Shown: positions 1 to 64,000 of the stretch, piece by piece
Layout: each line of letters opens with the position of its first letter
Position numbering within the stretch: position 1 is the stretch's first letter
Source of the DNA: Pseudomonas fluorescens
GTDB taxonomy: Bacteria > Pseudomonadota > Gammaproteobacteria > Pseudomonadales > Pseudomonadaceae
Direction of reading: 5' to 3'
NCBI RefSeq assembly: GCF_900215245.1
Contig: NZ_LT907842.1
Span: 5,642,001 to 5,706,000, forward strand
Length of the DNA: 64,000 bases
The notes under the pieces: model-generated
Database searches by the model: none
Told to the model about the DNA's origin: nothing
Seen by the model: the letters and a program-made list of their open reading frames with translations, nothing else
Made by a program: the position numbers and the translations under genes

Positions 1-1
1 G

Positions 2-430
2 CACGCCAGGTCCGACGCCGCGTCCTCCTTGGTTGTCGGTGTTGGCATCGTGGGTAACCTGGCGGGTTACCCGATCCTTGACCCCATTGCTGCGCTTGTC
101 GTCGGAGGCATGATCGCCAAGATGGGTGGGCACTTTACCTGGGACTCATTGCACGACCTGATGGACCGGTCTGCCGACGAGCAGGAAGTAGCAACTATTC
201 GCGCGACGCTGCACAACACACCCGGCATTAAAGGTGTCCATGATCTACGCACGCGAAAAATGGGGGATATGATCATTGTCGACGCGCATATCGAAGTGGA
301 CGCCTCAATCAGCGTTGAAGAAGGGCATGCGATTGCAGTGTGTGCCAGAGAACACGTGATGCGTATCCCTCGCGTTTTGAACCTGATGACGCACGTGGAC
401 CCGTGGCGGCGTCCAGATCTTGATCATTAA
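2..430 (+). CDS. Cation diffusion facilitator (CDF) metal transporter, C-terminal part
   Basis: The reading frame is open from the first bases of the window, so the gene starts upstream. The first visible residues read HARSDAASSLVV, the metal-binding H-x-x-x-D helix of CDF transporters. Two hydrophobic stretches (GVGIVGNLAGYP and DPIAALVVGGMI) follow. The remaining 90 or so residues form the soluble ferredoxin-like cytoplasmic domain (GIKGVHDLRTRKMGDMIIVD, then H-I-E-V). The family exports divalent cations such as Zn, Fe, Mn or Co across the inner membrane in exchange for protons. The metal cannot be told from this fragment. Family call is firm; the stop at 428-430 is clear. Confidence 0.88.
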   Translation, partial: HARSDAASSLVVGVGIVGNLAGYPILDPIAALVVGGMIAKMGGHFTWDSLHDLMDRSADEQEVATIRATLHNTPGIKGVHDLRTRKMGDMIIVDAHIEVDASISVEEGHAIAVCAREHVMRIPRVLNLMTHVDPWRRPDLDH

Positions 431-663
431 CCGGGCAAACCGATTGCCGCATAGATTATCAACAGTAGCGGCGGGTAACCCTTCACACTTTTATCACAAC
501 GTTTTCACACTTCATTAAGACGCGTTAAGTTGCCCAACCAAACTTAAGCCCGGGAACCGATCTCAATTATTTTTATTCATGCGTCCGTCGATCAAAACAC
601 CTAAACATTAAAAAACCTCGCCGATAGTATGAACTCACACTGCAACTTCTTAAGGGGATCAAC

Positions 664-849
664 ATGACATCGGCCATCACGGGTACGACCCACCTCACAC
701 CCGGCCAACCGGCAGCCATCAAGCCTCAAGTTCGCCCAGCCGTGCAGGCAGACAGCGACGGCGATCATGACGGCAGCACGCCAGGTGAAGTCGAACAACC
801 CAAAGCGACCTCGGGATCGATAGGTACGCAAGTCAACACGACGGCCTGA
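664..849 (+). CDS. Small hypothetical protein (61 aa)
   Basis: A 61-residue protein with a good ribosome binding site (AAGGGG about 6 bases before the ATG). It is hydrophilic, rich in Pro, Thr, Ser and Asp, with no membrane segment, no signal peptide and no Cys. It is probably disordered (for example TPGQPAAIKPQVRPAVQ, then a D/G/H-rich middle). The ending GSIGTQVNTTA resembles the tails of small uncharacterised Pseudomonas proteins. It stands alone with more than 200 bases of upstream sequence, so it probably has its own promoter. Function unknown. Confidence 0.55.
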   Translation: MTSAITGTTHLTPGQPAAIKPQVRPAVQADSDGDHDGSTPGEVEQPKATSGSIGTQVNTTA

Positions 850-867
850 CCGTCAGCAGAAATGGAC

Positions 868-892
868 GCGGGGACTAATCCCCCTGCGCCTT
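868..892 (+). terminator. Possible hairpin terminator after the 61-aa gene
   Basis: A short G-rich run followed by a C-rich run (GCGGGGA, loop CTAA, then TCCCCCTGCG) can fold into a 7-pair stem with one bulge about 20 bases past the stop of the preceding gene. Only a short, interrupted T run follows, so this is a weak intrinsic terminator at best. Confidence 0.3.
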
Positions 893-1030
893 TGAAGAAT
901 TTGCATCAGGGCCTGCCGCGGTAGAGAACGTATCGCCACGCAGCGCCGCAGCCGGTGCACTGAAAGCAGCTCTCGCCTGCTCACGCTGAGAAAGCCTGTC
1001 ATTTTCAGGAACGTGAATGACCGTCTTCAT
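875..1030 (-). CDS. Candidate 51-residue protein, below usual ORF cut-offs
   Basis: On the minus strand an ATG at 1030 opens a 51-codon frame ending in TAG at 875-877. The product begins MKTVIHVPENDRLSQREQ, with charged residues followed by an Ala/Ser/Gly-rich tail. An in-frame stop four codons upstream fixes the ATG as the only usual start. The upstream GGGG sits almost against the ATG, so the ribosome binding site is poor. The frame ends inside a G/C hairpin it would share with the convergent gene at 664-849. It reads more like a real protein than a random frame, but the case is weak. It is the only coding candidate in the 850-1187 gap. Confidence 0.3.
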   Translation of the reverse strand: MKTVIHVPENDRLSQREQARAAFSAPAAALRGDTFSTAAGPDANSSKAQGD

Positions 1031-1187
1031 CCCCGTATGCTAGCTGGCTAACGCCATCCAAGCGGCGCCCTGCAGAACCCGCGAACGTCAGACAACCGAA
1101 GCGAAATACCCAGCATAAAACCCTGAGTTTACTGGCCTTAACCTGAAATAAAGCTATACCTAAATTGCACTCAATCAGGGGAACATC

Positions 1188-1394
1188 ATGCTGTGCCTTA
1201 GGTTACTTTTCTTCACTAGCCCGAAATTCCGCTCCTTTGTCAGAATTGATCAAAACGGCGTCTGCTCAGGGCTCATTCGATGCCAACAATCGCCTGGCGA
1301 ATCATGGGTGGAAGTCGATGAATTCTGCTTGAGTTGGCTCGGCAAACCGCTACCGGGCCACGCCTGTCAAACAAAGCGCGCTGCATGGGTCTGA
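1188..1394 (+). CDS. Small hypothetical protein (68 aa)
   Basis: A 68-residue protein with a good ribosome binding site (CAGGGGAACATC before the ATG). It starts MLCLRLLFFTSPKFRSFVRID and continues with CQQSPGESWVEVDE and LSWLGKPLPGHA. This layout (RSFVRID, then a Gly-Trp-Val-Glu-Val segment, then SWLGKPLP) matches small uncharacterised Pseudomonas proteins I recall, which argues for a real gene. No transmembrane helix is convincing: the N-terminal LRLLFF run is short. Function unknown. Confidence 0.55.
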   Translation: MLCLRLLFFTSPKFRSFVRIDQNGVCSGLIRCQQSPGESWVEVDEFCLSWLGKPLPGHACQTKRAAWV

Positions 1395-1438
1395 TGAAGA
1401 CCGACGTCGCGTGACGTTCAACGTAAGGTCTAGATGCA

Positions 1439-2296
1439 CTAGCGCAAGATGATCCATTGAAGCGCGTCCTCAACCGATTGGCCGACGCCACCGGGCGTGA
1501 CGTTGTGCCCCAGCTCGGGATAGAGCCGGTATGCAAATGCCTGGCCCTTGGCACTCATTGCGTCCAACCGCTCCATCGCCAGGAACGCCGGTGTTTGCAG
1601 GTCCTTGCCACCCAGCAGCCAGAGCCCTGGAATCGAAACCCGGGCAAGCGAGTCGCGGGGGTCCGTGTCGGCAAACGCGTAGCGGTCAGGGTCTTCAGCG
1701 ATATGCGTGCGTACGTCGGTTTCGCTGTGGTTATTCCAGAAGTCCGCTTTGCCCTGCGTCAGGAACTGAAACCGCAGTTGCTCACGCGTTGTGAGCAGGG
1801 GCCCGCTGAACAACACCATGAAGCGCACGCCGGGGTTGTGTGCTGCCGCGATGGGAATGATCCAGCCAGCCTGGCTGAAACCGACCAGCCCAACCGGCAA
1901 CCGACTGGCCGCCAGCGTGCTGGCTAAGGCCGCGACGGCTGCGTTCGCATCACCCGCCAACACCGTCAGGTTCGACGCATCCAGGTTGTTGGTGCCGACC
2001 TCCGGGCCTGCATAAACACCGGCAGATTGGCCGACACCCCGCTTGTCATAGGTCAACACCGCGATACCCCGCGCGGCCAATAGCGTCGCGAAGTTTGTCA
2101 TGCGTTTTTCCTGCCCGGAACCGTGCACCAGGACCACGCCGGCCTTAGGATGCTCAGGCAAGAAGACCGTGCCGGCCAGTGAAATACCGGCACTGATGAA
2201 GGTAATGTCCTGTGTTGCAAAACCAGTCGGTTCAGCCAGGGTCAAACGGGGCAACAGCACACACAGCCCAAGTAAAACACCCATGGATAGGCGCAT
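1439..2296 (-). CDS. Exported alpha/beta hydrolase
   Basis: A 285-residue protein with a cleavable signal peptide (about residues 1-21, ending LTLAEP), so it is probably periplasmic. The alpha/beta hydrolase fold is clear: the oxyanion-hole HGSG at 58-61, the nucleophile elbow GFSQAG with Ser141, the acid Asp232 in GGKD, and His264 in ELGHNVTPGG. The GTVFLPEHP and YDKRGVGQS motifs place it near the dienelactone-hydrolase or peptidase-like esterases (family S9/DUF1100-type). Substrate unknown. It is monocistronic and divergent from the isochorismatase gene at 2468, with about 170 bases between them for two promoters. Confidence 0.85.
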   Translation of the reverse strand: MRLSMGVLLGLCVLLPRLTLAEPTGFATQDITFISAGISLAGTVFLPEHPKAGVVLVHGSGQEKRMTNFATLLAARGIAVLTYDKRGVGQSAGVYAGPEVGTNNLDASNLTVLAGDANAAVAALASTLAASRLPVGLVGFSQAGWIIPIAAAHNPGVRFMVLFSGPLLTTREQLRFQFLTQGKADFWNNHSETDVRTHIAEDPDRYAFADTDPRDSLARVSIPGLWLLGGKDLQTPAFLAMERLDAMSAKGQAFAYRLYPELGHNVTPGGVGQSVEDALQWIILR

Positions 2297-2467
2297 GATT
2301 CAATCCTGAAAGGGGAACAGCCGAGTAGCGGTGGCGCTACGTTGCCATTACCCGGTTGCGATCTCGTGACGCGAGTCGTTCATAAACGCACCCGATCGAG
2401 GATTAAACGCCTATAACTGATGTGCCATCGCACAACCGTGCAAACACCCACCTATCGGAGCATCACG

Positions 2468-3079
2468 ATGAACCCGACTAAAACCGCGCTGGTGTTAATT
2501 GAGTTCCAAAACGATTTCACCACCCCGGGCGGCGTCTTCCACGACGCCGTCAAGGGTGTCATGCACCAAACCGACATGCTGGCGAACACCGCTACCACGA
2601 TCCAACAGGCACGCAAGCTGGGTGTGAAGATCATTCACATGCCGATCCAATTTGCCGAGGGCTACCCCGAGCTGACGAACCGCTCTTACGGGATTCTCAA
2701 AGGCGTGGCAGACGGCAGCGCCTTTCGCGCAGGCAGCTGGGGCGCCGAGATCAGCGCCGCGCTGCCCCGTGAGCCCGCCGACATCGTGGTAGAGGGCAAA
2801 CGCGGGCTGGACGCCTTTGCCACCACCGGCCTGGACCTGGTGTTGCGCAACAATGGCATCCAGAACCTGGTGGTTGCGGGCTTCCTGACCAACTGCTGTG
2901 TCGAAGGCACGGTTCGATCCGGTTATGAAAAGGGCTACGACGTCGTCACGTTGACCGACTGCACCGCGACCTTCAGTGAGGAGCAACAACACGCTGCCGA
3001 GCACTTCACCCTGCCGATGTTTTCGCAGACGCTGAAACACACCGCGTTTCTGCACGCGTTGAACGCCATCCCGTCCTGA
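2468..3079 (+). CDS. Isochorismatase-family cysteine hydrolase
   Basis: A 203-residue protein. I chose the ATG at 2468 because it is preceded by CGGAG and begins at the conserved MNPTKTALVLIEFQNDF; the frame could open at 2420 but that adds unrelated residues. The cysteine-hydrolase triad is visible: Asp16 (FQND), Lys111 (EGKRGLDAF) and Cys144 (TNCCVEGTVR). Members hydrolyse isochorismate, nicotinamide, ureidoacrylate or N-carbamoyl compounds; the exact substrate cannot be read from the sequence. It is cytoplasmic and a single gene, closed by a strong hairpin terminator 25 bases after the stop. Confidence 0.88.
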   Translation: MNPTKTALVLIEFQNDFTTPGGVFHDAVKGVMHQTDMLANTATTIQQARKLGVKIIHMPIQFAEGYPELTNRSYGILKGVADGSAFRAGSWGAEISAALPREPADIVVEGKRGLDAFATTGLDLVLRNNGIQNLVVAGFLTNCCVEGTVRSGYEKGYDVVTLTDCTATFSEEQQHAAEHFTLPMFSQTLKHTAFLHALNAIPS

Positions 3080-3104
3080 AATAGCGTTACGGCGGCCTCA
3101 GCCC

Positions 3105-3133
3105 AACGCCCGATGCAACGCATCGGGCGTTTT
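3105..3133 (+). terminator. Intrinsic terminator of the isochorismatase-family gene
   Basis: A perfect 12-pair stem (3105-3116 with 3120-3131, three-base loop AAC) is followed by T residues. It lies between the convergent isochorismatase-type gene and treS and could act for both strands, although the T run is on the plus strand. Confidence 0.85.
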
Positions 3134-3169
3134 GTATGGCGTCGACGAGTCAATACGTGTGTTCAGCAC

Positions 3170-5236
3170 CTACAGCATCGGCGAATGACTGACCACCCGC
3201 AGCGCCAGCCCTTCGTAGGCATCCAGCGTGATGGTGAAATCCCCCTCGGCGGTGAGATCGCCTTCAACCCGCTCATTGATGATGTCCACCACTGGCCCCG
3301 GCGCGATGTTCGGCAGGTGCAGGGTTTCAGTGATCGGTGTGGCGCCGAAGTTAAGCGCGGTGATTTGCGTGCCCTTCCCGGCCGGCAACTCGTGAACCAT
3401 GATCAGCAAACCAGGATGCTCGACATCCGGCACCAGAATCTGGCGGCTGGCTGCGATCCCGTAGGCATTGCGCACCGCGAGGATTTTCTGCAGCTGTGCG
3501 GCAAATGACTCCGGGTCCTGCAATTGGCGGTTGAGGCTGCCGTACAAGGTTTTCGAACGCGGCATTTGCCCTGCGGACAGCTCGGCATCCGGGTTCAGGT
3601 CCACCAGGTCATAGGCGCCTCGATGGATCCAGCGGGTGTCCCCATCGCCCATCAAGTGCGCCACCTCATCGGCCGCCAGTGGCAACGCGCCCACCAGGTC
3701 CCAGCCGGACAAGGCAAACACCCCCGGCTGCATGGCGTTGTACATCACCAACAGCAAATGGATCTGGCGGATCTGCTGGATGTCGGCCGGCGTAATCGCC
3801 TCCAGATCACGAATGCCAAGGGCGGCGGTGATAATGCTGGCGGTGGTGCAGGACACGCCGTTGGTCACGAATTTGAGGTTATACGGCGCATGGTCACCGG
3901 CCAGGCGCTCATACATCTGTTCGCGAATATGCTCGCGCAGGATGTTGCCGGGGAACGTCTGACCTTGATAGAGGTAGCTGTCGTGGGCGTGCAAGGTCCA
4001 GAAATGCACGAGTTCCAGGGTCAGCTCATCGTGATTCTGCAACGCATGGATGAGTGAACCGGGATCGATTCCCTGGCTGTGCATCTCACGCAACATCAGG
4101 CGCAGAAACTCGGTGTCGCCCATCAGCAACGCATGCTGGTAAGCCGGCCGCGTGATGAAGTCATAGGAAAGATCGGCGCCGCCGTGAGACATGGCCGCGA
4201 TGTCGTCTACGGTCAGGTTCAGCTCTTGAAAGCTGAACCCGCCCGCCTTACGGATCGCCCCGCCCAACAACTGGTTGCCGGTAATAGACAGCGGATGGCT
4301 CTCGGACCAGGCGGTGCCATCCAACTTGCGCTCCACGCCGAGGAAACCATTGGCATCGAGGCGCAGGATCTTGGCGCCCATCACATCAATGGCATGCAGG
4401 GCATCGCCGATGATCATCTGCTGCGCCGCAAACGAAGGGTCCAGCCAGTTCAGTGACGGCTGGCCTTCCTTGAAGTAATGCAGGTACACCCAGCGGCGCG
4501 GCTTGCCATCCACGCCGACGACCACCGGTGTTGCGCTCCAGTCGGTTTCCTTTACACCGGGTTCGAAGAAAATCACCCGCTGTAACTGGCCAACGATGTA
4601 ATGCTTGTCGCGCAGCGCATCCACCTGCAGCGGGCTGAGGTTCTGCGCATCACGGCCCTGCGCCACTTCAGGTAGCAGCGGCCAGTCCTCTTCGCGGATT
4701 TCCACCATGTGGTACAGGCCGGGATAGTCCTCGTACGCCATCTCGGCCAGGCGAAAATCGGCGCCCTTGCCGGTATGGGAGGGAATCACGTCGTCAATGA
4801 TCACCGCATTATGCGCGGCAGCCATGCGCGTCAGCGCCTGCAACTGTGCCTCGGTGCCGAGTTGCGGGTCGATGTCGAAACTAATGCGGTCGAAATTACC
4901 GTCGATGGTCGGCGTATGCCGGGTGCCAGAAAGCCCACCGGACTTTTTCAGCGGGCCATTGTGAATGCCCTGGATGCCGATCTTCGACAGCGCATGCCAC
5001 AGGCTCTCATCGCCGAGCGCCTCGAGCACCGTGCCGTGCTCACGGGTCACAATCGACGCCGGGTACGCGGTAAACCACACCGACGACAACGCGGTGGCAT
5101 CACGGGGCCGGGTCTGCGCATACGGCTGCTGCCACAACCGCCCCTGCCCCGAATAGAGCTTGGCCCGTTGACGCGCCGCGTTGAGCATCGATTGTTGCAC
5201 CAGCCAGTTCACATGATCGTTGTCAGCCGCCGTCAT
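3170..5236 (-). CDS. treS: Trehalose synthase (maltose alpha-D-glucosyltransferase)
   Basis: A 688-residue GH13 enzyme that interconverts maltose and trehalose by intramolecular transglucosylation. I set the start at 5236 ([18 protein letters not shown]) because this gives the length and N-terminus of the Pseudomonas TreS type. The open frame runs back to 5521, but that part has no family similarity and overlaps the AraC gene. Catalytic regions are present: nucleophile Asp in [10 protein letters not shown], acid/base Glu in FQELNLT, and the transition-state Asp in [10 protein letters not shown]. It has no maltokinase fusion, unlike the long TreS forms. It stands alone rather than with treY/treZ/glg genes. 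The probable role is osmoprotection or trehalose turnover. Confidence 0.93.
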
Positions 5237-5322
5237 AAGCCCAATACCTGTGTTCGTGAAAAGGTTACTCGTAAGCATAGGAGGGGCGACGGGGGCGATT
5301 CGTTGCATCGCAATACGTGCAA

Positions 5323-6081
5323 CTACTCCAGCTGGCGATATTGCCTTGGCGTAAACCCGGTCAACGCCTTGAACTGGCGGGTAAATGCACTGTGGTCGGT
5401 GTACCCGCATTGCAACGCCACTTCGGTGATGGGCAGGTCGGTGTGCAGTAACCGATGCGCATGCTCCAGGCGCACTTTTTGGATCATCTGCCGTGGCGTC
5501 AGGTGGAACACCCGTTTGCAATAGCGTTCCAGCTGCGCCACGGAAATCCCGGCGATCCGCGTCAGTTCGCCAAGGGTGACGCGCCGGTTGAAATGCTCAC
5601 GGATGTGCTCATCCACGGCCGCCAGACGCTGGTACGCCGGGTGCGTTTCACTGGCTGACTGAAGGTCCACCGAAATACCCGCCAAGCCAATGATCTCCCC
5701 GCGCTGGTTGTACAGCGGCCATTTATGGGTCAGGCACCAGCCGGGTTCACGGCTGCCGTAAAGATGCAGTTCCAGCTGATCTTCAAGCACAAACCCCTGC
5801 TCCAGCACGCGCCGATCCTGCTCGGTATAACCCGGCCCCAGTTGAGCGGGGAACACCTCGGCGCTGGTCTTGCCGAGCAATGGTTGCAGCTGCTTGAGGC
5901 CACAGCGTTGCACCAGCGTCCGGTTGGCGAGCAGGTAGCGGGCGTCGATGTCCTTGATGAAGATCGCGGCATTGGGGATCACATCCAGCAGCGGCAACAG
6001 CTGCGCCGCTCCGGCCAATAGCTGTTCGATGCTGTGGGGACGAGCCCCCTGGAATAGGGCCGTAAACGCGCTCTGCACCAT
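5323..6081 (-). CDS. PAS-domain AraC-family regulator of the hydroxyproline cluster
   Basis: A 252-residue protein with an N-terminal PAS-like sensor (about 30-140: [20 protein letters not shown] to GLAGISVDL) and a C-terminal pair of AraC helix-turn-helices (about 155-250: [20 protein letters not shown] and [20 protein letters not shown], closing with GFTPRQYR). It is transcribed away from the permease-epimerase-deaminase operon, separated from it by 186 bases. That is the usual layout for a pathway-specific activator responding to hydroxyproline or an intermediate. The effector is inferred from the neighbours, not read from the sequence. Confidence 0.88.
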
Positions 6082-6267
6082 GACCTTGATTGCTCATTCA
6101 TTCGTCGACGCCAGGCAGATTGCGCCATCTGCGCGGCACTGTCGAGCACCGCAAAGTGTGCTGAATTCGTCATCCATCGCCATGCAAAACATCAATCGCC
6201 GCCGCGTTCGTGGGTTCACGATAGCGCCACTGCATGCCTATCCAATAACTCACAAGAAGGCGCCGCC
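6082..6267. promoter_or_regulatory. Divergent control region of the hydroxyproline cluster
   Basis: The 186 bases between the AraC-type regulator and the permease must hold both promoters and the regulator's operator. The only symmetry I see is a short CAGAT-(6)-ATCTG element near 6117. The permease has a usable ribosome binding site (AAGAAGG) before its ATG at 6268. No -35/-10 pair stands out. Confidence 0.5.
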
Positions 6268-7893
6268 ATGTCTGCTCAAGGCAAGTTCAAGAAACAACTT
6301 TCACTGATGGACCTCACCTTTATCGGGCTGGGCGCCATCTTCGGTTCGGGCTGGTTGTTCGCGGCCAGCCACGTGTCCGCGATCGCCGGGCCTGCCGGGA
6401 TTATTTCCTGGCTGATCGGCGGTTTCGCCGTGCTGCTCTTGGGCATTGTGTACTGCGAACTCGGCGCCGCCCTGCCGCGTGCCGGTGGCGTGGTGCGTTA
6501 CCCGGTTTACTCCCATGGCCCACTGCTGGGCTACCTGATGGGCTTTATCACGCTGATCGCGTTCTCAAGCCTGGTGGCGATCGAAGTGGTCGCCTCGCGC
6601 CAATACGCAGCGGCCTGGTTTCCCGAACTGACCAAGGTCGGCTCCAACGACCCGACCCCCCTCGGCTGGCTGCTGCAGTTCGCCCTGCTGTGCCTGTTTT
6701 TTATCCTCAACTACCGCAGCGTAAAGACCTTCGCCATCGCCAATAACCTGGTGAGCGTATTCAAGTTCATCGTGCCGCTGCTGGTGATCGGCGTGCTCTT
6801 CACCTTCTTCAAACCGGCGAACTTTCAGGTCCAGGGTTTTGCGCCATTTGGCTTGTCGGGCATTGAAATGGCGGTATCGGCCGGCGGCGTGATTTTTGCC
6901 TACCTGGGCCTGACGCCGATCATCTCGGTGGCCAGTGAAGTGAAAAACCCGCAACGCACCATTCCGATTGCGCTGATTCTGTCGGTGCTGCTGTCGACGG
7001 CCATTTATGTGCTGCTGCAAACCGCGTTCCTTGGGGGCGTGCCAACCGCGATGCTCGCCGACGGTTGGGCCGGGATCAGCAAGGAGCTGGCGCTGCCCTA
7101 TCGCGATATTGCCCTGGCTCTGGGCGTGGGTTGGTTGGCCTATCTGGTGGTGGCCGATGCTGTGATCTCCCCCAGCGGCTGCGGCAATATCTACATGAAC
7201 GCCACCCCGCGTGTGGTGTACGGCTGGGCGCAGACCGGCACGTTCTTCAAGCTCTTCACGCGTATCGACGAAAAATCCGGCATCCCGCGCCCGGCGTTGT
7301 GGCTGACCTTTGGCCTGTCGGTGTTCTGGACCCTGCCGTTCCCGTCCTGGGAAGCCCTGATCAATGTGGTGTCCGCTGCGCTGATCCTCAGTTACGCCGT
7401 CGCCCCGGTCACCGTCGCTGCGTTGCGCCGCAATGCACCGGGTATGGCGCGGCCGTTCCGGGTCAAGGGCATGGCGGTACTGGGGCCGCTGTCGTTCATC
7501 ATCGCCGCGTTGATCGTGTACTGGTCCGGCTGGAGCACCGTGTCGTGGCTGCTCGGCCTGCAAATCCTGATGTTTGGGGTGTACCTGCTGTGCGCGCGCT
7601 GGGTGCCGACTGCGCACCTGAACCTCAAGCAACAAGTGCGCGCCTCGGCGTGGCTGATCGGCTTCTACGCGGTGACCATCCTGCTGTCCAAACTCGGCAG
7701 CTTCGGCGGTATCGGGGCGATCAGCCACCCGTTTGACACGCTGGTGGTCGCGGTCTGTGCCCTGGGTATCTATTACTGGGGCGCTGCCACCGGCGTGCCT
7801 GCGCACCTCGTGCGCCTGGAACACGAAGATGACGAAAGCGAAGCCGTCAGCGACCTTCATCACCACGCCTCATTGTCCCCGGCCACCCACTGA
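6268..7893 (+). CDS. APC-superfamily amino acid permease (probable hydroxyproline uptake)
   Basis: A 541-residue inner-membrane transporter with about 12 hydrophobic segments. The first carries the APC substrate motif IGLGAIFGSGWLF (about 15-27). Other family marks are VASEVKNPQRTIP in the middle and FRVKG late in the protein. The C-terminal 30 residues are hydrophilic and His/Glu-rich. It is the first gene of the operon that continues with the 4-hydroxyproline epimerase only 12 bases after its stop. Uptake of trans-4-hydroxy-L-proline (or a betaine form) is therefore the likely role. Transport specificity is inference from context. Confidence 0.85.
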   Translation: MSAQGKFKKQLSLMDLTFIGLGAIFGSGWLFAASHVSAIAGPAGIISWLIGGFAVLLLGIVYCELGAALPRAGGVVRYPVYSHGPLLGYLMGFITLIAFSSLVAIEVVASRQYAAAWFPELTKVGSNDPTPLGWLLQFALLCLFFILNYRSVKTFAIANNLVSVFKFIVPLLVIGVLFTFFKPANFQVQGFAPFGLSGIEMAVSAGGVIFAYLGLTPIISVASEVKNPQRTIPIALILSVLLSTAIYVLLQTAFLGGVPTAMLADGWAGISKELALPYRDIALALGVGWLAYLVVADAVISPSGCGNIYMNATPRVVYGWAQTGTFFKLFTRIDEKSGIPRPALWLTFGLSVFWTLPFPSWEALINVVSAALILSYAVAPVTVAALRRNAPGMARPFRVKGMAVLGPLSFIIAALIVYWSGWSTVSWLLGLQILMFGVYLLCARWVPTAHLNLKQQVRASAWLIGFYAVTILLSKLGSFGGIGAISHPFDTLVVAVCALGIYYWGAATGVPAHLVRLEHEDDESEAVSDLHHHASLSPATH

Positions 7894-7905
7894 TTGGAGC
7901 GTTTT

Positions 7906-8832
7906 ATGAAACGGTTGCACGTTATCGACTCCCACACCGGCGGCGAACCCACACGCCTGGTCATGACCGGTTTTCCTCAGCTCACGGGCACCACCATCGC
8001 CGCCAAGCTCGACCACCTGCGCAGCGCGCACGATCAATGGCGACGCGCCTGCCTGCTGGAACCGCGCGGCAATGACGTACTGGTCGGCGCACTGTACTGC
8101 GAGCCCATCACGCCGGGGGCTACATGCGGGGTGATCTTTTTCAATAACGCCGGTTACCTCGGCATGTGCGGCCACGGCACCCTCGGCCTGGTCGCCTCCC
8201 TGCACCACCTGGGGTACATCGCGCCTGGGGTGCACACCATCGACACGCCGGTGGGTCCCGTCGCCGCCACCTTGCACGAAGACGGCGCCGTGACCCTGCG
8301 CAATGTGCCCGCCTACCGCTATCGCCAGCAGATGCCGGTGGACGTGCCTGGCCATGGGCGGGTGTATGGCGATATCGCCTGGGGCGGCAACTGGTTTTTC
8401 CTGGTCTCGGAGCATGGCCAAACCCTGCAAATGGACAATGTCGACGCCCTCACCGACTACACCTGGGCGATGCTCAAGGCCCTGGAGCACCAAGGCATTC
8501 ACGGTGCAGACGGCGCGCTGATCGACCATATCGAACTGTTCGCCGACGACGCCCATGCCGACAGCCGCAACTTTGTGATGTGCCCCGGCAAGGCCTACGA
8601 CCGTTCGCCATGCGGCACCGGCACCAGCGCCAAACTCGCGTGCCTGGCCGCCGATGGAAAACTCGCCCCCGGCGCGCCGTGGGTACAAGCCAGCATCACC
8701 GGCAGCCAATTCGAAGCCCGTTATGAATGGGAGGGCGAGCGCATTCGCCCCTTCATCACCGGCCGCGCGTACATGACCGCCGACAGCACCCTGCTGATCG
8801 ACGAACACGACCCTTTCGCCTGGGGCATCTGA
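7906..8832 (+). CDS. lhpA: 4-hydroxyproline 2-epimerase (proline racemase family)
   Basis: A 308-residue cofactor-independent epimerase. The start at 7906 is set by GGAG six bases upstream and the conserved [15 protein letters not shown]. Both catalytic cysteines are present: Cys88 in GMCGHGT and Cys236 in SPCGTGTS. That arrangement is typical of 4-hydroxyproline 2-epimerase rather than trans-3-hydroxyproline dehydratase, which has Ser/Thr at one site. It converts trans-4-hydroxy-L-proline to cis-4-hydroxy-D-proline. The downstream deaminase, semialdehyde dehydrogenase and FAD oxidase complete the route to 2-oxoglutarate, which supports the assignment. Confidence 0.93.
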
Positions 8833-8864
8833 GCCCCCGATCTATAGTCCAAGGAGTTAGCACA

Positions 8865-9812
8865 ATGAGCGACAACATCTTTACCGGCTGCATCCCCGCG
8901 CTGATGACCCCGTGCACCGCCGAGCGCAAGCCGGACTTCGACGCGCTGGTCGCCAAAGGCCGCGAGCTGGTCGATATCGGCATGAGCGCCGTGGTGTATT
9001 GCGGTTCCATGGGGGACTGGCCGTTGCTGACCGAGGCCGAGCGCCAGGAAGGTGTGGCCCGTCTGGTCGCCGCCGGTGTGCCGACCATCGTCGGCACCGG
9101 CGCGGTGAACAGCCGTGAGGCGGTGGCCCACGCAGCCCATGCGGCCCACGTCGGTGCCCATGGTTTGATGGTGATCCCGCGCGTGTTGTCCCGTGGTGCG
9201 TCTGCAACGGCGCAAAAAGCGCACTTCTCGGCCATCCTCAAGGCCGCGCCCAACCTGCCGGCGGTGATCTACAACAGCCCATACTACGGCTTCGCCACCC
9301 GCGCTGAGCTGTTCTTCGAACTGCGCCGCGAACACCCGAACCTGATCGGCTTCAAGGAATTCGGCGGCGGTGCCGACCTGCGCTACGCGGCGGAAAACAT
9401 CACCTCCCAGGACGCTAACGTGACCCTGATGGTCGGTGTCGACACCCAAGTGGTACACGGTTTCGTCAACTGCAACGCCACCGGCGCGATTACCGGCATC
9501 GGCAACGCCCTGCCTCGGGAAGTGCTGCAACTGGTCGCCCTGAGCAAGCAGGCGGCCAAAGGCGACGCCAAGGCCCGACGCCTGGCGCGTGAACTGGAAG
9601 CCGCGCTGGCCGTGCTGTCGTCCTTCGATGAAGGCTGCGATCTGGTGCTGTATTACAAGCACTTGATGGTGCTCAACGGCGACCAGGGCTACGCCCTGCA
9701 CTTCAACCAAACCGACATACTCAGCGACGCCCAGCGGCATTACGCCGAGAACCAGTACGCGCTGTTCCGTCAGTGGTACAGCAACTGGTCGGCCGAACAG
9801 AACCTCGACTGA
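8865..9812 (+). CDS. lhpC: 1-pyrroline-4-hydroxy-2-carboxylate deaminase (DapA/NAL superfamily)
   Basis: A 315-residue Schiff-base enzyme of the dihydrodipicolinate synthase superfamily. The start at 8865 follows AAGGAG; the frame is open further upstream but only as a shadow of the epimerase gene. The catalytic Lys is at 164 (IGFKEFGG) and the YNSPYYG tyrosines are near 136-141. In the hydroxyproline pathway this family member deaminates the pyrroline product of the D-hydroxyproline oxidase to 2-oxoglutarate semialdehyde. The function is strongly supported by position between the epimerase and the aldehyde dehydrogenase. Confidence 0.9.
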
Positions 9813-9870
9813 TCGCTTCGCGCCGCTGTGGTGCGCACAGCGGCCAACCCTTTTTTACCAGGACGACCCC

Positions 9871-11442
9871 ATGACTCTGACGGGCAAGATGCTGATCGGT
9901 CAGCGCGCAGTTTCCGGCAATCGCGAAGCGATCCGGGCCATCAACCCTGCGACCGGCACGCCAATGGAACCGGCCTACGCCGGCGGCCATGGCGAGCACG
10001 TTGAGCAGGCGTGCGCGCTGGCGTGGGCCGCTTTCGACAGCTACCGAGAAACCTCACTGGCGGAGCGCGCCGCGTTTCTTGAAGCGATTGCGGACAACAT
10101 TGAAGCCCTCGGCGATGCGTTGATCGAACGCGCCGTGGCCGAAACCGGCCTGCCGCGCCCACGCATTCAAGGCGAACGCGGCCGGACGTGCGGGCAGTTG
10201 CGAACCTTTGCCCGCACTGTGCGCGCGGGTGAATGGCTGGATGTGCGCGTGGACACGGCGCAGCCGCAACGGCAGCCGCTGCCGCGTGCGGACCTGCGTC
10301 AACGGCAGATCGCGCTGGGGCCCGTGGCCGTGTTTGGCGCGAGTAATTTCCCGCTGGCGTTCTCGGTGGCGGGCGGTGATACCGCGTCAGCATTCGCAGC
10401 CGGTTGCCCGGTGATCGTCAAGGCCCACGGCGCGCATCCCGGCACCAGTGAGCTGGTCGGCCGCGCAGTGGCCAAGGCGGTTAAAGACTGTGGGTTGCCG
10501 CAAGGTGTGTTTTCGCTGCTGTACGGTTCGGGTCGCGAGGTGGGCATTGCATTGGTCACCGAGCCGCGTATCAAGGCCGTCGGCTTTACCGGTTCGCGCA
10601 GCGGCGGTATCGCGCTGACCCAGGCGGCACAGGCGCGGCCGGAGCCGATTCCGGTGTATGCGGAAATGAGTTCGATCAACCCGGTGTACCTGTTTCCTGC
10701 CGCCCTGGAGGCGCGCGCGCAACGCCTGGCCGAGGGCTTTGTGGCTTCGTTGACCCAAGGCGCCGGGCAGTTCTGTACGAACCCGGGGCTGGTGATCGCG
10801 ATCGCCGGCGCGGCCCTTGATCGCTTCGTCGCCACCGTGAGCGAACGGCTCCCGGGCTGCGCGGCGCAGACCATGCTCACACCCGGCATTTTCAATGCCT
10901 ACACAGCCGGTGTGCGTGCACTCGCAGAACACGCTCAGGTCGTCGCAAAAGGCTTGGCGGCCGAAGGCCCAAACCAAGGCCAGGCACAGGTGTTCATCAC
11001 CCGCGCCGACGCGTTTTTAACCCATGCGCCGCTGCAAGCGGAGGTGTTCGGCGCGGCCTCCCTGGTGGTGGTGTGCGCCGACGATGCGCAAGTCCGCCAG
11101 GTTTGCGAACACCTGGAAGGCCAACTGACCGCCACGTTGCACTTGGATGAGGATGACCTGATACGCGCCAAAGCCTTGCTCCCCGTACTGGAACGCAAGG
11201 CCGGTCGCCTGCTGGTCAACGACTGGCCGACGGGCGTGGAGGTCTGCGACGCCATCGTCCACGGTGGCCCCTTCCCTGCCACATCCGACTCACGCAGCAC
11301 CTCGGTCGGCACGGCGGCGATCCTGCGGTTCCTGCGCCCGGTGTGCTACCAGGATGTCCCGGACAGTTTGCTGCCGAGCGCGCTGCAACACGGCAACCCG
11401 CTGTTGTTGCGGCGGTTGCTCAATGGCCAGAGAGAGGCTTAG
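9871..11442 (+). CDS. lhpG: 2,5-dioxovalerate (alpha-ketoglutarate semialdehyde) dehydrogenase
   Basis: A 523-residue NAD(P)-dependent aldehyde dehydrogenase. Visible motifs are the cofactor segment [11 protein letters not shown] (155-165), the Rossmann turn [11 protein letters not shown] (236-246), the general base Glu265 (YAEMSS) and the nucleophile Cys302 (GQFCTNPG). The QFCTNPG form and the length are typical of KGSADH type III enzymes. It oxidises 2-oxoglutarate semialdehyde to 2-oxoglutarate, the last step of hydroxyproline breakdown. Its stop lies 4 bases before the ATG of the FAD oxidase, so the two are co-translated. Confidence 0.9.
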
Positions 11443-11445
11443 GCA

Positions 11446-12732
11446 ATGCCTCACTCCAACTCAGCAGATATCGCGGTCATCGGCGCCGGCATCATTGGCG
11501 TCGCGTGCGCCCTGCAATTGGCGCGTCAAGGCCGCCGAGTGGTGGTCATCGACCCACAGGACCCGGGCATGGGCGCCTCCTACGGCAACGCCGGGCACCT
11601 GGCCACCGAGCAGGTCTTTCCGATTGCCGACGTGTCGATTCTCAAACGCCTGCCCGCCATGCTGATGGACCCCATGGGCCCATTGCGCCTGGACTGGAAA
11701 TACCTGCCCCGTGCCCTGCCCTGGTTTGTGCGCCTGTTGCTGAACCTGCGCCCGGCGAACTATCGGCGCACGGTCGCGGGCATTCGCGCGCTGAATGAGC
11801 CCAGCCTGGGCGCGTGGCAACGGTTGCTGCACAGCATCGACCGGGCCCACCTGTTGCGCCAGGACGGCTCGTTACTGGTGTTTGAGCGCGCCGCCTCCCG
11901 TGAGGCGCTCGATGCGCTGCGCCAGCGCATGCAGCAGCAAAACGTGCCGGTGGCTGACTGGTCGGGTTCGGCTGTGCGCGCGGCGGCGCCGCAGTTGAGC
12001 GACGAGATCCAAGGCGGCTTGTTTTTCCCGGGGACCGGGCATTTTGTTGACCCGTACACGGTGGTGTGCGAACTGGTGAACGCCGCCAAGGCCCACGGCG
12101 TGCAATTTATCAAGCAGCACGTGGTGGATGGGCGGCTGGCGCCAGAGGGTGTGTCACTGCTGACCGAACAGGGCACGTTCACTGCACGCCAGGTACTGAT
12201 CGCCTGCGGCGCGCATTCGGCGAAACTGACTGCGGCACTGACCGGCAAAAAAGTCCCGCTGGACACCGAGCGCGGCTACCACCTGATGTTGCCGTTTGAG
12301 CCGCACCGCCTGCCCTTTGCCGTCACCTCGTTCGAACGCAAGTTCATCATGACGCCCATGGCCACCGGCTTGCGCCTGGCAGGCACCGTCGAATTCGCCG
12401 GGCTCGATCGCCCGGCAAATATGCAACGTGCATGGCAGTTGCACCGGCTGAGCAAGGGTTTGTTCCGCCACGACCTGAACGTGCAAGGCGCCACACCGTG
12501 GATGGGGTTTCGGCCATCGCTGCCTGACTCGCTGCCGATCATTGATCGGGTGTGCAATGGCAAGGTGCTGCTTGCGTTCGGGCACCAGCATTTGGGCTTG
12601 ACGCAAGCCGCAGTGACCGCGGAAATCGTCGTGCAGCTGGCAGCCGCAACGCCATCGCTATCGGGCCTGCCAGCGCTTGAGTGCTTCCGGTTGGATCGCT
12701 TCCAGGCCAACCTGCTGCGTGAGGCGTTTTAG
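11446..12732 (+). CDS. FAD-dependent cis-4-hydroxy-D-proline dehydrogenase
   Basis: A 428-residue DAO/GlcD-type flavoprotein. The N-terminal dinucleotide fold [18 protein letters not shown] (about 9-26) and the motif SYGNAGHLA bind FAD. The C-terminal [14 protein letters not shown] and [11 protein letters not shown] segments are typical of D-amino-acid dehydrogenases. It would oxidise cis-4-hydroxy-D-proline to the pyrroline that the deaminase at 8865 uses, passing electrons to the respiratory chain. A single-subunit enzyme fits here because no small electron-transfer subunits are encoded nearby. It is the last gene of the operon. Confidence 0.86.
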
Positions 12733-12995
12733 TCACGGGCTTGGGATGCGCCCAATAGAGCATCGGCCGTCGCTTGAATCTCATCGCGCATCCACAGCTT
12801 TTCCAGCCAGCCCGCCGGGATGCCTTGAACGCCATAATAAGCGCCCGCCAACTGGCCGACGATGGCCGCCGTGGTATCTGCATCATCCCCCAGGTTCGCG
12901 GCCGCGAGCACGGCATCCGCAAAGCTCTCGGTGTGCTGAAAACACCAGAACGCGGCTTCCCGGAGCGCTGATCCAGGCACCCGGTTATACCACTC
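12729..12995 (-). pseudogene. C-terminal remnant of an ADP-ribosylglycohydrolase (DraG family)
   Basis: About 85 residues match only the end of the DraG family: [20 protein letters not shown] and then [22 protein letters not shown], which carries the metal-binding Asp residues of the family's C-terminal motif. A full protein has about 250-300 residues; the N-terminal two thirds are absent. The frame continues open upstream only as arginine-rich sequence without similarity, and the neighbouring DNA belongs to a repeat-like segment. The only start in the frame is a GTG at 12980. I read this as a truncated, non-functional remnant whose stop overlaps that of the FAD dehydrogenase. Confidence 0.75.
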
Positions 12996-12999
12996 GACT

Positions 13000-13190
13000 G
13001 ACCGCCTCCTCCGGGGGTTGAGCGCGGCCTTTGCAAAGAATCAGATAAGTCCTGCGCGGTCTGTAGGAACGACCTCCCAGCATGCTTGCCAGTTGCAGAC
13101 ATCCCGCCAGCACACAGGCGCCGCGCGAAAGCGCCGGGCCGATCGCGCTCTGCGCCGGCGGCATGTCCCCCCACCCGGATGGCTGACTAA
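13000..13190. repeat. Possible dispersed intergenic repeat
   Basis: This stretch between the DraG remnant and the MalT-like regulator is open in several frames on both strands. Its conceptual minus-strand peptide (ASMLGGRSYRPRRT and [16 protein letters not shown]) resembles peptides I recall being predicted again and again in Pseudomonas genomes, which suggests a dispersed repeat rather than a gene. This rests on memory; no second copy lies in the window. The arginine-rich plus-strand frame from 13018 is most likely part of the repeat, not the start of the regulator. Confidence 0.35.
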
Positions 13191-13254
13191 ACATCAGGTG
13201 ACGATTCTGACGGTCCCAACCCAAAAAGTAGCTGATAAAACCTACGCATTCATT

Positions 13255-15897
13255 GTGTACGAGACCGCTGTCTTGAAAAATAAGTCTTCACCTGCTTCAT
13301 CCAACTGGTGCTGGGTTGGCAAGCTGACACCTCCTTTTACATTGCTGACCTCCTTGCCTCGCCAGGCCTTGATCGCTTCTTTTCTCGCGCGAATCGTCGG
13401 CCCTCTGGTGTTGGTGATAGCGCCTGCAGGGTTTGGCAAAACGACGCTGTTGATGCAGTGGCGACAAGTCCTGCTGTCAGCCTCAACACCTTCGACCGTC
13501 GCTTGGCTGTCATTGGATGAGGCGGACTGCGACCCTAATCGTTTCCTCGCCTATCTGATCCTGACGCTGGACCACGCAGGCCTCGATCTGGGCCACCTTA
13601 CAGGCCTGGCCCATGCACAGGCGCTGGAAGCCCAACCGCAGCGCACGATAACGGCGTTGCTCCACGCACTGGCGCGTTCAGACCGAAAGGTCACGTTGTT
13701 CCTGGACGATTATCACGCGGTGGCAAACCCTCAACTCGACGCCATCGTGCAGGCCTTGCTGGAACAGGCTTCGCCGTGGCTCGAATGGGTTGTGTCCGCA
13801 CGCCAGCGGCCCGGCTGGCCGCTGGCGAAGTGGAAAGCCAACGGCTGGGTGCACGAAGTATCCGCCCACGCGTTGACGCTCACGCCCTCGGAAACCGCAG
13901 CCATACTGGGCGCCGATATACCGGCCGCCGAACTGCACGACTTGCACGAGAGAACCGAAGGTTGGGCGATGGCCGTGCAATTGGCCAAATTGTGGCGCAG
14001 CAGTGGTGATGCATCGTTGTATGGCCTGCATGCTTTTTCGGGGCGTGTCACCGACATGGCCGAGTATTTCACGGGGCAGGTGGTACAGCGCCTGTCACCG
14101 CAGTGCCAGGATTTTCTGCGGGACATGGCGTTGCTCGAGCGCTTCAACGCCGAACTCGCCGACGCGGTACGTGGCCGCAGCGACAGTGCGCAGTTGCTGG
14201 CGCAGTTGACACACCTGGACGCCCTGCTCGTCCCCTTGGATGCCGGTCGCCAGTGGTTTCGTCATCACCGATTACTCCAGGACTTCCTCAATCAACGTAT
14301 CGATGCGGGCGCAGCACGTAACATTTATAACGCCGCCGCCCAATGGCTGGCTGAAGAAAAGGACTGGGTACAGGCCATACGCTATGCGTTGCGTGCCCGT
14401 AACACCCGTCTCGCGGTTGACCTGCTGGTGCAGGCCGGCGGATGGGAGGTGGTGCTGCACAACGGCATTCGTTACGCAGAAAGCCTGCGTCAGCAATTCG
14501 ATGAAAAGACGCTGCGCACCGAACCGGACCTGTTGCTGCTCCAGGCGTACTTGCACGCCAAGCTCGGCGAACACGCCCTCGCCAATCAATTGCTCGATTT
14601 GATCCGCGACCGGGTCCAGGCAGATCGACGGCTTGCGCGAGACTTTCATGTGGTACGCACGCTGGCCGATGGCTATATCGATCGATTCGATTTGCCAAAC
14701 TGCGAAAGCGCTCCAGGCGACACTATGCTCACCGCCGGTACGCTGGAATGCGCGCGTGCCTTGCAGACCCTCAAGCAGGGTCAACTGTCGCTGTCCCTGC
14801 AAGTGATTCGCTCGGCGCACCTCAAGATGCGTGTGGTCGGCAGCTCACGCGGTGAGAGTTACTGTCGCATCCACGAGGCCCAAGTCCTCGCCTTGACAGG
14901 CGATATCGCCGGGTCTGCACAGGTCGTCGACATCGCGGTGGCTATCGCCGACAGCCAGTTCGGCAGCGAGAGCTCTGTCAGAGCAGTGGCGGGCTGCCTC
15001 AAGGCGCAGCATCTGTATTGGCAAGGTGCCTGGGCCGAATCCACACCCTGGGTTCGCGACGGTTGGGCCTCGCTCAAACAGACCGACGCCTGGTTGGATA
15101 TCACGGCCGTCACCGCGGAGGTTGCCTGGCGCACTTCGCTGCGCAATCTTGGACTGCAACCGGCGTTACTCGAACTTGCGCAGGTGGCCGAACTCGCCAC
15201 TGCGCGCAACTGGCCGCGGTTGACGCGGCTGGTTAACGCCTGGCGAGTCGACCTTCTGGTGCAAGGCGGCGCGTTGACGCAGGCGCGGCAGGAGGCGCTG
15301 GCCAATCACCTGGAGCGCGCGGCGAAGAGCCCTGATGACTGGCGCAACCATGAGGCCGCAACGTTGGCACTGGCCAGGTTACAGTTCGCGACGGGGGCAT
15401 CGGCTGACGCACTCAATCACCTGCAGCGCGGCGCGCAACGCCTGCAAGAACGCGGCTTGCAGTTGCCCGCCTGGCGCCTGCAACTGCTCGCGCTGGCCGC
15501 CCAGGGCAAGGGCCGTCCACCCGAGCAAAACGCGATCCTGGCCTCGATACCCGCCCTGGCACTGCCCGGCCTGCTGCTGGAAGCAGGGCCTTGCATACTG
15601 ACGGCGCTGGAAGCCTGTGCCAATACCGCCCACAACCAGCACGCGATCATCACGCGCCTGCGCGGGTGGCGCGCCCACCCGGTGCGTTCGCGCATGTCCT
15701 TCAGCGCCAAGGAAACACAGATTCTCACCTTGCTTGCCCAAGGCCAATCGAACAAAGCCATAGCCCTGGCGATGGATATTTCTGAAAACACCGTGAAGTT
15801 CCATCTCAAGCATGTGTTTACCAAGCTGTGTGTCGACAGCCGCACCGCCGCCATGGCTGCAGCGTTGCGTCTTGGGCTGCTTGACGCGCCTCACTGA
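13255..15897 (+). CDS. MalT-like LuxR-family ATP-dependent regulator (LAL)
   Basis: A large regulator of about 880 residues. From the GTG at 13255, a STAND-type ATPase follows with Walker A APAGFGKTT (about 57-65) and Walker B VTLFLDDYH. Then come helical, TPR-like repeats and a C-terminal LuxR helix-turn-helix (SFSAKETQILTLLAQGQSNK, then ISENTVKFHLKHVF). The start is uncertain: the frame is open from 13018, but family similarity begins only at VGKLTPPFTLL. GTG 13198, GTG 13255 and TTG 13273 all lack a strong ribosome binding site. It precedes the hydantoinase-type operon in the same direction and probably activates it in response to a small ligand. Confidence 0.85.
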   Translation: MYETAVLKNKSSPASSNWCWVGKLTPPFTLLTSLPRQALIASFLARIVGPLVLVIAPAGFGKTTLLMQWRQVLLSASTPSTVAWLSLDEADCDPNRFLAYLILTLDHAGLDLGHLTGLAHAQALEAQPQRTITALLHALARSDRKVTLFLDDYHAVANPQLDAIVQALLEQASPWLEWVVSARQRPGWPLAKWKANGWVHEVSAHALTLTPSETAAILGADIPAAELHDLHERTEGWAMAVQLAKLWRSSGDASLYGLHAFSGRVTDMAEYFTGQVVQRLSPQCQDFLRDMALLERFNAELADAVRGRSDSAQLLAQLTHLDALLVPLDAGRQWFRHHRLLQDFLNQRIDAGAARNIYNAAAQWLAEEKDWVQAIRYALRARNTRLAVDLLVQAGGWEVVLHNGIRYAESLRQQFDEKTLRTEPDLLLLQAYLHAKLGEHALANQLLDLIRDRVQADRRLARDFHVVRTLADGYIDRFDLPNCESAPGDTMLTAGTLECARALQTLKQGQLSLSLQVIRSAHLKMRVVGSSRGESYCRIHEAQVLALTGDIAGSAQVVDIAVAIADSQFGSESSVRAVAGCLKAQHLYWQGAWAESTPWVRDGWASLKQTDAWLDITAVTAEVAWRTSLRNLGLQPALLELAQVAELATARNWPRLTRLVNAWRVDLLVQGGALTQARQEALANHLERAAKSPDDWRNHEAATLALARLQFATGASADALNHLQRGAQRLQERGLQLPAWRLQLLALAAQGKGRPPEQNAILASIPALALPGLLLEAGPCILTALEACANTAHNQHAIITRLRGWRAHPVRSRMSFSAKETQILTLLAQGQSNKAIALAMDISENTVKFHLKHVFTKLCVDSRTAAMAAALRLGLLDAPH

Positions 15898-16059
15898 TCC
15901 ACCAACCTACCCAGGCGGGTAGTCGATGCGCCCCAAACCTCGTCACCTACCCGCCCTGCTCATAGCCTGCGCCGCGCAGCGCGCCATAGCATGCCTCAAC
16001 ACCAGCGAAAGGCTCTCGCCTGGCGCCCCTCACAACGTAAGTACAGCAGGAGATGCCCT

Positions 16060-18144
16060 GTGGGTATGGACGGCAAAACAGTGCGTGTGGCCACCGACGT
16101 CGGCGGTACTTTTACCGACCTCGTGTATTTCGAAAACAACCCGGCCACCGGCGAACAAACGATTCGTACGGCCAAAGTCGACACCACGCCACCGAACTTC
16201 GCTCTAGGCGTGCTCAATGTCATCCGCAAGGCTGACGTGGATTTGGCGGCCGTAGACTTCCTGGCGCACGGCACCACTGTGGTAATTAATGCCCTGACCG
16301 AACGCCGGGGCGTCAAGACAGGATTAATAACCACCCACGGCTTTCGCGATGTGCTGGAGATCGCCCGTGCCAATCGCCCGGATTACTTCAACCTGAAATG
16401 GGTAAAGCCAGCCCCCTTCGTACCGCGCTATTTGCGCCGCGAAATAACCGGACGCTTGCATACCAATGGTCAGGAGCGGCAACCGCTTGAACTGGCGCAA
16501 GTCGCCGCAATCATTGAAGCGTTCCGCGCCGACGACGTACAGGCGATTGCGATTTGCCTGCTGCACGCCTATGCCAATCCGGCCCATGAACAGGCGGTAC
16601 TGAATGAAGTGCGCAGGCTCTGGCCAGACGTGTCCGTGGTCGCGTCCCATCAGATCACCCGGGAATGGCGTGAGTATGAGCGCTCCAGCACGACCGTGCT
16701 GTCCGCCTATGTCCAGCCCATCGCCGCACGCTATCTTGACGAGTTGGCCAGCGGTTTGCGCGACAGCGGCTACAAGGCCCCGTTGTACATCATGCAGTCG
16801 AACTGTGGCATCGACAGTGTGGAGCATGCGCGGGAAACGCCGATCACCATGGTCGAATCGGGGCCAGCCAGTGGCTTTTGGGCGGCTGCCGAGTTGGGAC
16901 GGCTGATTGACGAACCGAACGTGCTGGGCCTCGACATTGGTGGTACCACAGCCAAATGTGCACTGATTCGCAACGGCCAAGTGTCGATCAAAACCGACTA
17001 CTGGATTGAACGTAACCGGATCAACGCGGGTTACCCGATCATGGTACCCGTAGTGGACCTGGTGGAAATCGGCAACGGCGGCGGTTCGGTCGCCTGGGTG
17101 GACGACTTCGACAAACTGCATGTTGGCCCGCATTCCGCCGGCGCCGTGCCGGGGCCTGCCGCCTACGGCAACGGCGGCACACAGATCACCACCACCGATG
17201 CCAACCTGATGCTCGGGCGCATCAACCCGGATTACTTTTGTGGCGGCAACGTGGTGGCCGACCTGCCTGCCGTTGTGCGTGAACTGGACGCCCTTGGCCA
17301 ACGCCTGCACTTGCCGCCGGATGAGATCGCACGCGGCGTCGTGCGCTTGGCCAACGACAACATGGTCAATGCGTTGAAGCTGGTGTCTTTAAGCCGCGGG
17401 CATGACCCGCGTGAGCTGACATTGATGGCATTCGGCGGCGGTGGCGCCATGCATGCCGTTGCACTCGCGCAAGAGTTGGGTGTGCGAAAGGTCATCGTCC
17501 CCCGCAATGCTTCGGTGTTCTCGGCTTGGGGCATGACCCTCTCGGACTTGCGACGCGACCTGTTTATCAACCGCTTTGTGCAGACCGCCCACCACGGCGA
17601 ACGCCAGCAGGCTCAATTGTTTCTCGAAGAGTTGTCGGGGGCCGCCCGCGAACAGTTCGTCGCGCAAGCCATCCCCCCTCAGCACGTCGAAATCCAGATG
17701 CATTGCAAGTTGCGCTATCAAAACCAGGAGCACGCGGTCGAAGTGCCGCTCGACCCGCACGAACGCATCGACACCGACTGGGCCGTGATCGAACAACGCT
17801 TTCACACGCTCTATGAGCAGCACTACACCTATGCCCTACAAGCCCCGGTGGAAATCATCGGCTTTCACCTGGTGGCCATCGCTCAAGTCGGCAAATTGGC
17901 GCCCCAGGCGCTGCCCGTCACCGGGCGCCTGATCGGTGATGCCTGCAAGGGCCAGCGACGCGTCGACTACGCCCAGGAAGGTATTCATGAGGCAAGCCTC
18001 TATGACTACGCCCTGCTTGAACCATTGATGACATTTTTCGGTCCGGCCATTGTCGAGGACGCAGGCACAACCGTGGTGGTACACCCCGGCAACCGCGTGC
18101 AGGTGGATCGTCTTGGCAACCTGCACATCATGATCAACGGCTGA
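16060..18144 (+). CDS. hyuA: Hydantoinase/oxoprolinase subunit A (HyuA type)
   Basis: A 694-residue ATP-dependent ring-opening amidohydrolase subunit. The start at GTG 16060 is favoured by AGGAG seven bases upstream; an ATG at 16066 is the alternative. The N-terminal half has the actin-like ATPase signature VATDVGGTFTDLV, and the middle has NVLGLDIGGTTAKCAL and MAFGGGGAMHA. It pairs with HyuB, which begins 13 bases downstream. Relatives act on N-methylhydantoin, 5-oxoproline or related lactams at the cost of ATP. The adjacent racemase of the hydantoin/Asp-Glu type argues for a hydantoin-like chiral substrate, but this is inference. Confidence 0.88.
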   Translation: MGMDGKTVRVATDVGGTFTDLVYFENNPATGEQTIRTAKVDTTPPNFALGVLNVIRKADVDLAAVDFLAHGTTVVINALTERRGVKTGLITTHGFRDVLEIARANRPDYFNLKWVKPAPFVPRYLRREITGRLHTNGQERQPLELAQVAAIIEAFRADDVQAIAICLLHAYANPAHEQAVLNEVRRLWPDVSVVASHQITREWREYERSSTTVLSAYVQPIAARYLDELASGLRDSGYKAPLYIMQSNCGIDSVEHARETPITMVESGPASGFWAAAELGRLIDEPNVLGLDIGGTTAKCALIRNGQVSIKTDYWIERNRINAGYPIMVPVVDLVEIGNGGGSVAWVDDFDKLHVGPHSAGAVPGPAAYGNGGTQITTTDANLMLGRINPDYFCGGNVVADLPAVVRELDALGQRLHLPPDEIARGVVRLANDNMVNALKLVSLSRGHDPRELTLMAFGGGGAMHAVALAQELGVRKVIVPRNASVFSAWGMTLSDLRRDLFINRFVQTAHHGERQQAQLFLEELSGAAREQFVAQAIPPQHVEIQMHCKLRYQNQEHAVEVPLDPHERIDTDWAVIEQRFHTLYEQHYTYALQAPVEIIGFHLVAIAQVGKLAPQALPVTGRLIGDACKGQRRVDYAQEGIHEASLYDYALLEPLMTFFGPAIVEDAGTTVVVHPGNRVQVDRLGNLHIMING

Positions 18145-18157
18145 CGGAGTATTCACC

Positions 18158-19816
18158 ATGCACACCCTCGATATCTTTACGCGCGACATCATCCAGAACT
18201 CGCTTCAGGCGATTGCCGACGAGATGTTCACCGCCATGCGCAAGGCTGCCATGAGCCCGGTGATCTACGAAGTGCTGGACATGGGCACAGGCATCACCGA
18301 CGCGCACGGTGAGATCGCCAGTTCCGGCGCAGGCATTCCAGCCTTTGTCGGCGTGCTGGACAAAGCCGTGAAAAAAATTCGCCAGCATCATCCGTTGCCG
18401 CAGGATATTGAAGAGGGTGATGTGTTCATCAGCAACGACCCTCACGATGGTGCGGTGACTCATCTGAACGACGTGGTATTGGCCATGCCGGTGTTTGCCG
18501 ACGGCCTACTGGTTGCCTGGACCGCGAACATTGCGCACTGGAACGATGTGGGCGGCCGAGTGCCTGGGTCGTTATCGACGGATGCCACGGATATCTTTCA
18601 GGAGGGCCTGCGCCTGGGCTCGGTAAAGCTGATCAGCAAGGGCCAACCAATCCGTTCGGTGTTGCAGATATTGCGGGCCAACACCCGTATGCCGGACTTC
18701 ATGGAAGGTGACCTTTGGGCCGGGGTCGCCGCCGTACGCGGTGGCGCCGCACGGCTGCGCGAGCTCACCGAAAAATACGGCACCGTGCTGTTTTTGCTGG
18801 CGATGAAAGACTTCATGGATTTGGGCGAAAAGATGTCGCTCAAAGCCCTGGCAACATTGCCTGCCGGGCAACTGAACCTTGAAGAGCTGCAAGACGACGG
18901 CAGCCTGTTCAAGGTTCGGATTGATATCCGCAGCACTGAGTTGGTGATCGACCTGCGGGACAACCCGGACCAGTGCCTGGGGCCGACCAACCTGAGTCGC
19001 GACGGCGCGGTGGTCGCCGCACAAATGGCGTTCAAGGCCTTGACCACGCCGCAAGGCATCACCAATGGCGGTACTTTTCGACCCCTGCGGGTACTGACTC
19101 GCCCAGGCTCGTTATTCGACGCCATGCCGCCTGCCGCAGAGGGCTTTTACTTCGAGAACCTGATTCGGGTGCACGACCTGATCCTGTGCTGTCTGGCCCA
19201 GCAGTTTCCCGATCGTTTGCCCGCCGGCAATTTCGCTTCTGTGTGCGCCACAATCATCGGCGGCGTGCACCCGGACACCGGCCGCGTGTTTACCCTGGTG
19301 GAGCCGGAAATCGGTGGCTGGGGCGCAGAACCCGGGCGCGATGGCAACAATGCGGTTTACTCCGGTTTGCATGGTGAGACCTACAACTGCCCCGTTGAAG
19401 TCTGTGAGGCGCGTTATGGGCTGTATGTAGAGCGCATGGCGCTGAATGACGAACCCGGCGGGCACGGCCAATTCCGCGGTGGCCGCGGCGTGTGCATTGA
19501 CTACCGGATTCGTGCCGATGACAGCTTCATGACCTGCGGCTACACCCGTTCGGTCATCCCGCCCTGGGGCCTGGACCAAGGCGGCGAAGGCACGCCCAAT
19601 TATGTCGAAGTCATCCGCAAAGACGGTCAACACGAGCGTTACTGCATGGCCAGCGGCATTGCCTTGAATGCCGGAGACCTGGTCAGAGTTCGCACCGGCG
19701 CAGGCGGCGGGTATGGCCCTGCCAGCCGGCGCGACCCGCACGCCGTTCGCGAGGACCTGAAAAATGGCTATATCGACGCCGCGACCGCCCGCTCGGTTTA
19801 CGGCCTGACACCTTAG
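18158..19816 (+). CDS. hyuB: Hydantoinase/oxoprolinase subunit B (HyuB type)
   Basis: A 552-residue partner of HyuA, beginning 13 bases after its stop with GGAG before the ATG. Typical features are the start DIFTRDIIQNSLQAIADEMF, the metal/substrate loop DVFISNDPHDGAVTHLNDVV and the C-terminal Gly-rich GGHGQFRGGRGVCI and GAGGGYGPASRRDP. The length is normal for the family. A and B together form the ATP-dependent amidohydrolase complex in the cytoplasm. Substrate class as for subunit A. Confidence 0.88.
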   Translation: MHTLDIFTRDIIQNSLQAIADEMFTAMRKAAMSPVIYEVLDMGTGITDAHGEIASSGAGIPAFVGVLDKAVKKIRQHHPLPQDIEEGDVFISNDPHDGAVTHLNDVVLAMPVFADGLLVAWTANIAHWNDVGGRVPGSLSTDATDIFQEGLRLGSVKLISKGQPIRSVLQILRANTRMPDFMEGDLWAGVAAVRGGAARLRELTEKYGTVLFLLAMKDFMDLGEKMSLKALATLPAGQLNLEELQDDGSLFKVRIDIRSTELVIDLRDNPDQCLGPTNLSRDGAVVAAQMAFKALTTPQGITNGGTFRPLRVLTRPGSLFDAMPPAAEGFYFENLIRVHDLILCCLAQQFPDRLPAGNFASVCATIIGGVHPDTGRVFTLVEPEIGGWGAEPGRDGNNAVYSGLHGETYNCPVEVCEARYGLYVERMALNDEPGGHGQFRGGRGVCIDYRIRADDSFMTCGYTRSVIPPWGLDQGGEGTPNYVEVIRKDGQHERYCMASGIALNAGDLVRVRTGAGGGYGPASRRDPHAVREDLKNGYIDAATARSVYGLTP

Positions 19817-19882
19817 CCCCGGGTCGCCTCGAACCCACCTGACGCGCGGCTTGAAAACAACAACAAAAAAGAGAGCACAACC

Positions 19883-20773
19883 ATGAAACCGCAACACTCA
19901 TCGCGTTTATGGGTAGCGCCCGCGCTTGCCCTGATTTTGGGAATCACACCCTCGGCACAGGGCGATCAGTTCATTGGATTCGCCCAGCCGGGAATACCCG
20001 GAAAGTGGGCATTGGAATCTTTCCCCGTGTTCAATCGCACCAAGGATGGCGACGTGCGAGCGGGCAGTAATACGGTCCTGGCGTACTTCTCCGAAACCGG
20101 CTTGACCGGAACGCAGCGCGATCAGGTGCAGTTCTGGGTAGGCGCCGATGCGGGTTACACCGGCGCTAATGGCACACGCAGCAATGGTTCGTGGGGCGTC
20201 GCCTCCCCCAACCTGGGCCTGGCCTATTACTACAACGTGCTAGAACCCACCAGCCCGTATGGCTCCGACGACTTCACCACGTTCTGGGTCAACCCAACCC
20301 TTTCGCTGGAGTTTCCCAACGGCAACGATGAAGGCACGGGATATGGCGCCTTCGCCAACCGCTACGGTGCCAGCTTCAGCGTCGCCAACTACCTGCGTGT
20401 AGGGCGTTTCGCTGCCACATTCACGCCGGTCGGCATCCATTACGCCGCGCGCAATCGTCACGCTACCGACCTTGGCGACGGTGCCCCCACGCGGCTTCAA
20501 GGGGGTGTCAGCTGGTGGTTCGCAAACGTTGCGGCCGGGTATCTGGTGACCGACGACTTATGGCTCGGTGTGCATCACGCCTATCACATCAACAACCGTA
20601 CGGCCTCGGACTTCAAGGAATCGCGCCAAGGCAAAATCGGCCCGGCGATGACCTACACAGGTTTCAGCAAACAGGGCTTCTTCCTGTCGACCAACCTGAA
20701 CGTCGATTACTACCACAGCGACAACCTGCCCCATTCCAATAGCTTGACCATGGCGCTGGTTAAATTTTTCTAG
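19883..20773 (+). CDS. Outer-membrane channel-like protein (MetA-pathway / SphA family)
   Basis: A 296-residue protein with a signal peptide (ends near SAQGD). It has alternating beta-strand sequence rich in aromatic residues and ends in Phe (VKFF), as outer-membrane beta-barrels do. Patterns such as PNLGLAYYYN, VNPTLSLEFPNGNDEGTGYG and GVSWWFANVAAGYLVTDDLWLG resemble the phenol MetA-degradation family of outer-membrane proteins. Members are found in catabolic operons and are thought to help hydrophobic or aromatic substrates cross the outer membrane. Here it sits between hyuB and a racemase, so uptake of the operon's substrate is likely. There are no cysteines. Confidence 0.75.
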   Translation: MKPQHSSRLWVAPALALILGITPSAQGDQFIGFAQPGIPGKWALESFPVFNRTKDGDVRAGSNTVLAYFSETGLTGTQRDQVQFWVGADAGYTGANGTRSNGSWGVASPNLGLAYYYNVLEPTSPYGSDDFTTFWVNPTLSLEFPNGNDEGTGYGAFANRYGASFSVANYLRVGRFAATFTPVGIHYAARNRHATDLGDGAPTRLQGGVSWWFANVAAGYLVTDDLWLGVHHAYHINNRTASDFKESRQGKIGPAMTYTGFSKQGFFLSTNLNVDYYHSDNLPHSNSLTMALVKFF

Positions 20774-20803
20774 CGCCACTCACTCGCCTATGAGGAATAC
20801 CGT

Positions 20804-21625
20804 ATGGACAGCACTACCCCCACTCTTGCGCCCCACGACATGCCGGTCATCGTACGCTGGCTTAACCCCATCGGGTGCCCGACCTTCGACGCGCCTATCG
20901 CCGAGCTGCTGCACAGCATCAAACAACCCTCCACCGAAGTTGAGGTCGTGTCGTTCGACATGGCCTCAAGCCCCACCCACCTGGAATACCGCGCCTACGA
21001 GGCTCTCACCTATGAACGCACCGTGCGCGTTGCCCGCGATTGTGCACAGTCGGGCGTGGATGCATTGGTGCTGGGCTGCTTTTACGACCCGGCATTGGCC
21101 GATGCCCGCGAACTGTCCGGTAAGACCCTGGTCGTGGGGCCCTGCCAGGCCAGCCTGCAAGTGGCGGCGCACCTGGCGAATCGGTACTCGATCATTGTCG
21201 GGCGTACCAAATGGATTGAGCAGATGCGCAGCCTCGTCCAAAGCTACGGTGCCGGCGACAGATTGGCGTCCATGCGACCGCTGGGCATGGGCGTGGATGA
21301 GTTCCAGCTCGACCACGCGGTGACGCGCCGCAAGATCATCGAACAAGCTCGGCGCGCCGTCGAAGATGACGGCGCCGAGGCCATTATCCTGGGCTGCACC
21401 ATCGAATTCGGCTTTTTTGAGGAGGTGCAGCGGGAGGTCGGCGTACCGGTGATCGACCCGGTAGTGGCGGCATTCAAAGTGGCCGAAGCCATGGCCGGAA
21501 TGAAACGCAGGTTTGGCTGGCGCCCGAGCCGCGTGGGCAGCTGTGAGCCACCACCCGAGGCCGAAATCAAACGATTCGGCTTGTTCCAGGGCCCCGCCCC
21601 CATCGGCAATCGCGTCAAAGCCTGA
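20804..21625 (+). CDS. Hydantoin / Asp-Glu family racemase
   Basis: A 273-residue enzyme of the cofactor-independent racemase family. The two catalytic cysteines are Cys92 (LVLGCFYDP) and Cys198 (IILGCTIEFG). The N-terminus has the RWLNPIG motif of hydantoin racemases and allantoin racemases. It would interconvert enantiomers of a 5-substituted hydantoin or a related amino acid derivative so that the HyuA/HyuB complex can use both. Gene order supports a hydantoin racemase over a glutamate racemase. The last 30 residues, rich in Arg and Pro, extend beyond the usual core. Confidence 0.82.
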   Translation: MDSTTPTLAPHDMPVIVRWLNPIGCPTFDAPIAELLHSIKQPSTEVEVVSFDMASSPTHLEYRAYEALTYERTVRVARDCAQSGVDALVLGCFYDPALADARELSGKTLVVGPCQASLQVAAHLANRYSIIVGRTKWIEQMRSLVQSYGAGDRLASMRPLGMGVDEFQLDHAVTRRKIIEQARRAVEDDGAEAIILGCTIEFGFFEEVQREVGVPVIDPVVAAFKVAEAMAGMKRRFGWRPSRVGSCEPPPEAEIKRFGLFQGPAPIGNRVKA

Positions 21626-21645
21626 CCACAAAAAGGATAGCCACT

Positions 21646-22986
21646 ATGAGTGAGATTCCCTCGACGCCACACACTACAGCGGCGCTCAATCGCAACGTGG
21701 GTGATGTGTTCAGAGACGTTCCGCTAACCCGTAACCACCTGCGGTGTTGCTTGGTGTTGTTCCTGGTATTTGCGATTGAAGCGTGGGAGATGATGATCAT
21801 CGTCTACACCGCGCCGCTGATTGCTGCGGATTTTTCCCTGGATGCACTCGCACTGGGCCATCTGATCGGCGCGATGTTCATCGGCATGCTGCTGGGGGCG
21901 TTGGCCTGGGGCAAGCTGGCCGAACACATCGGTCGCAAACGCGCGATTATCTGGAGCCTTGGCAGCTATGGGGTGATCTCGTTGGCCAGCGCGTTTGCAC
22001 CGGACTATTCGAGCTTGTATGCCCTGCGATTGCTCTCCGGAGTTGCGGCCGTGGGCATGATAGTGGTGACATTTGCGCATTTTCAGGAGCTGCTGCCGGT
22101 ACGCCATCGCGGCGCGTTGACGGTGTATCTCGCCTCGGGCTGGCCGATCGGAATGTTATTGGCCCTGGGCGCCACGGTATGGCTGATGCCATATGGTTGG
22201 CGCGCCATTATCGTCTTGAGTTCGCTGGGCGGGTTATGGGCGATTGCCGTAGCGCGCTGGGTACCTGAGTCGCCTTACTGGCTGGCGTCAGTCGGGCGCC
22301 AGGAAGATGCCAAGGCAACAATTTATACGTTGAGCCAAGGCTCGATGCTTATACCCGAGGGGTGCGAACTGCAGGTCGATCGGACAACATCCGGGCGTCA
22401 ACGCGACATGTTCACGGGCGCACTGCTCAAGGTCAGCCTGCTGCAAATAACCGTTAACTTTACATTTTCGTGGGGTTACTGGGGCCTGCAAACATGGCTG
22501 CCGACGCTGCTCCAGCAACGTGGCCTGAGCCTGCCGCAAAGCTACGGTTTTATTGCGCTGTCGGCGCTGTGCATGATTCCGGGGTACATGGCGGCGGCTT
22601 ATTTGACCGCGCGGCTGGGGCGTAAAAAAGTCATCCTGAGTTTCATTGGCGCAGCGGTGCTCGCCGGGTACGGATTCGCCAACGCCCATAGCCTGGAAAT
22701 GCTCTACCTGAGCAACTTCGCCCTGGCCTTTTTCAGCCTCGGTGCCTGGGGTGTATGGGGTACCTGGATTGGCGAACTGTACCCGACGGCCCTGCGCACA
22801 GCGGGCTATGGCTGGGCCATCTTCGCCCAGCGCGTGGCGAACGTGCTGGCACCCTCGCTGATCGGTGCACTGATCGCCTATGGCTCCTCGTTCAACCTGA
22901 CCGCCACCATCATCAATGCGTTCCTGCTGGTCACGATGCTGCTCGCCGCGTTGATTCCCGAAACGGAAGGCGAGGCATTGCGTTAA
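21646..22986 (+). CDS. MFS transporter (sugar/aromatic acid porter type)
   Basis: A 446-residue inner-membrane protein with 12 predicted segments. The signature between helices 2 and 3 (LAWGKLAEHIGRKRAI) and the PESPYWLASVGR motif after helix 6 are those of the sugar porter/aromatic acid:H+ symporter branches. The second-half signature TARLGRKKVIL is also present. It follows the racemase by 20 bases, with AAAAGGA before the ATG, and closes the hydantoinase-type operon. It is therefore the likely inner-membrane importer of the substrate. Specificity is unknown. Confidence 0.85.
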   Translation: MSEIPSTPHTTAALNRNVGDVFRDVPLTRNHLRCCLVLFLVFAIEAWEMMIIVYTAPLIAADFSLDALALGHLIGAMFIGMLLGALAWGKLAEHIGRKRAIIWSLGSYGVISLASAFAPDYSSLYALRLLSGVAAVGMIVVTFAHFQELLPVRHRGALTVYLASGWPIGMLLALGATVWLMPYGWRAIIVLSSLGGLWAIAVARWVPESPYWLASVGRQEDAKATIYTLSQGSMLIPEGCELQVDRTTSGRQRDMFTGALLKVSLLQITVNFTFSWGYWGLQTWLPTLLQQRGLSLPQSYGFIALSALCMIPGYMAAAYLTARLGRKKVILSFIGAAVLAGYGFANAHSLEMLYLSNFALAFFSLGAWGVWGTWIGELYPTALRTAGYGWAIFAQRVANVLAPSLIGALIAYGSSFNLTATIINAFLLVTMLLAALIPETEGEALR

Positions 22987-23079
22987 AGCGCCCTGGCTTC
23001 ACCGTCGAATCCGACTGATCCAAGCGCACGCTACTGGCATTCACGGGCTGGCATAGCAGATTGAATAGGCGCCTTAAAC

Positions 23080-23103
23080 GGCTCCCGATATCGGTCGGGA
23101 GCC
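23080..23103. terminator. Hairpin between the MFS gene and the aspartic peptidase gene
   Basis: A perfect 9-pair stem (GGCTCCCGA at 23080-23088 with TCGGGAGCC at 23095-23103, six-base loop). No T tract follows on either strand, so it may be a weak terminator for the hydantoinase-type operon or an operator or attenuator upstream of the peptidase gene 29 bases later. Confidence 0.5.
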
Positions 23104-23131
23104 CCGGATCACCCTTGGAAACGGAGTTCCC

Positions 23132-25078
23132 ATGGACAGCAATCCACCGCCAGACCGTTTGGTTTTCCCCATGCAGCGCGGGCCTTTTCAAAACAACGGC
23201 GCCTCGCCGTGGTACTGCACGCTCAATCTTGGCACGCCAGGGCAAAGGCTGAAGTTCGCGATCGACTCAGGCACTAATATCAATTGGGTCACATCGACGC
23301 TCTGCCCGCATGATCAATGTGTCCATTTCGCGGATGGCCGTTTTGACGTTGCAGCGTCCAGCACCTTCCGTTTTACCGATTGCCTGCGTCGGCCTTACAG
23401 CTTTGGCCCATGGGGCACGATGCAGGTCGAGACGGCTTCAGACGTATTGGCCACGCCAGCCGGCGCTCGCTTGGATACCCAGCTGTTTGTAGCCGCGAAC
23501 TATGCGGGTGAGCAATTCAAACAGCTCGACTGGGACGGCGCACTGGGCCTGCCTTGTAGCAGTGCGTACGTAGAAAGTCGCAACTCGTTTGTGCTCCAGT
23601 CATTGATGCGTGAGGGGCAACTGTCCCCGGCCTACCCCTTTGTGGCGTTTGACTGGAACCGTCATGAGCGCAATGGCACCTGCCAAATGGGCGCCGTCGA
23701 CCCGTTAAAAACTCAGGGCCCACGCCTGTTTTTACCCTGGTCCGCCTACACCGCCTTGCCCGGGGTTGAATACATCTGGTCGACCGAACTCAAGTCTTAT
23801 ACCGTCGGCACAGAACAGTTGGCCGCCGATATCAAGTTCGCGATCGATTCCGGTTCTTCGCGGTTCAAGGGCGACGATACATTGATGCGCCAGACACTGG
23901 CCCGTATTGCCCAGGGAGGCGAACCTGACGTTGTGTTGGGATTTGCCGACGGCGAACTCACCTTGGGAGCCAATCTCTACAACTGCCTGATCGACGAAGG
24001 TCCGCAAAAAGGCCAGGTGCTGCCACAGTTCAATGCACTCGGCCTGACCGATCTAGTGCTGGTGGGGTCGGTGGTCATGGAGCATTGCTACACGGTGTAT
24101 GAATACCAGGTGGTGCAATGCTCGAACACGGTTTACTCCCTGTCACCGGTGGGCGTCTGGCTATTCAATCGCCCGGATAGCCCGCAAATCATTACCCAAT
24201 CTTCTTCGCGGCGCTTCGCCCCCGGCGAACGAACGGTGCTCGACGGCAAGACCACCCTGCTCAGGGTTGCCAGTGAAACTGTCTCGGTCGCAGGCACCTG
24301 GCAGAACGACTACGGCTCACTGATGAGCCTGAACGTCTCGGACCGGCAAGTTTGCGGCACTTACCAATCTTCAACCGGCTCAACTGGCCACTATGCCATC
24401 CGCGGATTTACAGCGGGAGCAGGTGCCACACGCATTAAAAACCAGCCGTTGGCATTGGCCATTGAGTGGCACGACCTTGGCGACGAAACGAGCGACCCCA
24501 GTTGGAACTGGGTCTCGGGATTGAGCGGGCAGTTGAGTACTGACGACAGAGGTGATGTGCTGACACTGTCGCACCTGCTGGTCGCATCCGGTGACTTTCC
24601 TGACCTTGCGAGCCGGGGAAACTACCTCGACAAGCTGGTGTATCGCCGAGTGGCAGAACACCCCCCAGCCACATCCTGTGAGCCTATCGAAGTGATGCCG
24701 GTCGAGAACGCGTTAGCCGGCCAATGGGTCGCCCTTGATCAAACGATCCTGTCATTGACGGTTGAGGCTGACAGCCAACATCGATTCGGAATTGTTCGAG
24801 GCTTTCTAACCACCAACGACACCGCTGTCGAACTCACCGGGTTTACCGACATCAACGCCGTCACCAGCAAGCTCGCGTTGCAATCCGTTAGTTTGACCGT
24901 AACAACTACGCAGGACGGTGCCGTCTCGACACTCTGCGGCACTTTGGATTTTGCGCAGCAAACGTTGAATCTGCTGGTACTGGCAAGCTCGCCAGTCCCG
25001 CCCGCACAGGCCTACCTCGCAACGAAAATTTCCTCGTTGAATTTCATCCGCGCTACTTCACCAGTCTCTTTTCCTTAG
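23132..25078 (+). CDS. Pepsin-like aspartic peptidase with C-terminal avidin-like beta-barrel domains
   Basis: A 648-residue protein with a good ribosome binding site (ACGGAG) and no signal peptide. Residues 1-345 look like a full two-lobe pepsin (family A1). The catalytic motifs are Asp45 (FAIDSGTN) and Asp239 (FAIDSGSS); WDGALGL at 134-140 matches the FDGILGL of pepsins, and LVGSVVMEHCYTVYEY near 310-325 matches their C-terminal closing strand. Residues 384-508 resemble avidin/streptavidin: VAGTWQNDYGS, CGTYQSS, AIEWHDLG, LSGQL and LLVASG occur in order and at the right spacing. Residues 526-645 (LAGQW onwards) look like a second, more diverged barrel. Bacterial pepsins are rare and this fusion is not one I know. 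The stop overlaps the convergent regulator by 26 bases. Confidence 0.72.
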   Translation: MDSNPPPDRLVFPMQRGPFQNNGASPWYCTLNLGTPGQRLKFAIDSGTNINWVTSTLCPHDQCVHFADGRFDVAASSTFRFTDCLRRPYSFGPWGTMQVETASDVLATPAGARLDTQLFVAANYAGEQFKQLDWDGALGLPCSSAYVESRNSFVLQSLMREGQLSPAYPFVAFDWNRHERNGTCQMGAVDPLKTQGPRLFLPWSAYTALPGVEYIWSTELKSYTVGTEQLAADIKFAIDSGSSRFKGDDTLMRQTLARIAQGGEPDVVLGFADGELTLGANLYNCLIDEGPQKGQVLPQFNALGLTDLVLVGSVVMEHCYTVYEYQVVQCSNTVYSLSPVGVWLFNRPDSPQIITQSSSRRFAPGERTVLDGKTTLLRVASETVSVAGTWQNDYGSLMSLNVSDRQVCGTYQSSTGSTGHYAIRGFTAGAGATRIKNQPLALAIEWHDLGDETSDPSWNWVSGLSGQLSTDDRGDVLTLSHLLVASGDFPDLASRGNYLDKLVYRRVAEHPPATSCEPIEVMPVENALAGQWVALDQTILSLTVEADSQHRFGIVRGFLTTNDTAVELTGFTDINAVTSKLALQSVSLTVTTTQDGAVSTLCGTLDFAQQTLNLLVLASSPVPPAQAYLATKISSLNFIRATSPVSFP

Positions 25079-26036
25079 ACGGTCTGTACCCGAAATACGC
25101 GCTATAGCACTTGCTGAAATGACTCGGTGAGACAAACCCGCACGCCACCAGCACGTCCACTTGCGACAGCTCGGTGTGCTGCAACAGGCGCCGCGCCTCG
25201 GTTACACGTAACTCCATGTAATAGCGTTGCGGTGTGGTGCCCAGTTGCTCTTTGAACAGCCGCTCAAGCTGGCGGCGCGAGCGGCCGGCGTAGACGGCCA
25301 GTTGATCGAGCTCCAGCGGTTCTTCGAGGTTGGCGTCCATCAACTTGACCACTTCGCGCAGCGGTGCGCTGACGCAGACATTTTCCGTCGGTTTGATGCG
25401 TCGGTAGCGCGATTCTTCGAAGGCGAGGATGTCTTCGATGCCTTCGACCAGCGCCTTGCCGTGCACGCCTTTGATCCAGTCCAGCGCCATGTGGAATGCA
25501 CCCGACGGGCTGGAAGCGGTCAGTCGGTCGCGGTCGATCACGTAGGGCTCACTGGTGACCTGGGCGGCCTTGGACACTTCTGCCAGTGCCGGGCGATGCT
25601 CCGGGTGGATGGCGCATCGATAGCCTTGCAGCAGCCCGGCGCGGCCCAGGAACCAGGAGCCGTTCCACAAACCGGCGAGGCTCACACCCTGTTCGGCCGC
25701 GCTGCGCAACAGCTGGATGAAATCGTCGCCCGCTTTGAGCTCGGTGCGAAAGCCACCGCAGACGACCAATAAGTCCAGGTCCGGCAACACCGACAGCGCC
25801 AGGCGCGCATCGGGACGGATCACCAGGCCCAGGTCACTGATGACTTCACCGTCGCCGCAACCAAACGTACGGGTGGCGAACAGCTCGGGGCGCAGCAGGT
25901 TGGCGGTGATGAGTGTATCGAGGGTCTGGGTGAATGCGGGCAGGGAGAAGTGTTCGAGCAGCAAAAACCCGACACGCGTGACCTGCGGCGGCTGCTGGGT
26001 GTTTTCATTGAGGTAGCGCAGGTTCTTGCCTTTCAT
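25053..26036 (-). CDS. GlxA-type AraC-family regulator with DJ-1/PfpI-like domain
   Basis: About 327 residues from the ATG at 26036; starts at 26048-26050 (ATG) or 26078 (GTG) are also possible and none has a strong ribosome binding site. The N-terminal 190 residues form a glutamine-amidotransferase-like domain (RVGFLLLEHFSLPAFTQTLD, DLLVVCGGF, LAGLWNGSWFLGRAGLL). The usual catalytic Cys position is occupied by Asn/Gly (WNGSW), so it is a sensor, not an enzyme. The C-terminus is an AraC helix-turn-helix pair (LAVYAGRSRRQLERLFKEQL, VLVACGFVSPSHFSKCY). Relatives respond to small nitrogenous metabolites. It converges on the peptidase gene, with overlapping 3' ends. Confidence 0.83.
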   Translation of the reverse strand: MKGKNLRYLNENTQQPPQVTRVGFLLLEHFSLPAFTQTLDTLITANLLRPELFATRTFGCGDGEVISDLGLVIRPDARLALSVLPDLDLLVVCGGFRTELKAGDDFIQLLRSAAEQGVSLAGLWNGSWFLGRAGLLQGYRCAIHPEHRPALAEVSKAAQVTSEPYVIDRDRLTASSPSGAFHMALDWIKGVHGKALVEGIEDILAFEESRYRRIKPTENVCVSAPLREVVKLMDANLEEPLELDQLAVYAGRSRRQLERLFKEQLGTTPQRYYMELRVTEARRLLQHTELSQVDVLVACGFVSPSHFSKCYSAYFGYRPSKEKRLVK

Positions 26037-26322
26037 GCCACCGCTGAACTGGCGTCTTTCCATCGAGGGTTGGCCCACTCTTATTGTTGATGCAGTGGGC
26101 GCTATCTTAGGGGCAAATGCGCAAACTGTCCCGGTGCTTTGCCCGCACGGTTAATGGCTGATCTTTAGAAAACCGCCGGCCTTGCGGCCCCGCAGTCTCA
26201 GCGTTGCCGGACCATCTGATACGGTTTTTTCTTTTCTATCTGCGCCTGTATCGAAATGCCGCCGAAGCGGACAATGGCGCCATCCCGACATTCCTGTCGC
26301 TCCCCTTCCCTTCGGAGGCCTT
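26037..26322. promoter_or_regulatory. Divergent intergenic region upstream of the GlxA-type regulator and a small membrane gene
   Basis: About 285 bases hold the promoter of the regulator (minus strand) and, near the right end, the ribosome binding site CGGAGG of the small gene at 26323. The plus-strand frame is open from 26182, but the extra N-terminal residues have no protein-like character. I see no clear operator. Confidence 0.4.
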
Positions 26323-26406
26323 ATGACCAAGATGGCAATTTTTCTGTTCGGTTTTTTGGTGTTGACCATTGGCATTGGCTTGCTGGCGACCATCTCGCCG
26401 GTGTAA
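26323..26406 (+). CDS. 27-residue single-pass membrane protein
   Basis: An ATG at 26323 preceded at ideal distance by CGGAGG opens a 27-codon gene. The product is MTKMAIFLFGFLVLTIGIGL followed by LATISPV: one hydrophobic helix with a short positively charged N-terminus. Proteins this small with a near-consensus ribosome binding site are usually membrane-embedded modulators or envelope stress peptides. It falls below common gene-finding cut-offs and is likely to be missing from automatic annotation. Function unknown. It is transcribed convergently to the LysE-type exporter 45 bases downstream. Confidence 0.65.
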   Translation: MTKMAIFLFGFLVLTIGIGLLATISPV

Positions 26407-26451
26407 CCGCGGAACCGGGCGGGCCGCTTGCGGGGGCATCGATGCAGCCGA

Positions 26452-27060
26452 TCAACTGACAAACAGCATCGGGTACAACGACAACACCAGCAAGCCGGCC
26501 ATCGACCAATTGAACACCCTTATCCAGCGTGGCTCGCGCAACACGTTACGCAGGCCGGTGCCGAAGCCCGCCCATACGCACACGCTGGGCAGGTTGACCA
26601 CTGCAAACACCAGGGCAATCACCAGCACGTTGGTCACGTAACCCTCAGCCGGCGTGTAGGTGGTGATCGCGCCCAACGCCATGATCCATGCCTTGGGGTT
26701 GACCCATTGAAAGGCGGCTGCGCCTAAAAAGGTCATGGGCTTGCCGTGCTCACCGCTGCTGTCGGACATGCCTCCAGACGTCGCAATCTTCCACGCCAGG
26801 TACAGCAAGTACGTCGCGCCCACATAGCGCAGTACGGTGTAGGCCCAAGGGAAGAGTTTGAACACCTCACCCAGGCCCAGGCCGACCGATATCACCAACA
26901 GCATGAAACCAATACTGATCCCCAACGCATGGGGCATCGAGCGGCGGAACCCAAAGTTCACACCTGAGGCGAGCAACATCGTGTTGTTGGGCCCGGGGGT
27001 GATTGAAGACACGAAGGCAAACAGCACAAACGCTGACAGTAGGCTGGTAGACATGAACAT
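26452..27060 (-). CDS. LysE/RhtB-family amino acid exporter
   Basis: A 202-residue inner-membrane protein with about six hydrophobic segments. The family signature is at the N-terminus (FVSSITPGPNNTMLLASGVN) and the internal motif is GAAAFQWVNPKAWIMALGAI. RhtB/LysE proteins export amino acids or their derivatives. The start is either 27060 or 27054 (MFM doublet); neither has a good ribosome binding site. It is monocistronic. The substrate cannot be read from the sequence. Confidence 0.87.
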   Translation of the reverse strand: MFMSTSLLSAFVLFAFVSSITPGPNNTMLLASGVNFGFRRSMPHALGISIGFMLLVISVGLGLGEVFKLFPWAYTVLRYVGATYLLYLAWKIATSGGMSDSSGEHGKPMTFLGAAAFQWVNPKAWIMALGAITTYTPAEGYVTNVLVIALVFAVVNLPSVCVWAGFGTGLRNVLREPRWIRVFNWSMAGLLVLSLYPMLFVS

Positions 27061-27220
27061 GGCGCGGCATCCAAGCGGTGATGGTATGCCTGCGACAGTA
27101 GTCGGTTGCGGTCACAACCGCCCCGTACAGCTAGGGGCGGATCGAGGAATACACTTTGGCCCTAGTCAACAAGAGTCCATCCGGTTTACCACGGATGCCG
27201 CAGTTTCAACCTGACTGGAA

Positions 27221-27250
27221 ACGGTTCCCGATGGTTGCGCCGGGAACCGT
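27221..27250 (-). terminator. Hairpin downstream of the HrpK-like gene
   Basis: A perfect 10-pair inverted repeat (ACGGTTCCCG at 27221-27230 with CGGGAACCGT at 27241-27250, ten-base loop) lies 27 bases beyond the stop of the minus-strand gene at 27277. On that strand it is followed by TTTCC. A second, shorter stem (CCGCCCC/GGGGCGG, 27118-27140) lies nearer the LysE promoter. Confidence 0.65.
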
Positions 27251-27276
27251 CTATCTTGGCTGACAACACACGGGGC

Positions 27277-27741
27277 TCAGTTTTGTGGCCGTTGCTTGGT
27301 CGAGTCCAGCTCGGCTTTTTTACCGGTGGAAATCTCGGTGATTTGCGCGGACTTGGCGATGGCGAAATCGAACGTATCCTGCATTTTGGCGATGGCGTCG
27401 GTCGACGTGCCGTTCAACCCACCGTTGGCGGCCCAATCGAAGTTCCACACCCCCGACAGGTTATCGGCACCGGCTACGTCGTGAGTTTCGATGGCGGTGA
27501 ACACATCCGGATGGCGCTCCATGTACTTGGCAGCATCGGATACATCGGTAGGCACCTTGCCAGAGGCATTGTTGGCCAGCTGCGTCAGTTCCTGCTTGGT
27601 AATCGCTGACTTGCCGGTCTGGCGCAGGTAGTCGGCAATCACCTTGCTGGACTTGGCAATGTTCAACTTGTCATCGAACGTAGACGGTGAGGACTTTGGA
27701 GTGTTCGGCCCGCCGGCCGCGGGCGTTACGGTAGTAGACAT
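27277..27741 (-). CDS. HrpK/HrpF-like (type III-associated) repeat protein, tentative
   Basis: A 154-residue hydrophilic protein. I chose the start at 27741 (MSTTVTPAAGG) because of AGGGAG upstream; the frame is open to 27831. The N-terminus is low in hydrophobics and rich in Ser, Thr and Pro, as in type III-secreted proteins. The middle (SKVIADYLRQTGKSAITKQE, AAKYMERHPDVFTAIETHD, GVWNFDWAAN) resembles the helical repeat of HrpK/HrpF-type translocator proteins, which contain DAAKYMxxNPxxF-like units. No other type III genes are present. It may be an orphan effector or a cytoplasmic protein sharing the repeat. Family call is tentative. Confidence 0.5.
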   Translation of the reverse strand: MSTTVTPAAGGPNTPKSSPSTFDDKLNIAKSSKVIADYLRQTGKSAITKQELTQLANNASGKVPTDVSDAAKYMERHPDVFTAIETHDVAGADNLSGVWNFDWAANGGLNGTSTDAIAKMQDTFDFAIAKSAQITEISTGKKAELDSTKQRPQN

Positions 27742-27998
27742 CGGCGCTGCTCCCTCAATGGAACGAATGAAATCGTCGTGCTGACGATACCCCGACGCGG
27801 ACGTTAGCATGGGCAAAGGGCCATTCCCCACGCTTCACAACATTTCACAACGGCAGGCCGGTTTTCGCAGCGCGTTCGCCGGTTTAACCAGGCTAATCAG
27901 AGGATGCGCAGTTGCTCAAGGATTTCGCCTCGCAGGATAAGGCCCTTGGGCTAGGCTGGACGCTATCAAGGGCTGCACACTCATCAACAGGGAGGCAC

Positions 27999-28520
27999 AT
28001 GATCCACATTCGTGAAGCGACCAACGCCGATATCGATACGCTGCGTGAGATCGGTTGCGAAACCTACCGCGAACACTTTTCGACGTTATGGTCTCCTGCC
28101 GGCCTGCAAGGTTTCCTCGATCAAGACTTCTCAGCCAGCGCGCTGGGCCGGTCACTCGACTTACCCGAACGCCAGCTCTGGCTGATGGCTGCAGACGAAC
28201 ACGGTAAGGCAGTTGGATTTGCCAAGGTCAATTGGTCAACCCCCGCGCCTTTAACCGGTGACGTGGGTGCAGAGCTGCAGAAAATCTACTTCCTGAAATC
28301 CGCCGCCGGGATGGGTTACGGAAAACGACTGTTGCAGGTCATTCGTGATAAAGCCGCCCAGCGCGGGGAACGCTGGCTTTGGCTGGACGTGCTCAAAACC
28401 AATGCACCTGCGCAGCGCTTTTATCAGACGGTTGGGTTTCAACGCATCGGCGAAATTCCGTTCAGTACGGACCTGGCTGAAATCGGTATGGTGGTGATGG
28501 CGCTTGAATTGCAGCCATAA
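27999..28520 (+). CDS. GNAT-family N-acetyltransferase
   Basis: A 173-residue protein starting at ATG 27999, just after GGGAGG. It begins MIHIREATNADIDTLREIG and carries the acetyl-CoA loop in KSAAGMGYGKRLLQVIRDKA (Q/R-x-x-G-x-G/A form, here GMGYGK). The C-terminal VLKTNAPAQRFYQTVGFQRIGE contains the N-A-x-x-F-Y motif of GNAT enzymes. The substrate is probably a small amine or a protein N-terminus, but it cannot be specified. It is followed 12 bases later by a small gene with which it may be co-transcribed. Confidence 0.85.
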   Translation: MIHIREATNADIDTLREIGCETYREHFSTLWSPAGLQGFLDQDFSASALGRSLDLPERQLWLMAADEHGKAVGFAKVNWSTPAPLTGDVGAELQKIYFLKSAAGMGYGKRLLQVIRDKAAQRGERWLWLDVLKTNAPAQRFYQTVGFQRIGEIPFSTDLAEIGMVVMALELQP

Positions 28521-28532
28521 ACGGGGAAGCAA

Positions 28533-28787
28533 ATGGAAGCATTGATCCATGGGCTCGATGGGCCCAGAACCGCTCAGCAGGAACTGTTTTACGACCTTGA
28601 AGACGCGACCGCTGTTATCGGCTGGTCGCTGGTTGAACTGACGGCCATGGCGCAAAGCGGCAGAACGCCGGATGAAGCCGTGGCGCTGATGAAAGTATGC
28701 GCGCTGTTGATCGCTCAACAGCAAAAGCTTGGCGTGTACGCAGAAGAGGTCAAGGTGCACCGTATCGTCCGGGCAGAGGCCCCGTGA
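28533..28787 (+). CDS. Hypothetical protein (84 aa)
   Basis: An 84-residue, mostly helical, cytoplasmic-looking protein with ACGGGGAAG upstream of its ATG. It begins MEALIHGLDGPRTAQQELFY and contains WSLVELTAMAQSGRTPDEAV and LLIAQQQKLGVYAEE. There are no recognisable motifs. It lies 12 bases after the acetyltransferase and 49 bases before a helix-hairpin-helix protein, all on the same strand, so the three may form one transcript. Confidence 0.6.
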   Translation: MEALIHGLDGPRTAQQELFYDLEDATAVIGWSLVELTAMAQSGRTPDEAVALMKVCALLIAQQQKLGVYAEEVKVHRIVRAEAP

Positions 28788-28836
28788 ACACTGGCCGGTC
28801 GCTTAGGTGATCCGCCACCCTAAAAGGAATGTATGC

Positions 28837-29082
28837 ATGCCGTTCTCACCGCAAGAAAGCCGCGCGTTACTCGCCCTCAAGGGTGTCGGCCCCACCGTCA
28901 TCACACGGTTGGAGCAGATGGGCATCGACTCGCTCGACGCGCTCGGGAAATCCGATGTGAATGACATCCTGGCTCAGGTATCGGCGGCGCTTGGTTCGAC
29001 GTGCTGGAAGAACAGCCCTCAGGCCCGCGCGGCGATTACTGCCGCGATAGCGCTTGCGAGGGCTCAGGCTGAAGAGGCGTGA
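28837..29082 (+). CDS. Helix-hairpin-helix protein (Cdd1-like, 81 aa)
   Basis: An 81-residue protein starting at ATG 28837 after AAAGGA. The segment ALKGVGPTVITRLEQMGIDS (about 13-32) is a helix-hairpin-helix of the sort that binds DNA non-specifically. The length and the following helical region (SDVNDILAQVSAAL, then CWKNSPQARAAI) match the small Cdd1-like or HhH_5-type proteins. Its role is unknown. The first codons could extend to GTG 28807, but the ribosome binding site favours 28837. Confidence 0.7.
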   Translation: MPFSPQESRALLALKGVGPTVITRLEQMGIDSLDALGKSDVNDILAQVSAALGSTCWKNSPQARAAITAAIALARAQAEEA

Positions 29083-29210
29083 GCGCCCCTGGGGGGCTCA
29101 TGCCTGAAATGAGCGAGCCAGACGGTTGATCATGCATCATGATCGGCTACTCGATGTGAATGAGGCGTGGGTGTGGCTGGCCGAGGCTCACAAGCTTGCT
29201 CGTCGGCTTA

Positions 29211-30134
29211 TCACTTGAATTTGTCTAAACCCTCTAACCGGGCACTTATCTGCTGACAATTTTTCCGAAGGGAATCAACAAAATGTTCCACGGTAGACGA
29301 TTCGGGTCGGTGCAACGGCCGTACGACACTGACACAGTAAGAAATTGAATGTGAAAAGCGACGAATCTGCAAACCTCGCCCGACATAGTCGAGGGCGGTG
29401 ATCGGATTCACAATGGCAACGCCCACTCCCAGGTTAACGGTCGCACACACGGCGCTCGCGCTATGTGTCTCTACCGCGAGCCGTCTTTCGATGCCTGACT
29501 GGTGGAAGATAGCGTCCGTTTTTCTTCTGTAGGGATCATCCGCCGCAAGGTAAACAAAATTTTGCCCCTCGAAGTCTTGTGGTGTGAGGACTGTTTTCGC
29601 ATTTAATTCGTGATAAGACGGTAAAACACACACCACGTCGAGGTTCAAGAGTGTTTCGATGTAGGTGCCCGGGGGTGTTTCCAGGGTTTCAGTCAACCCC
29701 AGGTGATAACGCTGAGCAGTCAGCGACTCCTCGAGGGCGGGCGATTCCTGGGGCGTGATATTGATGCTGACGCCAGGAAATTCACTGCAGAAATCCTGGC
29801 AGACCTGTGGCAACAAGGCATTCGAGAAAGCCGGTATGCACGTCAACGAAATTTGCCCTTGCCGAAAATGCCTGATGGCCTCGACGGCATTTTTCACTCG
29901 GGCTAACCCCACATAGCTGCGTTGAACTTCATCGAACAACATCAGCCCATGCTCAGTCGGAATCAACTTTGCACCCGCGCGCTTGAACAACGTCAACTGA
30001 GTCAGCGTTTCGAACCGGCTGAGCTCTCGGCTGATGGTGGGCTGCGAGGTATGCAGAAGTTCAGCGGCACCCGTCGCGCTGCCGGTCGTCATTACCGCCC
30101 AAAATACTTCCACATGGCGAAAACTGAAATTCAT
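29211..30134 (-). CDS. LysR-family regulator of the adjacent biosynthetic operon (OccR/NocR-like)
   Basis: A 307-residue regulator. The start at 30134 (MNFSFRHVEVFWAVM) follows GGAG at a good distance; the frame is open to 30194 but the extra residues are not family-like. The winged helix-turn-helix (TGSATGAAELLHTSQPTISR) and the LFKRAGAKLIPTEHGLMLF segment are closest to OccR/NocR-type regulators that sense octopine, nopaline or related arginine and ornithine derivatives. The effector-binding domain follows (QISLTCIPAFSNALLPQV). It is divergent from the nine-gene operon starting at 30327, which contains an argininosuccinate-synthase-like gene, so an arginine-like effector is plausible. Confidence 0.85.
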   Translation of the reverse strand: MNFSFRHVEVFWAVMTTGSATGAAELLHTSQPTISRELSRFETLTQLTLFKRAGAKLIPTEHGLMLFDEVQRSYVGLARVKNAVEAIRHFRQGQISLTCIPAFSNALLPQVCQDFCSEFPGVSINITPQESPALEESLTAQRYHLGLTETLETPPGTYIETLLNLDVVCVLPSYHELNAKTVLTPQDFEGQNFVYLAADDPYRRKTDAIFHQSGIERRLAVETHSASAVCATVNLGVGVAIVNPITALDYVGRGLQIRRFSHSISYCVSVVRPLHRPESSTVEHFVDSLRKNCQQISARLEGLDKFK

Positions 30135-30326
30135 GAGCCAACTCCGCGATGAATCGAACACGCCACACCATATCAGAAATGAATAGACAGCCACTAAATT
30201 GATATTTTTACTTTGTTTTTTTGCTGAGCATACTTTCCAGGTACTCGAAACTTTAATGATCAGGATGATCGCTACATGAGTGCGCTTATCGCGTCCTGAA
30301 TAAAATAACCCTACAGCGAGCGGGCG
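30135..30326. promoter_or_regulatory. Divergent, A+T-rich control region of the biosynthetic operon
   Basis: The 192 bases between the LysR regulator and the first operon gene include a strongly A+T-rich stretch (about 30187-30230, with ATTGATATTTTTA). This contrasts with the G+C-rich flanks. LysR regulators of this type bind T-N11-A sites here; several candidates exist and I cannot single one out. The first gene has a GAGCGGGCG stretch as a modest ribosome binding site. Confidence 0.5.
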
Positions 30327-31310
30327 ATGAAATACCGGCGATTTGGACGACTGGAATGGAATGTTTCTGAAGTGGGATATGGAATGTGGGGGGTCGCGGG
30401 AGGTGAAGGGGGTTGGACCGGCTCATCCGATGTCAGCGGCATGGCGGCGTTGGAGCATTCGATTCAACTAGGCTGCAACTTTTTCGATACGGCGTGGATT
30501 TATGGTCGTGGCCACAGCGAAAAAATGCTGGGGGAAGCATTACGAAACCACCCAGGCAAAACCTTATATGTAGCCACTAAAGTCCCCCCCAAGAACCGCG
30601 AATGGCCCTCGCACCGGGGTGACCGTTTAGACCAGATTTTCCCGCCCGACCATATTGAAGAATATGTCGAGAAAAGTTTGCAGTCACTCGGCTTGGCGTC
30701 CCTGGATTTACTGCAATTTCATGTCTGGGAAGATGCGTGGGCTCATGATGAATCCTGGATACGCGTGGTGGATGACCTCAAACGGCAACGCCTGATTCGC
30801 GGCATCGGCATCAGTGTCAATCGCTGGGAACCCACCAACGTACTCGACACGCTGAAAACAGGAATGATCGACGCGGTACAGGTGATTTATAACGTCTTTG
30901 ATCAAGCGCCTGACGATGAATTACTTCCGTTATGCCGCGAACTGGACATTGCCGTCATCGCCAGGGTGCCGTTCGACGAAGGCTCTCTGACGGGGAATTT
31001 AACGATCGACTCAACGTGGCCTGCCGGTGATTGGAGAAGCAGCTATTTCGTGCCAGAAAACCTGGCAGCGACGGTGGCGCGGGTCGAGTCTTTGAGACGG
31101 GCTCTTCCCGCCGATACTCAGCTATCGGACGTCGCGCTGAGGTTCATTCTGTCCAACGATAACGTCGCAACGACTATTCCTGGCATGCGCTCTATTCCAC
31201 ATGTCGAAGCGAACATGGCGTGTTCTGACAAGGGCAAGATAGAGCCGGCGTTAATGACGCTACTACGACAGCACCGATGGGACCGTGAACCGACCGCGTG
31301 GTCGCAGTAA
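30327..31310 (+). CDS. Aldo/keto reductase, first gene of the biosynthetic operon
   Basis: A 327-residue NADPH-dependent oxidoreductase. The catalytic set is visible: Asp and Tyr in FDTAWIYG, Lys in VATKVPP and His in LLQFHVWEDAW. The C-terminal cofactor segment includes TTIPGMRSIPHVEANMA. It belongs to the YajO/YghZ-like branch. As the first gene of an operon whose NRPS ends in a thioester reductase, it may reduce the released aldehyde or another carbonyl intermediate, which is inference. G+C is lower than in the flanking core genes. Confidence 0.85.
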   Translation: MKYRRFGRLEWNVSEVGYGMWGVAGGEGGWTGSSDVSGMAALEHSIQLGCNFFDTAWIYGRGHSEKMLGEALRNHPGKTLYVATKVPPKNREWPSHRGDRLDQIFPPDHIEEYVEKSLQSLGLASLDLLQFHVWEDAWAHDESWIRVVDDLKRQRLIRGIGISVNRWEPTNVLDTLKTGMIDAVQVIYNVFDQAPDDELLPLCRELDIAVIARVPFDEGSLTGNLTIDSTWPAGDWRSSYFVPENLAATVARVESLRRALPADTQLSDVALRFILSNDNVATTIPGMRSIPHVEANMACSDKGKIEPALMTLLRQHRWDREPTAWSQ

Positions 31311-31361
31311 CAGGCGTGAAGCGAAACTGTTAATAACAACAACTCTCTAAAGGACTACCGC

Positions 31362-32525
31362 GTGAAATTCTCGGACTTGAAAGGTAAGAAAGTTGGCATC
31401 TGTGCCTCCGGTGGCTTGGTCAGCTTATTCATCGCGCAGCGTTTGAAAGAGGAGCACGTTGACGTCGAACAGTTCATTGTCGACATTGGTCAACCGGGTG
31501 ATGAAGCACACGAGTTTTGTGCAGACAACATCGAATTGATGCAGGCCGTTAATGTCATTGATTTGAAGGAAGACATTGCGCTCAGCTTTCTCCACGCTGT
31601 ACGTGCCCAGGCGCAGTACGACGGTGGCTACTGGAACACGACTGGCATCGCCAGAGCCGTAACTGTTAAAGGCCTGGTTGATGCATTGCGCGAACGTCAG
31701 TGCAGTGTATTGGCCCACGGCGCCGTTCATGGCGGCAACGATGAATTCCGCTTCAATTACTACCTGAAAATGTTTGCGCCAGAGATCACGCCCTTTTCTC
31801 CCTGGGAAGACCCAACCACGTCAGATCGTTTTCGAACCCGCGTAGACATGGGCGACTTTGTTGCCGACGCCGACGAAACCATGATGCGTACGAAAGCCCA
31901 TCACTCCGTTGATGCCAACGTCGGCGGTGTGTCGCATGAGAACCGCGAAGTTGAGGTGCTCTCAAATTCACCCGATATGATCAGCCCGATCATGGGCGTC
32001 AAGGTCATGGATGCGCCCGACGTGCCAGAGACTTGCAGTATCACCTTTAAGCAAGGTATTCCCGTTGAGATTAATGGTCAGTCAGTGAGTTACTACCAGG
32101 CACTCGCTGAAGCCAACAGGATCGCAGGCCGCAATGGGGTGGTCTTGAAGAACGTATTGGAAAACCGAATGAACGGCACTAAAGGCCGTGGCTTATACGA
32201 ATCTCCGGGGCTGGACATGCTCGGCATCGCAGCGAAACATCTACTGCAGGCAACGGTCGACAAGGACTCATGGGAGGTCCTGCGGTTTTTGTCACCCTTT
32301 ATCGCACGTCAATCGTATGCAGGTCGTTTGTATGACCCCGCCACGCAGGCCGCATTGGCCAACGTAGCCACATTGACTGAACAGGCGAATGGCACCGTCG
32401 ATGTGATCGCTTATAAAGGCAACTACATGGTTGACCGCGTACGCGAATACTCCAAGTCGCGCTTTACCGCACAGCAATTCCGTTTCGCTCATGGCGGGCA
32501 AAAGTGGATCACTGAATCCGTTTAA
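31362..32525 (+). CDS. Argininosuccinate synthase-like enzyme with altered nucleotide motif
   Basis: A 387-residue protein related along its whole length to class II (E. coli type) ArgG: GQPGDEAHEF, YWNTTGIARAVT, HGGNDEFRFNYY (the GNDxxRF substrate motif), HHSVDANVGGVSHE, SPIMGVKVMD, TFKQGIPVEING, ENRMNGTKGRGLYESPG. The N-terminal PP-loop reads ASGGLVSL (16-21 SGGLVS) where true synthases have SGGLDTS, so the conserved Asp is lost. It is also about 60 residues shorter than E. coli ArgG. ArgG joins citrulline to aspartate using ATP. Here a paralogue in a biosynthetic operon probably activates a different ureido or carboxyl group. No argininosuccinate lyase partner is encoded nearby. Confidence 0.8.
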   Translation: MKFSDLKGKKVGICASGGLVSLFIAQRLKEEHVDVEQFIVDIGQPGDEAHEFCADNIELMQAVNVIDLKEDIALSFLHAVRAQAQYDGGYWNTTGIARAVTVKGLVDALRERQCSVLAHGAVHGGNDEFRFNYYLKMFAPEITPFSPWEDPTTSDRFRTRVDMGDFVADADETMMRTKAHHSVDANVGGVSHENREVEVLSNSPDMISPIMGVKVMDAPDVPETCSITFKQGIPVEINGQSVSYYQALAEANRIAGRNGVVLKNVLENRMNGTKGRGLYESPGLDMLGIAAKHLLQATVDKDSWEVLRFLSPFIARQSYAGRLYDPATQAALANVATLTEQANGTVDVIAYKGNYMVDRVREYSKSRFTAQQFRFAHGGQKWITESV

Positions 32526-32583
32526 GCCATGAGGGGCTGACTGTCCTGGCATCCTGCACATATTGCTGAAATAAAGGTTAACT

Positions 32584-33342
32584 ATGCAGCACAGACTAAT
32601 TGTTTTGTGGGCCCCTCCACGCTCGCTTTCCACCGCATTTGTACGTGTGATCGCCGCGCGTGGTGACTTCACTATCTTGCATGAGCCTCTGTGCGATCTG
32701 TCGGCGTGTGGTATATACAGCCATCCGCAGACGGATCATTCAACTCAGACGTTGAACAATTCAACCGAGCTTTTCAATTATGTACAGGCATTGCGCGCGC
32801 AACGTGCTGTGTTCATCAAGGACACCTGTGAGTTCGACTATCGTCATCGACTGACGGGAACATCTTATATGCGCGAAGCGCAACATGTGTTCATGTTGCG
32901 CAATCCGGAAAAGGTAATTAACTCACACTACTATATTAACCCAGACCTTACCTGCAGCGAGGTGGGCTACCAACACTTGGCTGAACTCTATGATGCCGTG
33001 AAGGCGGAGTCGATACATTCGCCCTTGTTCGTTGATGCGGACGACATGATCCTGAGCCCTGAGTGTGCAATTTCGAACTTTTGCAGGGATGCTAACTTGC
33101 AGCATCTGCCCGCTGCTCTCCAGTGGCAGAGCGGACACTTGGATGTGTGGGAGCGAACCCAGCATTGGCATTTGGATGCAGCAAACAGCACAGGCATTGC
33201 GCCGATCAAAAAGCAATACAGCACGCGCGTCGACAACCACCCGGTACTGCATGAATTCTACTTAGAAAATATGCCGCATTATGAGTATTTGAAGCGTGAA
33301 AGGGAGGCTGTACTAAACAAGCACCTTGGCGACCTAGGGTAA
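32584..33342 (+). CDS. Sulfotransferase-family protein
   Basis: A 252-residue protein. The N-terminal VLWAPPRSLSTAFVRVIAARG has the P-loop-like 5'-phosphosulfate-binding motif of PAPS sulfotransferases, and HVFMLRNPEKVINSHYYI has the 3'-phosphate-binding R-N-P...S form. The next gene, 8 bases downstream, is an APS kinase that makes PAPS, which strongly supports real sulfo-transfer. The acceptor is unknown but is most likely the operon's own product. The C-terminal third has no features I recognise. Confidence 0.78.
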   Translation: MQHRLIVLWAPPRSLSTAFVRVIAARGDFTILHEPLCDLSACGIYSHPQTDHSTQTLNNSTELFNYVQALRAQRAVFIKDTCEFDYRHRLTGTSYMREAQHVFMLRNPEKVINSHYYINPDLTCSEVGYQHLAELYDAVKAESIHSPLFVDADDMILSPECAISNFCRDANLQHLPAALQWQSGHLDVWERTQHWHLDAANSTGIAPIKKQYSTRVDNHPVLHEFYLENMPHYEYLKREREAVLNKHLGDLG

Positions 33343-33350
33343 CGAACGAA

Positions 33351-34013
33351 ATGCCTATATCTGATGTGGCCTGTGACCTGACCTGGCAATTATTTCCCGT
33401 GGAACAATCTATGCGCAGCGCTAGATTGAAACAAAAACCTTGTGTGCTTTGGTTTACCGGCTTGAGTGGGGCTGGAAAGAGCACCGTGGCCGGTCTGGTA
33501 GAATCGCTGTTATTCCAGAAAGGTTACCTGACTTACGTGTTGGACGGGGATAACGTACGTCATGGGCTATGCCGTGACCTGGATTTCACCCACCAAGGGC
33601 GAAGTGAAAATATTCGACGGGTGAGTGAAGTCAGCAAGTTGCTTGCTGACGCGGGCTTAATCGTATTGACCGCATTTATTTCTCCTTTTCGACATGATCG
33701 CGCCCAGGCAAGAGCGCTGATTGGCGACAGTGATTACGTGGAAATCTTTATCAATGCCTCTTTTGATGTGTGCGAGGCACGCGATCCAAAAGGGCTCTAT
33801 AAAAAGGCCAGGGAGAAACAGGTCGCCGAGTTTACCGGCATCGATTCTCCATATGAACCACCGGTACATCCCGAACTCATCATCAATACGGACACTCAAA
33901 CCGCAATTGCTTGCGCTGAAAAGATTGTCAACTATTTGTACAGCACGGGTCGGTTGTTATTGGAATCAACGGATGACTGCTTATCCCGCGAGCGGGTCAG
34001 TGCACGCAGTTAA
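33351..34013 (+). CDS. cysC: Adenylylsulfate (APS) kinase
   Basis: A 220-residue kinase that phosphorylates adenylyl sulfate to PAPS. The Walker A GLSGAGKST is at 37-45, followed by LDGDNVRHGLCRDLDF, the RSENIRRVSEV segment, ISPFRHDRAQAR and the DPKGLYKKAR/PYEPPVHPEL tail. All are standard for CysC. The N-terminal WQLFPVEQ is close to the usual WH-x-x-x-V start. Stand-alone CysC in a biosynthetic operon next to a sulfotransferase points to a dedicated PAPS supply. The ribosome binding site is weak (AACGAA), which suggests coupling to the upstream gene. Confidence 0.93.
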   Translation: MPISDVACDLTWQLFPVEQSMRSARLKQKPCVLWFTGLSGAGKSTVAGLVESLLFQKGYLTYVLDGDNVRHGLCRDLDFTHQGRSENIRRVSEVSKLLADAGLIVLTAFISPFRHDRAQARALIGDSDYVEIFINASFDVCEARDPKGLYKKAREKQVAEFTGIDSPYEPPVHPELIINTDTQTAIACAEKIVNYLYSTGRLLLESTDDCLSRERVSARS

Positions 34014-34036
34014 GCTCATCAATTGGAGGAAGCAAG

Positions 34037-35359
34037 ATGGACTATTTTAATTTTGTCGACGGTCATTTACATGTGGAGCACCTTGATGTTCGTCAGATAG
34101 TCGAACAGCATGGAAGCCCCGTGTATGTCTATTCAGCACACACCTTGAAAAATCACTACACCGTGCTGAAAGATGCGTTTTCTGCCCTCTCGCCGTTGAT
34201 TTGTTTCTCAGTTAAAAGCTGCAGTAATCTCAGCATCCTTAAGCTCTTGGTCGATCAAGGATCAGGGCTGGATGTGGTCAGTGGCGGTGAGCTCCACCGG
34301 GCACTGATGGCGGGAGTGACTGCGGACAAGATTGTGTTTGCCGGGGTCGGCAAGTCGCGTGAAGAAATTCGCTACGCGGTTGAAGCTGGCGTTTTCCTTT
34401 TTAATGTGGAGTCTGAAGGCGAGCTGCTGCGTCTGGATGAGGTCGCCAGGACGGCCGGTAAGCGTATAAAAGTGGCCATTCGTATCAATCCGGATGTGGC
34501 GGATGCTGGCACCCCTGAGAAAACCTCAACAGGCGGCCGCCAGACAAAATTTGGCATACCGATGGAACGCGCCTACGAACTGTTCGAGCCGAAGCGTTAC
34601 TCAAGCGTCGATGTCGTTGGGATCCATATTCACCTTGGATCGCCGATTCCATCAGCTCAGACCTATTTGTCTGCCATCGATAAGATCGAGGACATGATCA
34701 ACCGACTTAAGGCGACTGATTGCGCGATCGAATTTGTCAACATTGGTGGAGGTTTTCCAGCGCAGTACGGGACCGAAAGCAATCCCGTTGGCTCATTAAC
34801 TGAAACGGGAGCACTTATTTGTCAGCGTCTGCAAGGGCTGAAACAGCGCGGTATCCGCTTCATCATTGAACCGGGTCGTTCGATCAGCGCAAATGCCGGT
34901 ATTTTGCTGACCACCGTCGAATACATTAAACAAGGCTGGGATCGAAAGATCGCTATTGTCGATGCGGGCATGAACGTACTGCTGCGGCCCACCCTGTATG
35001 GTGCCAACCATGTTATTTGGCCAACCCATTTTGAGAATTTTTCTGGCCATTGGACGGCGTTAACCCACAGCGCTCAGCAGTCCGACGTCACTCACTTGGA
35101 GGAGACCGATATTGTTGGGCCTATTTGTGAGACCGGCGATCACTTTGCATTAGGTCGAGCATTACCGGCGTTTGACAATGGCAGTGTATTGGCGATTTTT
35201 TCATGTGGTGCGTATGGCATGAGTATGGCCAGCCAATACAACTCCCGTGGGCGCCCACCCGAAGTCCTGGTTGAGGGAATCAATGCCAAGTTAATACGGA
35301 CTCGTGAAACTCACGAAGATTTAGTGGCTCACGAATTATGTGGCTTGGACAACGCTTGA
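34037..35359 (+). CDS. Diaminopimelate decarboxylase-like PLP enzyme
   Basis: A 440-residue fold-type III PLP enzyme of the LysA/ornithine decarboxylase group, with GGAGG upstream. PLP Lys60 lies in CFSVKSCSNLSILK. Other family marks are SGGELHRAL, HIHLGSPI, NIGGGFPAQYG, EPGRSISANAG and the substrate-contact loop GPICETGDHFALGR. The length is normal. A second, operon-borne LysA-like decarboxylase recalls TabA of the tabtoxin cluster. The substrate here may be a diamino or modified amino acid precursor. It need not be meso-diaminopimelate, and no dap genes accompany it. Confidence 0.82.
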   Translation: MDYFNFVDGHLHVEHLDVRQIVEQHGSPVYVYSAHTLKNHYTVLKDAFSALSPLICFSVKSCSNLSILKLLVDQGSGLDVVSGGELHRALMAGVTADKIVFAGVGKSREEIRYAVEAGVFLFNVESEGELLRLDEVARTAGKRIKVAIRINPDVADAGTPEKTSTGGRQTKFGIPMERAYELFEPKRYSSVDVVGIHIHLGSPIPSAQTYLSAIDKIEDMINRLKATDCAIEFVNIGGGFPAQYGTESNPVGSLTETGALICQRLQGLKQRGIRFIIEPGRSISANAGILLTTVEYIKQGWDRKIAIVDAGMNVLLRPTLYGANHVIWPTHFENFSGHWTALTHSAQQSDVTHLEETDIVGPICETGDHFALGRALPAFDNGSVLAIFSCGAYGMSMASQYNSRGRPPEVLVEGINAKLIRTRETHEDLVAHELCGLDNA

Positions 35360-35404
35360 CGCTGACGCACTGCGGCGGCTCTCTAAATAGATTGGAATGT
35401 GACC

Positions 35405-36676
35405 ATGACTCACAACATTGCAGTAATCGTCGATGCGTATTCCACTGGCGCGAAACTGGCCGCTAAGTTTCATGCAGAGGGCGTAGCGGTCCTGCACGTC
35501 CAAAGTGCCTCGCCCATCATTGATTTTTATATCAACGATTTCAGGCCCGACGACTTTATCGCCAACGTGGTATTTAACGGTTTGGCGGAATCTCTAGTCG
35601 AAATCAATCGATGGTTGAACGGCATCAAGCCTATTTGTGTTTTGGCCGGCGCCGAAACGGGCATTGAACTTGCGGATCTGCTCGCCGGCGAACTCGGCGT
35701 GGAGGGAAACTCCACAGAGACGTCGCGTGTTCGGCGAGATAAATACGCAATGGCCTGCGCGCTTAAAGAGGCGGGGTTAGCCACACCTTATTTTCTGCGC
35801 ACAGACAATTTACACACGTTGACTGAATGGGCCTCAGGCCACGGCTGGCCAATTGTGCTGAAGCCCTTAGCCAGTGCAGGTAATGACAGTGTATTTTTCT
35901 GCAATGACCGAGCCGAACTGGAAAGTGCTTTTCACTCCATCTATAACAAAGCCAACCGCTTTGGTGGGCACAATAACCATGTGCTGGCACAGACCCTTTT
36001 GAAGGGGACGCAGTACGTCATTAATAGTGTTTCAATCGACGCGCAGCATTATATTTCTGATATGTGGATCGATCGCCGCAAAGTGATTGCCGGCGCCTCA
36101 AATATTTATGATTGCGAAGAACTTCTGCCCTATGAGGGCGAGGTGCAGGCGGCTTTAGTCAGCTATATGAAAAAAGCGCTTGATGCGCTGGGTGTGCACA
36201 ATGGGCCCGCTCACTCCGAAATCATGATGACGGCTGAAGGGCCGGTGTTGATTGAAACCGGCGCCCGCCTGCAGGGCGCAATGCTTGAAGAAGCGGTTAT
36301 TGAGGCGCTTGGCGAGAGCCAAATCACGCTGACGATCGAACGTTATTGCCACCCTCACCTGTTCAAACGGCGTTTGGGCCAGCAGTACGTTTTATCAAAA
36401 CATGTCCTATGCGTAGCGATGATCTCCGACCAGGAAGGCGTCGTTGTTGATACAACCGGCTTCGAGAGGATTCGCTCGCTTTCTTCCTATGCCTGCCATT
36501 TCCACCTGCCCGAAAAGGGCGACACGATTACACGCACCATCGACTTATTTTCGATTCCGGGCGTTGTTTACCTGAGCCATGAAGAACTCGCCGTTTTACA
36601 GGCTGATTACGCAACGATCCGTCGGCTTGAGAGTGCACACCAAGTGTTTTCTCTGAATGAGAACGTACCTGTATAA
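35405..36676 (+). CDS. ATP-grasp ligase (first of two)
   Basis: A protein of about 423 residues; ATG 35399 and ATG 35405 (MTM doublet; MTHNIAVIVDAYSTG) are both possible. ATP-grasp features are visible: the preceding-domain loop VFNGLAESLV, the G-loop region GWPIVLKPLASAGNDSV, and the metal-binding strand HSEIMMTAEGPVLIETGARLQG. It resembles BacD/L-amino-acid ligase-type enzymes, which form peptide or amide bonds through acyl-phosphates. With a second ATP-grasp gene in the operon and no NRPS condensation domain, it is a likely peptide-bond former. Substrates unknown. Confidence 0.84.
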   Translation: MTHNIAVIVDAYSTGAKLAAKFHAEGVAVLHVQSASPIIDFYINDFRPDDFIANVVFNGLAESLVEINRWLNGIKPICVLAGAETGIELADLLAGELGVEGNSTETSRVRRDKYAMACALKEAGLATPYFLRTDNLHTLTEWASGHGWPIVLKPLASAGNDSVFFCNDRAELESAFHSIYNKANRFGGHNNHVLAQTLLKGTQYVINSVSIDAQHYISDMWIDRRKVIAGASNIYDCEELLPYEGEVQAALVSYMKKALDALGVHNGPAHSEIMMTAEGPVLIETGARLQGAMLEEAVIEALGESQITLTIERYCHPHLFKRRLGQQYVLSKHVLCVAMISDQEGVVVDTTGFERIRSLSSYACHFHLPEKGDTITRTIDLFSIPGVVYLSHEELAVLQADYATIRRLESAHQVFSLNENVPV

Positions 36677-36815
36677 AACCGGGTTCACTCGGCCCTAGCT
36701 GAGTTGAGCGAGTACCACAACCTTTTCTCGCTTGCCGGTTGACCACTTACAGCATCTCTGACGAACGCACATAGCGCTTAGATTGTTTATACATTTCTAT
36801 TTACAGGAGTATTAG

Positions 36816-39800
36816 ATGATTATTGGTCAACGCGAGCATTCACCCCTGAGTGGCTGTCAGCCAGACAGGCTAAGTGTACTGGCGATGGTGTATAAGGCTG
36901 CACACAGGCAGGGAAGCAAAACAGCAGTCACCTGCGGTGATCAATTCCTTACTTATAATGAACTCATAGCCGCTGCACGCGCCAACGCAAAGCGTTTGCA
37001 CGCCTGCGGTGTGAGCAACAAAGATATTGTGCTTTGTGCGTTACCGACCGGCGTCGAGTTACCCATTGCGTGGTTGTCTGTGATGATGACCAACGCCATT
37101 ATTATTCCGGTGGATGCCAAATGGCCGGAAAATAGAATACACGCAGTCGTTGAGGCCAGCCAGGCAGCATGGGTTATCACGAATGGAGAACAGCCGGCCT
37201 TAAGAAGTGCCGGCCTTAACCTGTTTGAAATAAGACTCGACGGCACGACTGACTTAAATGCTGAAACACACGCCCAGTGTTTCTCAGACGACCTGCTCTA
37301 TGGTTTCTTTACATCGGGATCAACCGGCCGCCCGAAATGCGCCTTGAATTATCATGCCGGGCTTGTGAATCGCTTTACCTATATGACCAAGCGATTTGGT
37401 GGCGGGCACACTGTCTATCAGAACAGCGCGCCGTTGTTCGACTCGTCAATTTGGCAAATGCTGTGGCCGCTTACCAACGGCGGCGTGGCGGTATTGCCTA
37501 AACAGCGCGATCACTGGAATGTCGAGTCGCTGGTAGACGAGATTGAACGTCATCACATCACGATGACTGATTTCGTACCCACCCTCTTCAAATTATTAAC
37601 TCGTGCGCTGGAGAATGGGACCCTTGCCGCAAAACGCTTGGACAGCTTGCGGCATGTCTTGATCGGCGGAGAAGAGATTGACGCTGCATCCGTGCACACA
37701 TTTAGGCGCTTTTTCCCACGTTGTACTGTCATCAATACCTATGGTCACACCGAGGCATCCATCGGGATGGTATTTCATGAGGTGTGCGATCACGACAATG
37801 ACAAGATTCCACTCGGTCAGCCTATCGATAATACGTATGTCAAAATTGTCGACGACCAGTTGAGGCCCGTAACGGATGGCGTCTTTGGGGAAATCGTTGT
37901 TGCCGGTATTTGCGTCGGAGGTGGCTACCTGAATGCCCCGGAACTGAGCGCACGATCCTTTATACGTAATCCCTTTTCAGACCTGCCTGGCGACAAGGTT
38001 TACTTGACTGGGGACATTGGCCGTATACGGCCCGATGGTTGCCTTGAATATGGCGGCAGAGCTGACGACCAAGTCAAGGTGCGCGGGGTGCGTATCGAGC
38101 TCAACGAAATAGTGTCGGCAATCAAGGCCGGGTTCGACGCCGTAAACGACGCACTGGCATTTGTCTTGCCCACTCAGCAGGGCGATGCGAGTTTGGCGCT
38201 GGTCTACGTGGCGCCACACGCATTGGATTTACAGCACGTACGACGCGAACTGGCGCGGCATCTGCCAGCGACACACATGCCACAGTTAGTGCATCACTTG
38301 AAGACTCTGCCTATTTCACCGAATGGGAAGGTAGACCGTAAACGTATAATCAGTGACTTGAAAAACGATCATTCTGAAACGCTGCAACCCTGTAGCAACA
38401 GTACCCTGCTGGAAAAAATAATTGCGTGTTATCGCACCGTACTGCTGAACAATCAGATAGGGAGTGAAGACGACTTTTTCGAATGCGGTGGAGATTCGCT
38501 AGCAGCCGCTAATCTATCACTGGCATTGTGCAAGCATCTTGGAACCGATGTTCCGATGACCGCCATTTATCAGTTCGCAACGCCGTCGCAACTGGCCGAC
38601 TTTATGAGCGGCTGTGAGCAAACGGTCGAAGCCACGCCAAGCGATAGCTTGGCGAGGGTCGCATTCAATAATCACCAGCCGACAGCGACAATGAGCTCGA
38701 CGCTCTTATTGACTGGCTCGAGTGGTTTTGTAGGCATTCATATTCTTGCGCACTTATTAGCCACCACCCACCTGCACGTGACCGTCCTGCTACGTGGCAG
38801 CAATAGAGAAAGCGCTCTATGCCGCTTGGAGAAAGTGTTCCTGAGCGCGTTCCCTGCACGCGTATTACAACGCCAACGTATTACTGTCGTGCTAGGTGAT
38901 TTGGCCTTGCCATGTTGGGGCTTGGATCCAGACGAATGGCAACATCAATGTGCTTCTATTGATGAGGTGATTCATTGTGGCGCGGCGGTCAATTTCCTGT
39001 TCCATGCCTCTCAATTGTTCTCAGCTAATGTGGGTGGAACCCAGGAACTCATCCGATTCTGTAATGAAGGTAAGGCCAAGAGGTTGCACCACATTTCATC
39101 GTTGGCAGCCAAGCTGCCAGCCGTGTCTGGCCGCGATCCGGAAGGCATTGTCTCGGCCATCGAGGCAGCAGCATTGGGTGTTACCGGGTACGGGTATACC
39201 AAATACCTGGCAGACAACCTCGTCGTTGCCGCACAGCAGCAAGGGCTGCATGCCAGGATTTATCGTGTCGATGATGTGCTGCCGTCAATGAGTACCGGCT
39301 ACTCAAATGGCCAGTCCCTTTTTCATTTATTGCTTAAGCAATGCGTTCAGATGGGCGTGGCACCTGCGGGCTGCGGCAGCCTTGGCCTATTGTCAGCGGA
39401 TGCGTTGGCCGAGTGGTTGTGCACGTTTGTGGGTAGCCAGGAACGGTTCCAGAGCGGAGCCCCCCTGATTGATGTTGTTGGCCAACACTATGTCGAATTT
39501 GACGACATTGTGCGCTATACCGCGCAGAGAACGGGTCGTGATATAGCCTGCGCCTCCTATACAGAATTTTTGTCGATGCTAACGCACGCGGGTCAAAGCG
39601 AAGCGACGCTGATACAGCAAATATTACCGCCCGTGAATGCTGACAAAGTGGCATTCACCAAAGCGCCCCGTTGCCTGCCAGCAGATATCCCTCAAGCTCA
39701 TCTACTTACAGCGGACCTGAATAGTTTTGATGCTTTTATTCACCTGTTCAAAGCCGAACTGGATGAGCGTTCAAACAACCAATGTTGTGTGCTGAGCTAA
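36816..39800 (+). CDS. Stand-alone NRPS module: adenylation, thiolation, thioester reductase
   Basis: A 994-residue protein with ACAGGAG before the ATG. Adenylation domain about 20-510 (FFTSGSTGRPK, NTYGHTEASIG, YLTGDIGR, NGKVDRK). Carrier domain about 530-595 with the phosphopantetheine Ser at 561 (GGDSL). NAD(P)H reductase domain from about 628 (LTGSSGFVG; catalytic Y-x-x-x-K in GYGYTKYLAD near 790). There is no condensation domain. A hand alignment of the specificity pocket gives D-S-W-D-L-G-T-I-G, which fits no code I know; the acidic residue at the 278 position could favour a basic amino acid. The expected output is an amino-aldehyde, or an alcohol after further reduction. A 139-base gap upstream may hold a second promoter. 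Confidence 0.88.
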   Translation: MIIGQREHSPLSGCQPDRLSVLAMVYKAAHRQGSKTAVTCGDQFLTYNELIAAARANAKRLHACGVSNKDIVLCALPTGVELPIAWLSVMMTNAIIIPVDAKWPENRIHAVVEASQAAWVITNGEQPALRSAGLNLFEIRLDGTTDLNAETHAQCFSDDLLYGFFTSGSTGRPKCALNYHAGLVNRFTYMTKRFGGGHTVYQNSAPLFDSSIWQMLWPLTNGGVAVLPKQRDHWNVESLVDEIERHHITMTDFVPTLFKLLTRALENGTLAAKRLDSLRHVLIGGEEIDAASVHTFRRFFPRCTVINTYGHTEASIGMVFHEVCDHDNDKIPLGQPIDNTYVKIVDDQLRPVTDGVFGEIVVAGICVGGGYLNAPELSARSFIRNPFSDLPGDKVYLTGDIGRIRPDGCLEYGGRADDQVKVRGVRIELNEIVSAIKAGFDAVNDALAFVLPTQQGDASLALVYVAPHALDLQHVRRELARHLPATHMPQLVHHLKTLPISPNGKVDRKRIISDLKNDHSETLQPCSNSTLLEKIIACYRTVLLNNQIGSEDDFFECGGDSLAAANLSLALCKHLGTDVPMTAIYQFATPSQLADFMSGCEQTVEATPSDSLARVAFNNHQPTATMSSTLLLTGSSGFVGIHILAHLLATTHLHVTVLLRGSNRESALCRLEKVFLSAFPARVLQRQRITVVLGDLALPCWGLDPDEWQHQCASIDEVIHCGAAVNFLFHASQLFSANVGGTQELIRFCNEGKAKRLHHISSLAAKLPAVSGRDPEGIVSAIEAAALGVTGYGYTKYLADNLVVAAQQQGLHARIYRVDDVLPSMSTGYSNGQSLFHLLLKQCVQMGVAPAGCGSLGLLSADALAEWLCTFVGSQERFQSGAPLIDVVGQHYVEFDDIVRYTAQRTGRDIACASYTEFLSMLTHAGQSEATLIQQILPPVNADKVAFTKAPRCLPADIPQAHLLTADLNSFDAFIHLFKAELDERSNNQCCVLS

Positions 39801-39869
39801 CGCGCGAAGCGTGGGCTTTAACATTCAAACGCGCTTTAACTATTTATCTGTATTTTCCAGGAGAGACCT

Positions 39870-41096
39870 GTGATGCGTCGCTTAATTATGATCGGTGGTT
39901 GGACAGAAATTTATGTAAAAGCCAAGGCGTGTGGCTTCCATCTGACCGTCGTACAGCAAAAAGAAGATATTACCTTCGAAGACTTTCTTATCGCGGATCA
40001 AATTATTTCCTCTCCCATGGGCGAAAAAGTAGTCGTCGACCTGGTTGAGACGCTGCACCGGCGGGAAGCTTATCACGCGGTCGTTTCCTTTCAAGAGTTT
40101 GGCCTATTGAACGCAGCGCTGATTCAGGAACGGCTGGGCATTTTGGGCAACCCTATTGGCCCGGTTTTATTAACGCGCGACAAAGGGCATATGCGCGCGC
40201 ACATGAAGGCAAACGGCATACCATCGATTCCATTCGCAACCGTTAACAGCCCTGAAGAGGTGATCGCTTTTGCACAGCAGTGCGGATGGCCCATCATCAT
40301 CAAGCCGGTGAACGGTGCGGGGAGTCTACAAGTGCACAAACTGTTTTCAGAAGATGAAGTCGTGCCAGCCTATAACGCGATCAAACAGGATTTTTTGACC
40401 ACCGATTTAATTAAATACGACTTTCCTGACATCGGGATCATCGCGGAAAAGTTTATCGAAGGGCCAGAAGTCAGCGTCGAGGCTATTTCCTGGGACGGTC
40501 AGCACACGATACTAGGCGTCACCGACAAAATCACAACCGGCTATCCTGGTTTTGTAGAGACCGGGCATAGTATGCCCTCGGCACTTGCCCCTGAAAAAAT
40601 TGATGCCATTAAACGGCTGACTATCTCTTTCCTGACCTCCATTGGTCACCTGTATGGTCCCTCTCATTCGGAAATCATCTTTTCGGAAACGGGGCCCGTC
40701 ATCGTCGAGTCTCATACACGCACGGGCGGCGACCGCATTTTTGAAATGACCGAGTTAGCGTGTGGCGTCGACATGTTTACCGCTACGCTTCAAGGCTTGT
40801 CTGGGGCATTCCCAGACATTCAAATGACTAAAACCAACGGGGCCGCTATTCGGTATCTGTCGTTGCCGACTGGCCGGGTGACGAGCATTTCAGGGCTGGA
40901 TACCGCTCACCAATCGCCTGGCGTCGTCAGGTGCGATATCACGGTTAAGGCGGGAGACATCTGCAAACGCCCTCAGAACTCAGATGAAAGGGCTGGGTAC
41001 ATTCTTGCGAACGGGGACAGTGGACCGCAGGCCATTGAAAATGTGATGCGAGCCTTAGCCAAGGTCACGGTTGAAGTGGAGCGCCTTAATGCTTAG
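39870..41096 (+). CDS. ATP-grasp ligase (second of two)
   Basis: A 408-residue ATP-grasp enzyme with CCAGGAG upstream; GTG 39870 or ATG 39873 is the start. It has the G-loop region GWPIIIKPVNGAGSLQVH, the IIAEKFIEGPEVSVE strand and the metal-binding HSEIIFSETGPVIVESHTRTGG. It belongs to the biotin-carboxylase-like, BacD-type branch, like the gene at 35405, but the two are not close copies. It probably forms an amide or peptide bond in the same product. The first codons of the MFS gene overlap its last eight bases, which implies translational coupling. Confidence 0.85.
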   Translation: MMRRLIMIGGWTEIYVKAKACGFHLTVVQQKEDITFEDFLIADQIISSPMGEKVVVDLVETLHRREAYHAVVSFQEFGLLNAALIQERLGILGNPIGPVLLTRDKGHMRAHMKANGIPSIPFATVNSPEEVIAFAQQCGWPIIIKPVNGAGSLQVHKLFSEDEVVPAYNAIKQDFLTTDLIKYDFPDIGIIAEKFIEGPEVSVEAISWDGQHTILGVTDKITTGYPGFVETGHSMPSALAPEKIDAIKRLTISFLTSIGHLYGPSHSEIIFSETGPVIVESHTRTGGDRIFEMTELACGVDMFTATLQGLSGAFPDIQMTKTNGAAIRYLSLPTGRVTSISGLDTAHQSPGVVRCDITVKAGDICKRPQNSDERAGYILANGDSGPQAIENVMRALAKVTVEVERLNA

Positions 41097-42339
41097 CTTG
41101 CTCTCGCTCATTGCCGGCCGCGAATTCAGGAAATACATAGCCGCGTCGATATTAACCGCCATTGGCAGCGGCATGTATTTCGTTGCCATTTCTTGGTACA
41201 TCTACACAACCTCTGGCTCCGCAATGGCAGTCGGTTGGGTGTTGATCGTTTCTTCATTGCCGGGTTTGTTGTTTTCACCGTGGATTGGGGTGCTGGTTGA
41301 CCGGTGGAACGTTCGATCCATTTGCATAGTGGCCGATTTTGCGCGTGCGCTGATTTTGCTGTTCGTTGCGGTTTCGATGTACTACGGGGTATTGGGGCTC
41401 ACAGCAGTTTACCTGGCGACCTTTCTGATCGCGCTGTGTGAGCACTTTTTCCAACCGGCCGTGGGGGCGTTGATACGCGATATTGTCCCGAAGGAGCGCC
41501 TGCTTGAGGCCAATGTTTCGAGCAGTATGAGCATGCAAATCGGTTTGCTCATTGGAGCAAGTATTGGCGGCTTTTTAGTTGCACTTTTCGGCACGCAATA
41601 TGTGGTAATCATTAACATCATTTCCTTTTCCATCTCTGGTGTCCTTACCCTATGGATAAAACACACGCCCGCAATCAAACATGCAGTCGAAAGGTTAGTC
41701 ACGCCCGGCGCCATGAGAGAGTTTTATGACGCGATTCGCTATGCGATTGGCACACGTTTTGTAATTGGGCTGGCGCTCCAGCAGATGTTTATTTATGTAA
41801 CGCTTTCTGTGTGCAATACACTTCTGCCAATTTTCGCTGATAGAGAGCTTTCAGCGGGTGCCCAAGGGTTTGGGTTAATTGATGCCGTGTGGGGAATGGG
41901 TGCCATCTGTGGCGGTTTTTCACTGACCTATCTTGTGAAAAAAATACACGCTGAGTGGTTTGGCGTGTTCGGCCTAGGTGCGATTTCCTTTTTGCTGTTT
42001 GTTTTCTTGACGGCAAACAGTGTCCCTCAAGCGGCGGCTGCTTATTTCCTGTTAGGCGCATTTGTCGTCATGATTCGGGTCAATTCAGACACCCTTATTG
42101 CTACAGGCGTAGAGCCCTCGCAGTTTGGAAAAGTCAAAGCAGCCATTTCGATGTTTATCTCTTATGTGAGCCTGATTGCTTACGCCGGTGTGGGTTACCT
42201 GGGAGATATAATGTCTGTTCGTTGGATTTATTTCATATTGAGCGTAGTTATTTTATGCTCCGCGCTGGGAATGACATGGAAAAACATATTAAAAGACAGA
42301 CACTTGTTATTGATGGATAAAATCAACAACGCTAATTAA
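41089..42339 (+). CDS. MFS exporter of the biosynthetic operon
   Basis: A 416-residue transporter with about 12 hydrophobic segments, starting at ATG 41089 (GGAG seven bases upstream) inside the end of the ATP-grasp gene. It begins MLSLLSLIAGREFRKYIAAS and has the MFS loop PWIGVLVDRWNVRSICIVAD. It is of the drug/enterobactin-exporter (MFS_3) type. As the last gene of the operon it is the probable exporter of, and self-resistance factor for, the product. It could also be an importer, but the family and position favour efflux. Confidence 0.85.
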   Translation: MLSLLSLIAGREFRKYIAASILTAIGSGMYFVAISWYIYTTSGSAMAVGWVLIVSSLPGLLFSPWIGVLVDRWNVRSICIVADFARALILLFVAVSMYYGVLGLTAVYLATFLIALCEHFFQPAVGALIRDIVPKERLLEANVSSSMSMQIGLLIGASIGGFLVALFGTQYVVIINIISFSISGVLTLWIKHTPAIKHAVERLVTPGAMREFYDAIRYAIGTRFVIGLALQQMFIYVTLSVCNTLLPIFADRELSAGAQGFGLIDAVWGMGAICGGFSLTYLVKKIHAEWFGVFGLGAISFLLFVFLTANSVPQAAAAYFLLGAFVVMIRVNSDTLIATGVEPSQFGKVKAAISMFISYVSLIAYAGVGYLGDIMSVRWIYFILSVVILCSALGMTWKNILKDRHLLLMDKINNAN

Positions 42340-42570
42340 ACCGTCTAAAAAACTAAACCTTTAGTCTCTGGACTGGCCGCTATCAAATCGGATAATTGCA
42401 CTGCGTTAATTTGATTCCGCTGCAAACTCATAAGGACGGTCTGAAGTACCCACCGATTTTTGATGCCCTCACGACTTGAGGCTCAAAAAATCATAAATCG
42501 GCGAAAATCAGACCTTTCTTTTCCTTATTCCACGGTTCTTCCCTTTGGTTGCGGTAGGGATGACAGTTAC

Positions 42571-42717
42571 TGGGCGCTTGATCACGCGAAACGGATGCTC
42601 AATCTTCGCCCGCACCTGCGCTTTCGCGTATTCGATCTTGCGTAGCATGCGCCTGATCAGACTATTTTTTGCGTGCTTTTTATAGCGGCTTGACCGGGGC
42701 GGCAATCGACCAGGTCA
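42571..42717 (-). pseudogene. IS5-family transposase fragment
   Basis: On the minus strand about 48 residues match the C-terminal region of IS5-type DDE transposases: YKKHAKNSLIRRMLRKIEYA and AQVRAKIEHPFRVIKR, which includes the catalytic Glu region (KIEHPFRVIKR). The usual continuation QFGY-VK is lost, because the frame runs off into unrelated residues after RVIKRP. Nothing remains of the N-terminal part or of a full element, so this is debris at the edge of the island. A nearby imperfect inverted repeat (CCGATTTTTGAT near 42450 and ATCATAAATCGG near 42490) could be a residual end. Confidence 0.7.
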
Positions 42718-42749
42718 TCTTGCGATTCTGATGCTCTGGACTGTTGGCG

Positions 42750-42908
42750 CATCGCCTCGATCAGGCTCATTACGCGCTCGCTCATGTCGCCATACAGCGC
42801 GTAATTCGAGGAGAACGGGACAATGCCGTGCTGCTTGAGCTTGCGCTTGATCTGGAAATACGGCTCACCCATCTTGATAAAGGGCTTGGCATCGTAGCTA
42901 CCATAGCG
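42750..42908 (-). pseudogene. umuC/rulB-like DNA polymerase V fragment
   Basis: The minus strand codes RYGSYDAKPFIKMGEPYFQI followed by KRKLKQHGIVPFSSNYALYG and DMSERVMSLIEAM, the stretch just after the first active-site motif of Y-family polymerase UmuC. Both the N-terminal start (nucleotide-binding DCNNFYAS) and everything after VMSLIEAM are missing. At its upstream edge (about 42908) it joins an integrase fragment on the other strand. In Pseudomonas, rulB (umuC) is a known landing site for XerC-type integrase elements, so the join is probably historical, not a sequencing artefact. Confidence 0.75.
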
Positions 42909-43532
42909 CGTGAGTGGGGCCTTACTGACAAAGCCAATCCTTGCTTTGGCGTTCGACGCAACAAGGAAAAGCCACGGGACTATTATGCCGGTGAAACTGT
43001 ATGGAACGCGGTATACGCGGAGGCGGCACAGGAGCTCAGGGACGCGATGGATCTGGCCTACCTAACCGGCCAACGTCCCGCGGATGTACTCAGAATTGCT
43101 GCCACCGACGTGAACAACGGTTTCTTACAGATTGGCCAGGGCAAGACCGAAAAACGCCTACGTCTTCGCTTGGAGGATGCAGGCGTACAGTCCGGGCTGA
43201 GCGTCTTTATTGAAGACCTGCAGGAACGTAGAGCAATCAATGGTATTCGGACCTCAACCTTGATCACCAATGCGTCTGGACTTCGAATGAGCCAGCAGAT
43301 GTTGCGCAATCGGTGGGACGACGCACGGGAGAAGGCAGCGATCAAAGCTGCGGCTGATGGCGACCCGGCATTGGCCACGAGCATTCGACAATTTCAGTTC
43401 AAGGACATCCGGCCGAAAGCAGCTAGCGAGATCGAACTGACGCACGCTAGCCGCCTATTAGGTCACTCCACAGAAGAAATGACCAAGAAGGTATATCGGC
43501 GAGTCGGCGAAATTGTGAGGCCGACGAAATGA
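42909..43532 (+). pseudogene. Tyrosine recombinase/phage integrase, 5' truncated
   Basis: About 207 residues of a site-specific integrase begin abruptly at REWGLTDKANPCFGVRRNKE and continue with RDAMDLAYLTGQRPADVLRI (the Arg of the catalytic R-K-H-x-R-Y set), DIRPKAASEI, SRLLGHSTEEMTKKVYRR (last His and nucleophile Tyr). The N-terminal core-binding domain is absent. The open frame continues back to 42744, but only across the antisense of the umuC fragment, so the apparent 262-residue protein is chimeric. The recombinase is probably inactive. It marks the right end of the biosynthetic cluster. Confidence 0.8.
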
Positions 43533-43752
43533 CCCATTGCTACCTATACCAAGGCAGAAAACGACCCAAAGCAATCACTCAGCTACTGGCTCCCACGATG
43601 TCGTCGCGACCGGTCAGGAACCGCAGAAAGTTTTCAGCATCAGAACGAATCAGGAACATCACAGTGAAAGTGCCTAGCGTCAACAAGCAGCAAGGGGGAG
43701 ACTCTATATCCTCGAACACGATTTTCACAAATGTCCTCCCGTCAAGGGTTAA
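43533..43752. other. Intergenic stretch with no supported gene
   Basis: This 220-base stretch follows the integrase fragment. One open frame (43529-43777, plus) is hydrophilic and lacks a family; it overlaps the end of the GGDEF gene and has no convincing ribosome binding site, so I do not call it. I see no terminator. Confidence 0.4.
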
Positions 43753-44826
43753 TCATGTAGTCCCAAGAAGTGTCTGACCGACCCGTCTTCCATTTTGAAA
43801 TACCCTATCCTTGCCATCATGCTTGGCTTTATACATATTACTATCCGCGCATTTGAGCACTGCTGACATGTCAGATGCTGCGGAGAATTGCGCGATCCCC
43901 GCGCTGCAGGTGTATTGATGCGGATGCAAAACACTGCCGCGGATATTTGCTAATAAGTGTATTACGTATTCATGCGCAACGACATCATTGTCGCCCAGTA
44001 GTAAGACACCAAACTCCTCACCACCAATTCTTCCAACATTGTGGCTGCCTGGGGTGAGTTTTAGGCAAGCCGCCATGGCGCATAAGATCTTATCACCAAT
44101 ATCGTGACCATACTGATCGTTCTTCTGCTTGAAGTTATCAATATCCAACATAATGAAATATCCGTTGTGACCTTCTGCCAATACACGTTGAAATGTATCC
44201 ATGAAGGCACGGCGGTTAAGTATACCGGTGAGAAAGTCCGTTTCCGCCAATGTTCTGAATTCGCTCTCCTTTACCAGAATTGAGCGCATGTTTCTCAAAT
44301 ACGTAAAACTAAGTATAGTGCCTATAGATATGGAAGCGATAATAAAAATTCCGAGGTAGACCTCCAGCCCACTATACAAACCGAGATCCAGCGATGGCCA
44401 CAACACTGCCCAGACTAGAGCTGCGGATAACAAATAATCCTGCACAGTAATAAATAGAATTGCACTACTCACTACTATAATCACAGCAAGCGAAAGTGTG
44501 AATATGCGCAACTCCACATGGGACGCAACTACATTTCCAAAACCCAACGACAATAACAAAACATAAACGCCGCCGAGAACTCTCCACCCCATAAAGGATG
44601 CGGTTTTACGATGAATCTGCCACACCGATAAAAGAGTAATTGTGACGGCAGTGTTTGGCAGATTCAGCGTAGTTTTAGGATCAATCAACAAAACAACTAT
44701 CCAAGCAACCAGCCCTGCCAATTCAATTTTGGTTACTGCCGGTGATAGTAAGGTTCGCAACCTTGATCTGATCTTGAAAATCGCCGGCATCCTAAACTCC
44801 GTTTTCGAAACTACCTGGATATTCAA
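43753..44826 (-). CDS. Membrane-bound diguanylate cyclase (GGDEF)
   Basis: A 357-residue protein with about five or six hydrophobic segments between residues 32 and 178 (for example LAGLVAWIVVLLID, LSLAVIIVVSSAILFITVQD) and a C-terminal GGDEF domain from about 190. The active site is intact: MLDIDNFKQKND near 227-238 and GGEEF at 268-272. No RxxD inhibitory site lies just upstream of GGEEF, so product inhibition may be absent. It should make c-di-GMP at the inner membrane. It is next to a BdlA-like sensor, so a biofilm role is likely. A+T content is higher than in core genes. Confidence 0.88.
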   Translation of the reverse strand: MNIQVVSKTEFRMPAIFKIRSRLRTLLSPAVTKIELAGLVAWIVVLLIDPKTTLNLPNTAVTITLLSVWQIHRKTASFMGWRVLGGVYVLLLSLGFGNVVASHVELRIFTLSLAVIIVVSSAILFITVQDYLLSAALVWAVLWPSLDLGLYSGLEVYLGIFIIASISIGTILSFTYLRNMRSILVKESEFRTLAETDFLTGILNRRAFMDTFQRVLAEGHNGYFIMLDIDNFKQKNDQYGHDIGDKILCAMAACLKLTPGSHNVGRIGGEEFGVLLLGDNDVVAHEYVIHLLANIRGSVLHPHQYTCSAGIAQFSAASDMSAVLKCADSNMYKAKHDGKDRVFQNGRRVGQTLLGTT

Positions 44827-44965
44827 TGTCAGGATGACAGCTCATCCTTGACGCACATTTTTCTCTACTACGTTCGTTCTTATCAATCTCAAAAATAACG
44901 CACGTAACAATTGCGGCGCCTGCAATCTATAATCAGGAAGCATTAGTGCGCAGCACATAGACAGC

Positions 44966-46261
44966 TCAATCCAGGTCGCTAGTTACCCTACCAACTGCTT
45001 TCACGACTTGCTCAGCGCCAAGCTGGATAGCAGCCATTGCCATGCCTGCCTGCTCGGATAATTCCAGCAAAACGTCGGCCTGGTCTCGGCTACATTGAAC
45101 GCGCAATGCGGCTTGACCAGCCAATTCACGATTTTGAAGGACCACATCTGTAATTTCTTGCGTTGCTAAACTGGTGCGGCCTGCGAGTTTACGCACTTCA
45201 TCCGCCACCACCGCAAAACCTCGTCCGTGCGCACCTGCTCGTGCCGCTTCTATAGCAGCGTTAAGCGCCAAAAGATTTGTCTGGGTAGCGATGGACCCAA
45301 TGGTGTCCACTATGGAACCGATCAATTGTGACTGCGATTCAAGGGCGGTCATGCTGTCGGTTATTGAGGCCATCTGTTGTGCAATAGTTTGCGTACCGAG
45401 AATCGAATCTGCGACAAGGTCGATGCCCCTCTTAGCTTTTATGTCGGTGTCCACCGACACGTCGTGAGCCATAGTGGCGGCTTGCTTGACTCCATCGGCT
45501 TTCTCAACTTGCTTGGTCACTACGCTGGCGAATTTGGCTATTTTATAAACCCGGCCGGAAGCGTCCTTGATGGGATTGTAAGTGGCCTCCAGCCACACCA
45601 CTTTGCCGCCTTTATCAACCCTGCGAAAGCGCCCAGCGTGAAACACGCCTTTGTTTAATGTCTTCCAGAACTCGGAGTACTGCGGCGAAGCGACGTCCTC
45701 AGCCAAGCAGAAAATACGGTGATGCTTGCCCTGTAACTCCGCAACACTATACCCCATAGCTTTTAAGAAGGACTCGTTGGCATAAATGACTTCCCCTGAT
45801 AGGTTGAATTGAATTATCGCCATTGAACGATTCAGCGCACTAAACATTTCAATAGACTCCTGCTCGTCCTGTCCTAGGGGAGGAGCAACAATGCCGTAGC
45901 CTTGAAAAGTTTGGTTTGCTGCTGTGATCCAACCGACACTAAGTGCAACAGTGCGGCCATCGGCGGCGCGATAGAGTTGCTGTTCGATGATGCGCAGGCT
46001 TGGCACGAAATCTTTGAGCGGCTGATCTATTATGTCGCTCACTAACATTTTCGACAGCGCTTCCATCGAATATCCTAGCGTCTCTGCAAACTGCTGATTG
46101 GCTGAGATAATTCGCCCTGCTCCATCAATATGTATTGAAAGAAATACCGATTCGATGGCAGCGAGCGTACCGCGCAACTCTGCTAATTCCTCTTGACAGT
46201 CAAAAAGAACGCTCTTGATTCGACGATTAAACATACTGACATCCGGTAGGATTTCGTTCAA
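44966..46261 (-). CDS. BdlA-like PAS-PAS-MCP cytoplasmic signalling protein
   Basis: A 431-residue protein without transmembrane segments. Two PAS domains (about 35-130, [20 protein letters not shown]; about 140-260, [20 protein letters not shown] with the PAC end [12 protein letters not shown]) precede a short methyl-accepting signalling hairpin ([35 protein letters not shown]). Length and order match BdlA, the biofilm-dispersion protein of P. aeruginosa (about 417 residues). It probably senses redox or nutrient change and lowers or raises c-di-GMP through partners. The neighbouring GGDEF enzyme is a candidate partner. It might instead be an Aer-like soluble chemoreceptor. Confidence 0.83.
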
Positions 46262-46330
46262 AAAAGGACAAGATTCATGTATAGAAATTTTGTGAGAAAA
46301 CGACTAAAACGCAGTGCACAATCATAAGGT

Positions 46331-47221
46331 TCAAATCTTACACATTAGCATATCGACAGGATTTCTCCCATCCTCGTGTTCAGCAACGCCCAATTGCACA
46401 CTTACGCGAGAAATTGAGAGGTATATTGACATAGCCCGCCTCATCAATTCGACAAATGCCGGACTTAATTCAATTTGGCGCTTATTACATTTGAAGTAAC
46501 CCCGTATCTCTCCTTCTTTGATCATGCGCCGCATATGCGTTTTTGAGACGCCTAAGTGCGACGAAATTTCAACATAGGACGAGACGTTGTATCCGGTTTC
46601 TAGAGACCCGTTACGCAGGGCATCGGTATAAAGCGCAAGCATCGGCAAGTGACCGCCGTCCCGATTGAGAATCCATTTTGCTTCAGGCAAGATCTTATCG
46701 AGCAGGAAATCTGATTCAAGAATTTTTGCAAATCCACGAGCAAAAAACCGTAATAGATTCGGCGACCTTCCTAATCCGGATAACGAACTATCGTACGGAA
46801 AAATCATCTGCGCAGGGAGTAAACACGATTTGATCAACCGCGTGGCTTCGCACAACGTTTTATCAGTGGGTTGGAAACTACGCTGACGTCCGTCATGAAC
46901 GTGTATCTGAACGCCCATGTATCCACTTAAAACTAAAAATGAGAAATAAGTGTCCAGGCTGTTGCGAGACATATAACCTCGTCTCTGGCAAAAATCCTTA
47001 ACCTTGGACAATGGGACCTTTTCATCTTCATAGCTAAAACTCAGCAAAGATAGGGCCACCATAAATCTGTCATACTTCAAAAGATTTTTATAAAAATAAG
47101 GTTTTTCTCGATAACTTTCCATTATCAAATCAAAATGTAGAAGAACAGCTTCGTCTATATCGGCTCGCGTCATTTCGGAACTGGTCTCTTTAATATACTC
47201 AAGCAGATCAGTTATGTTCAT
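46331..47221 (-). CDS. Unknown protein with helix-turn-helix-like C-terminus (296 aa)
   Basis: A 296-residue protein I do not recognise. It is charged and mostly helical, with no signal peptide or membrane segment. Residues about 215-255 (SSYVEISSHLGVSKTHMRRM, then IKEGEIRGYF) look like a winged helix-turn-helix, and residues 65-110 (VPLSKVKDFCQRRGYMSRNS) look like a second, weaker one. A DNA-binding regulator is therefore plausible, possibly controlling the BdlA-like and GGDEF genes downstream on the same strand. Its A+T-rich codon use fits the island. The ATG at 47221 has a weak ribosome binding site (GAGTAGATG region). Confidence 0.65.
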   Translation of the reverse strand: MNITDLLEYIKETSSEMTRADIDEAVLLHFDLIMESYREKPYFYKNLLKYDRFMVALSLLSFSYEDEKVPLSKVKDFCQRRGYMSRNSLDTYFSFLVLSGYMGVQIHVHDGRQRSFQPTDKTLCEATRLIKSCLLPAQMIFPYDSSLSGLGRSPNLLRFFARGFAKILESDFLLDKILPEAKWILNRDGGHLPMLALYTDALRNGSLETGYNVSSYVEISSHLGVSKTHMRRMIKEGEIRGYFKCNKRQIELSPAFVELMRRAMSIYLSISRVSVQLGVAEHEDGRNPVDMLMCKI

Positions 47222-47819
47222 CTACTCAAGAAAACCTCTTAATAATAATTAGGCAAATTGCTACTCGCAGTGTTCGGAGTATATACGTATTCCAACGGCT
47301 GGCTGATTCACCCCAAAAATGTTTTTATGGCCTTGCATCGCCTCCAATGCGTTCGGCTGGGCGCACATCAGATCGACTCGTATCGCTAGTGCTGCCTATC
47401 GAAAGGCCATGATCGCCCAAATGTGCCGCACGCCGTAATCAGAGCTATCATTGCGCGTTCAACACCGCCATTCTCTAAAGAAAGTGGCACAAGCCCATGG
47501 AATACGTCGGTTGCGCTACCTTACTCGCACCATTAAACATCCAACCCATACGTAAGAATAGAAGACGACGAAACTCAATTCGCTCAGCTCTACCAGGTTG
47601 TAGGGAATGTCTACTTGATGTGCCATTGTTACGGAGTGACACGCAAATCGAGTGCCGTTTGTGGAGCGTTCGATTGACTTCTATTGCCGCCGAAGGTCGC
47701 TAACCTCAGCATCTGGCCGTTAGTGGATGCTCAGCCTTAGTCACGAGCACAATCCCGCGTCCATTCGAGCAGAGATATGCTGATAACTGCGCCTGAAATT
47801 CGCGGATAAAAAGGCATCG

Positions 47820-47854
47820 TTGCGGAAGCGATGCAAAAAATTGCGGAAGCGATG
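47820..47854. repeat. Tandem 14-base direct repeat
   Basis: TTGCGGAAGCGATG occurs at 47820-47833 and again at 47841-47854, a period of 21 bases. It lies about 60 bases from the 3' end of tRNA-Cys. Two closely spaced identical arms could be recombinase or regulator binding sites, or a chance short duplication. Confidence 0.6.
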
Positions 47855-47871
47855 ACCAAATTGCAGCCAAT

Positions 47872-47904
47872 AAAAAACCCCGTAGACGTTAATCTACGGG
47901 GTTT
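47872..47904 (-). terminator. Intrinsic terminator of tRNA-Cys
   Basis: A near-perfect stem (AAACCCCGTAGA with TCTACGGGGTTT, six-base loop) followed on the minus strand by a run of six T residues. It lies directly downstream of the minus-strand tRNA-Cys, which shows that the tRNA is transcribed alone. Confidence 0.9.
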
Positions 47905-47911
47905 CTAAGAG

Positions 47912-47985
47912 TGGAGGCCGAGGTCGGAATCGAACCGGCGTAGGCGGATTTGCAATCCGCTGCATAACCATTTTGCTACTCGGCC
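47912..47985 (-). tRNA. tRNA-Cys (anticodon GCA)
   Basis: A 74-base cloverleaf on the minus strand. The acceptor stem is GGCCGAG/CTCGGCC, the discriminator U is followed by an encoded CCA, the anticodon arm is CGGAT-TGCAA-ATCCG with GCA, and the T loop is TTCGATT. The T stem (GCCGG/CCGAC) has one C-A mismatch at position 50-64. In Pseudomonas the usual tRNA-Cys sits in a Gly-Cys-Leu tRNA group near pgsA; this one is alone with its own terminator, so it may be an extra copy. Its 3' end faces the low-G+C island, the usual side for integration. Confidence 0.93.
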
Positions 47986-48140
47986 TCAAACGATCAATGT
48001 CATTACCATCAACATTCACCGCATAAAAACTTGAGTGGGCTATAGAACCCTGCCTCTACTCTAACTCATTGAATACATTGAAGTTTTTAATGCTTCGTTG
48101 CGTTCGATGGGCGCCATTATGTACTCATTTGCTTTTTGCT

Positions 48141-48188
48141 GCAACCCCTTGATTTCAAAAATATTTCGTATTGGCATCAAGGGGTTGC
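48141..48188. repeat. 13-base inverted repeat downstream of the PvdQ-type acylase gene
   Basis: GCAACCCCTTGAT (48141-48153) is exactly repeated in inverse at 48176-48188, with a 22-base A+T-rich spacer. It lies ten bases beyond the acylase stop on the minus strand and is followed on that strand by GCAGCAAAAAGC. It may work as a large-loop terminator. The spacing would also fit a recombination or transposon-end remnant between the tRNA and the acylase gene. Confidence 0.55.
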
Positions 48189-48197
48189 GCACCTGCC

Positions 48198-50477
48198 CTA
48201 CTCCTTGATGACGTGCTCATGGTACTGCGGGTCGGCCTTTATCTGGGCTTCGGTGAAGGGCAGTCGGCGCAGTTTTTTCTCGGAGAAGGCTTGAGCCTGG
48301 TCCTTCGAGTGTTTCGACGCGGGATTGCTGGATTCGGAGAATGCCAACACGCCCAGGGCTTGGGGGCCTTGGTCGTCGAAGGTGACGATTTGCAGGTAGC
48401 TGGTGCCGCTGACCACTTCACGTTTGCCGTCGGCACGCGGCACGCTTTGCATGGCGTTGTAGATGCCCAGTTGCTGCGGGCCACCGTGCATGGGGGTTTG
48501 GCCGGAGATTTGGATGTCGCCCCAGCGGCTCAGGCCGTGTGTGCTGACGTCGGCGGTGGAGGCCAGCATGGCTTCGCGCAGGGCGTTGGCGACCGGCTCG
48601 CGCTCAATGGCCAGGCCGCGTGGCGTGGTCAAGGGGTGTGCGGGGTCGAAGGCGACGCGCCAGGCGTCAGGGATTTGCTGCAGGTGTTCGACCAGGTTGA
48701 TGAAGTGCACCAGGCCGATACCGCTGTCGAGGTTGGCGTGCCGGTCCCAGGTTTTCAGGCCGGTGCACAGTGGTTCAAGCGCAGCCGCGTCAGCGCCCAG
48801 GTGCTTGGCGCAGAATTCAAGCAGGTCGGGCATCACCAGGCCCGCGAGGTACACCTCGTTGTCCATGACCATGTCTTGCAGGTCGGCCACGCTGATCGGT
48901 TGTTGTTCCAGGGATTGCAGGCGCTGCACGGCAAATCGCGCACGGGGGCCGAGGCCGATGTGGTCCTGGCTGATCACCGGGGAGAAACCGCTCAATGGCG
49001 CCTTGGGGTTGACCATCCACGCCGAGTCGTTGGCGTGTTGCACATAGTCGGTACGCTGCAATTGCGGCAGTTGGTCGGCCGCGAAGATGCCCGGTTGCGC
49101 CGCGCGCGGGTCGATGTCCCAGGCACAGGCGCTGCGGGCGCCGTCGAGCATGATCAGTTGCAGGCCGGCGCGAGGATCGCTGCATTGCGCAAGTTTGGCA
49201 GCGCTGACGTTGGGCACCACCGACAGGTTCATGTACAGGCTCTGGCCCTGGTCATCGGCAGCCAGGGTGTTGACCCACGGGATACCTTGCAGGGTGTGCA
49301 CCGAGGTTTGCAGCGCCTTGAGGCTGCCGGCGCGGTTCACCGCGTCCCACTGTTGCAGCACGCGGTCATTGCCCAGGTTGGCATCACGCAGGCTGAACGC
49401 GTAGTGGTTGTCCCAGTCGAGTTTGCCGGGCCACTGCACCACCGGGCCGAATTGCGAGCTGTAGACCGTATGGCTCACACTTTTGACGCTGCCGTCGGCT
49501 TGTTTGACCTGCACCTTGACGGAGGTCTGGTCGAGGGGAATGGACTTGCCATCCAGCACATAGCGCGTGGCATCCTTGGGGTCCAGGGTGAGGCGATACA
49601 GCGTGAAGTGCTTGGAGGTATCGACCGTGTGCGTCCAGGCCACATGCTGGTTAAAGCCGATGTTGATCACCGGCAAGCCGGGCAACGCGGCGCCCATCAC
49701 GTCCAATTGGCCGGGGATGGTCAAGTGCATTTCATAAAAGCGCATGCCACCGGCCCAAGGGAAATGCGGGTTTGCCAACAACATGCCGCGACCATTGAAC
49801 GAACGGTCACGGCCTACGGCCACCGCGTTGCTGCCCCTGTCCAGGGTGAAGCGCTGCTGGTGGGCGGCAGCCAGTTCAAACGCTTTGGTGTTGGACGGCA
49901 CGCTGGCGGTGGCTTGAGGCGGTGTCGCGCCGACCAAGGCTTCGGCGAATTGGCCGACACCGCCTTCAACCAACAACCTGCGCGTCAGCTTGACCAGGTC
50001 TTCAACGTTCAAGGGCCTTACCCACGCCGCCTGGCACTGCGCCGGCGCACCCTGCTCTTTAAGGTAGCGGTTGTAGCCAGCCACATAACCTTCAATACGC
50101 TGCTGAATCTGCGGCGGCTGCGCCTTCCAGAAAGCGGCAACGGCTTGCGGCGTATTCAGCCAGGTGAAAAACACATCACTGGCGAGGTTGTTACGCGCTT
50201 CCAGGGTCGACTGGTCGGGGCCGAAAAACCGTGCACGCTCACCGTTCACCGTGACCACTTCATTGGCCAGCAGGCACAGGTTGTCCTGGGCATAGGCGTA
50301 ACCGATGCCGTACCCCAGGCCGCGCTCATCCGAGGCGCGAATGTGCGGTACGCCGAACGTGGTGCGGCGAATATCCGCCGAAGTCTGTGCCACTGACTCG
50401 CGCGCCGATGCGGCAACGCTCAACCCCAGCAACAGTCCCGCCACACACGCCCTGGACAACCCGTTGGAAATAATCAC
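48198..50477 (-). CDS. pvdQ: PvdQ-type acyl-homoserine-lactone/pyoverdine acylase
   Basis: A 759-residue Ntn-hydrolase precursor. I set the start at GTG 50477 (GTGGGG upstream; product starts MIISNGLSRACVAG), which gives a clean signal peptide ending ASARES; the frame is open to 50528. The alpha subunit is followed by the self-cleavage site and beta-subunit N-terminal nucleophile Ser216 in DRGSNAVAVG. The beta chain has NPHFPWAGGMRFYEMHLTIP, INIGFNQHVAWTHTVDTSKH and a late NDSAWMVNP segment. Residue-by-residue similarity to P. aeruginosa PvdQ (762 residues) is high as I remember it. It removes acyl chains from long-chain AHLs and from pyoverdine precursors in the periplasm. No pyoverdine genes adjoin it here. 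Confidence 0.92.
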   Translation of the reverse strand: MIISNGLSRACVAGLLLGLSVAASARESVAQTSADIRRTTFGVPHIRASDERGLGYGIGYAYAQDNLCLLANEVVTVNGERARFFGPDQSTLEARNNLASDVFFTWLNTPQAVAAFWKAQPPQIQQRIEGYVAGYNRYLKEQGAPAQCQAAWVRPLNVEDLVKLTRRLLVEGGVGQFAEALVGATPPQATASVPSNTKAFELAAAHQQRFTLDRGSNAVAVGRDRSFNGRGMLLANPHFPWAGGMRFYEMHLTIPGQLDVMGAALPGLPVINIGFNQHVAWTHTVDTSKHFTLYRLTLDPKDATRYVLDGKSIPLDQTSVKVQVKQADGSVKSVSHTVYSSQFGPVVQWPGKLDWDNHYAFSLRDANLGNDRVLQQWDAVNRAGSLKALQTSVHTLQGIPWVNTLAADDQGQSLYMNLSVVPNVSAAKLAQCSDPRAGLQLIMLDGARSACAWDIDPRAAQPGIFAADQLPQLQRTDYVQHANDSAWMVNPKAPLSGFSPVISQDHIGLGPRARFAVQRLQSLEQQPISVADLQDMVMDNEVYLAGLVMPDLLEFCAKHLGADAAALEPLCTGLKTWDRHANLDSGIGLVHFINLVEHLQQIPDAWRVAFDPAHPLTTPRGLAIEREPVANALREAMLASTADVSTHGLSRWGDIQISGQTPMHGGPQQLGIYNAMQSVPRADGKREVVSGTSYLQIVTFDDQGPQALGVLAFSESSNPASKHSKDQAQAFSEKKLRRLPFTEAQIKADPQYHEHVIKE

Positions 50478-50714
50478 GCAAACCCCACAGTCAAATTGAA
50501 CACCCTCACAGGGGGCTATTCCCCCCACATAGGGACGCAGACAGCCGGGAATAATTTAGACGTGAGCATGTTTATTGGCGGCGATTGACGTGTGACAAAC
50601 AGGATACCGACAAATTTTCTACATGAAGGACTTCATGATTTCCGTGGCTGGTTCGTCTAATTAACCAAGAGCGCCATCATTTTCCTGATCAGGCTCTGAT
50701 AAGGAGTTTTTCGC
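50478..50714. promoter_or_regulatory. Divergent region between pvdQ and the winged-helix gene
   Basis: The 237 bases contain two palindromes: CATGAAG-GA-CTTCATG (50622-50637) and CCTGATCAGG (50684-50693). The second lies 22 bases before the ATG at 50715 and may be an operator for the small winged-helix protein itself. The ribosome binding site AAGGAG precedes that ATG. No Fur box is evident. Confidence 0.45.
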
Positions 50715-51107
50715 ATGTACAACTCGCACCTGCCCACGGACGGACCTTCACCGGCGGCCGACGCCAATTTTGGCGGCGGCGCACACGCGTTCGGCAAAGC
50801 GCCGGGCAAGCAGCCCGAGCAACAGGGCAACCAGCGTATTCGCCACTTGCTCAAGTGTTTCGGTTTGCGCACCAGCCTGATTCGGCTCAAGGTCATCGAC
50901 GCCCTCCTCACCGCTGCCGACAACCAACGCACCCTCGGCGTGCGTGGCGTGCACAGCCATTTGCTGGCGCTGGGCATTCCGTTGTCGTTTCTAAGCGTGC
51001 GTGAGGTCCTCAAGCGCCTGTGCGCCGAGGGCGTGATTACCCTCAATGAAGATAAAAGCTACAGCCTCCATGCAGAGGCCGCCAAACTCCTCAACGGGCA
51101 CGCCTGA
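50715..51107 (+). CDS. Small winged-helix protein (Fur-like fold, often annotated Fe/Zn uptake regulator)
   Basis: A 130-residue protein with a disordered Pro/Gly-rich first 40 residues, then a winged helix (RHLLKCFGLRTSLIRLKVID, LLALGIPLSFLSVREVLKRL, LCAEGVITLNEDKSYSL). The helix arrangement is that of the Fur N-terminal domain, but the C-terminal metal-binding dimerisation half of Fur is missing: there are no His/Cys clusters. Similar Pseudomonas proteins carry the label Fe2+/Zn2+ uptake regulation protein. It could bind DNA without metal. AAGGAG precedes its ATG. Confidence 0.65.
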   Translation: MYNSHLPTDGPSPAADANFGGGAHAFGKAPGKQPEQQGNQRIRHLLKCFGLRTSLIRLKVIDALLTAADNQRTLGVRGVHSHLLALGIPLSFLSVREVLKRLCAEGVITLNEDKSYSLHAEAAKLLNGHA

Positions 51108-51134
51108 CGCGCTTGGCCGAATCGCCTGGCGGAC

Positions 51135-51329
51135 TCAGAAGTTAGGCTTGACCTTGCGACGCATGATGCCGTTGATCACGACCACAGTGACCGCCACGGC
51201 GATGGCAATGTACTGGAACGTTTTCTCGCTGATGACGCCGGTGTTCTGCAGGTAGGACAGGCCAAACATCGTCCCCAGTACCACCAGAGAAATCAGAATC
51301 GAATATTTCAAACGTTGTTTTTGGGTCAT
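51135..51329 (-). CDS. Small two-helix membrane protein (64 aa)
   Basis: A 64-residue protein starting at ATG 51329 (AGGA at the right distance). It begins MTQKQRLKYSILISLVVLGT and has two hydrophobic helices (about 9-27 and 38-56) flanked by Lys/Arg, ending in RRKVKPNF. The frame extends to 51389, but the added residues are not protein-like. It is an inner-membrane protein of unknown function, converging on the winged-helix gene 28 bases away. Confidence 0.7.
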   Translation of the reverse strand: MTQKQRLKYSILISLVVLGTMFGLSYLQNTGVISEKTFQYIAIAVAVTVVVINGIMRRKVKPNF

Positions 51330-51501
51330 GACGGGGTCCTGAAGCTGATAAATGTATCCACTGTGTATCGCCGAGCATGCCAAGCGCATACCCGGTAACG
51401 GGGATGGCGCGGGGTCGGCAGGGTCCTATGTTACAGGCGCTGAAAATTTTTGGCTTGTTCCACGCCTGATTGAACCTGTCGGTACTTTAGAGGATTTCAA
51501 A

Positions 51502-51639
51502 ATGCTCCGTCGAATCACCCTGCTGATTCCATTGCTGATCATGCTGAGCATGAGCGGCTGCTTCTTTTTCCCCCACGGCGGTGGCGGTGGCTGGCACGAC
51601 CACCGCTATGACGATGGCCACGGCTACGAACGCCGCTGA
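51502..51639 (+). CDS. Small lipoprotein with His/Gly-rich tail (45 aa)
   Basis: A 45-residue protein from ATG 51502 (AGAGGA upstream). A signal peptide with lipobox LSMSGC (acylated Cys about 19) is followed by a tail of FFFPHGGGGGWHDHRYDDGH, rich in His, Gly and Asp, which could bind metal. The frame is open from 51352, but the ribosome binding site and signal peptide favour the internal start. Similar tiny lipoproteins are common in Pseudomonas. Function unknown. Confidence 0.68.
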   Translation: MLRRITLLIPLLIMLSMSGCFFFPHGGGGGWHDHRYDDGHGYERR

Positions 51640-51649
51640 TAGCCTGTGA

Positions 51650-51678
51650 GTCTCGCTTTGCATTGCGCAAAGCGAGAC
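51650..51678. terminator. Convergent hairpin between lipoprotein and ABC permease genes
   Basis: A perfect 12-pair stem (GTCTCGCTTTGC at 51650-51661 with GCAAAGCGAGAC at 51667-51678, five-base loop) lies 10 bases past one stop and 9 bases from the other. It probably ends transcription from both sides, although the T runs are short. Confidence 0.75.
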
Positions 51679-51687
51679 CCTTGCCGT

Positions 51688-52458
51688 TCAGCCGGCGTGC
51701 ACCCATCGCTGGTGCAGCCACCGCGCAAACGCATCCAGGGCAAACCCCAATAGCCCGATCAACAGCACCATCGCCATCAACTCCGAATAGGCCAGGCGAT
51801 CACGCGTGTCGAGAATGTAATACCCCAACCCGGCACTGACCCCGAGCATTTCGCACGGCACCAACACAATCCACAGAATGCCGATGGCCAGGCGCACGCC
51901 GGTCAGCACATGCCCCACTACGCCGGGAATAATCACCCGCCGCAAGGTTTCCCAGCGCGTCGCACTCAGGCTTTGACTCAACTGCAGCCACCGCGGGTCC
52001 AACTGCCGCACGCCCGCGGCCGTATTGAGCATGATCGGCCACACAGCGGCAAACGCCAGCAGGAAGTAAATAGGTGAGTCACCCACGCCCATCAACATCA
52101 CCACGATAGGCATCCAGGACAGCGGCGAGATCATTCGCAGAAACTGAAAGGCCGGCGTGGTGGCCGCCTCCAGGTTGCGCGAACTGCCCACCAGCAAGCC
52201 CAGTGGCACCCCCACCAGTAACGCGAGAAACAACCCGACGAAAATTCGCTTGAGGCTAACCGCGATGTGCAGATAGAGCTCACCGCGCCCAAGCAATTCC
52301 CACAGGCTGCTCAAGGTCGCCGCCAGCGAGAAACGTGCCGACAGGCCATCGGCCGCGCCAAACACCTTTACCCCCAGCCACCACAGCACCAGCAAACCTG
52401 CCAGGCCGCTTATTCCGAGCAACCAGCCAGGCCATATGACGGTTTTGCCGTTGTTCAA
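51688..52458 (-). CDS. ABC transporter permease (sulfonate/nitrate/taurine type)
   Basis: A 256-residue inner-membrane permease of the SsuC/TauC/NrtB type with about six helices. The EAA-loop region is visible as QLDPRWLQLSQSLSATRWET and LRRVIIPGVVGHVLTGVRLA, where the ATPase docks. It is the last gene of a minus-strand operon in which the binding protein, ATPase and two enzymes precede it; its start overlaps the binding-protein stop by 4 bases (translational coupling). The substrate is unknown: the family carries sulfonates, taurine, nitrate, thiamine precursors and aromatic acids. Confidence 0.88.
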   Translation of the reverse strand: MNNGKTVIWPGWLLGISGLAGLLVLWWLGVKVFGAADGLSARFSLAATLSSLWELLGRGELYLHIAVSLKRIFVGLFLALLVGVPLGLLVGSSRNLEAATTPAFQFLRMISPLSWMPIVVMLMGVGDSPIYFLLAFAAVWPIMLNTAAGVRQLDPRWLQLSQSLSATRWETLRRVIIPGVVGHVLTGVRLAIGILWIVLVPCEMLGVSAGLGYYILDTRDRLAYSELMAMVLLIGLLGFALDAFARWLHQRWVHAG

Positions 52459-53654
52459 ACGCCAATCTCCTCGTGCCGCTCGTAACCGTCCGGCAGGCCG
52501 AAGGTCTGCATGCCACCCACCGACTCGATCGCCTGACGGACAAAACGGTCGTCGACCAGGTCTTTGGCCACGAAGGCCGGGTCCAGATCGGCGAGAAAGC
52601 GCTTGTCGCCTTCGATCAACGTGTCCTTCAAGCGCCGCACCAGTTCCTCGGTGTAGCTGGGGAACGGATAAGGTTGGAAGTCGATGCGGTGCTCATCCCA
52701 GTTGGCGTGCTGGATCGCGCCGTCGGCGAGGTAAGCGGCGCGGTCGGCAGCCGCCGGCGCGAGGACTTTGCTCAATACTGGTTCAGCATGCGGGGTGTAG
52801 CGGTTCGGTCCGTCCTTGGACAGCAGTTTCACCGCCTCTTCGCGGTTATCACGCGTCCACACCTGGGCCTTGACGATGGCATTCACCACCTTCTGCGACC
52901 ATTCCGGGCGGTTGGTCAGGTCATGCTCGTGCATGAACACCACGCAGCACGCATGGTTGCGCCAGACGTCACCGGTAAATCGTTGCACACGCCCGACCTT
53001 GAGGTTTTCCGCCAGCGCGTTGAACGGCTCGGCGACGATATAGCCATCGATGCGTTTGCTGGCCAGGGCCGGCGGCATGTCGGAAGGCGGCAGCACGATC
53101 AGGTTGACTTCATTGGCCGCAATCTCAGTACCGGCAGCACGTGTCACGGGCGTCAGGCCGTTGTCGCGGAACAACTGCTGCACCACCACGTTGTGAATCG
53201 AATACCAGAATGGAATCGCCACCGACTTGCCGCCCAGTTGCTTCACCTCGGTAATGCCTGGCGACACGGTCAAGCCGGAGCCGCCGACGTGGTTCCAGGC
53301 CACCACTTTTGCCGGGACTTTGCTGCCGTAGCGTGCCCACACTGTCATCGGCGAGAGCAGGTGAATCACGTTGACCTGCCCGGAAATAAACGCCTCGATC
53401 ACCTGGGCCCAACTGCGCAACAGCACAGGGCGCTCGGCCTTGATGCCCTCGGCTTCGAACAGGCCGTTGTTGTGCGCAACCAGCAGCGGTGTCGCATCGG
53501 TGATCGGCAAGTAGCCGATCCGCACCGGCGCATCCGGCTCGCTGGCGGCGCGGGCGTGCAGGCTGCTCAGCAGCGGCATGGCACCGGCGGCACTGAGCAC
53601 GGCGGACAGTTTGAGAAAGTCACGGCGCGAGTGAGTGAGGTCATCCAGACACAT
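52455..53654 (-). CDS. ABC substrate-binding protein, NrtA/SsuA-like, Tat-exported
   Basis: About 399 residues from ATG 53654 (CCGGAG upstream; product starts MCLDDLTHSRRDFLKLSA). SRRDFLK is a twin-arginine signal, so the protein folds before export to the periplasm. The mature part starts near EPDAPVRIGYLPITDATPLL and contains the NMT1/CmpA-type segments HNNGLFEAEGIKAE, VNVIHLLSPMTVWARYGSKV and GYIVAEPFNALAEN. Tat export and this binding-site style are typical of the nitrate/bicarbonate/sulfonate group. Neighbouring flavin-type and AhpD-like genes suggest an organic, not inorganic, ligand. Confidence 0.87.
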   Translation of the reverse strand: MCLDDLTHSRRDFLKLSAVLSAAGAMPLLSSLHARAASEPDAPVRIGYLPITDATPLLVAHNNGLFEAEGIKAERPVLLRSWAQVIEAFISGQVNVIHLLSPMTVWARYGSKVPAKVVAWNHVGGSGLTVSPGITEVKQLGGKSVAIPFWYSIHNVVVQQLFRDNGLTPVTRAAGTEIAANEVNLIVLPPSDMPPALASKRIDGYIVAEPFNALAENLKVGRVQRFTGDVWRNHACCVVFMHEHDLTNRPEWSQKVVNAIVKAQVWTRDNREEAVKLLSKDGPNRYTPHAEPVLSKVLAPAAADRAAYLADGAIQHANWDEHRIDFQPYPFPSYTEELVRRLKDTLIEGDKRFLADLDPAFVAKDLVDDRFVRQAIESVGGMQTFGLPDGYERHEEIGV

Positions 53655-54444
53655 GTGAGAACTCCGGTTGTTCAAGAGGGTTGGGTTGAGGGCGGCTCGC
53701 CTGCCGTAAGGTTTTCAGAATCTCGATACGCAGTGCGCCGATGGCCTCCACCTGTTCCTCGTGCGGTTGCGGCAGGTCGATGTGCCATTCGCCCAGGGTC
53801 CGCGCCGGGCGGTTACCCAGTAGCAGGATGCGGTCGGAAAGCAGCAACGCCTCATCAATATCATGGGTAATCAGCACCGCCGCCGAACCTTGCTCGCGGT
53901 TGACCTTGAGCAACAGGTGCTGCATGTCGGCGCGGGTGACTTCATCGAGTGCGCCAAAGGGTTCATCCAGCAGCAACACTTGCGGTTGCCGTGCCAGGCA
54001 GCGGGCCAACGCCGTGCGCTGGGCCATGCCACCAGACAACTGCGCGGGGAACTGCTGACGCGCATGTTGCAGCCCGACCGCCGCGATAGCGTGGTCGACG
54101 CGGCGGCGGCGCTCTTCGGGACTCAGCTGCGGTTGGCGGGCGAAATCCAGGCCGAAGGCGACGTTCTTTTCCAGACTCAACCAAGGCAACAGGCTGGGGT
54201 CCTGAAAGGCTACCGCGACCCTTGGGTGCGGCCCGTTCAAAGGCTCGCCCAGCACCTGCACTGTGCCGCCCTGGGGCGTCTGCAAACCGGCCAGTACGCG
54301 CAACAGGCTGGATTTGCCGACGCCACTGGGCCCGAGGATCGACACCACTTCGCCAGGCCGCAATTGCAAGTCGAACCCTTGCAGCACCGGCCCGCTGGCG
54401 TAGCCCAGGCAAATCCCCTGAGCACTCAATACCATCGGTGTCAT
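53641..54444 (-). CDS. ABC transporter ATP-binding protein (SsuB/TauB-like)
   Basis: A 267-residue ATPase with Walker A GPSGVGKSS (about 39-47), Q-loop AFQDPSLLPWL, signature LSGGMAQRTALARCLARQPQ, Walker B VLLLDEPFGALDE and H-loop VLITHDIDEAL. The C-terminal segment after 230 is variable. It overlaps the acyl-CoA dehydrogenase-like gene upstream by 4 bases and the binding-protein gene downstream by 14 bases. It powers import through the permease at 51688. Confidence 0.92.
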   Translation of the reverse strand: MTPMVLSAQGICLGYASGPVLQGFDLQLRPGEVVSILGPSGVGKSSLLRVLAGLQTPQGGTVQVLGEPLNGPHPRVAVAFQDPSLLPWLSLEKNVAFGLDFARQPQLSPEERRRRVDHAIAAVGLQHARQQFPAQLSGGMAQRTALARCLARQPQVLLLDEPFGALDEVTRADMQHLLLKVNREQGSAAVLITHDIDEALLLSDRILLLGNRPARTLGEWHIDLPQPHEEQVEAIGALRIEILKTLRQASRPQPNPLEQPEFSHVSG

Positions 54445-55502
54445 AGATTGGCCTGTCGCTGCAACTCGGTGCGCAGTTGCACCAGGCTTGGCGTGACAAT
54501 CGGCACAAAGGCCGACTCGCGCCAGCGCCGGGCAAAGCCGCTGCCGTGTGCGGTGAGGTACGCCTTGCCGCCGCTCGCCTGCAGTTCAAGTTGCACGGCG
54601 CTGGCGGCTGTTTCTGCCAGGGCAATACGCAGTTTGAACAGCGGCACCGGCTCTGCCGCAAACCGTCCGGCCAGCAACCCCTTTTTCAACTCGGTGACCA
54701 GATGGTCCAGCGTTACCCGCAAGGCCTCCAACTCATCACGCAACACCGTGCGGCTCGCGCCCAGGTGGTTGGCCACTTCCGCCAGCGAACGGCGCGCCAG
54801 GCCGATGGACATGCCACATTGCAAGCCCAGGAACGCCGGGCGTACTGCCGGCAAAAATTTGCGCGCGTCTTCATGCAGCAACCAGTCACGGCTCAGCTCG
54901 ACGCCTTCCAGCCCCAGTGCCGCCGTGTTGCTCGATTGCAGCCCCATCAGCTCCAGGTCGCGGGAACGCTGCAACCCCGCCACCGAATCGGGGATCGCCA
55001 GAATAAACGGCGCGCCGCCACCGGCCTGCTCGATCGCCGCCGCCGCAACAAACCCGTTCTTGCGCAGGTTGGTCACCCAGTGCAGGCGACCGTTGAGGGT
55101 CCAGCCGTGGTCGTTCGGCTCGGCGCTGATTTGCAGTGCCTCGATCCCCGAGAGAAACTTCATTGCATTCGACAGCCCCGTGGCGCCGGCCAGTTTGCCG
55201 CTGAGCAAGTCCGGCAGCAGCTGCTCGCGCAGCCGCTCATTCGGGCTCTGCAGCAAATACTCGATAAAGGATCGCTGGCCCCAAAAGACAAATGCGGCCG
55301 CCAGGGAATGGCTGGCGACATTGGCGATGGCGTCCACCGCACCGGTTACATCGCCGCCCAGCCCGCCGAGTGCTTTCGGCACGCCGATACGCAATACATT
55401 CGCGTCTGCCAGCCGTGGCAGCACTTCCTGTGGATCGCAACTGCCCACATCCAGGGCCTGCGCTTGAACATCGAGCCAACGGCTCAAGATTGGGTCAAGC
55501 AT
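54441..55502 (-). CDS. Acyl-CoA dehydrogenase-fold flavoprotein (SfnC/DszC-like)
   Basis: A 353-residue protein of the acyl-CoA dehydrogenase fold. Landmarks are VPKALGGLGGDVTGAVDAIA, FIEYLLQSP, the flavin segment GATGLSNAMK and LHWVTNLRKNGF, and the C-terminal helices. It lacks the catalytic Glu context typical of true acyl-CoA dehydrogenases. In operons with sulfonate-type ABC transporters such proteins are usually FMNH2-dependent monooxygenases or sulfur-scavenging enzymes. It is the second gene of the operon and likely acts on the imported substrate. Exact reaction unknown. Confidence 0.75.
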   Translation of the reverse strand: MLDPILSRWLDVQAQALDVGSCDPQEVLPRLADANVLRIGVPKALGGLGGDVTGAVDAIANVASHSLAAAFVFWGQRSFIEYLLQSPNERLREQLLPDLLSGKLAGATGLSNAMKFLSGIEALQISAEPNDHGWTLNGRLHWVTNLRKNGFVAAAAIEQAGGGAPFILAIPDSVAGLQRSRDLELMGLQSSNTAALGLEGVELSRDWLLHEDARKFLPAVRPAFLGLQCGMSIGLARRSLAEVANHLGASRTVLRDELEALRVTLDHLVTELKKGLLAGRFAAEPVPLFKLRIALAETAASAVQLELQASGGKAYLTAHGSGFARRWRESAFVPIVTPSLVQLRTELQRQANL

Positions 55503-55542
55503 TCGTGTTTCTCCTTGTTACTGCAGGTGGACCATCGCCCAT

Positions 55543-56103
55543 TCAGCTTGCCGGTTTTTCCCAACGGTATTGCGCCAACTCCGGGTTCAACGGGGTACGG
55601 GCAAACACGTTAGCGAAGTTGCACAACGTTGCCAGGCTCACCCCTAAAATAACTTCCAGCGCCTGGCCATCGGAGTAACCGGCGGCACGGAATGCCTCGA
55701 AGCCGGCATCGCTGACATCGCCGCGGGTGGCGATCACTTCACGGGTGAAGGCGGCGAGTGTCTCATACCGGGCATTGGGCAATTCACCGCGCTGGCGCAA
55801 CGCATCAATGACGTCTTCCGGCAGCTTGGCTTTGTTGCGGGCAACGGCTGTGTGGCCGGCGACGCAGAAATCGCAGCCGTGGGTGGTGGCGGCAATCAGT
55901 TGCACCACTTCGCGGTCGGCCAGGCTCAGTTCAGACTTGGCGTTGAGGCCGGACACCGTGATATAGGTTTCCAGCGCGGCCGGTGCATTGGCCAAGACGG
56001 CGAGCAGGTTGGGGATGAAACCCGAGCCCTTGAGGGCGTTTTCCAGGAACGGCTTGGCCGCTTCAGGTGCGGTTTCAGGGGTCAGCAACGGTACGCGGGA
56101 CAT
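55543..56103 (-). CDS. Carboxymuconolactone decarboxylase / AhpD-like protein
   Basis: A 186-residue all-helical protein of the AhpD-like superfamily. The redox motif Cys77-x-x-Cys80 with His84 is in THGCDFCVAGHTAVA, which is the peroxidase-type motif, not the decarboxylase type. A Glu proton-relay residue (DREVVQLIAATT) precedes it. It is the first gene of the minus-strand operon with the flavoprotein and ABC transporter and may detoxify peroxide made by the flavin enzyme, which is inference. It is divergent from the AraC regulator at 56206. Confidence 0.85.
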   Translation of the reverse strand: MSRVPLLTPETAPEAAKPFLENALKGSGFIPNLLAVLANAPAALETYITVSGLNAKSELSLADREVVQLIAATTHGCDFCVAGHTAVARNKAKLPEDVIDALRQRGELPNARYETLAAFTREVIATRGDVSDAGFEAFRAAGYSDGQALEVILGVSLATLCNFANVFARTPLNPELAQYRWEKPAS

Positions 56104-56205
56104 GGAGTGGTCTCCTCATGGGTTGATGGCTCCAGTCTGTTGGTTATAAAAAATCCCCTCAATAGGCTAAAGTAGCGATTACTTGCTCTTGAGTCTTTAC
56201 GTTAG
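56104..56205. promoter_or_regulatory. Divergent promoter region (AhpD-like operon and AraC regulator)
   Basis: About 100 bases separate the starts of the two genes. It is A+T-rich at 56140-56200 (TATAAAAAATCCCC, TTGAGTCTTTACGTTAG). It should contain the binding site of the AraC-type regulator; no repeat long enough to name is visible. Confidence 0.4.
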
Positions 56206-57111
56206 ATGAATTCGTCCAGTGCTCTCGTCGATTGGTTATTAGACAGCCTTGAGCTCAACACCAGTCTGTTCCACGTCGGGCGCTATTGCGGCGACTGGCA
56301 TGCAAGCACCCATGGCCTGGCCAGCGCGAGTTTCCACTTGATTGTGCAAGGCCAGTGCTGGCTGCATATCGACGGAGAATCCGCCCCCCAGCACTTGAAC
56401 AATGGCGATGCGCTGTTTCTGCTGCGCGACCTTGAATATCGGCTGTCCGGCGAAGCCACGGCGCAGGGCGCGCAGGAATCTCCACGCCGTGCGATGCTGG
56501 CGCTGGATAACGAGGCCAGCGATGGCGTCGGGCTGGTCTGCGGTTTCTTCCACTTCCATTCCGGCCTGTCGGCGATGATTGTCGACACCCTCCCCGCCTG
56601 GATCATCCTGCGTGCCGGCGACCCCTCGTTGACCGCCGCGCGCAACCTGTTCGACCTGATCCTGCAAGAATGCCAGCGCACGCCCGCGCCTTCCTCGGCG
56701 TTGCTTGAACGTCTTTGCCACTTGTTGTTTCTGTATGTGCTGCGCCAGCAAGTGCTCGACAACACCGCCCTCGGCGGCCTGGCGGCATTGGGCCGGCAGC
56801 CGGCATTTGCGCACTTGCTGGAACAGCTTATCGCTCGCCCGGCTGAGGCCTGGACCCTGGAAAGCATGGCGGCCTGTACCGGGCTGTCGCGCTCGGCGTT
56901 TTTCAAACGGTTTAACGAGTTGTGCGGCCGCTCGCCCGGCCAGGTGCTGTTGATGATGCGCATGCGCCATGCGTGCCAGCTGTTCAAGCAAGACCAGACG
57001 GTGGCGGAGGTCGCGCTGGCGGTCGGCTACCAGTCGGTGGCCGCGTTTACCCGCGCATTCCACAAAGTAACCGGGCAACAACCGGGGGCCTATCGCAAGG
57101 CTCAGGCCTAG
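56206..57111 (+). CDS. AraC-family regulator with cupin-type sensor
   Basis: A 301-residue AraC regulator. Residues about 15-150 form a cupin-like (AraC_binding/Cupin_6) ligand domain (SSALVDWLLDSLELNTSLFH, GDALFLLRDLEYRLSG). Two helix-turn-helices occupy about 205-295 (MAACTGLSRSAFFKRFNELC, EVALAVGYQSVAAFTRAFHK). The start ATG at 56206 lacks an evident ribosome binding site (ACGTTAG before it). Divergent position makes it the likely activator of the ABC/flavoprotein operon. Confidence 0.87.
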   Translation: MNSSSALVDWLLDSLELNTSLFHVGRYCGDWHASTHGLASASFHLIVQGQCWLHIDGESAPQHLNNGDALFLLRDLEYRLSGEATAQGAQESPRRAMLALDNEASDGVGLVCGFFHFHSGLSAMIVDTLPAWIILRAGDPSLTAARNLFDLILQECQRTPAPSSALLERLCHLLFLYVLRQQVLDNTALGGLAALGRQPAFAHLLEQLIARPAEAWTLESMAACTGLSRSAFFKRFNELCGRSPGQVLLMMRMRHACQLFKQDQTVAEVALAVGYQSVAAFTRAFHKVTGQQPGAYRKAQA

Positions 57112-57139
57112 CGTTGCAAGCCATTACCCGGCCGCAACG

Positions 57140-58072
57140 TCACTGCTGGCTTGTCTGATCCTGGCGCTGCAGGCCGGTGCCGGGCTGACTACACAGGTCG
57201 ACCAACCAATCCACGAATACCCGCACCCGTTGCGACAACTGGCGGTGCGGCGGGTACAGCGCGGTGAGTGCCATGGTGGGTACTGGCAGCTGTGGCAGCA
57301 CCGGCACCAGCGTGCCCTTGGCCAGTTGCTGCATGGCGTGATAGTGGGGAGCCTGGATCAGGCCATACCCGGCTTCGCACGCGGCGAAATACGCGTCGGA
57401 ACTGTTGACTGCGACGACCTTCGCCAGGTTGACCACGCGCAACTCGCTGCCAACCTGAAACTCCAGGCCGAAGCGTTTACCACTGGCACTGGAAACGTAT
57501 TCGACCATCTGGTGATGGGCCAGATCGTCCAGGCTCGCGGGCACGCCCATGCGCGCAAGGTAATCGGGGCTGGCCAGCGTGAGCTGATCCATCACCGCCA
57601 GCGGCCGCGCCACCAGCGACTCGTCCAGCGCCAGGCCACCGCGCAGCACGCAATCCACACCTTCACGGATCAGGTCCACCGGGCGGTCGTTAAGGCCGAT
57701 TTCCAGTTCGATCTGCGGGTAGCACGCGGTAAACGTCGGCAACGCGGGGATCACGATAAGCCGGCCGATACCGGATGGCATGTCGATGCTTAACGTACCG
57801 CGCGGGTTCTGACGGCGGTTGGAAAACACCGCCTCGGTTTCTTCAAGGTCCGTCAGCAACTGCACACAGCGCTGGTAATACGCCGCGCCGTCCGGGGTCG
57901 GATTGACTTGCCGGGTGGTGCGCTGCAACAACTGCACGCCGAGGTGTGCCTCCAGTTGTTTGATCATGATCGTCACCGAGGCACGCGGCAGTTGCAGGCT
58001 GTCGGCGGCCTTGGCGAAGCCGCCCAACTCAACGATTCGGGTGAAGACGCGCATGGCGTTAAATCGGTCCAA
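57140..58072 (-). CDS. LysR-family regulator
   Basis: A 310-residue LysR regulator of the CrgA/AaeR group ([20 protein letters not shown], then the helix-turn-helix [20 protein letters not shown], and [20 protein letters not shown]). The C-terminal effector domain starts about residue 92 ([20 protein letters not shown]). It is divergent from the aldo/keto reductase at 58190, which it probably represses or activates. Such pairs often respond to reactive aldehydes or quinones. Confidence 0.9.
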
Positions 58073-58189
58073 AGCTGGGTAAACTCCAGGGATTATTTAG
58101 AAAATCATAATAGTGATAGCGGTTTTAGCCGCTTTATCCCTGAGTTGTCGAGGAGAACAATGGGCCTTTCCCATCAAGGAGCTCCCCCG
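58073..58189. promoter_or_regulatory. Divergent LysR/aldo-keto reductase control region with palindrome
   Basis: The region contains AGCGG-TTTTAG-CCGCT (58119-58134), within a longer imperfect symmetry GATAGCGG...CCGCTTTATC. This is a plausible LysR operator overlapping an A+T-rich promoter. Two ribosome binding sites precede the two possible starts of the reductase. Confidence 0.55.
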
Positions 58190-59185
58190 ATGCACACTCG
58201 TCAACTTGGCAAGAATGGCCCTCACGTCTCCGCCATCGGCCTCGGCTGCATGGGCATGACCGATTTTTACACCACCGGCAGTGATACCCAGGAAGCGCTT
58301 GCGACCCTGCACCGCGCCCTTGAGCTGGGCGTCACCTTGCTGGACACCGCCGACATGTATGGCCCCTGCACCAATGAAGAACTGATCGGCAAAGCCATCG
58401 CCGGCAAACGCGATCAGGTGTTCCTGGCCAGCAAGTTCGGCTTTGTGCGCGACCCGGCAAACCCCGCGGCACGCGGTGTGAATGGTCGCCCTGAGTACAT
58501 CCGCACGGCGATTGACGGCACCTTGAAGCGCCTGGGCGTAGACACCCTGGACCTTTACTACCAGCATCGCGTGGACCCCGAGGTAGCCATCGAAGAAAGC
58601 GTCGGGGCCATGGCCGAGTTGGTCAAGCAAGGCAAGGTGCGTTACCTGGGCCTGAGTGAAACCTCGGCCGCCAGTCTGGAACGTGCCCACAAGGTGCACC
58701 CGATCAGCGCCTTGCAAAGTGAATACTCGCTGTGGAGCCGTGACCAGGAAGACAACGGTTGCCTGGAGGCGTGCCAGCGCCTGGGCATCGCCTTTGTGCC
58801 CTACAGCCCACTGGGGCGCGGTTTTCTCACTGGCACCTTGAAAAGCCAGGAGGACTTCGCGGCCGACGACTATCGCCGCTCCAGCCCACGGTTCCAGGGC
58901 GAGAACTTCGCAAAAAACCTGCTGCTGGTGGATAAGGTGCGGGCGCTGGCCGCCGAAAAAGGCGTGACGGCCGGGCAATTGGCATTGGCCTGGGTACTCG
59001 CCCAAGGCGATTACCTGATCCCGATCCCGGGCACCAAACAGCGCAAGTACCTGGAAGAGAACGTGGCGGCCGTCGACATCGTCTTGAGCCCTGCCGAATC
59101 GGCAGCGCTGACGTCGATCTTCCCCGCCGGCGCGACGGCCGGTTTGCGCTACAGCGAAGCCTCGATGGGCCTGGTGAATCAGTAG
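58190..59185 (+). CDS. Aldo/keto reductase
   Basis: A 331-residue NADPH-dependent oxidoreductase, starting at ATG 58190 (AAGGAG upstream); ATG 58160, also with AGGAG, would add ten residues. The catalytic residues are in LLDTADMYG (Asp, Tyr), LASKFGFV (Lys) and LYYQHRVDP (His). The C-terminal cofactor loop is [18 protein letters not shown]. It belongs to the AKR13/YakC-like group, which reduces small aldehydes and ketones. Regulated with the adjacent LysR gene. Confidence 0.9.
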
Positions 59186-59196
59186 CCGTCGGGCCC

Positions 59197-59228
59197 CGGG
59201 CGCCCGCGTGTGGGGGCGCCCGATTTTT
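59197..59228 (+). terminator. Intrinsic terminator of the aldo/keto reductase gene
   Basis: A nine-pair G+C-only stem (CGGGCGCCC at 59197-59205 with GGGCGCCCG at 59214-59222) followed by ATTTTT. It lies 12 bases after the stop codon and is the classic form. Confidence 0.9.
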
Positions 59229-59328
59229 CTTGCACCATGGTACCTAAAGGTCCGCCTTACCAAGCCGATAGCCCGATGAAGCTCTAACAAAGCCGCGTCG
59301 ATAATAAACGCTTCGTAAGGACGACCTC

Positions 59329-61323
59329 ATGCCCCCAATTCGCTCCATTCAAACCCGCTATACCCTGTTTCTGGTGCTGTTCGTCCTGGTGCTATTGGTG
59401 CTGACGGTGGTGGGTATCGGCCAGTTGGTGGCCCCCAAGCTACGGCTAACTGAAGAGCAGGTGGTGCTCAACCGCGTCGCTGAGGTGGCCGAACAGATCA
59501 AGGGCGAGCTGAACAAGGTCCAGGCCCAGCAACGCAGCATCACCCAAACCATCCCTCTGCTCGACAGCGATGCCATCGACAAAGTCCTGCCCGGCCTGGT
59601 GGACCAGTACGGCGAGCTGAAAGTATTCGGCGGCGGCATCTGGCCGCTGCCTAACCAACGTACGCCAGGGCGCAACAAGCACAGCACGTTCTGGCACCGC
59701 GATGCTTCGGGCAAGCTGGCCGTCAATACCTTCTGGAACAGCGACGCCGCGCCTAATTACTACGACCAGAGCTGGTACAAAGGCGGCCTCGCCTCGCCGC
59801 GCGGGCAATGCGCCTGGGCCGCCGCCTATAAAGACGATGCCAGCCAGGAGCCGCGCACCAATTGCGCCATGGCGATCCAGCGTGACGGCGCCGCGTATGG
59901 CGTCGCCACCATCGACGTGACACTGGGGTTCTTCAATGACCTGGTGGCCAACAAAGAGAAAGACATCGGTGGGCAGATGCTGATCGTTGAAGGCGACGGC
60001 AAGATCATCAGCAACAGTTCACGCATCAACAGCCCGGTGGTGTTGAAGAACATCAGCGAACTGGCCGGCACCTCGGCGTTTGCCGCTCAGGTCAGCAAAG
60101 CCCTCGCTCATCGCGACCAGGGGCTTCAACGCGCTGAGTTCGACAACCAGGGCGTGGCCAGCACCTTCTACCTGCGGGCGATCGAAGGCACCCCTTGGTT
60201 CCTCGCCACCGCCCTGCCGACGGCGCTGATCACGGCCCAGCGCGATGACGTGCTCGGCAGCCTGGCCATGCTGCAAATTCCCATGGTGCTCCTGCTGGTG
60301 CTGCTGGCGTTCTTTGCAATCCGCCAACTGGTGCAGCGCATGAAGACGCTGAAAACCAATATCGACGCGCTGTCTGCCGGCGATGCCGACCTGACGCGCC
60401 GCATTACCATTCGTGCCGAAGATGAACTGGGCGCCATCGGCCACTCGGTGAACCACTTTATCGTCTACTTGCAGAACATGATTGGTGAAGTCACCCAGGC
60501 CACGGGAGCCATGTCTTCGGGCCTTGAGCAGCTGCAAAAAACCTCGGCGCACACCAACCAGATCCTGGTACGCCACGCCTCGGAGACCGACCAGACCGTC
60601 ACCGCCATCACCGAAATGAGCTCGACCGCCGACACCGTTGCGCAAAACGCGGCGGAAACCGCCTCGTTCACCCAGCGCGCCAACGAGCACGCCGACCGCT
60701 CTCGCGTGGTTGTGGGCGAAGCGTCCAGCAGCGTCAGTGCCCTGATCGGCGAAGTCGCCAGCGCGACCCACACCGTCGAAAACATGCGCCAGGATGCTGC
60801 GCGTATCACCGAAACCCTTGGCGTCATCGGCGCGATTGCCGGCCAGACCAACCTGTTGGCACTCAACGCCGCGATTGAGGCTGCCCGCGCCGGCGAGCAA
60901 GGCCGCGGTTTTGCGGTAGTGGCCGACGAGGTCCGGGCACTGGCCGCACGTACCCAGGCCAGCACCTCACAGATCAACGAGATGCTGGCACGCCTGACGA
61001 CCGGAGTTAGTTCGTCGGTGGCCGCCATGGAAAACACCCAGGCCAGTTGCCAATCGGCGGCGGATGCTACGGCGCGGGTCAACACCGGGCTTGACGAAAT
61101 GGCGGGGTCGGTCAGCCATATCAACAACCTCAGCACCCAGATCGCCACGGCCGCCGAGCAGCAAAGCGCAGTGACCGAGGAGATCAACCGCAGCATGGTG
61201 CAGATCCGACATATGGTCGACGAGTTGGTGGAAAGCGGCCATGCCACTGAAACCAATACGCAAAGCCTGTTGAATGCGAATGGCCGGGTGATTGCGCTGA
61301 TGAGTCGCTTTAAAGTCCGTTGA
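59329..61323 (+). CDS. Methyl-accepting chemotaxis protein with periplasmic dCache-type sensor
   Basis: A 664-residue chemoreceptor. A first transmembrane helix (about 14-33), a periplasmic double-Cache-like sensor (about 34-315, with [20 protein letters not shown] and [20 protein letters not shown]), a second helix (about 318-342), HAMP (about 345-395, ending [12 protein letters not shown]), and a cytoplasmic hairpin whose tip is [20 protein letters not shown]. The W-Y-x-G and D-V motifs are those of Cache domains that bind amino acids, polyamines or organic acids, but the ligand cannot be read. There is no CheR-tethering pentapeptide at the C-terminus. Confidence 0.92.
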
Positions 61324-61337
61324 TCAATTGCCTCAGT

Positions 61338-61360
61338 ACTCCCGTGCAAAGCGCGGGAGT
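61338..61360 (+). terminator. Short hairpin after the chemoreceptor gene
   Basis: A seven-pair stem (ACTCCCG at 61338-61344 with CGGGAGT at 61354-61360) sits 15 bases past the stop. No T run follows, so it is a weak terminator candidate. Confidence 0.45.
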
Positions 61361-61417
61361 CGGACTATTCTGACAGCTGCGATAGGGTGCCAATACTCGC
61401 CACACAGGAGGTGTGTC

Positions 61418-61876
61418 ATGCACGCTGCTGAGCCTTCGGTCCGCTTAGAACAGATCAGTCAGGAATGCTTTATTCAGGCGCCTCCCGAGGTCGTCTACGA
61501 CTATGTGACCCAGCCTGATCGCTGGCACGAATGGCACCCCTCGTCCCTCAGTGCCGACACCGGCACCACCGGTTCGCTTGCGGTCGGCGCGCGCTTTAGC
61601 GAAATCATCGACTTGCTCGGCGTGCGCGTCCCCATGAGTTATCGCGTGCAAGTAGCCTGCCGCCCCAGTGAATTCAAAACCGTCTTCACCTCCCTGGCCG
61701 TCGACGGCACCATTCACTATGTCTTACAGGCTGACAGCGGCGGCACCCGGTTCAAGCGCGTGTTGACCTACGAGACCGAGTTGCAGCTTGCCACCTTGCA
61801 TGAACGCATGGTCGCCCTGTCAGCCATTGCGCTGGACCAGCTCAAACATCGGTTGGAAAACACTGCCTTCGTATAA
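61418..61876 (+). CDS. SRPBCC-family (polyketide cyclase/START-like) protein
   Basis: A 152-residue protein starting at ATG 61418 right after a strong AGGAGGT. It has the SRPBCC helix-grip layout: IQAPPEVVYDYVTQPDRWHE at the N-terminus, a run of strands (RFSEIIDLLGVRVPMSYRVQ, YVLQADSGGTRFKRVLTYE), and a long C-terminal helix. Such proteins bind hydrophobic small molecules and seldom have known roles. It is monocistronic and cytoplasmic. Confidence 0.8.
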   Translation: MHAAEPSVRLEQISQECFIQAPPEVVYDYVTQPDRWHEWHPSSLSADTGTTGSLAVGARFSEIIDLLGVRVPMSYRVQVACRPSEFKTVFTSLAVDGTIHYVLQADSGGTRFKRVLTYETELQLATLHERMVALSAIALDQLKHRLENTAFV

Positions 61877-61958
61877 TTTTGAAACATTACAACCGCGTCC
61901 TGCTGGAAAAAGCAGGGAGAATGCCCGGCTTATTGCCCTGCATTCAGTGAGACATCCC

Positions 61959-62405
61959 ATGAAAACCACCTTGCGCCTGGCCCTGCTTTCAGCCCTGTTC
62001 ACCACCACCCTGGCGCAGGCCGCCGACCTAATTGCCATTGACGTCCATCGCGACGCCAACTGCGGCTGCTGCAAGAAGTGGATCAGCCACCTGGAAAGCA
62101 ACGGGTTCAAGGTCAATGACCATGTGGAAGCCGACATGAGCGCCGTCAAGCAGCGCCTGGGCGTAGCGCCGCGCCTGGGCTCGTGCCATACCGCGGTGAT
62201 CGACGGCAAGTTCGTCGAAGGCCACGTGCCCGCCGAGCAGGTACTGGCCCTGCGCAAGCGCGACGACTTGCTGGGGATTGCCGCGCCAGGCATGCCCATG
62301 GGTTCGCCGGGCATGGAAATGGACGGCATGAGCGATGCCTATCAAGTCATCGGCCTGACCCGGGAAGGTCAAGACGTGGTGGTGGCCGACTACCCGGCCC
62401 GTTGA
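61959..62405 (+). CDS. DUF411 periplasmic metal-binding protein
   Basis: A 148-residue protein with a signal peptide ending LAQAAD (start ATG 61959). The mature part begins IDVHRDANCGCCKKWISHLE, the CGCC metal-binding motif of DUF411. It continues with SCHTAVIDGKFVEGHVPAEQ and a Met-rich segment (APGMPMGSPGMEMDGMSD) that is a good copper ligand. DUF411 proteins are found in copper-resistance regions and are thought to bind copper or other soft metals in the periplasm. It is followed 3 bases later by a DedA/YqaA-type gene. Confidence 0.88.
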   Translation: MKTTLRLALLSALFTTTLAQAADLIAIDVHRDANCGCCKKWISHLESNGFKVNDHVEADMSAVKQRLGVAPRLGSCHTAVIDGKFVEGHVPAEQVLALRKRDDLLGIAAPGMPMGSPGMEMDGMSDAYQVIGLTREGQDVVVADYPAR

Positions 62406-62408
62406 TTG

Positions 62409-62849
62409 ATGCTCGCCGGTTACCTGGGGCTATTTTTCGCCGCCTTCGGTGCGGCCACGCTGCTGCCAATGCAATCGGAGGCGGTGCTGGTGGGCCTCTT
62501 GATCAGCGGGCATTACAGTGTGTGGGGGCTGCTGTGCATCGCCACCGTCGGCAATGTACTCGGCTCGGTGGTCAATTGGTGGCTGGGGCGCTCGGTTGAG
62601 CGTTTTCAGACGCGGCGCTGGTTTCCGGTCAGCCCACGGCACCTGGAAAAGGTCCGCGTGCATTACCAGCGCTGGGGGCATTGGTCGTTGTTGCTCAGTT
62701 GGGTGCCCATCATCGGTGACCCGCTGACCCTGGTGGCCGGGGTCATGCGCGAGCCCTTCTGGCGCTTCCTGCTGTTGGTTACCGTTGCAAAAGGCGCCCG
62801 CTACGGCGTGCTGGCCCTGCTGACGGTGAACCACCTGGCAGCCGCATAA
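62409..62849 (+). CDS. YqaA/DedA-family membrane protein
   Basis: A 146-residue inner-membrane protein (ATG 62409; a TTG three bases earlier is less likely). Family traits are LFFAAFGAATLLPMQSEAVL, the GNVLGSVVNWWLGR glycine-rich segment and LSWVPIIGDPLTLVAGVMRE, with three or four hydrophobic segments. YqaA proteins are small relatives of DedA (SNARE-associated) lipid or membrane-homeostasis proteins. It is translationally linked to the DUF411 gene, being separated from its stop by 3 bases. Confidence 0.85.
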   Translation: MLAGYLGLFFAAFGAATLLPMQSEAVLVGLLISGHYSVWGLLCIATVGNVLGSVVNWWLGRSVERFQTRRWFPVSPRHLEKVRVHYQRWGHWSLLLSWVPIIGDPLTLVAGVMREPFWRFLLLVTVAKGARYGVLALLTVNHLAAA

Positions 62850-62972
62850 CCCGGCTTGAATGCCTCTGACGGATCGCTGGCGCAGCGCCGGCCTATCTCG
62901 CTGCGCTGCGTTAATCCTCGCTTAATCCCCTCGCCACAGCATCCGGACACTGTTGTTTTCGGAGCCTGACCC

Positions 62973-63746
62973 ATGACGCTGATCCGTTCACTGTGCGCTG
63001 CCGGCCTGCTGCTGGGCAGCGCCCTTCCCGCCTTCGCGGCCAGCGAAAGTCCCGCCTACGGCCCTGAACTGCAAGGGTTTCAATACCCCTACCCGGTCGA
63101 ACACTTCACCTTCGAGTCCCAAGGCAAACCGTTGCAGATGGGTTACATGGATGTGCCCGCCGAGGGCAAGGCCAACGGGCGCACGGTGGTGTTGATGCAC
63201 GGCAAAAACTTCTGTGCGGCCAGCTGGGACGCGTCGATAAAAGCCCTCAGCGCCGACGGTTATCGGGTGATTGCGCCGGACCAGATCGGCTTTTGCACCT
63301 CCAGCAAGCCGGATCATTACCAATACAGTTTCCAGCAATTGGCGATCAACACCCACCAACTGATTGAACATCTCGGCATTCAAAAGGCCACCCTCGTCGG
63401 CCACTCCACCGGTGGCATGCTCGCCACCCGTTACGCGCTGCTCTATCCGGCGCAAACCGAGCAACTGGGGCTCGTTAACCCCATCGGCCTGGAAGACTGG
63501 AAAGCCCTGGGCGTGCCCTACCGCAGCGTCGACCAATGGTATGCGCGCGAGCTTAAACTCAGTGCCGACGGCATTCGCCAATATGAGCTCAACACCTATT
63601 ACGTCGGGCGCTGGAAGCCTGAATACGAGCGCTGGGTGGAGATGCTCGCCGGCTTGAATAAGGGGCCGGGGCATACCCAGGTCGCCTGGAACTCGGCGTT
63701 GATTTACGACATGATCTTCACACAACAAACGGCAATGTGGGGATGA
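62973..63746 (+). pseudogene. Exported alpha/beta hydrolase lacking its C-terminus
   Basis: The 257-residue open frame begins with a good signal peptide (ends PAFAAS) and an intact alpha/beta hydrolase core: LMHGKNFCAASW oxyanion region and nucleophile elbow VGHSTGGM (Ser near 145), DQIGFCTSSKP. It then stops abruptly after NSALIYDMIFTQQTAMWG. Related proteins of this type continue about 80 residues with the acid (GDADT-like) and the catalytic His (GMGHAPQ-like), both absent here. The following 75 bases carry no trace of the missing part in any frame that I can see, so a deletion or rearrangement is more likely than a simple frameshift. The enzyme is probably inactive. Confidence 0.7.
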
Positions 63747-63820
63747 ATGACGGAGCTTATCCGTATGGGGCGGGACGTGCAACCTGTAGCGGGGTGTTGC
63801 GGGGATATGGGCGGTTAGCC

Positions 63821-64000
63821 CTACTCGTATTTCTTGCCAGTGATGACCAAGGCTGATGGCCCCCGCTGCTTCAAGAAGGTTTCAGACTCAGCACTGGTTA
63901 CGCACCGGGTCTTAACTTCTATCTTCGGGTCTTTCACGTTGTTCTTCTTTGCCTCCTGCAAGATTTGCTCTGTGGTCTTCCTTTCAATCGAACTGGCGCC
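63821..64000 (-). CDS. C-terminal part of an unknown protein
   Basis: The last 59 codons of a minus-strand gene that starts beyond the window. The visible product is charged and reads SSIERKTTEQILQEAKKNNV, then DPKIEVKTRCVTSAES and ALVITGKKYE before the stop at 63821-63823. It is rich in Lys, Glu and Thr, with one Cys and no membrane segment. No family is recognisable. Its downstream side faces the broken end of the hydrolase gene at 63746, so it may be part of the inserted or rearranged DNA. Confidence 0.6.
   Translation of the reverse strand, partial: GASSIERKTTEQILQEAKKNNVKDPKIEVKTRCVTSAESETFLKQRGPSALVITGKKYE

What the first reader, a model, noticed from the sequence alone, without database searches (positions are those of the whole stretch)
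29211..42339. Unrecognised biosynthetic cluster: sulfo-modified, ATP-grasp-built peptide or amino-aldehyde
One divergent LysR gene and nine same-strand genes combine an A-T-reductase NRPS without a condensation domain, two ATP-grasp ligases, an ArgG paralogue, a LysA-like decarboxylase, a sulfotransferase with its own APS kinase, an aldo/keto reductase and an MFS exporter. Read from family knowledge, ATP-grasps form the amide bonds, the NRPS reductively releases an aldehyde (or alcohol), and PAPS-dependent sulfation decorates the product. Tabtoxin (LysA-like TabA, ATP-grasp, MFS) and leupeptin-type clusters (A-T-R release) share parts of this logic, but I know no described cluster with this whole set. 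A small antimetabolite or protease-inhibitor-like peptide is the hypothesis.
Basis: partly seen in the sequence, partly recalled or inferred. Interest (0 to 1): 0.88.

Follow-up and report, generated by a model that had tools for sequence, protein, structure and literature searches.

The report
Mobile reduce-and-sulfate amino-acid gene cluster
A rare gene cluster that moves between soil bacteria appears to turn a basic amino acid into a reduced, sulfated small molecule, using an altered arginine-making enzyme whose reaction is not known; the product itself has not been seen.

Summary
In detail: one divergent LysR gene and nine same-strand genes lie at 29211-42339 with the families named. The core recurs, in one order, in four further loci (two Pseudomonas, two Duganella), and there is one truncated Pseudomonas copy. 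It is a mobile cassette: 13.5 kb shared at 97% with almost no shared flank. Comparison changes the reading. The conserved core is AKR, ArgG-like, sulfotransferase, APS kinase, LysA-like and A-T-R. The ATP-grasps are accessory (none in the GM48 locus) and the exporter is swapped (MFS, EamA, LysE). The A-T-R belongs to a family with one substrate code, DSWDLGTI.K; two members are fused to an APS kinase. The ArgG-like protein is a discrete clade keeping every citrulline contact but losing the aspartate-contact Thr (23/23) and the PP-loop Asp (22/22). Best reading: a basic, lysine/arginine-type amino acid is reduced by A-T-R and AKR to an amino alcohol and sulfated, with a repurposed ArgG making an unusual guanidine or related group, optionally capped by ATP-grasps and exported. 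Product, substrate and the sulfate's role (kept or leaving group) are inferred. The peptide-aldehyde idea is weaker than first thought.

The parts
29211..30194 (-). LysR-type regulator, divergent; likely true start near 30134
   Evidence: divergent LysR next to the AKR in L008-L012; start by comparison
30167..30206 (.). conserved intergenic block (ATATCAGAAATGAAT ... AAATTGATAT), probable LysR operator/promoter
   Evidence: near-invariant in 5 loci while the flanking intergenic DNA diverges; ATATCAGNNATGAAT occurs once in the window, 30170-30184; function inferred
30327..31310 (+). aldo/keto reductase; catalytic Asp/Tyr, Lys and His present; 55-61% identical in Tistrella, Embleya and G459
   Evidence: tetrad recalled
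31362..32525 (+). ArgG-like ligase of a separate clade; citrulline contacts kept, T131V, PP-loop D23V
32584..33342 (+). PAPS-type sulfotransferase (Sulfotransfer_5) with both PAPS-binding motifs
   Evidence: no match in the PDB sequences at E up to 1; motifs recalled
33351..34013 (+). APS kinase (CysC), dedicated copy; two other strong APS-kinase matches in the genome
34037..35359 (+). LysA-like PLP decarboxylase; catalytic and distal-end residues kept, YAVKAN->FSVKSC and GSQ->GSP changes in 5/5
   Evidence: 44% identical to the genome's own LysA
35399..36676 (+). ATP-grasp amide ligase (PRK07206/DdaF-like), accessory
   Evidence: present in L009, L010, L011 and Tistrella, cut in L008, absent in the GM48 locus
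36816..39800 (+). A-T-R protein without condensation domain; code DSWDLGTI(G)K
39870..41096 (+). ATP-grasp amide ligase with LAL_C2 domain, accessory (only window and TNT3 among the six loci)
41071..42339 (+). MFS exporter; EamA in Duganella CF517 and LysE in GM48 instead
42744..43532 (+). phage-type integrase beside the cassette (island gene, not biosynthetic)
47912..47985 (-). tRNA-Cys at the start of the conserved right flank

Best explanation
The cassette is a horizontally moving biosynthetic cluster for a small, exported, amino-acid-derived metabolite. Proposed route: (1) the LysA-like enzyme decarboxylates diaminopimelate or an analogue, supplying a lysine-type building block; (2) the A-T-R protein loads a basic amino acid (lysine-type first choice, arginine-type second) and reduces it to the amino aldehyde; (3) the aldo/keto reductase reduces that to the amino alcohol; (4) CysC makes PAPS and the sulfotransferase sulfates the alcohol; (5) the ArgG-like enzyme activates the ureido group of citrulline or homocitrulline and, no longer binding aspartate in the usual way, joins it to another amine, probably of the pathway intermediate, giving an unusual substituted guanidine; (6) where present, the ATP-grasps cap the molecule with amino acids to make a di- or tripeptide; (7) an exporter that differs by lineage removes it. 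LysR controls it. Shown: gene content, conservation, order, mobility, motif state, ArgG-site changes, near-invariant A-domain code, an A-T-R/APS kinase fusion. Inferred: every substrate, the order of steps, the regulation and the product.
For: AKR, ArgG-like, SulT, CysC, LysA-like and A-T-R occur in the same order in window, TNT3, Duganella CF517, Duganella 1411 and GM48 (5 of 6 loci; the sixth, dw_612, is cut). A distant genome, G459, keeps SulT (35%), AKR (61%), A-T-R (33%) and ArgG-like (28%) side by side. A-T-R and AKR adjoin in Tistrella and Embleya, where 25 kb around them show no ArgG-like or SulT match. A-domain code identical or nearly so in 8 of 8 loci and in a second Embleya A-T-R; exact at all nine alignable positions in 99 of the 120 homologues listed, of 2400 found (profile-selected, so biased). 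None of 8 distinct A domains read from other NRPS loci of the same genome has Trp239 plus Asp278. Asp278, Gly301 and Thr322 also occur in the DGEDHGTVVK code found there; that this, and DAEDIGTVVK, mean lysine is recalled. Two of the 120 listed, P0293 (Amycolatopsis aidingensis) and P0303, carry an APS kinase fused behind A-T-R (P0293). ArgG clade: T131V in 23/23 versus Thr in 97/97 of the next homologues; Asp23 lost in 22/22 with letters (V 21, T 1) versus Asp in 97/97; citrulline contacts unchanged. The genome has a separate LysA and ArgG. Longest-contig lengths coincide between SulT-clade and ArgG-clade lists 7 times, 0 of 94 for the other SulT rows.
Against: No product or activity is known. 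Code-to-substrate assignment is extrapolated: Trp239 is not typical of lysine or arginine codes (recalled), and position 331 fell in a gap. The changed PP-loop could mean that the ArgG-like enzyme does not use ATP normally or is inactive. LysA-like and CysC were not seen in G459, whose contig ends there, nor in the Tistrella locus, so step 1 is not essential to the module. The second Embleya A-T-R has the exact code but no AKR or SulT match within 30 kb, and Tistrella and the first Embleya locus were found by searching with the AKR, so AKR coupling is partly a matter of how they were found. The AKR could act on something other than the A-T-R product. No structure could be predicted (queue full at every try).
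Confidence: 0.42

Rival explanations
1. Sulfate as leaving group: the amino alcohol is sulfated only to be displaced intramolecularly by an amine or guanidine nitrogen, giving an aziridine, cyclic amine or cyclic guanidine warhead; no sulfate remains in the product.
For: A-T-R plus AKR would give exactly the alcohol that such activation needs; an A-T-R/APS kinase fusion ties PAPS supply to reductive release; precedent: ficellomycin sulfation/intramolecular cyclisation (Yue 2020, seen only as cited in PMC8713700, passages).
Against: No extra cyclase gene; nothing in the sequences distinguishes retained from displaced sulfate.
Confidence: 0.25
2. Peptide aldehyde: ATP-grasps build a peptide, the A-T-R releases an aldehyde protease inhibitor, sulfate decorates it.
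For: C-less A-T-R systems for small peptide aldehydes exist (livipeptin, PMC10548850, passages); two ATP-grasps are present; one A-T-R with the same code has no AKR nearby.
Against: Both ATP-grasps are absent in the GM48 locus and one in both Duganella loci; a conserved AKR accompanies the A-T-R in 8 of 9 loci.
Confidence: 0.15
3. The ArgG-like protein no longer forms a C-N bond but dehydrates or otherwise activates the ureido group (cyanamide or carbodiimide type product), as ArgG-like nitrile synthetases dehydrate amides.
For: Loss of the aspartate contact and of the PP-loop Asp in the clade; PDB 9leh, called nitrile synthetase, is a weak sequence relative (E 5e-4); a nitrile synthetase is described as argininosuccinate synthetase-like in a paper title (Zeng 2025, seen only in the reference list of PMC13060819).
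Against: Similarity to 9leh is far weaker than to true ArgG; chemistry on a ureido group is unproven.
Confidence: 0.12
4. The ArgG-like protein is a non-catalytic or regulatory remnant and the pathway is a plain sulfated amino alcohol pathway.
For: PP-loop Asp lost in 22/22.
Against: It is 67-78% identical to the window protein in Duganella and GM48, more than SulT (52-57%) or A-T-R (46-54%), and the citrulline contacts are invariant, which points to selected catalysis.
Confidence: 0.08

Closest known systems
Argininosuccinate synthase (ArgG)
   Same: HUP and C-terminal domains, all citrulline contacts
   Different: below the argG equivalog cut-off, T131V and D23V, no ArgH in the cluster, separate clade with a gap from 64% to 47% identity
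Small peptide aldehyde systems with C-less A-T-R (livipeptin; leupeptin-type)
   Same: A-T-R without condensation domain
   Different: no L/F-transferase domain among the ten proteins; has AKR, sulfotransferase, APS kinase, ArgG-like, LysA-like; ATP-grasps dispensable
Myxochelin MxcG (lysine, two-step reductive release to an alcohol; PMC8400222, passages)
   Same: best NCBIfam hit of the A-T-R; lysine activation and reduction to an alcohol is the proposed logic
   Different: no C domain; 381 bits against a 2300-bit cut-off; 13 other places of this genome score higher; the second reduction would need a separate AKR
Ficellomycin-type sulfation/cyclisation
   Same: sulfotransferase-mediated activation of an alcohol is one possible role
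   Different: gene-by-gene comparison not made; similarity is of logic only, as cited in PMC8713700
Tabtoxin cluster
   Same: LysA-like protein, ATP-grasp and MFS gene (recalled)
   Different: no asparagine-synthetase-type lactam-forming protein among the ten proteins; A-T-R, ArgG-like, sulfotransferase are extra
Streptomyces NRPS clusters with Sulfotransfer_5
   Same: relatives of the sulfotransferase at 33-36% identity; two of the three also have CysC and CysD
   Different: multimodular NRPS clusters; no ArgG or AKR among the annotated genes (gene tables incomplete)

Membership tests
Argininosuccinate synthase | score above NCBIfam TIGR00032 cut-off | tested here: not met
   226.0 of 268.2 bits
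Argininosuccinate synthase | citrulline-binding residues (Y99, N135, R139, S192, T201, E203, E280 of E. coli; site list recalled) | tested here: met
   23/23 clade members (T201 is Ser in clade and in 97/97 others)
Argininosuccinate synthase | aspartate/ATP contact Thr131 | tested here: not met
   Val 23/23 against Thr 97/97
Argininosuccinate synthase | PP-loop SGGxD | tested here: not met
   Asp absent in 22/22 with letters, present in 97/97 others
Argininosuccinate synthase | argininosuccinate formed from citrulline and aspartate | not testable with these tools
   needs enzyme assay
Diaminopimelate decarboxylase | TIGR01048 cut-off | tested here: met
   424 of 298 bits; own LysA 525 bits
Diaminopimelate decarboxylase | canonical PLP-site environment (YAVKAN, HxGSQ) | tested here: not met
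   FSVKSC and GSP in 5/5 aligned, YAVKAN and GSQ in the own LysA
PAPS-dependent sulfotransferase | 5'- and 3'-phosphate binding motifs | tested here: met
   PRSLST and R.P..VINSH in the window and L008-L012; P12, R13, S14, S16, T17, R106 and S114 invariant in 30 sequences; motifs recalled
C-less reductive-release NRPS (A-T-R) | A, T and R domains with catalytic residues, no C domain | tested here: met
Peptide-aldehyde protease inhibitor cluster | peptide-bond forming partner conserved with the A-T-R | tested here: not met
   no ATP-grasp match in the GM48 locus
Tabtoxin-type cluster | AsnB-type beta-lactam synthetase | tested here: not met
   no such Pfam domain in the ten proteins; feature recalled
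Ficellomycin-type aziridine pathway | sulfate displaced to close an aziridine | not testable with these tools
   chemistry

The most novel reading that the evidence does not exclude
The ArgG-like clade is a new C-N bond-forming (or dehydrating) enzyme class that activates a ureido group without aspartate, and together with the A-T-R/AKR/PAPS module it defines a family of mobile clusters making reduced, sulfated or sulfate-cyclised guanidino metabolites, a chemistry that none of my ten literature searches showed for a bacterial cluster.
Probability: 0.35. Interest if true: 0.8.

Novelty: new variant of a known kind. Interest (0 to 1): 0.62.

Why it matters
If right, it gives a compact, testable pathway in cultivable Pseudomonas and Duganella in which a primary-metabolism enzyme (ArgG) has been recut for another nucleophile, and a reduce-then-sulfate module (A-T-R, AKR, PAPS) whose A-T-R family reaches from proteobacteria to actinobacteria. 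The A-domain code, the ArgG T131V/D23V signature and the A-T-R/APS-kinase fusion are handles for genome mining. The movement of a 13.5 kb cassette among Pseudomonas, with relatives in Duganella, suggests a metabolite of ecological value, but its activity is unknown.

Tried and rejected
Rejected: ArgG-like and LysA-like as housekeeping copies (separate ArgG at 29% and LysA at 44% identity exist). Rejected: ATP-grasps as core. No near relative of the cassette among plasmids: megablast found one 64-base match, and ArgG-like tblastn matched 83 plasmid records, all under 60% identity (30 listed). Looked for a second att copy of the tRNA-Cys end inside the variable region: none convincing. The promoter scan found fewer sites than shuffles (2 against a mean of 12.1) and gave nothing. 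Sulfotransferase relatives that are not cluster relatives: G234 has an APS kinase nearby but none of the other cluster genes; G520, G609 and G363 show only the sulfotransferase; in G411 and G430 a distant relative (26 and 30%) lies within 5 kb of a canonical ArgG with SGGLDTS and HGATGKGND, with no other cluster gene in 20 kb. The plasmid search with the AKR gave 12 records: I opened the two at 55% or more; the ten at 44-45% were not examined. Two further proteins found with the A-T-R profile in 369 genomes of the class (G804, G932) have other codes and no other cluster gene. The nearest named A-T-R model (MxcG) is not specific. The Tistrella cluster has a desaturase-like gene weakly like an arginine hydroxylase (GntB, 46 of 380 bits); kept only as a hint towards an arginine-type substrate. 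Literature: ten searches listed no paper that I recognised as describing this gene set, and none holds the DSWDLGT code; only five papers were opened, in passages, one search listed 15 of 46, and the library lacks most subscription papers. In the motif scan some patterns were too strict (for example the AKR motif in both Duganella loci, one R-domain motif in Duganella 1411, the AKR His motif in GM48, the CysC serine pattern everywhere), so empty rows there are not evidence of absence. I first counted 12 control A domains; the recount gives 8 distinct ones.
Full report
What is there. The protein at 36816-39800 has AMP-binding, carrier and thioester-reductase domains and no condensation domain. 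In the window, catalytic motifs are present in AKR, R domain, carrier, APS kinase P-loop, sulfotransferase and LysA-like protein (residue roles recalled). The genome is one contig of 6.51 Mb. It is a Pseudomonas: genome G246, same genus, carries on a 112105-base contig the locus that the named collection holds as Pseudomonas sp. GM48 on a contig of the same length.

How rare. With the ArgG-like protein at E 1e-60, 2 of 298 genomes of the genus match, the window's own genome included. A scan of one genome per species for the sulfotransferase gave five loci: Pseudomonas dw_612, TNT3 and GM48, Duganella CF517 and 1411; this scan finds close relatives only. In 398 genomes of the phylum the sulfotransferase profile matched 8 at E 1e-20. 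Besides the window only G459 has AKR, A-T-R and ArgG-like beside it; G234 has an APS kinase, G411 and G430 a canonical ArgG in the neighbourhood, G520, G609 and G363 nothing of the set. In the 5.8-billion-protein set the sulfotransferase clade is 26 clusters at 47% identity or more, some of them fragments, then a gap to 39% (120 of 192 listed), and the ArgG-like clade is 23 clusters at 64% or more, then a gap to 47% (120 of 1175 listed).

Conserved unit. tblastn of all ten proteins shows LysR-AKR-ArgG-SulT-CysC-LysA-(...)-A-T-R in the same order in TNT3 (95-98% for the ten genes), both Duganella loci and GM48. ATP-grasp-1 is in TNT3 and both Duganella loci, cut in dw_612, absent from the GM48 locus; ATP-grasp-2 and the MFS gene are only in TNT3. 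In their place Duganella CF517 has an EamA transporter and GM48 a LysE transporter. The gene between ATP-grasp-1 and A-T-R of Duganella 1411 was not typed. dw_612 is decayed: its AKR match is split and the match to the cassette ends within ATP-grasp-1. For LysR and the six core genes the Duganella proteins are closer to the window than those of Pseudomonas GM48 (7 of 7; for example ArgG 77-78 against 67%, A-T-R 54 against 46%), which does not follow species relationships and suggests transfer of the block as a unit.

Mobility. The cassette has mostly 49-54% G+C, 45% at its right end, against 57-62% to the left. TNT3 shares window 29175-42643 at 96.9% and of the flanks only one 118-base match; dw_612 shares 29091-35906 at 97.9%. 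In relative G004 the flanks 25052-27157 and 47841-49962 lie about 3.8 kb apart instead of about 20.7 kb; short matches within that stretch (28522-28652, then 43132-43572 in and just behind the integrase gene) place the missing part at about 28.7-43.1 kb, which is the cassette. tRNA-Cys 47912-47985 stands at the start of the right flank and an integrase gene lies at 42744-43532. No second tRNA end copy was found, so the insertion mechanism is not shown.

A-T-R family. Of the 120 best homologues 99 have the identical nine letters and 119 keep Asp at 235 and 278 with Trp at 239. The list was chosen by a profile made from six of these proteins, so this shows coherence, not an unbiased frequency. 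As a control, 8 distinct A domains of other NRPS loci of the same genome (12 rows, overlapping loci) give other codes, none with Trp239 plus Asp278. An acidic residue at 278 suggests a basic side chain (recalled). A-T-R and AKR are neighbours in Tistrella pTM3 (38% and 61%), with an ATP-grasp-1 relative (45%), an EamA-like protein (22 bits, below the Pfam cut-off of 28) and a desaturase-like protein, and in Embleya (32% and 56%); both were found with the AKR as query. A second Embleya A-T-R, code DSWDLGTIGK, has a LysA-type decarboxylase next to it (27% to the window's; 141 bits to lysA, below cut-off) and no AKR or SulT match in the 30 kb. P0293 and P0303 are A-T-R proteins with an APS kinase at the C-terminus (P0293), an independent link of reductive release to sulfation; 2 of 120 listed.

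ArgG-like clade. Thr131, which contacts aspartate and ATP, is Val in 23 of 23 and in G459, Thr in 97 of 97. The PP-loop Asp23 is Val in 21, Thr in 1, not covered in 1, and Asp in 97 of 97. The substrate half of the site is intact and the co-substrate half is altered, together with the nucleotide loop. No ArgH is among the ten genes. The reading that another nucleophile is used, or none, is inference.

LysA-like protein. It passes the lysA equivalog cut-off and keeps Lys60, the EPGR arginine, RP.LY, CETGD and GAY, but the five aligned proteins have FSVKSCSN and GSP where the genome's own LysA (44% identical) has YAVKANSN and GSQ, and they have an insert near residue 330. It may act on diaminopimelate or an analogue.

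Co-occurrence beyond fetched loci. This is indirect evidence that they lie on the same contigs.

Mechanism. See the best explanation. The chain basic amino acid, aldehyde, alcohol, sulfate uses A-T-R, AKR, CysC and SulT and is the part I hold most likely; where the ArgG-like and LysA-like steps enter is open. Whether sulfate stays or leaves cannot be told from sequence. Papers seen in passages only: PMC8713700, PMC13060819, PMC9113183, PMC10548850, PMC8400222. The last states that MxcG loads lysine and reduces the released aldehyde further to the alcohol, a precedent for the proposed logic.

Limits. MIBiG and antiSMASH were not available; ten literature searches, judged by their listings, showed no description of this gene set, in a library that lacks most subscription papers. 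Structure prediction was never accepted because the queue was full.

Noticed in passing
P0293 (Amycolatopsis aidingensis) and P0303: A-T-R proteins with a fused C-terminal APS kinase, an architecture linking reductive release to PAPS supply.
   Followed up: partly
L056 13401-18142 (Embleya sp. NBC_00888): A second A-T-R with the same code beside a LysA-type PLP decarboxylase, within a region that also holds aminotransferase- and Eis-like genes.
   Followed up: partly
L029 8333-17122 (Tistrella mobilis pTM3): Related small cluster: A-T-R, AKR, desaturase-like protein weakly similar to an arginine hydroxylase, EamA-like protein, ATP-grasp-1 relative.
   Followed up: partly
L074 10473-13314 and L075 9600-14658 (G411, G430): A distant sulfotransferase relative near a canonical ArgG in two genomes of one family; chance neighbourhood or an older link between the two functions is open.
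   Followed up: partly
L008 (Pseudomonas sp. dw_612) 6632-13331: Decayed copy of the cassette: the AKR match is split and the shared DNA ends inside ATP-grasp-1.
   Followed up: no
window 30167-30206: Conserved block with inverted ATATCA/TGATAT arms between LysR and AKR in five loci, a likely regulator site.
   Followed up: partly
own genome 2307943-2310837 (L065): Another protein in the genome that matches the A-T-R part of the MxcG model, with a different code (DSIFLGLVLK); possibly a pvf-type enzyme (recalled).
   Followed up: no
L027, L028, L031 (Streptomyces plasmids): NRPS clusters with a relative of this sulfotransferase; two of the three also have CysC, CysD and a penicillin acylase gene.
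   Followed up: no
window 27277-27831: 184-aa open frame left of the cassette with no Pfam match; window 27279-27857 is 86% identical in relative G017.
   Followed up: no
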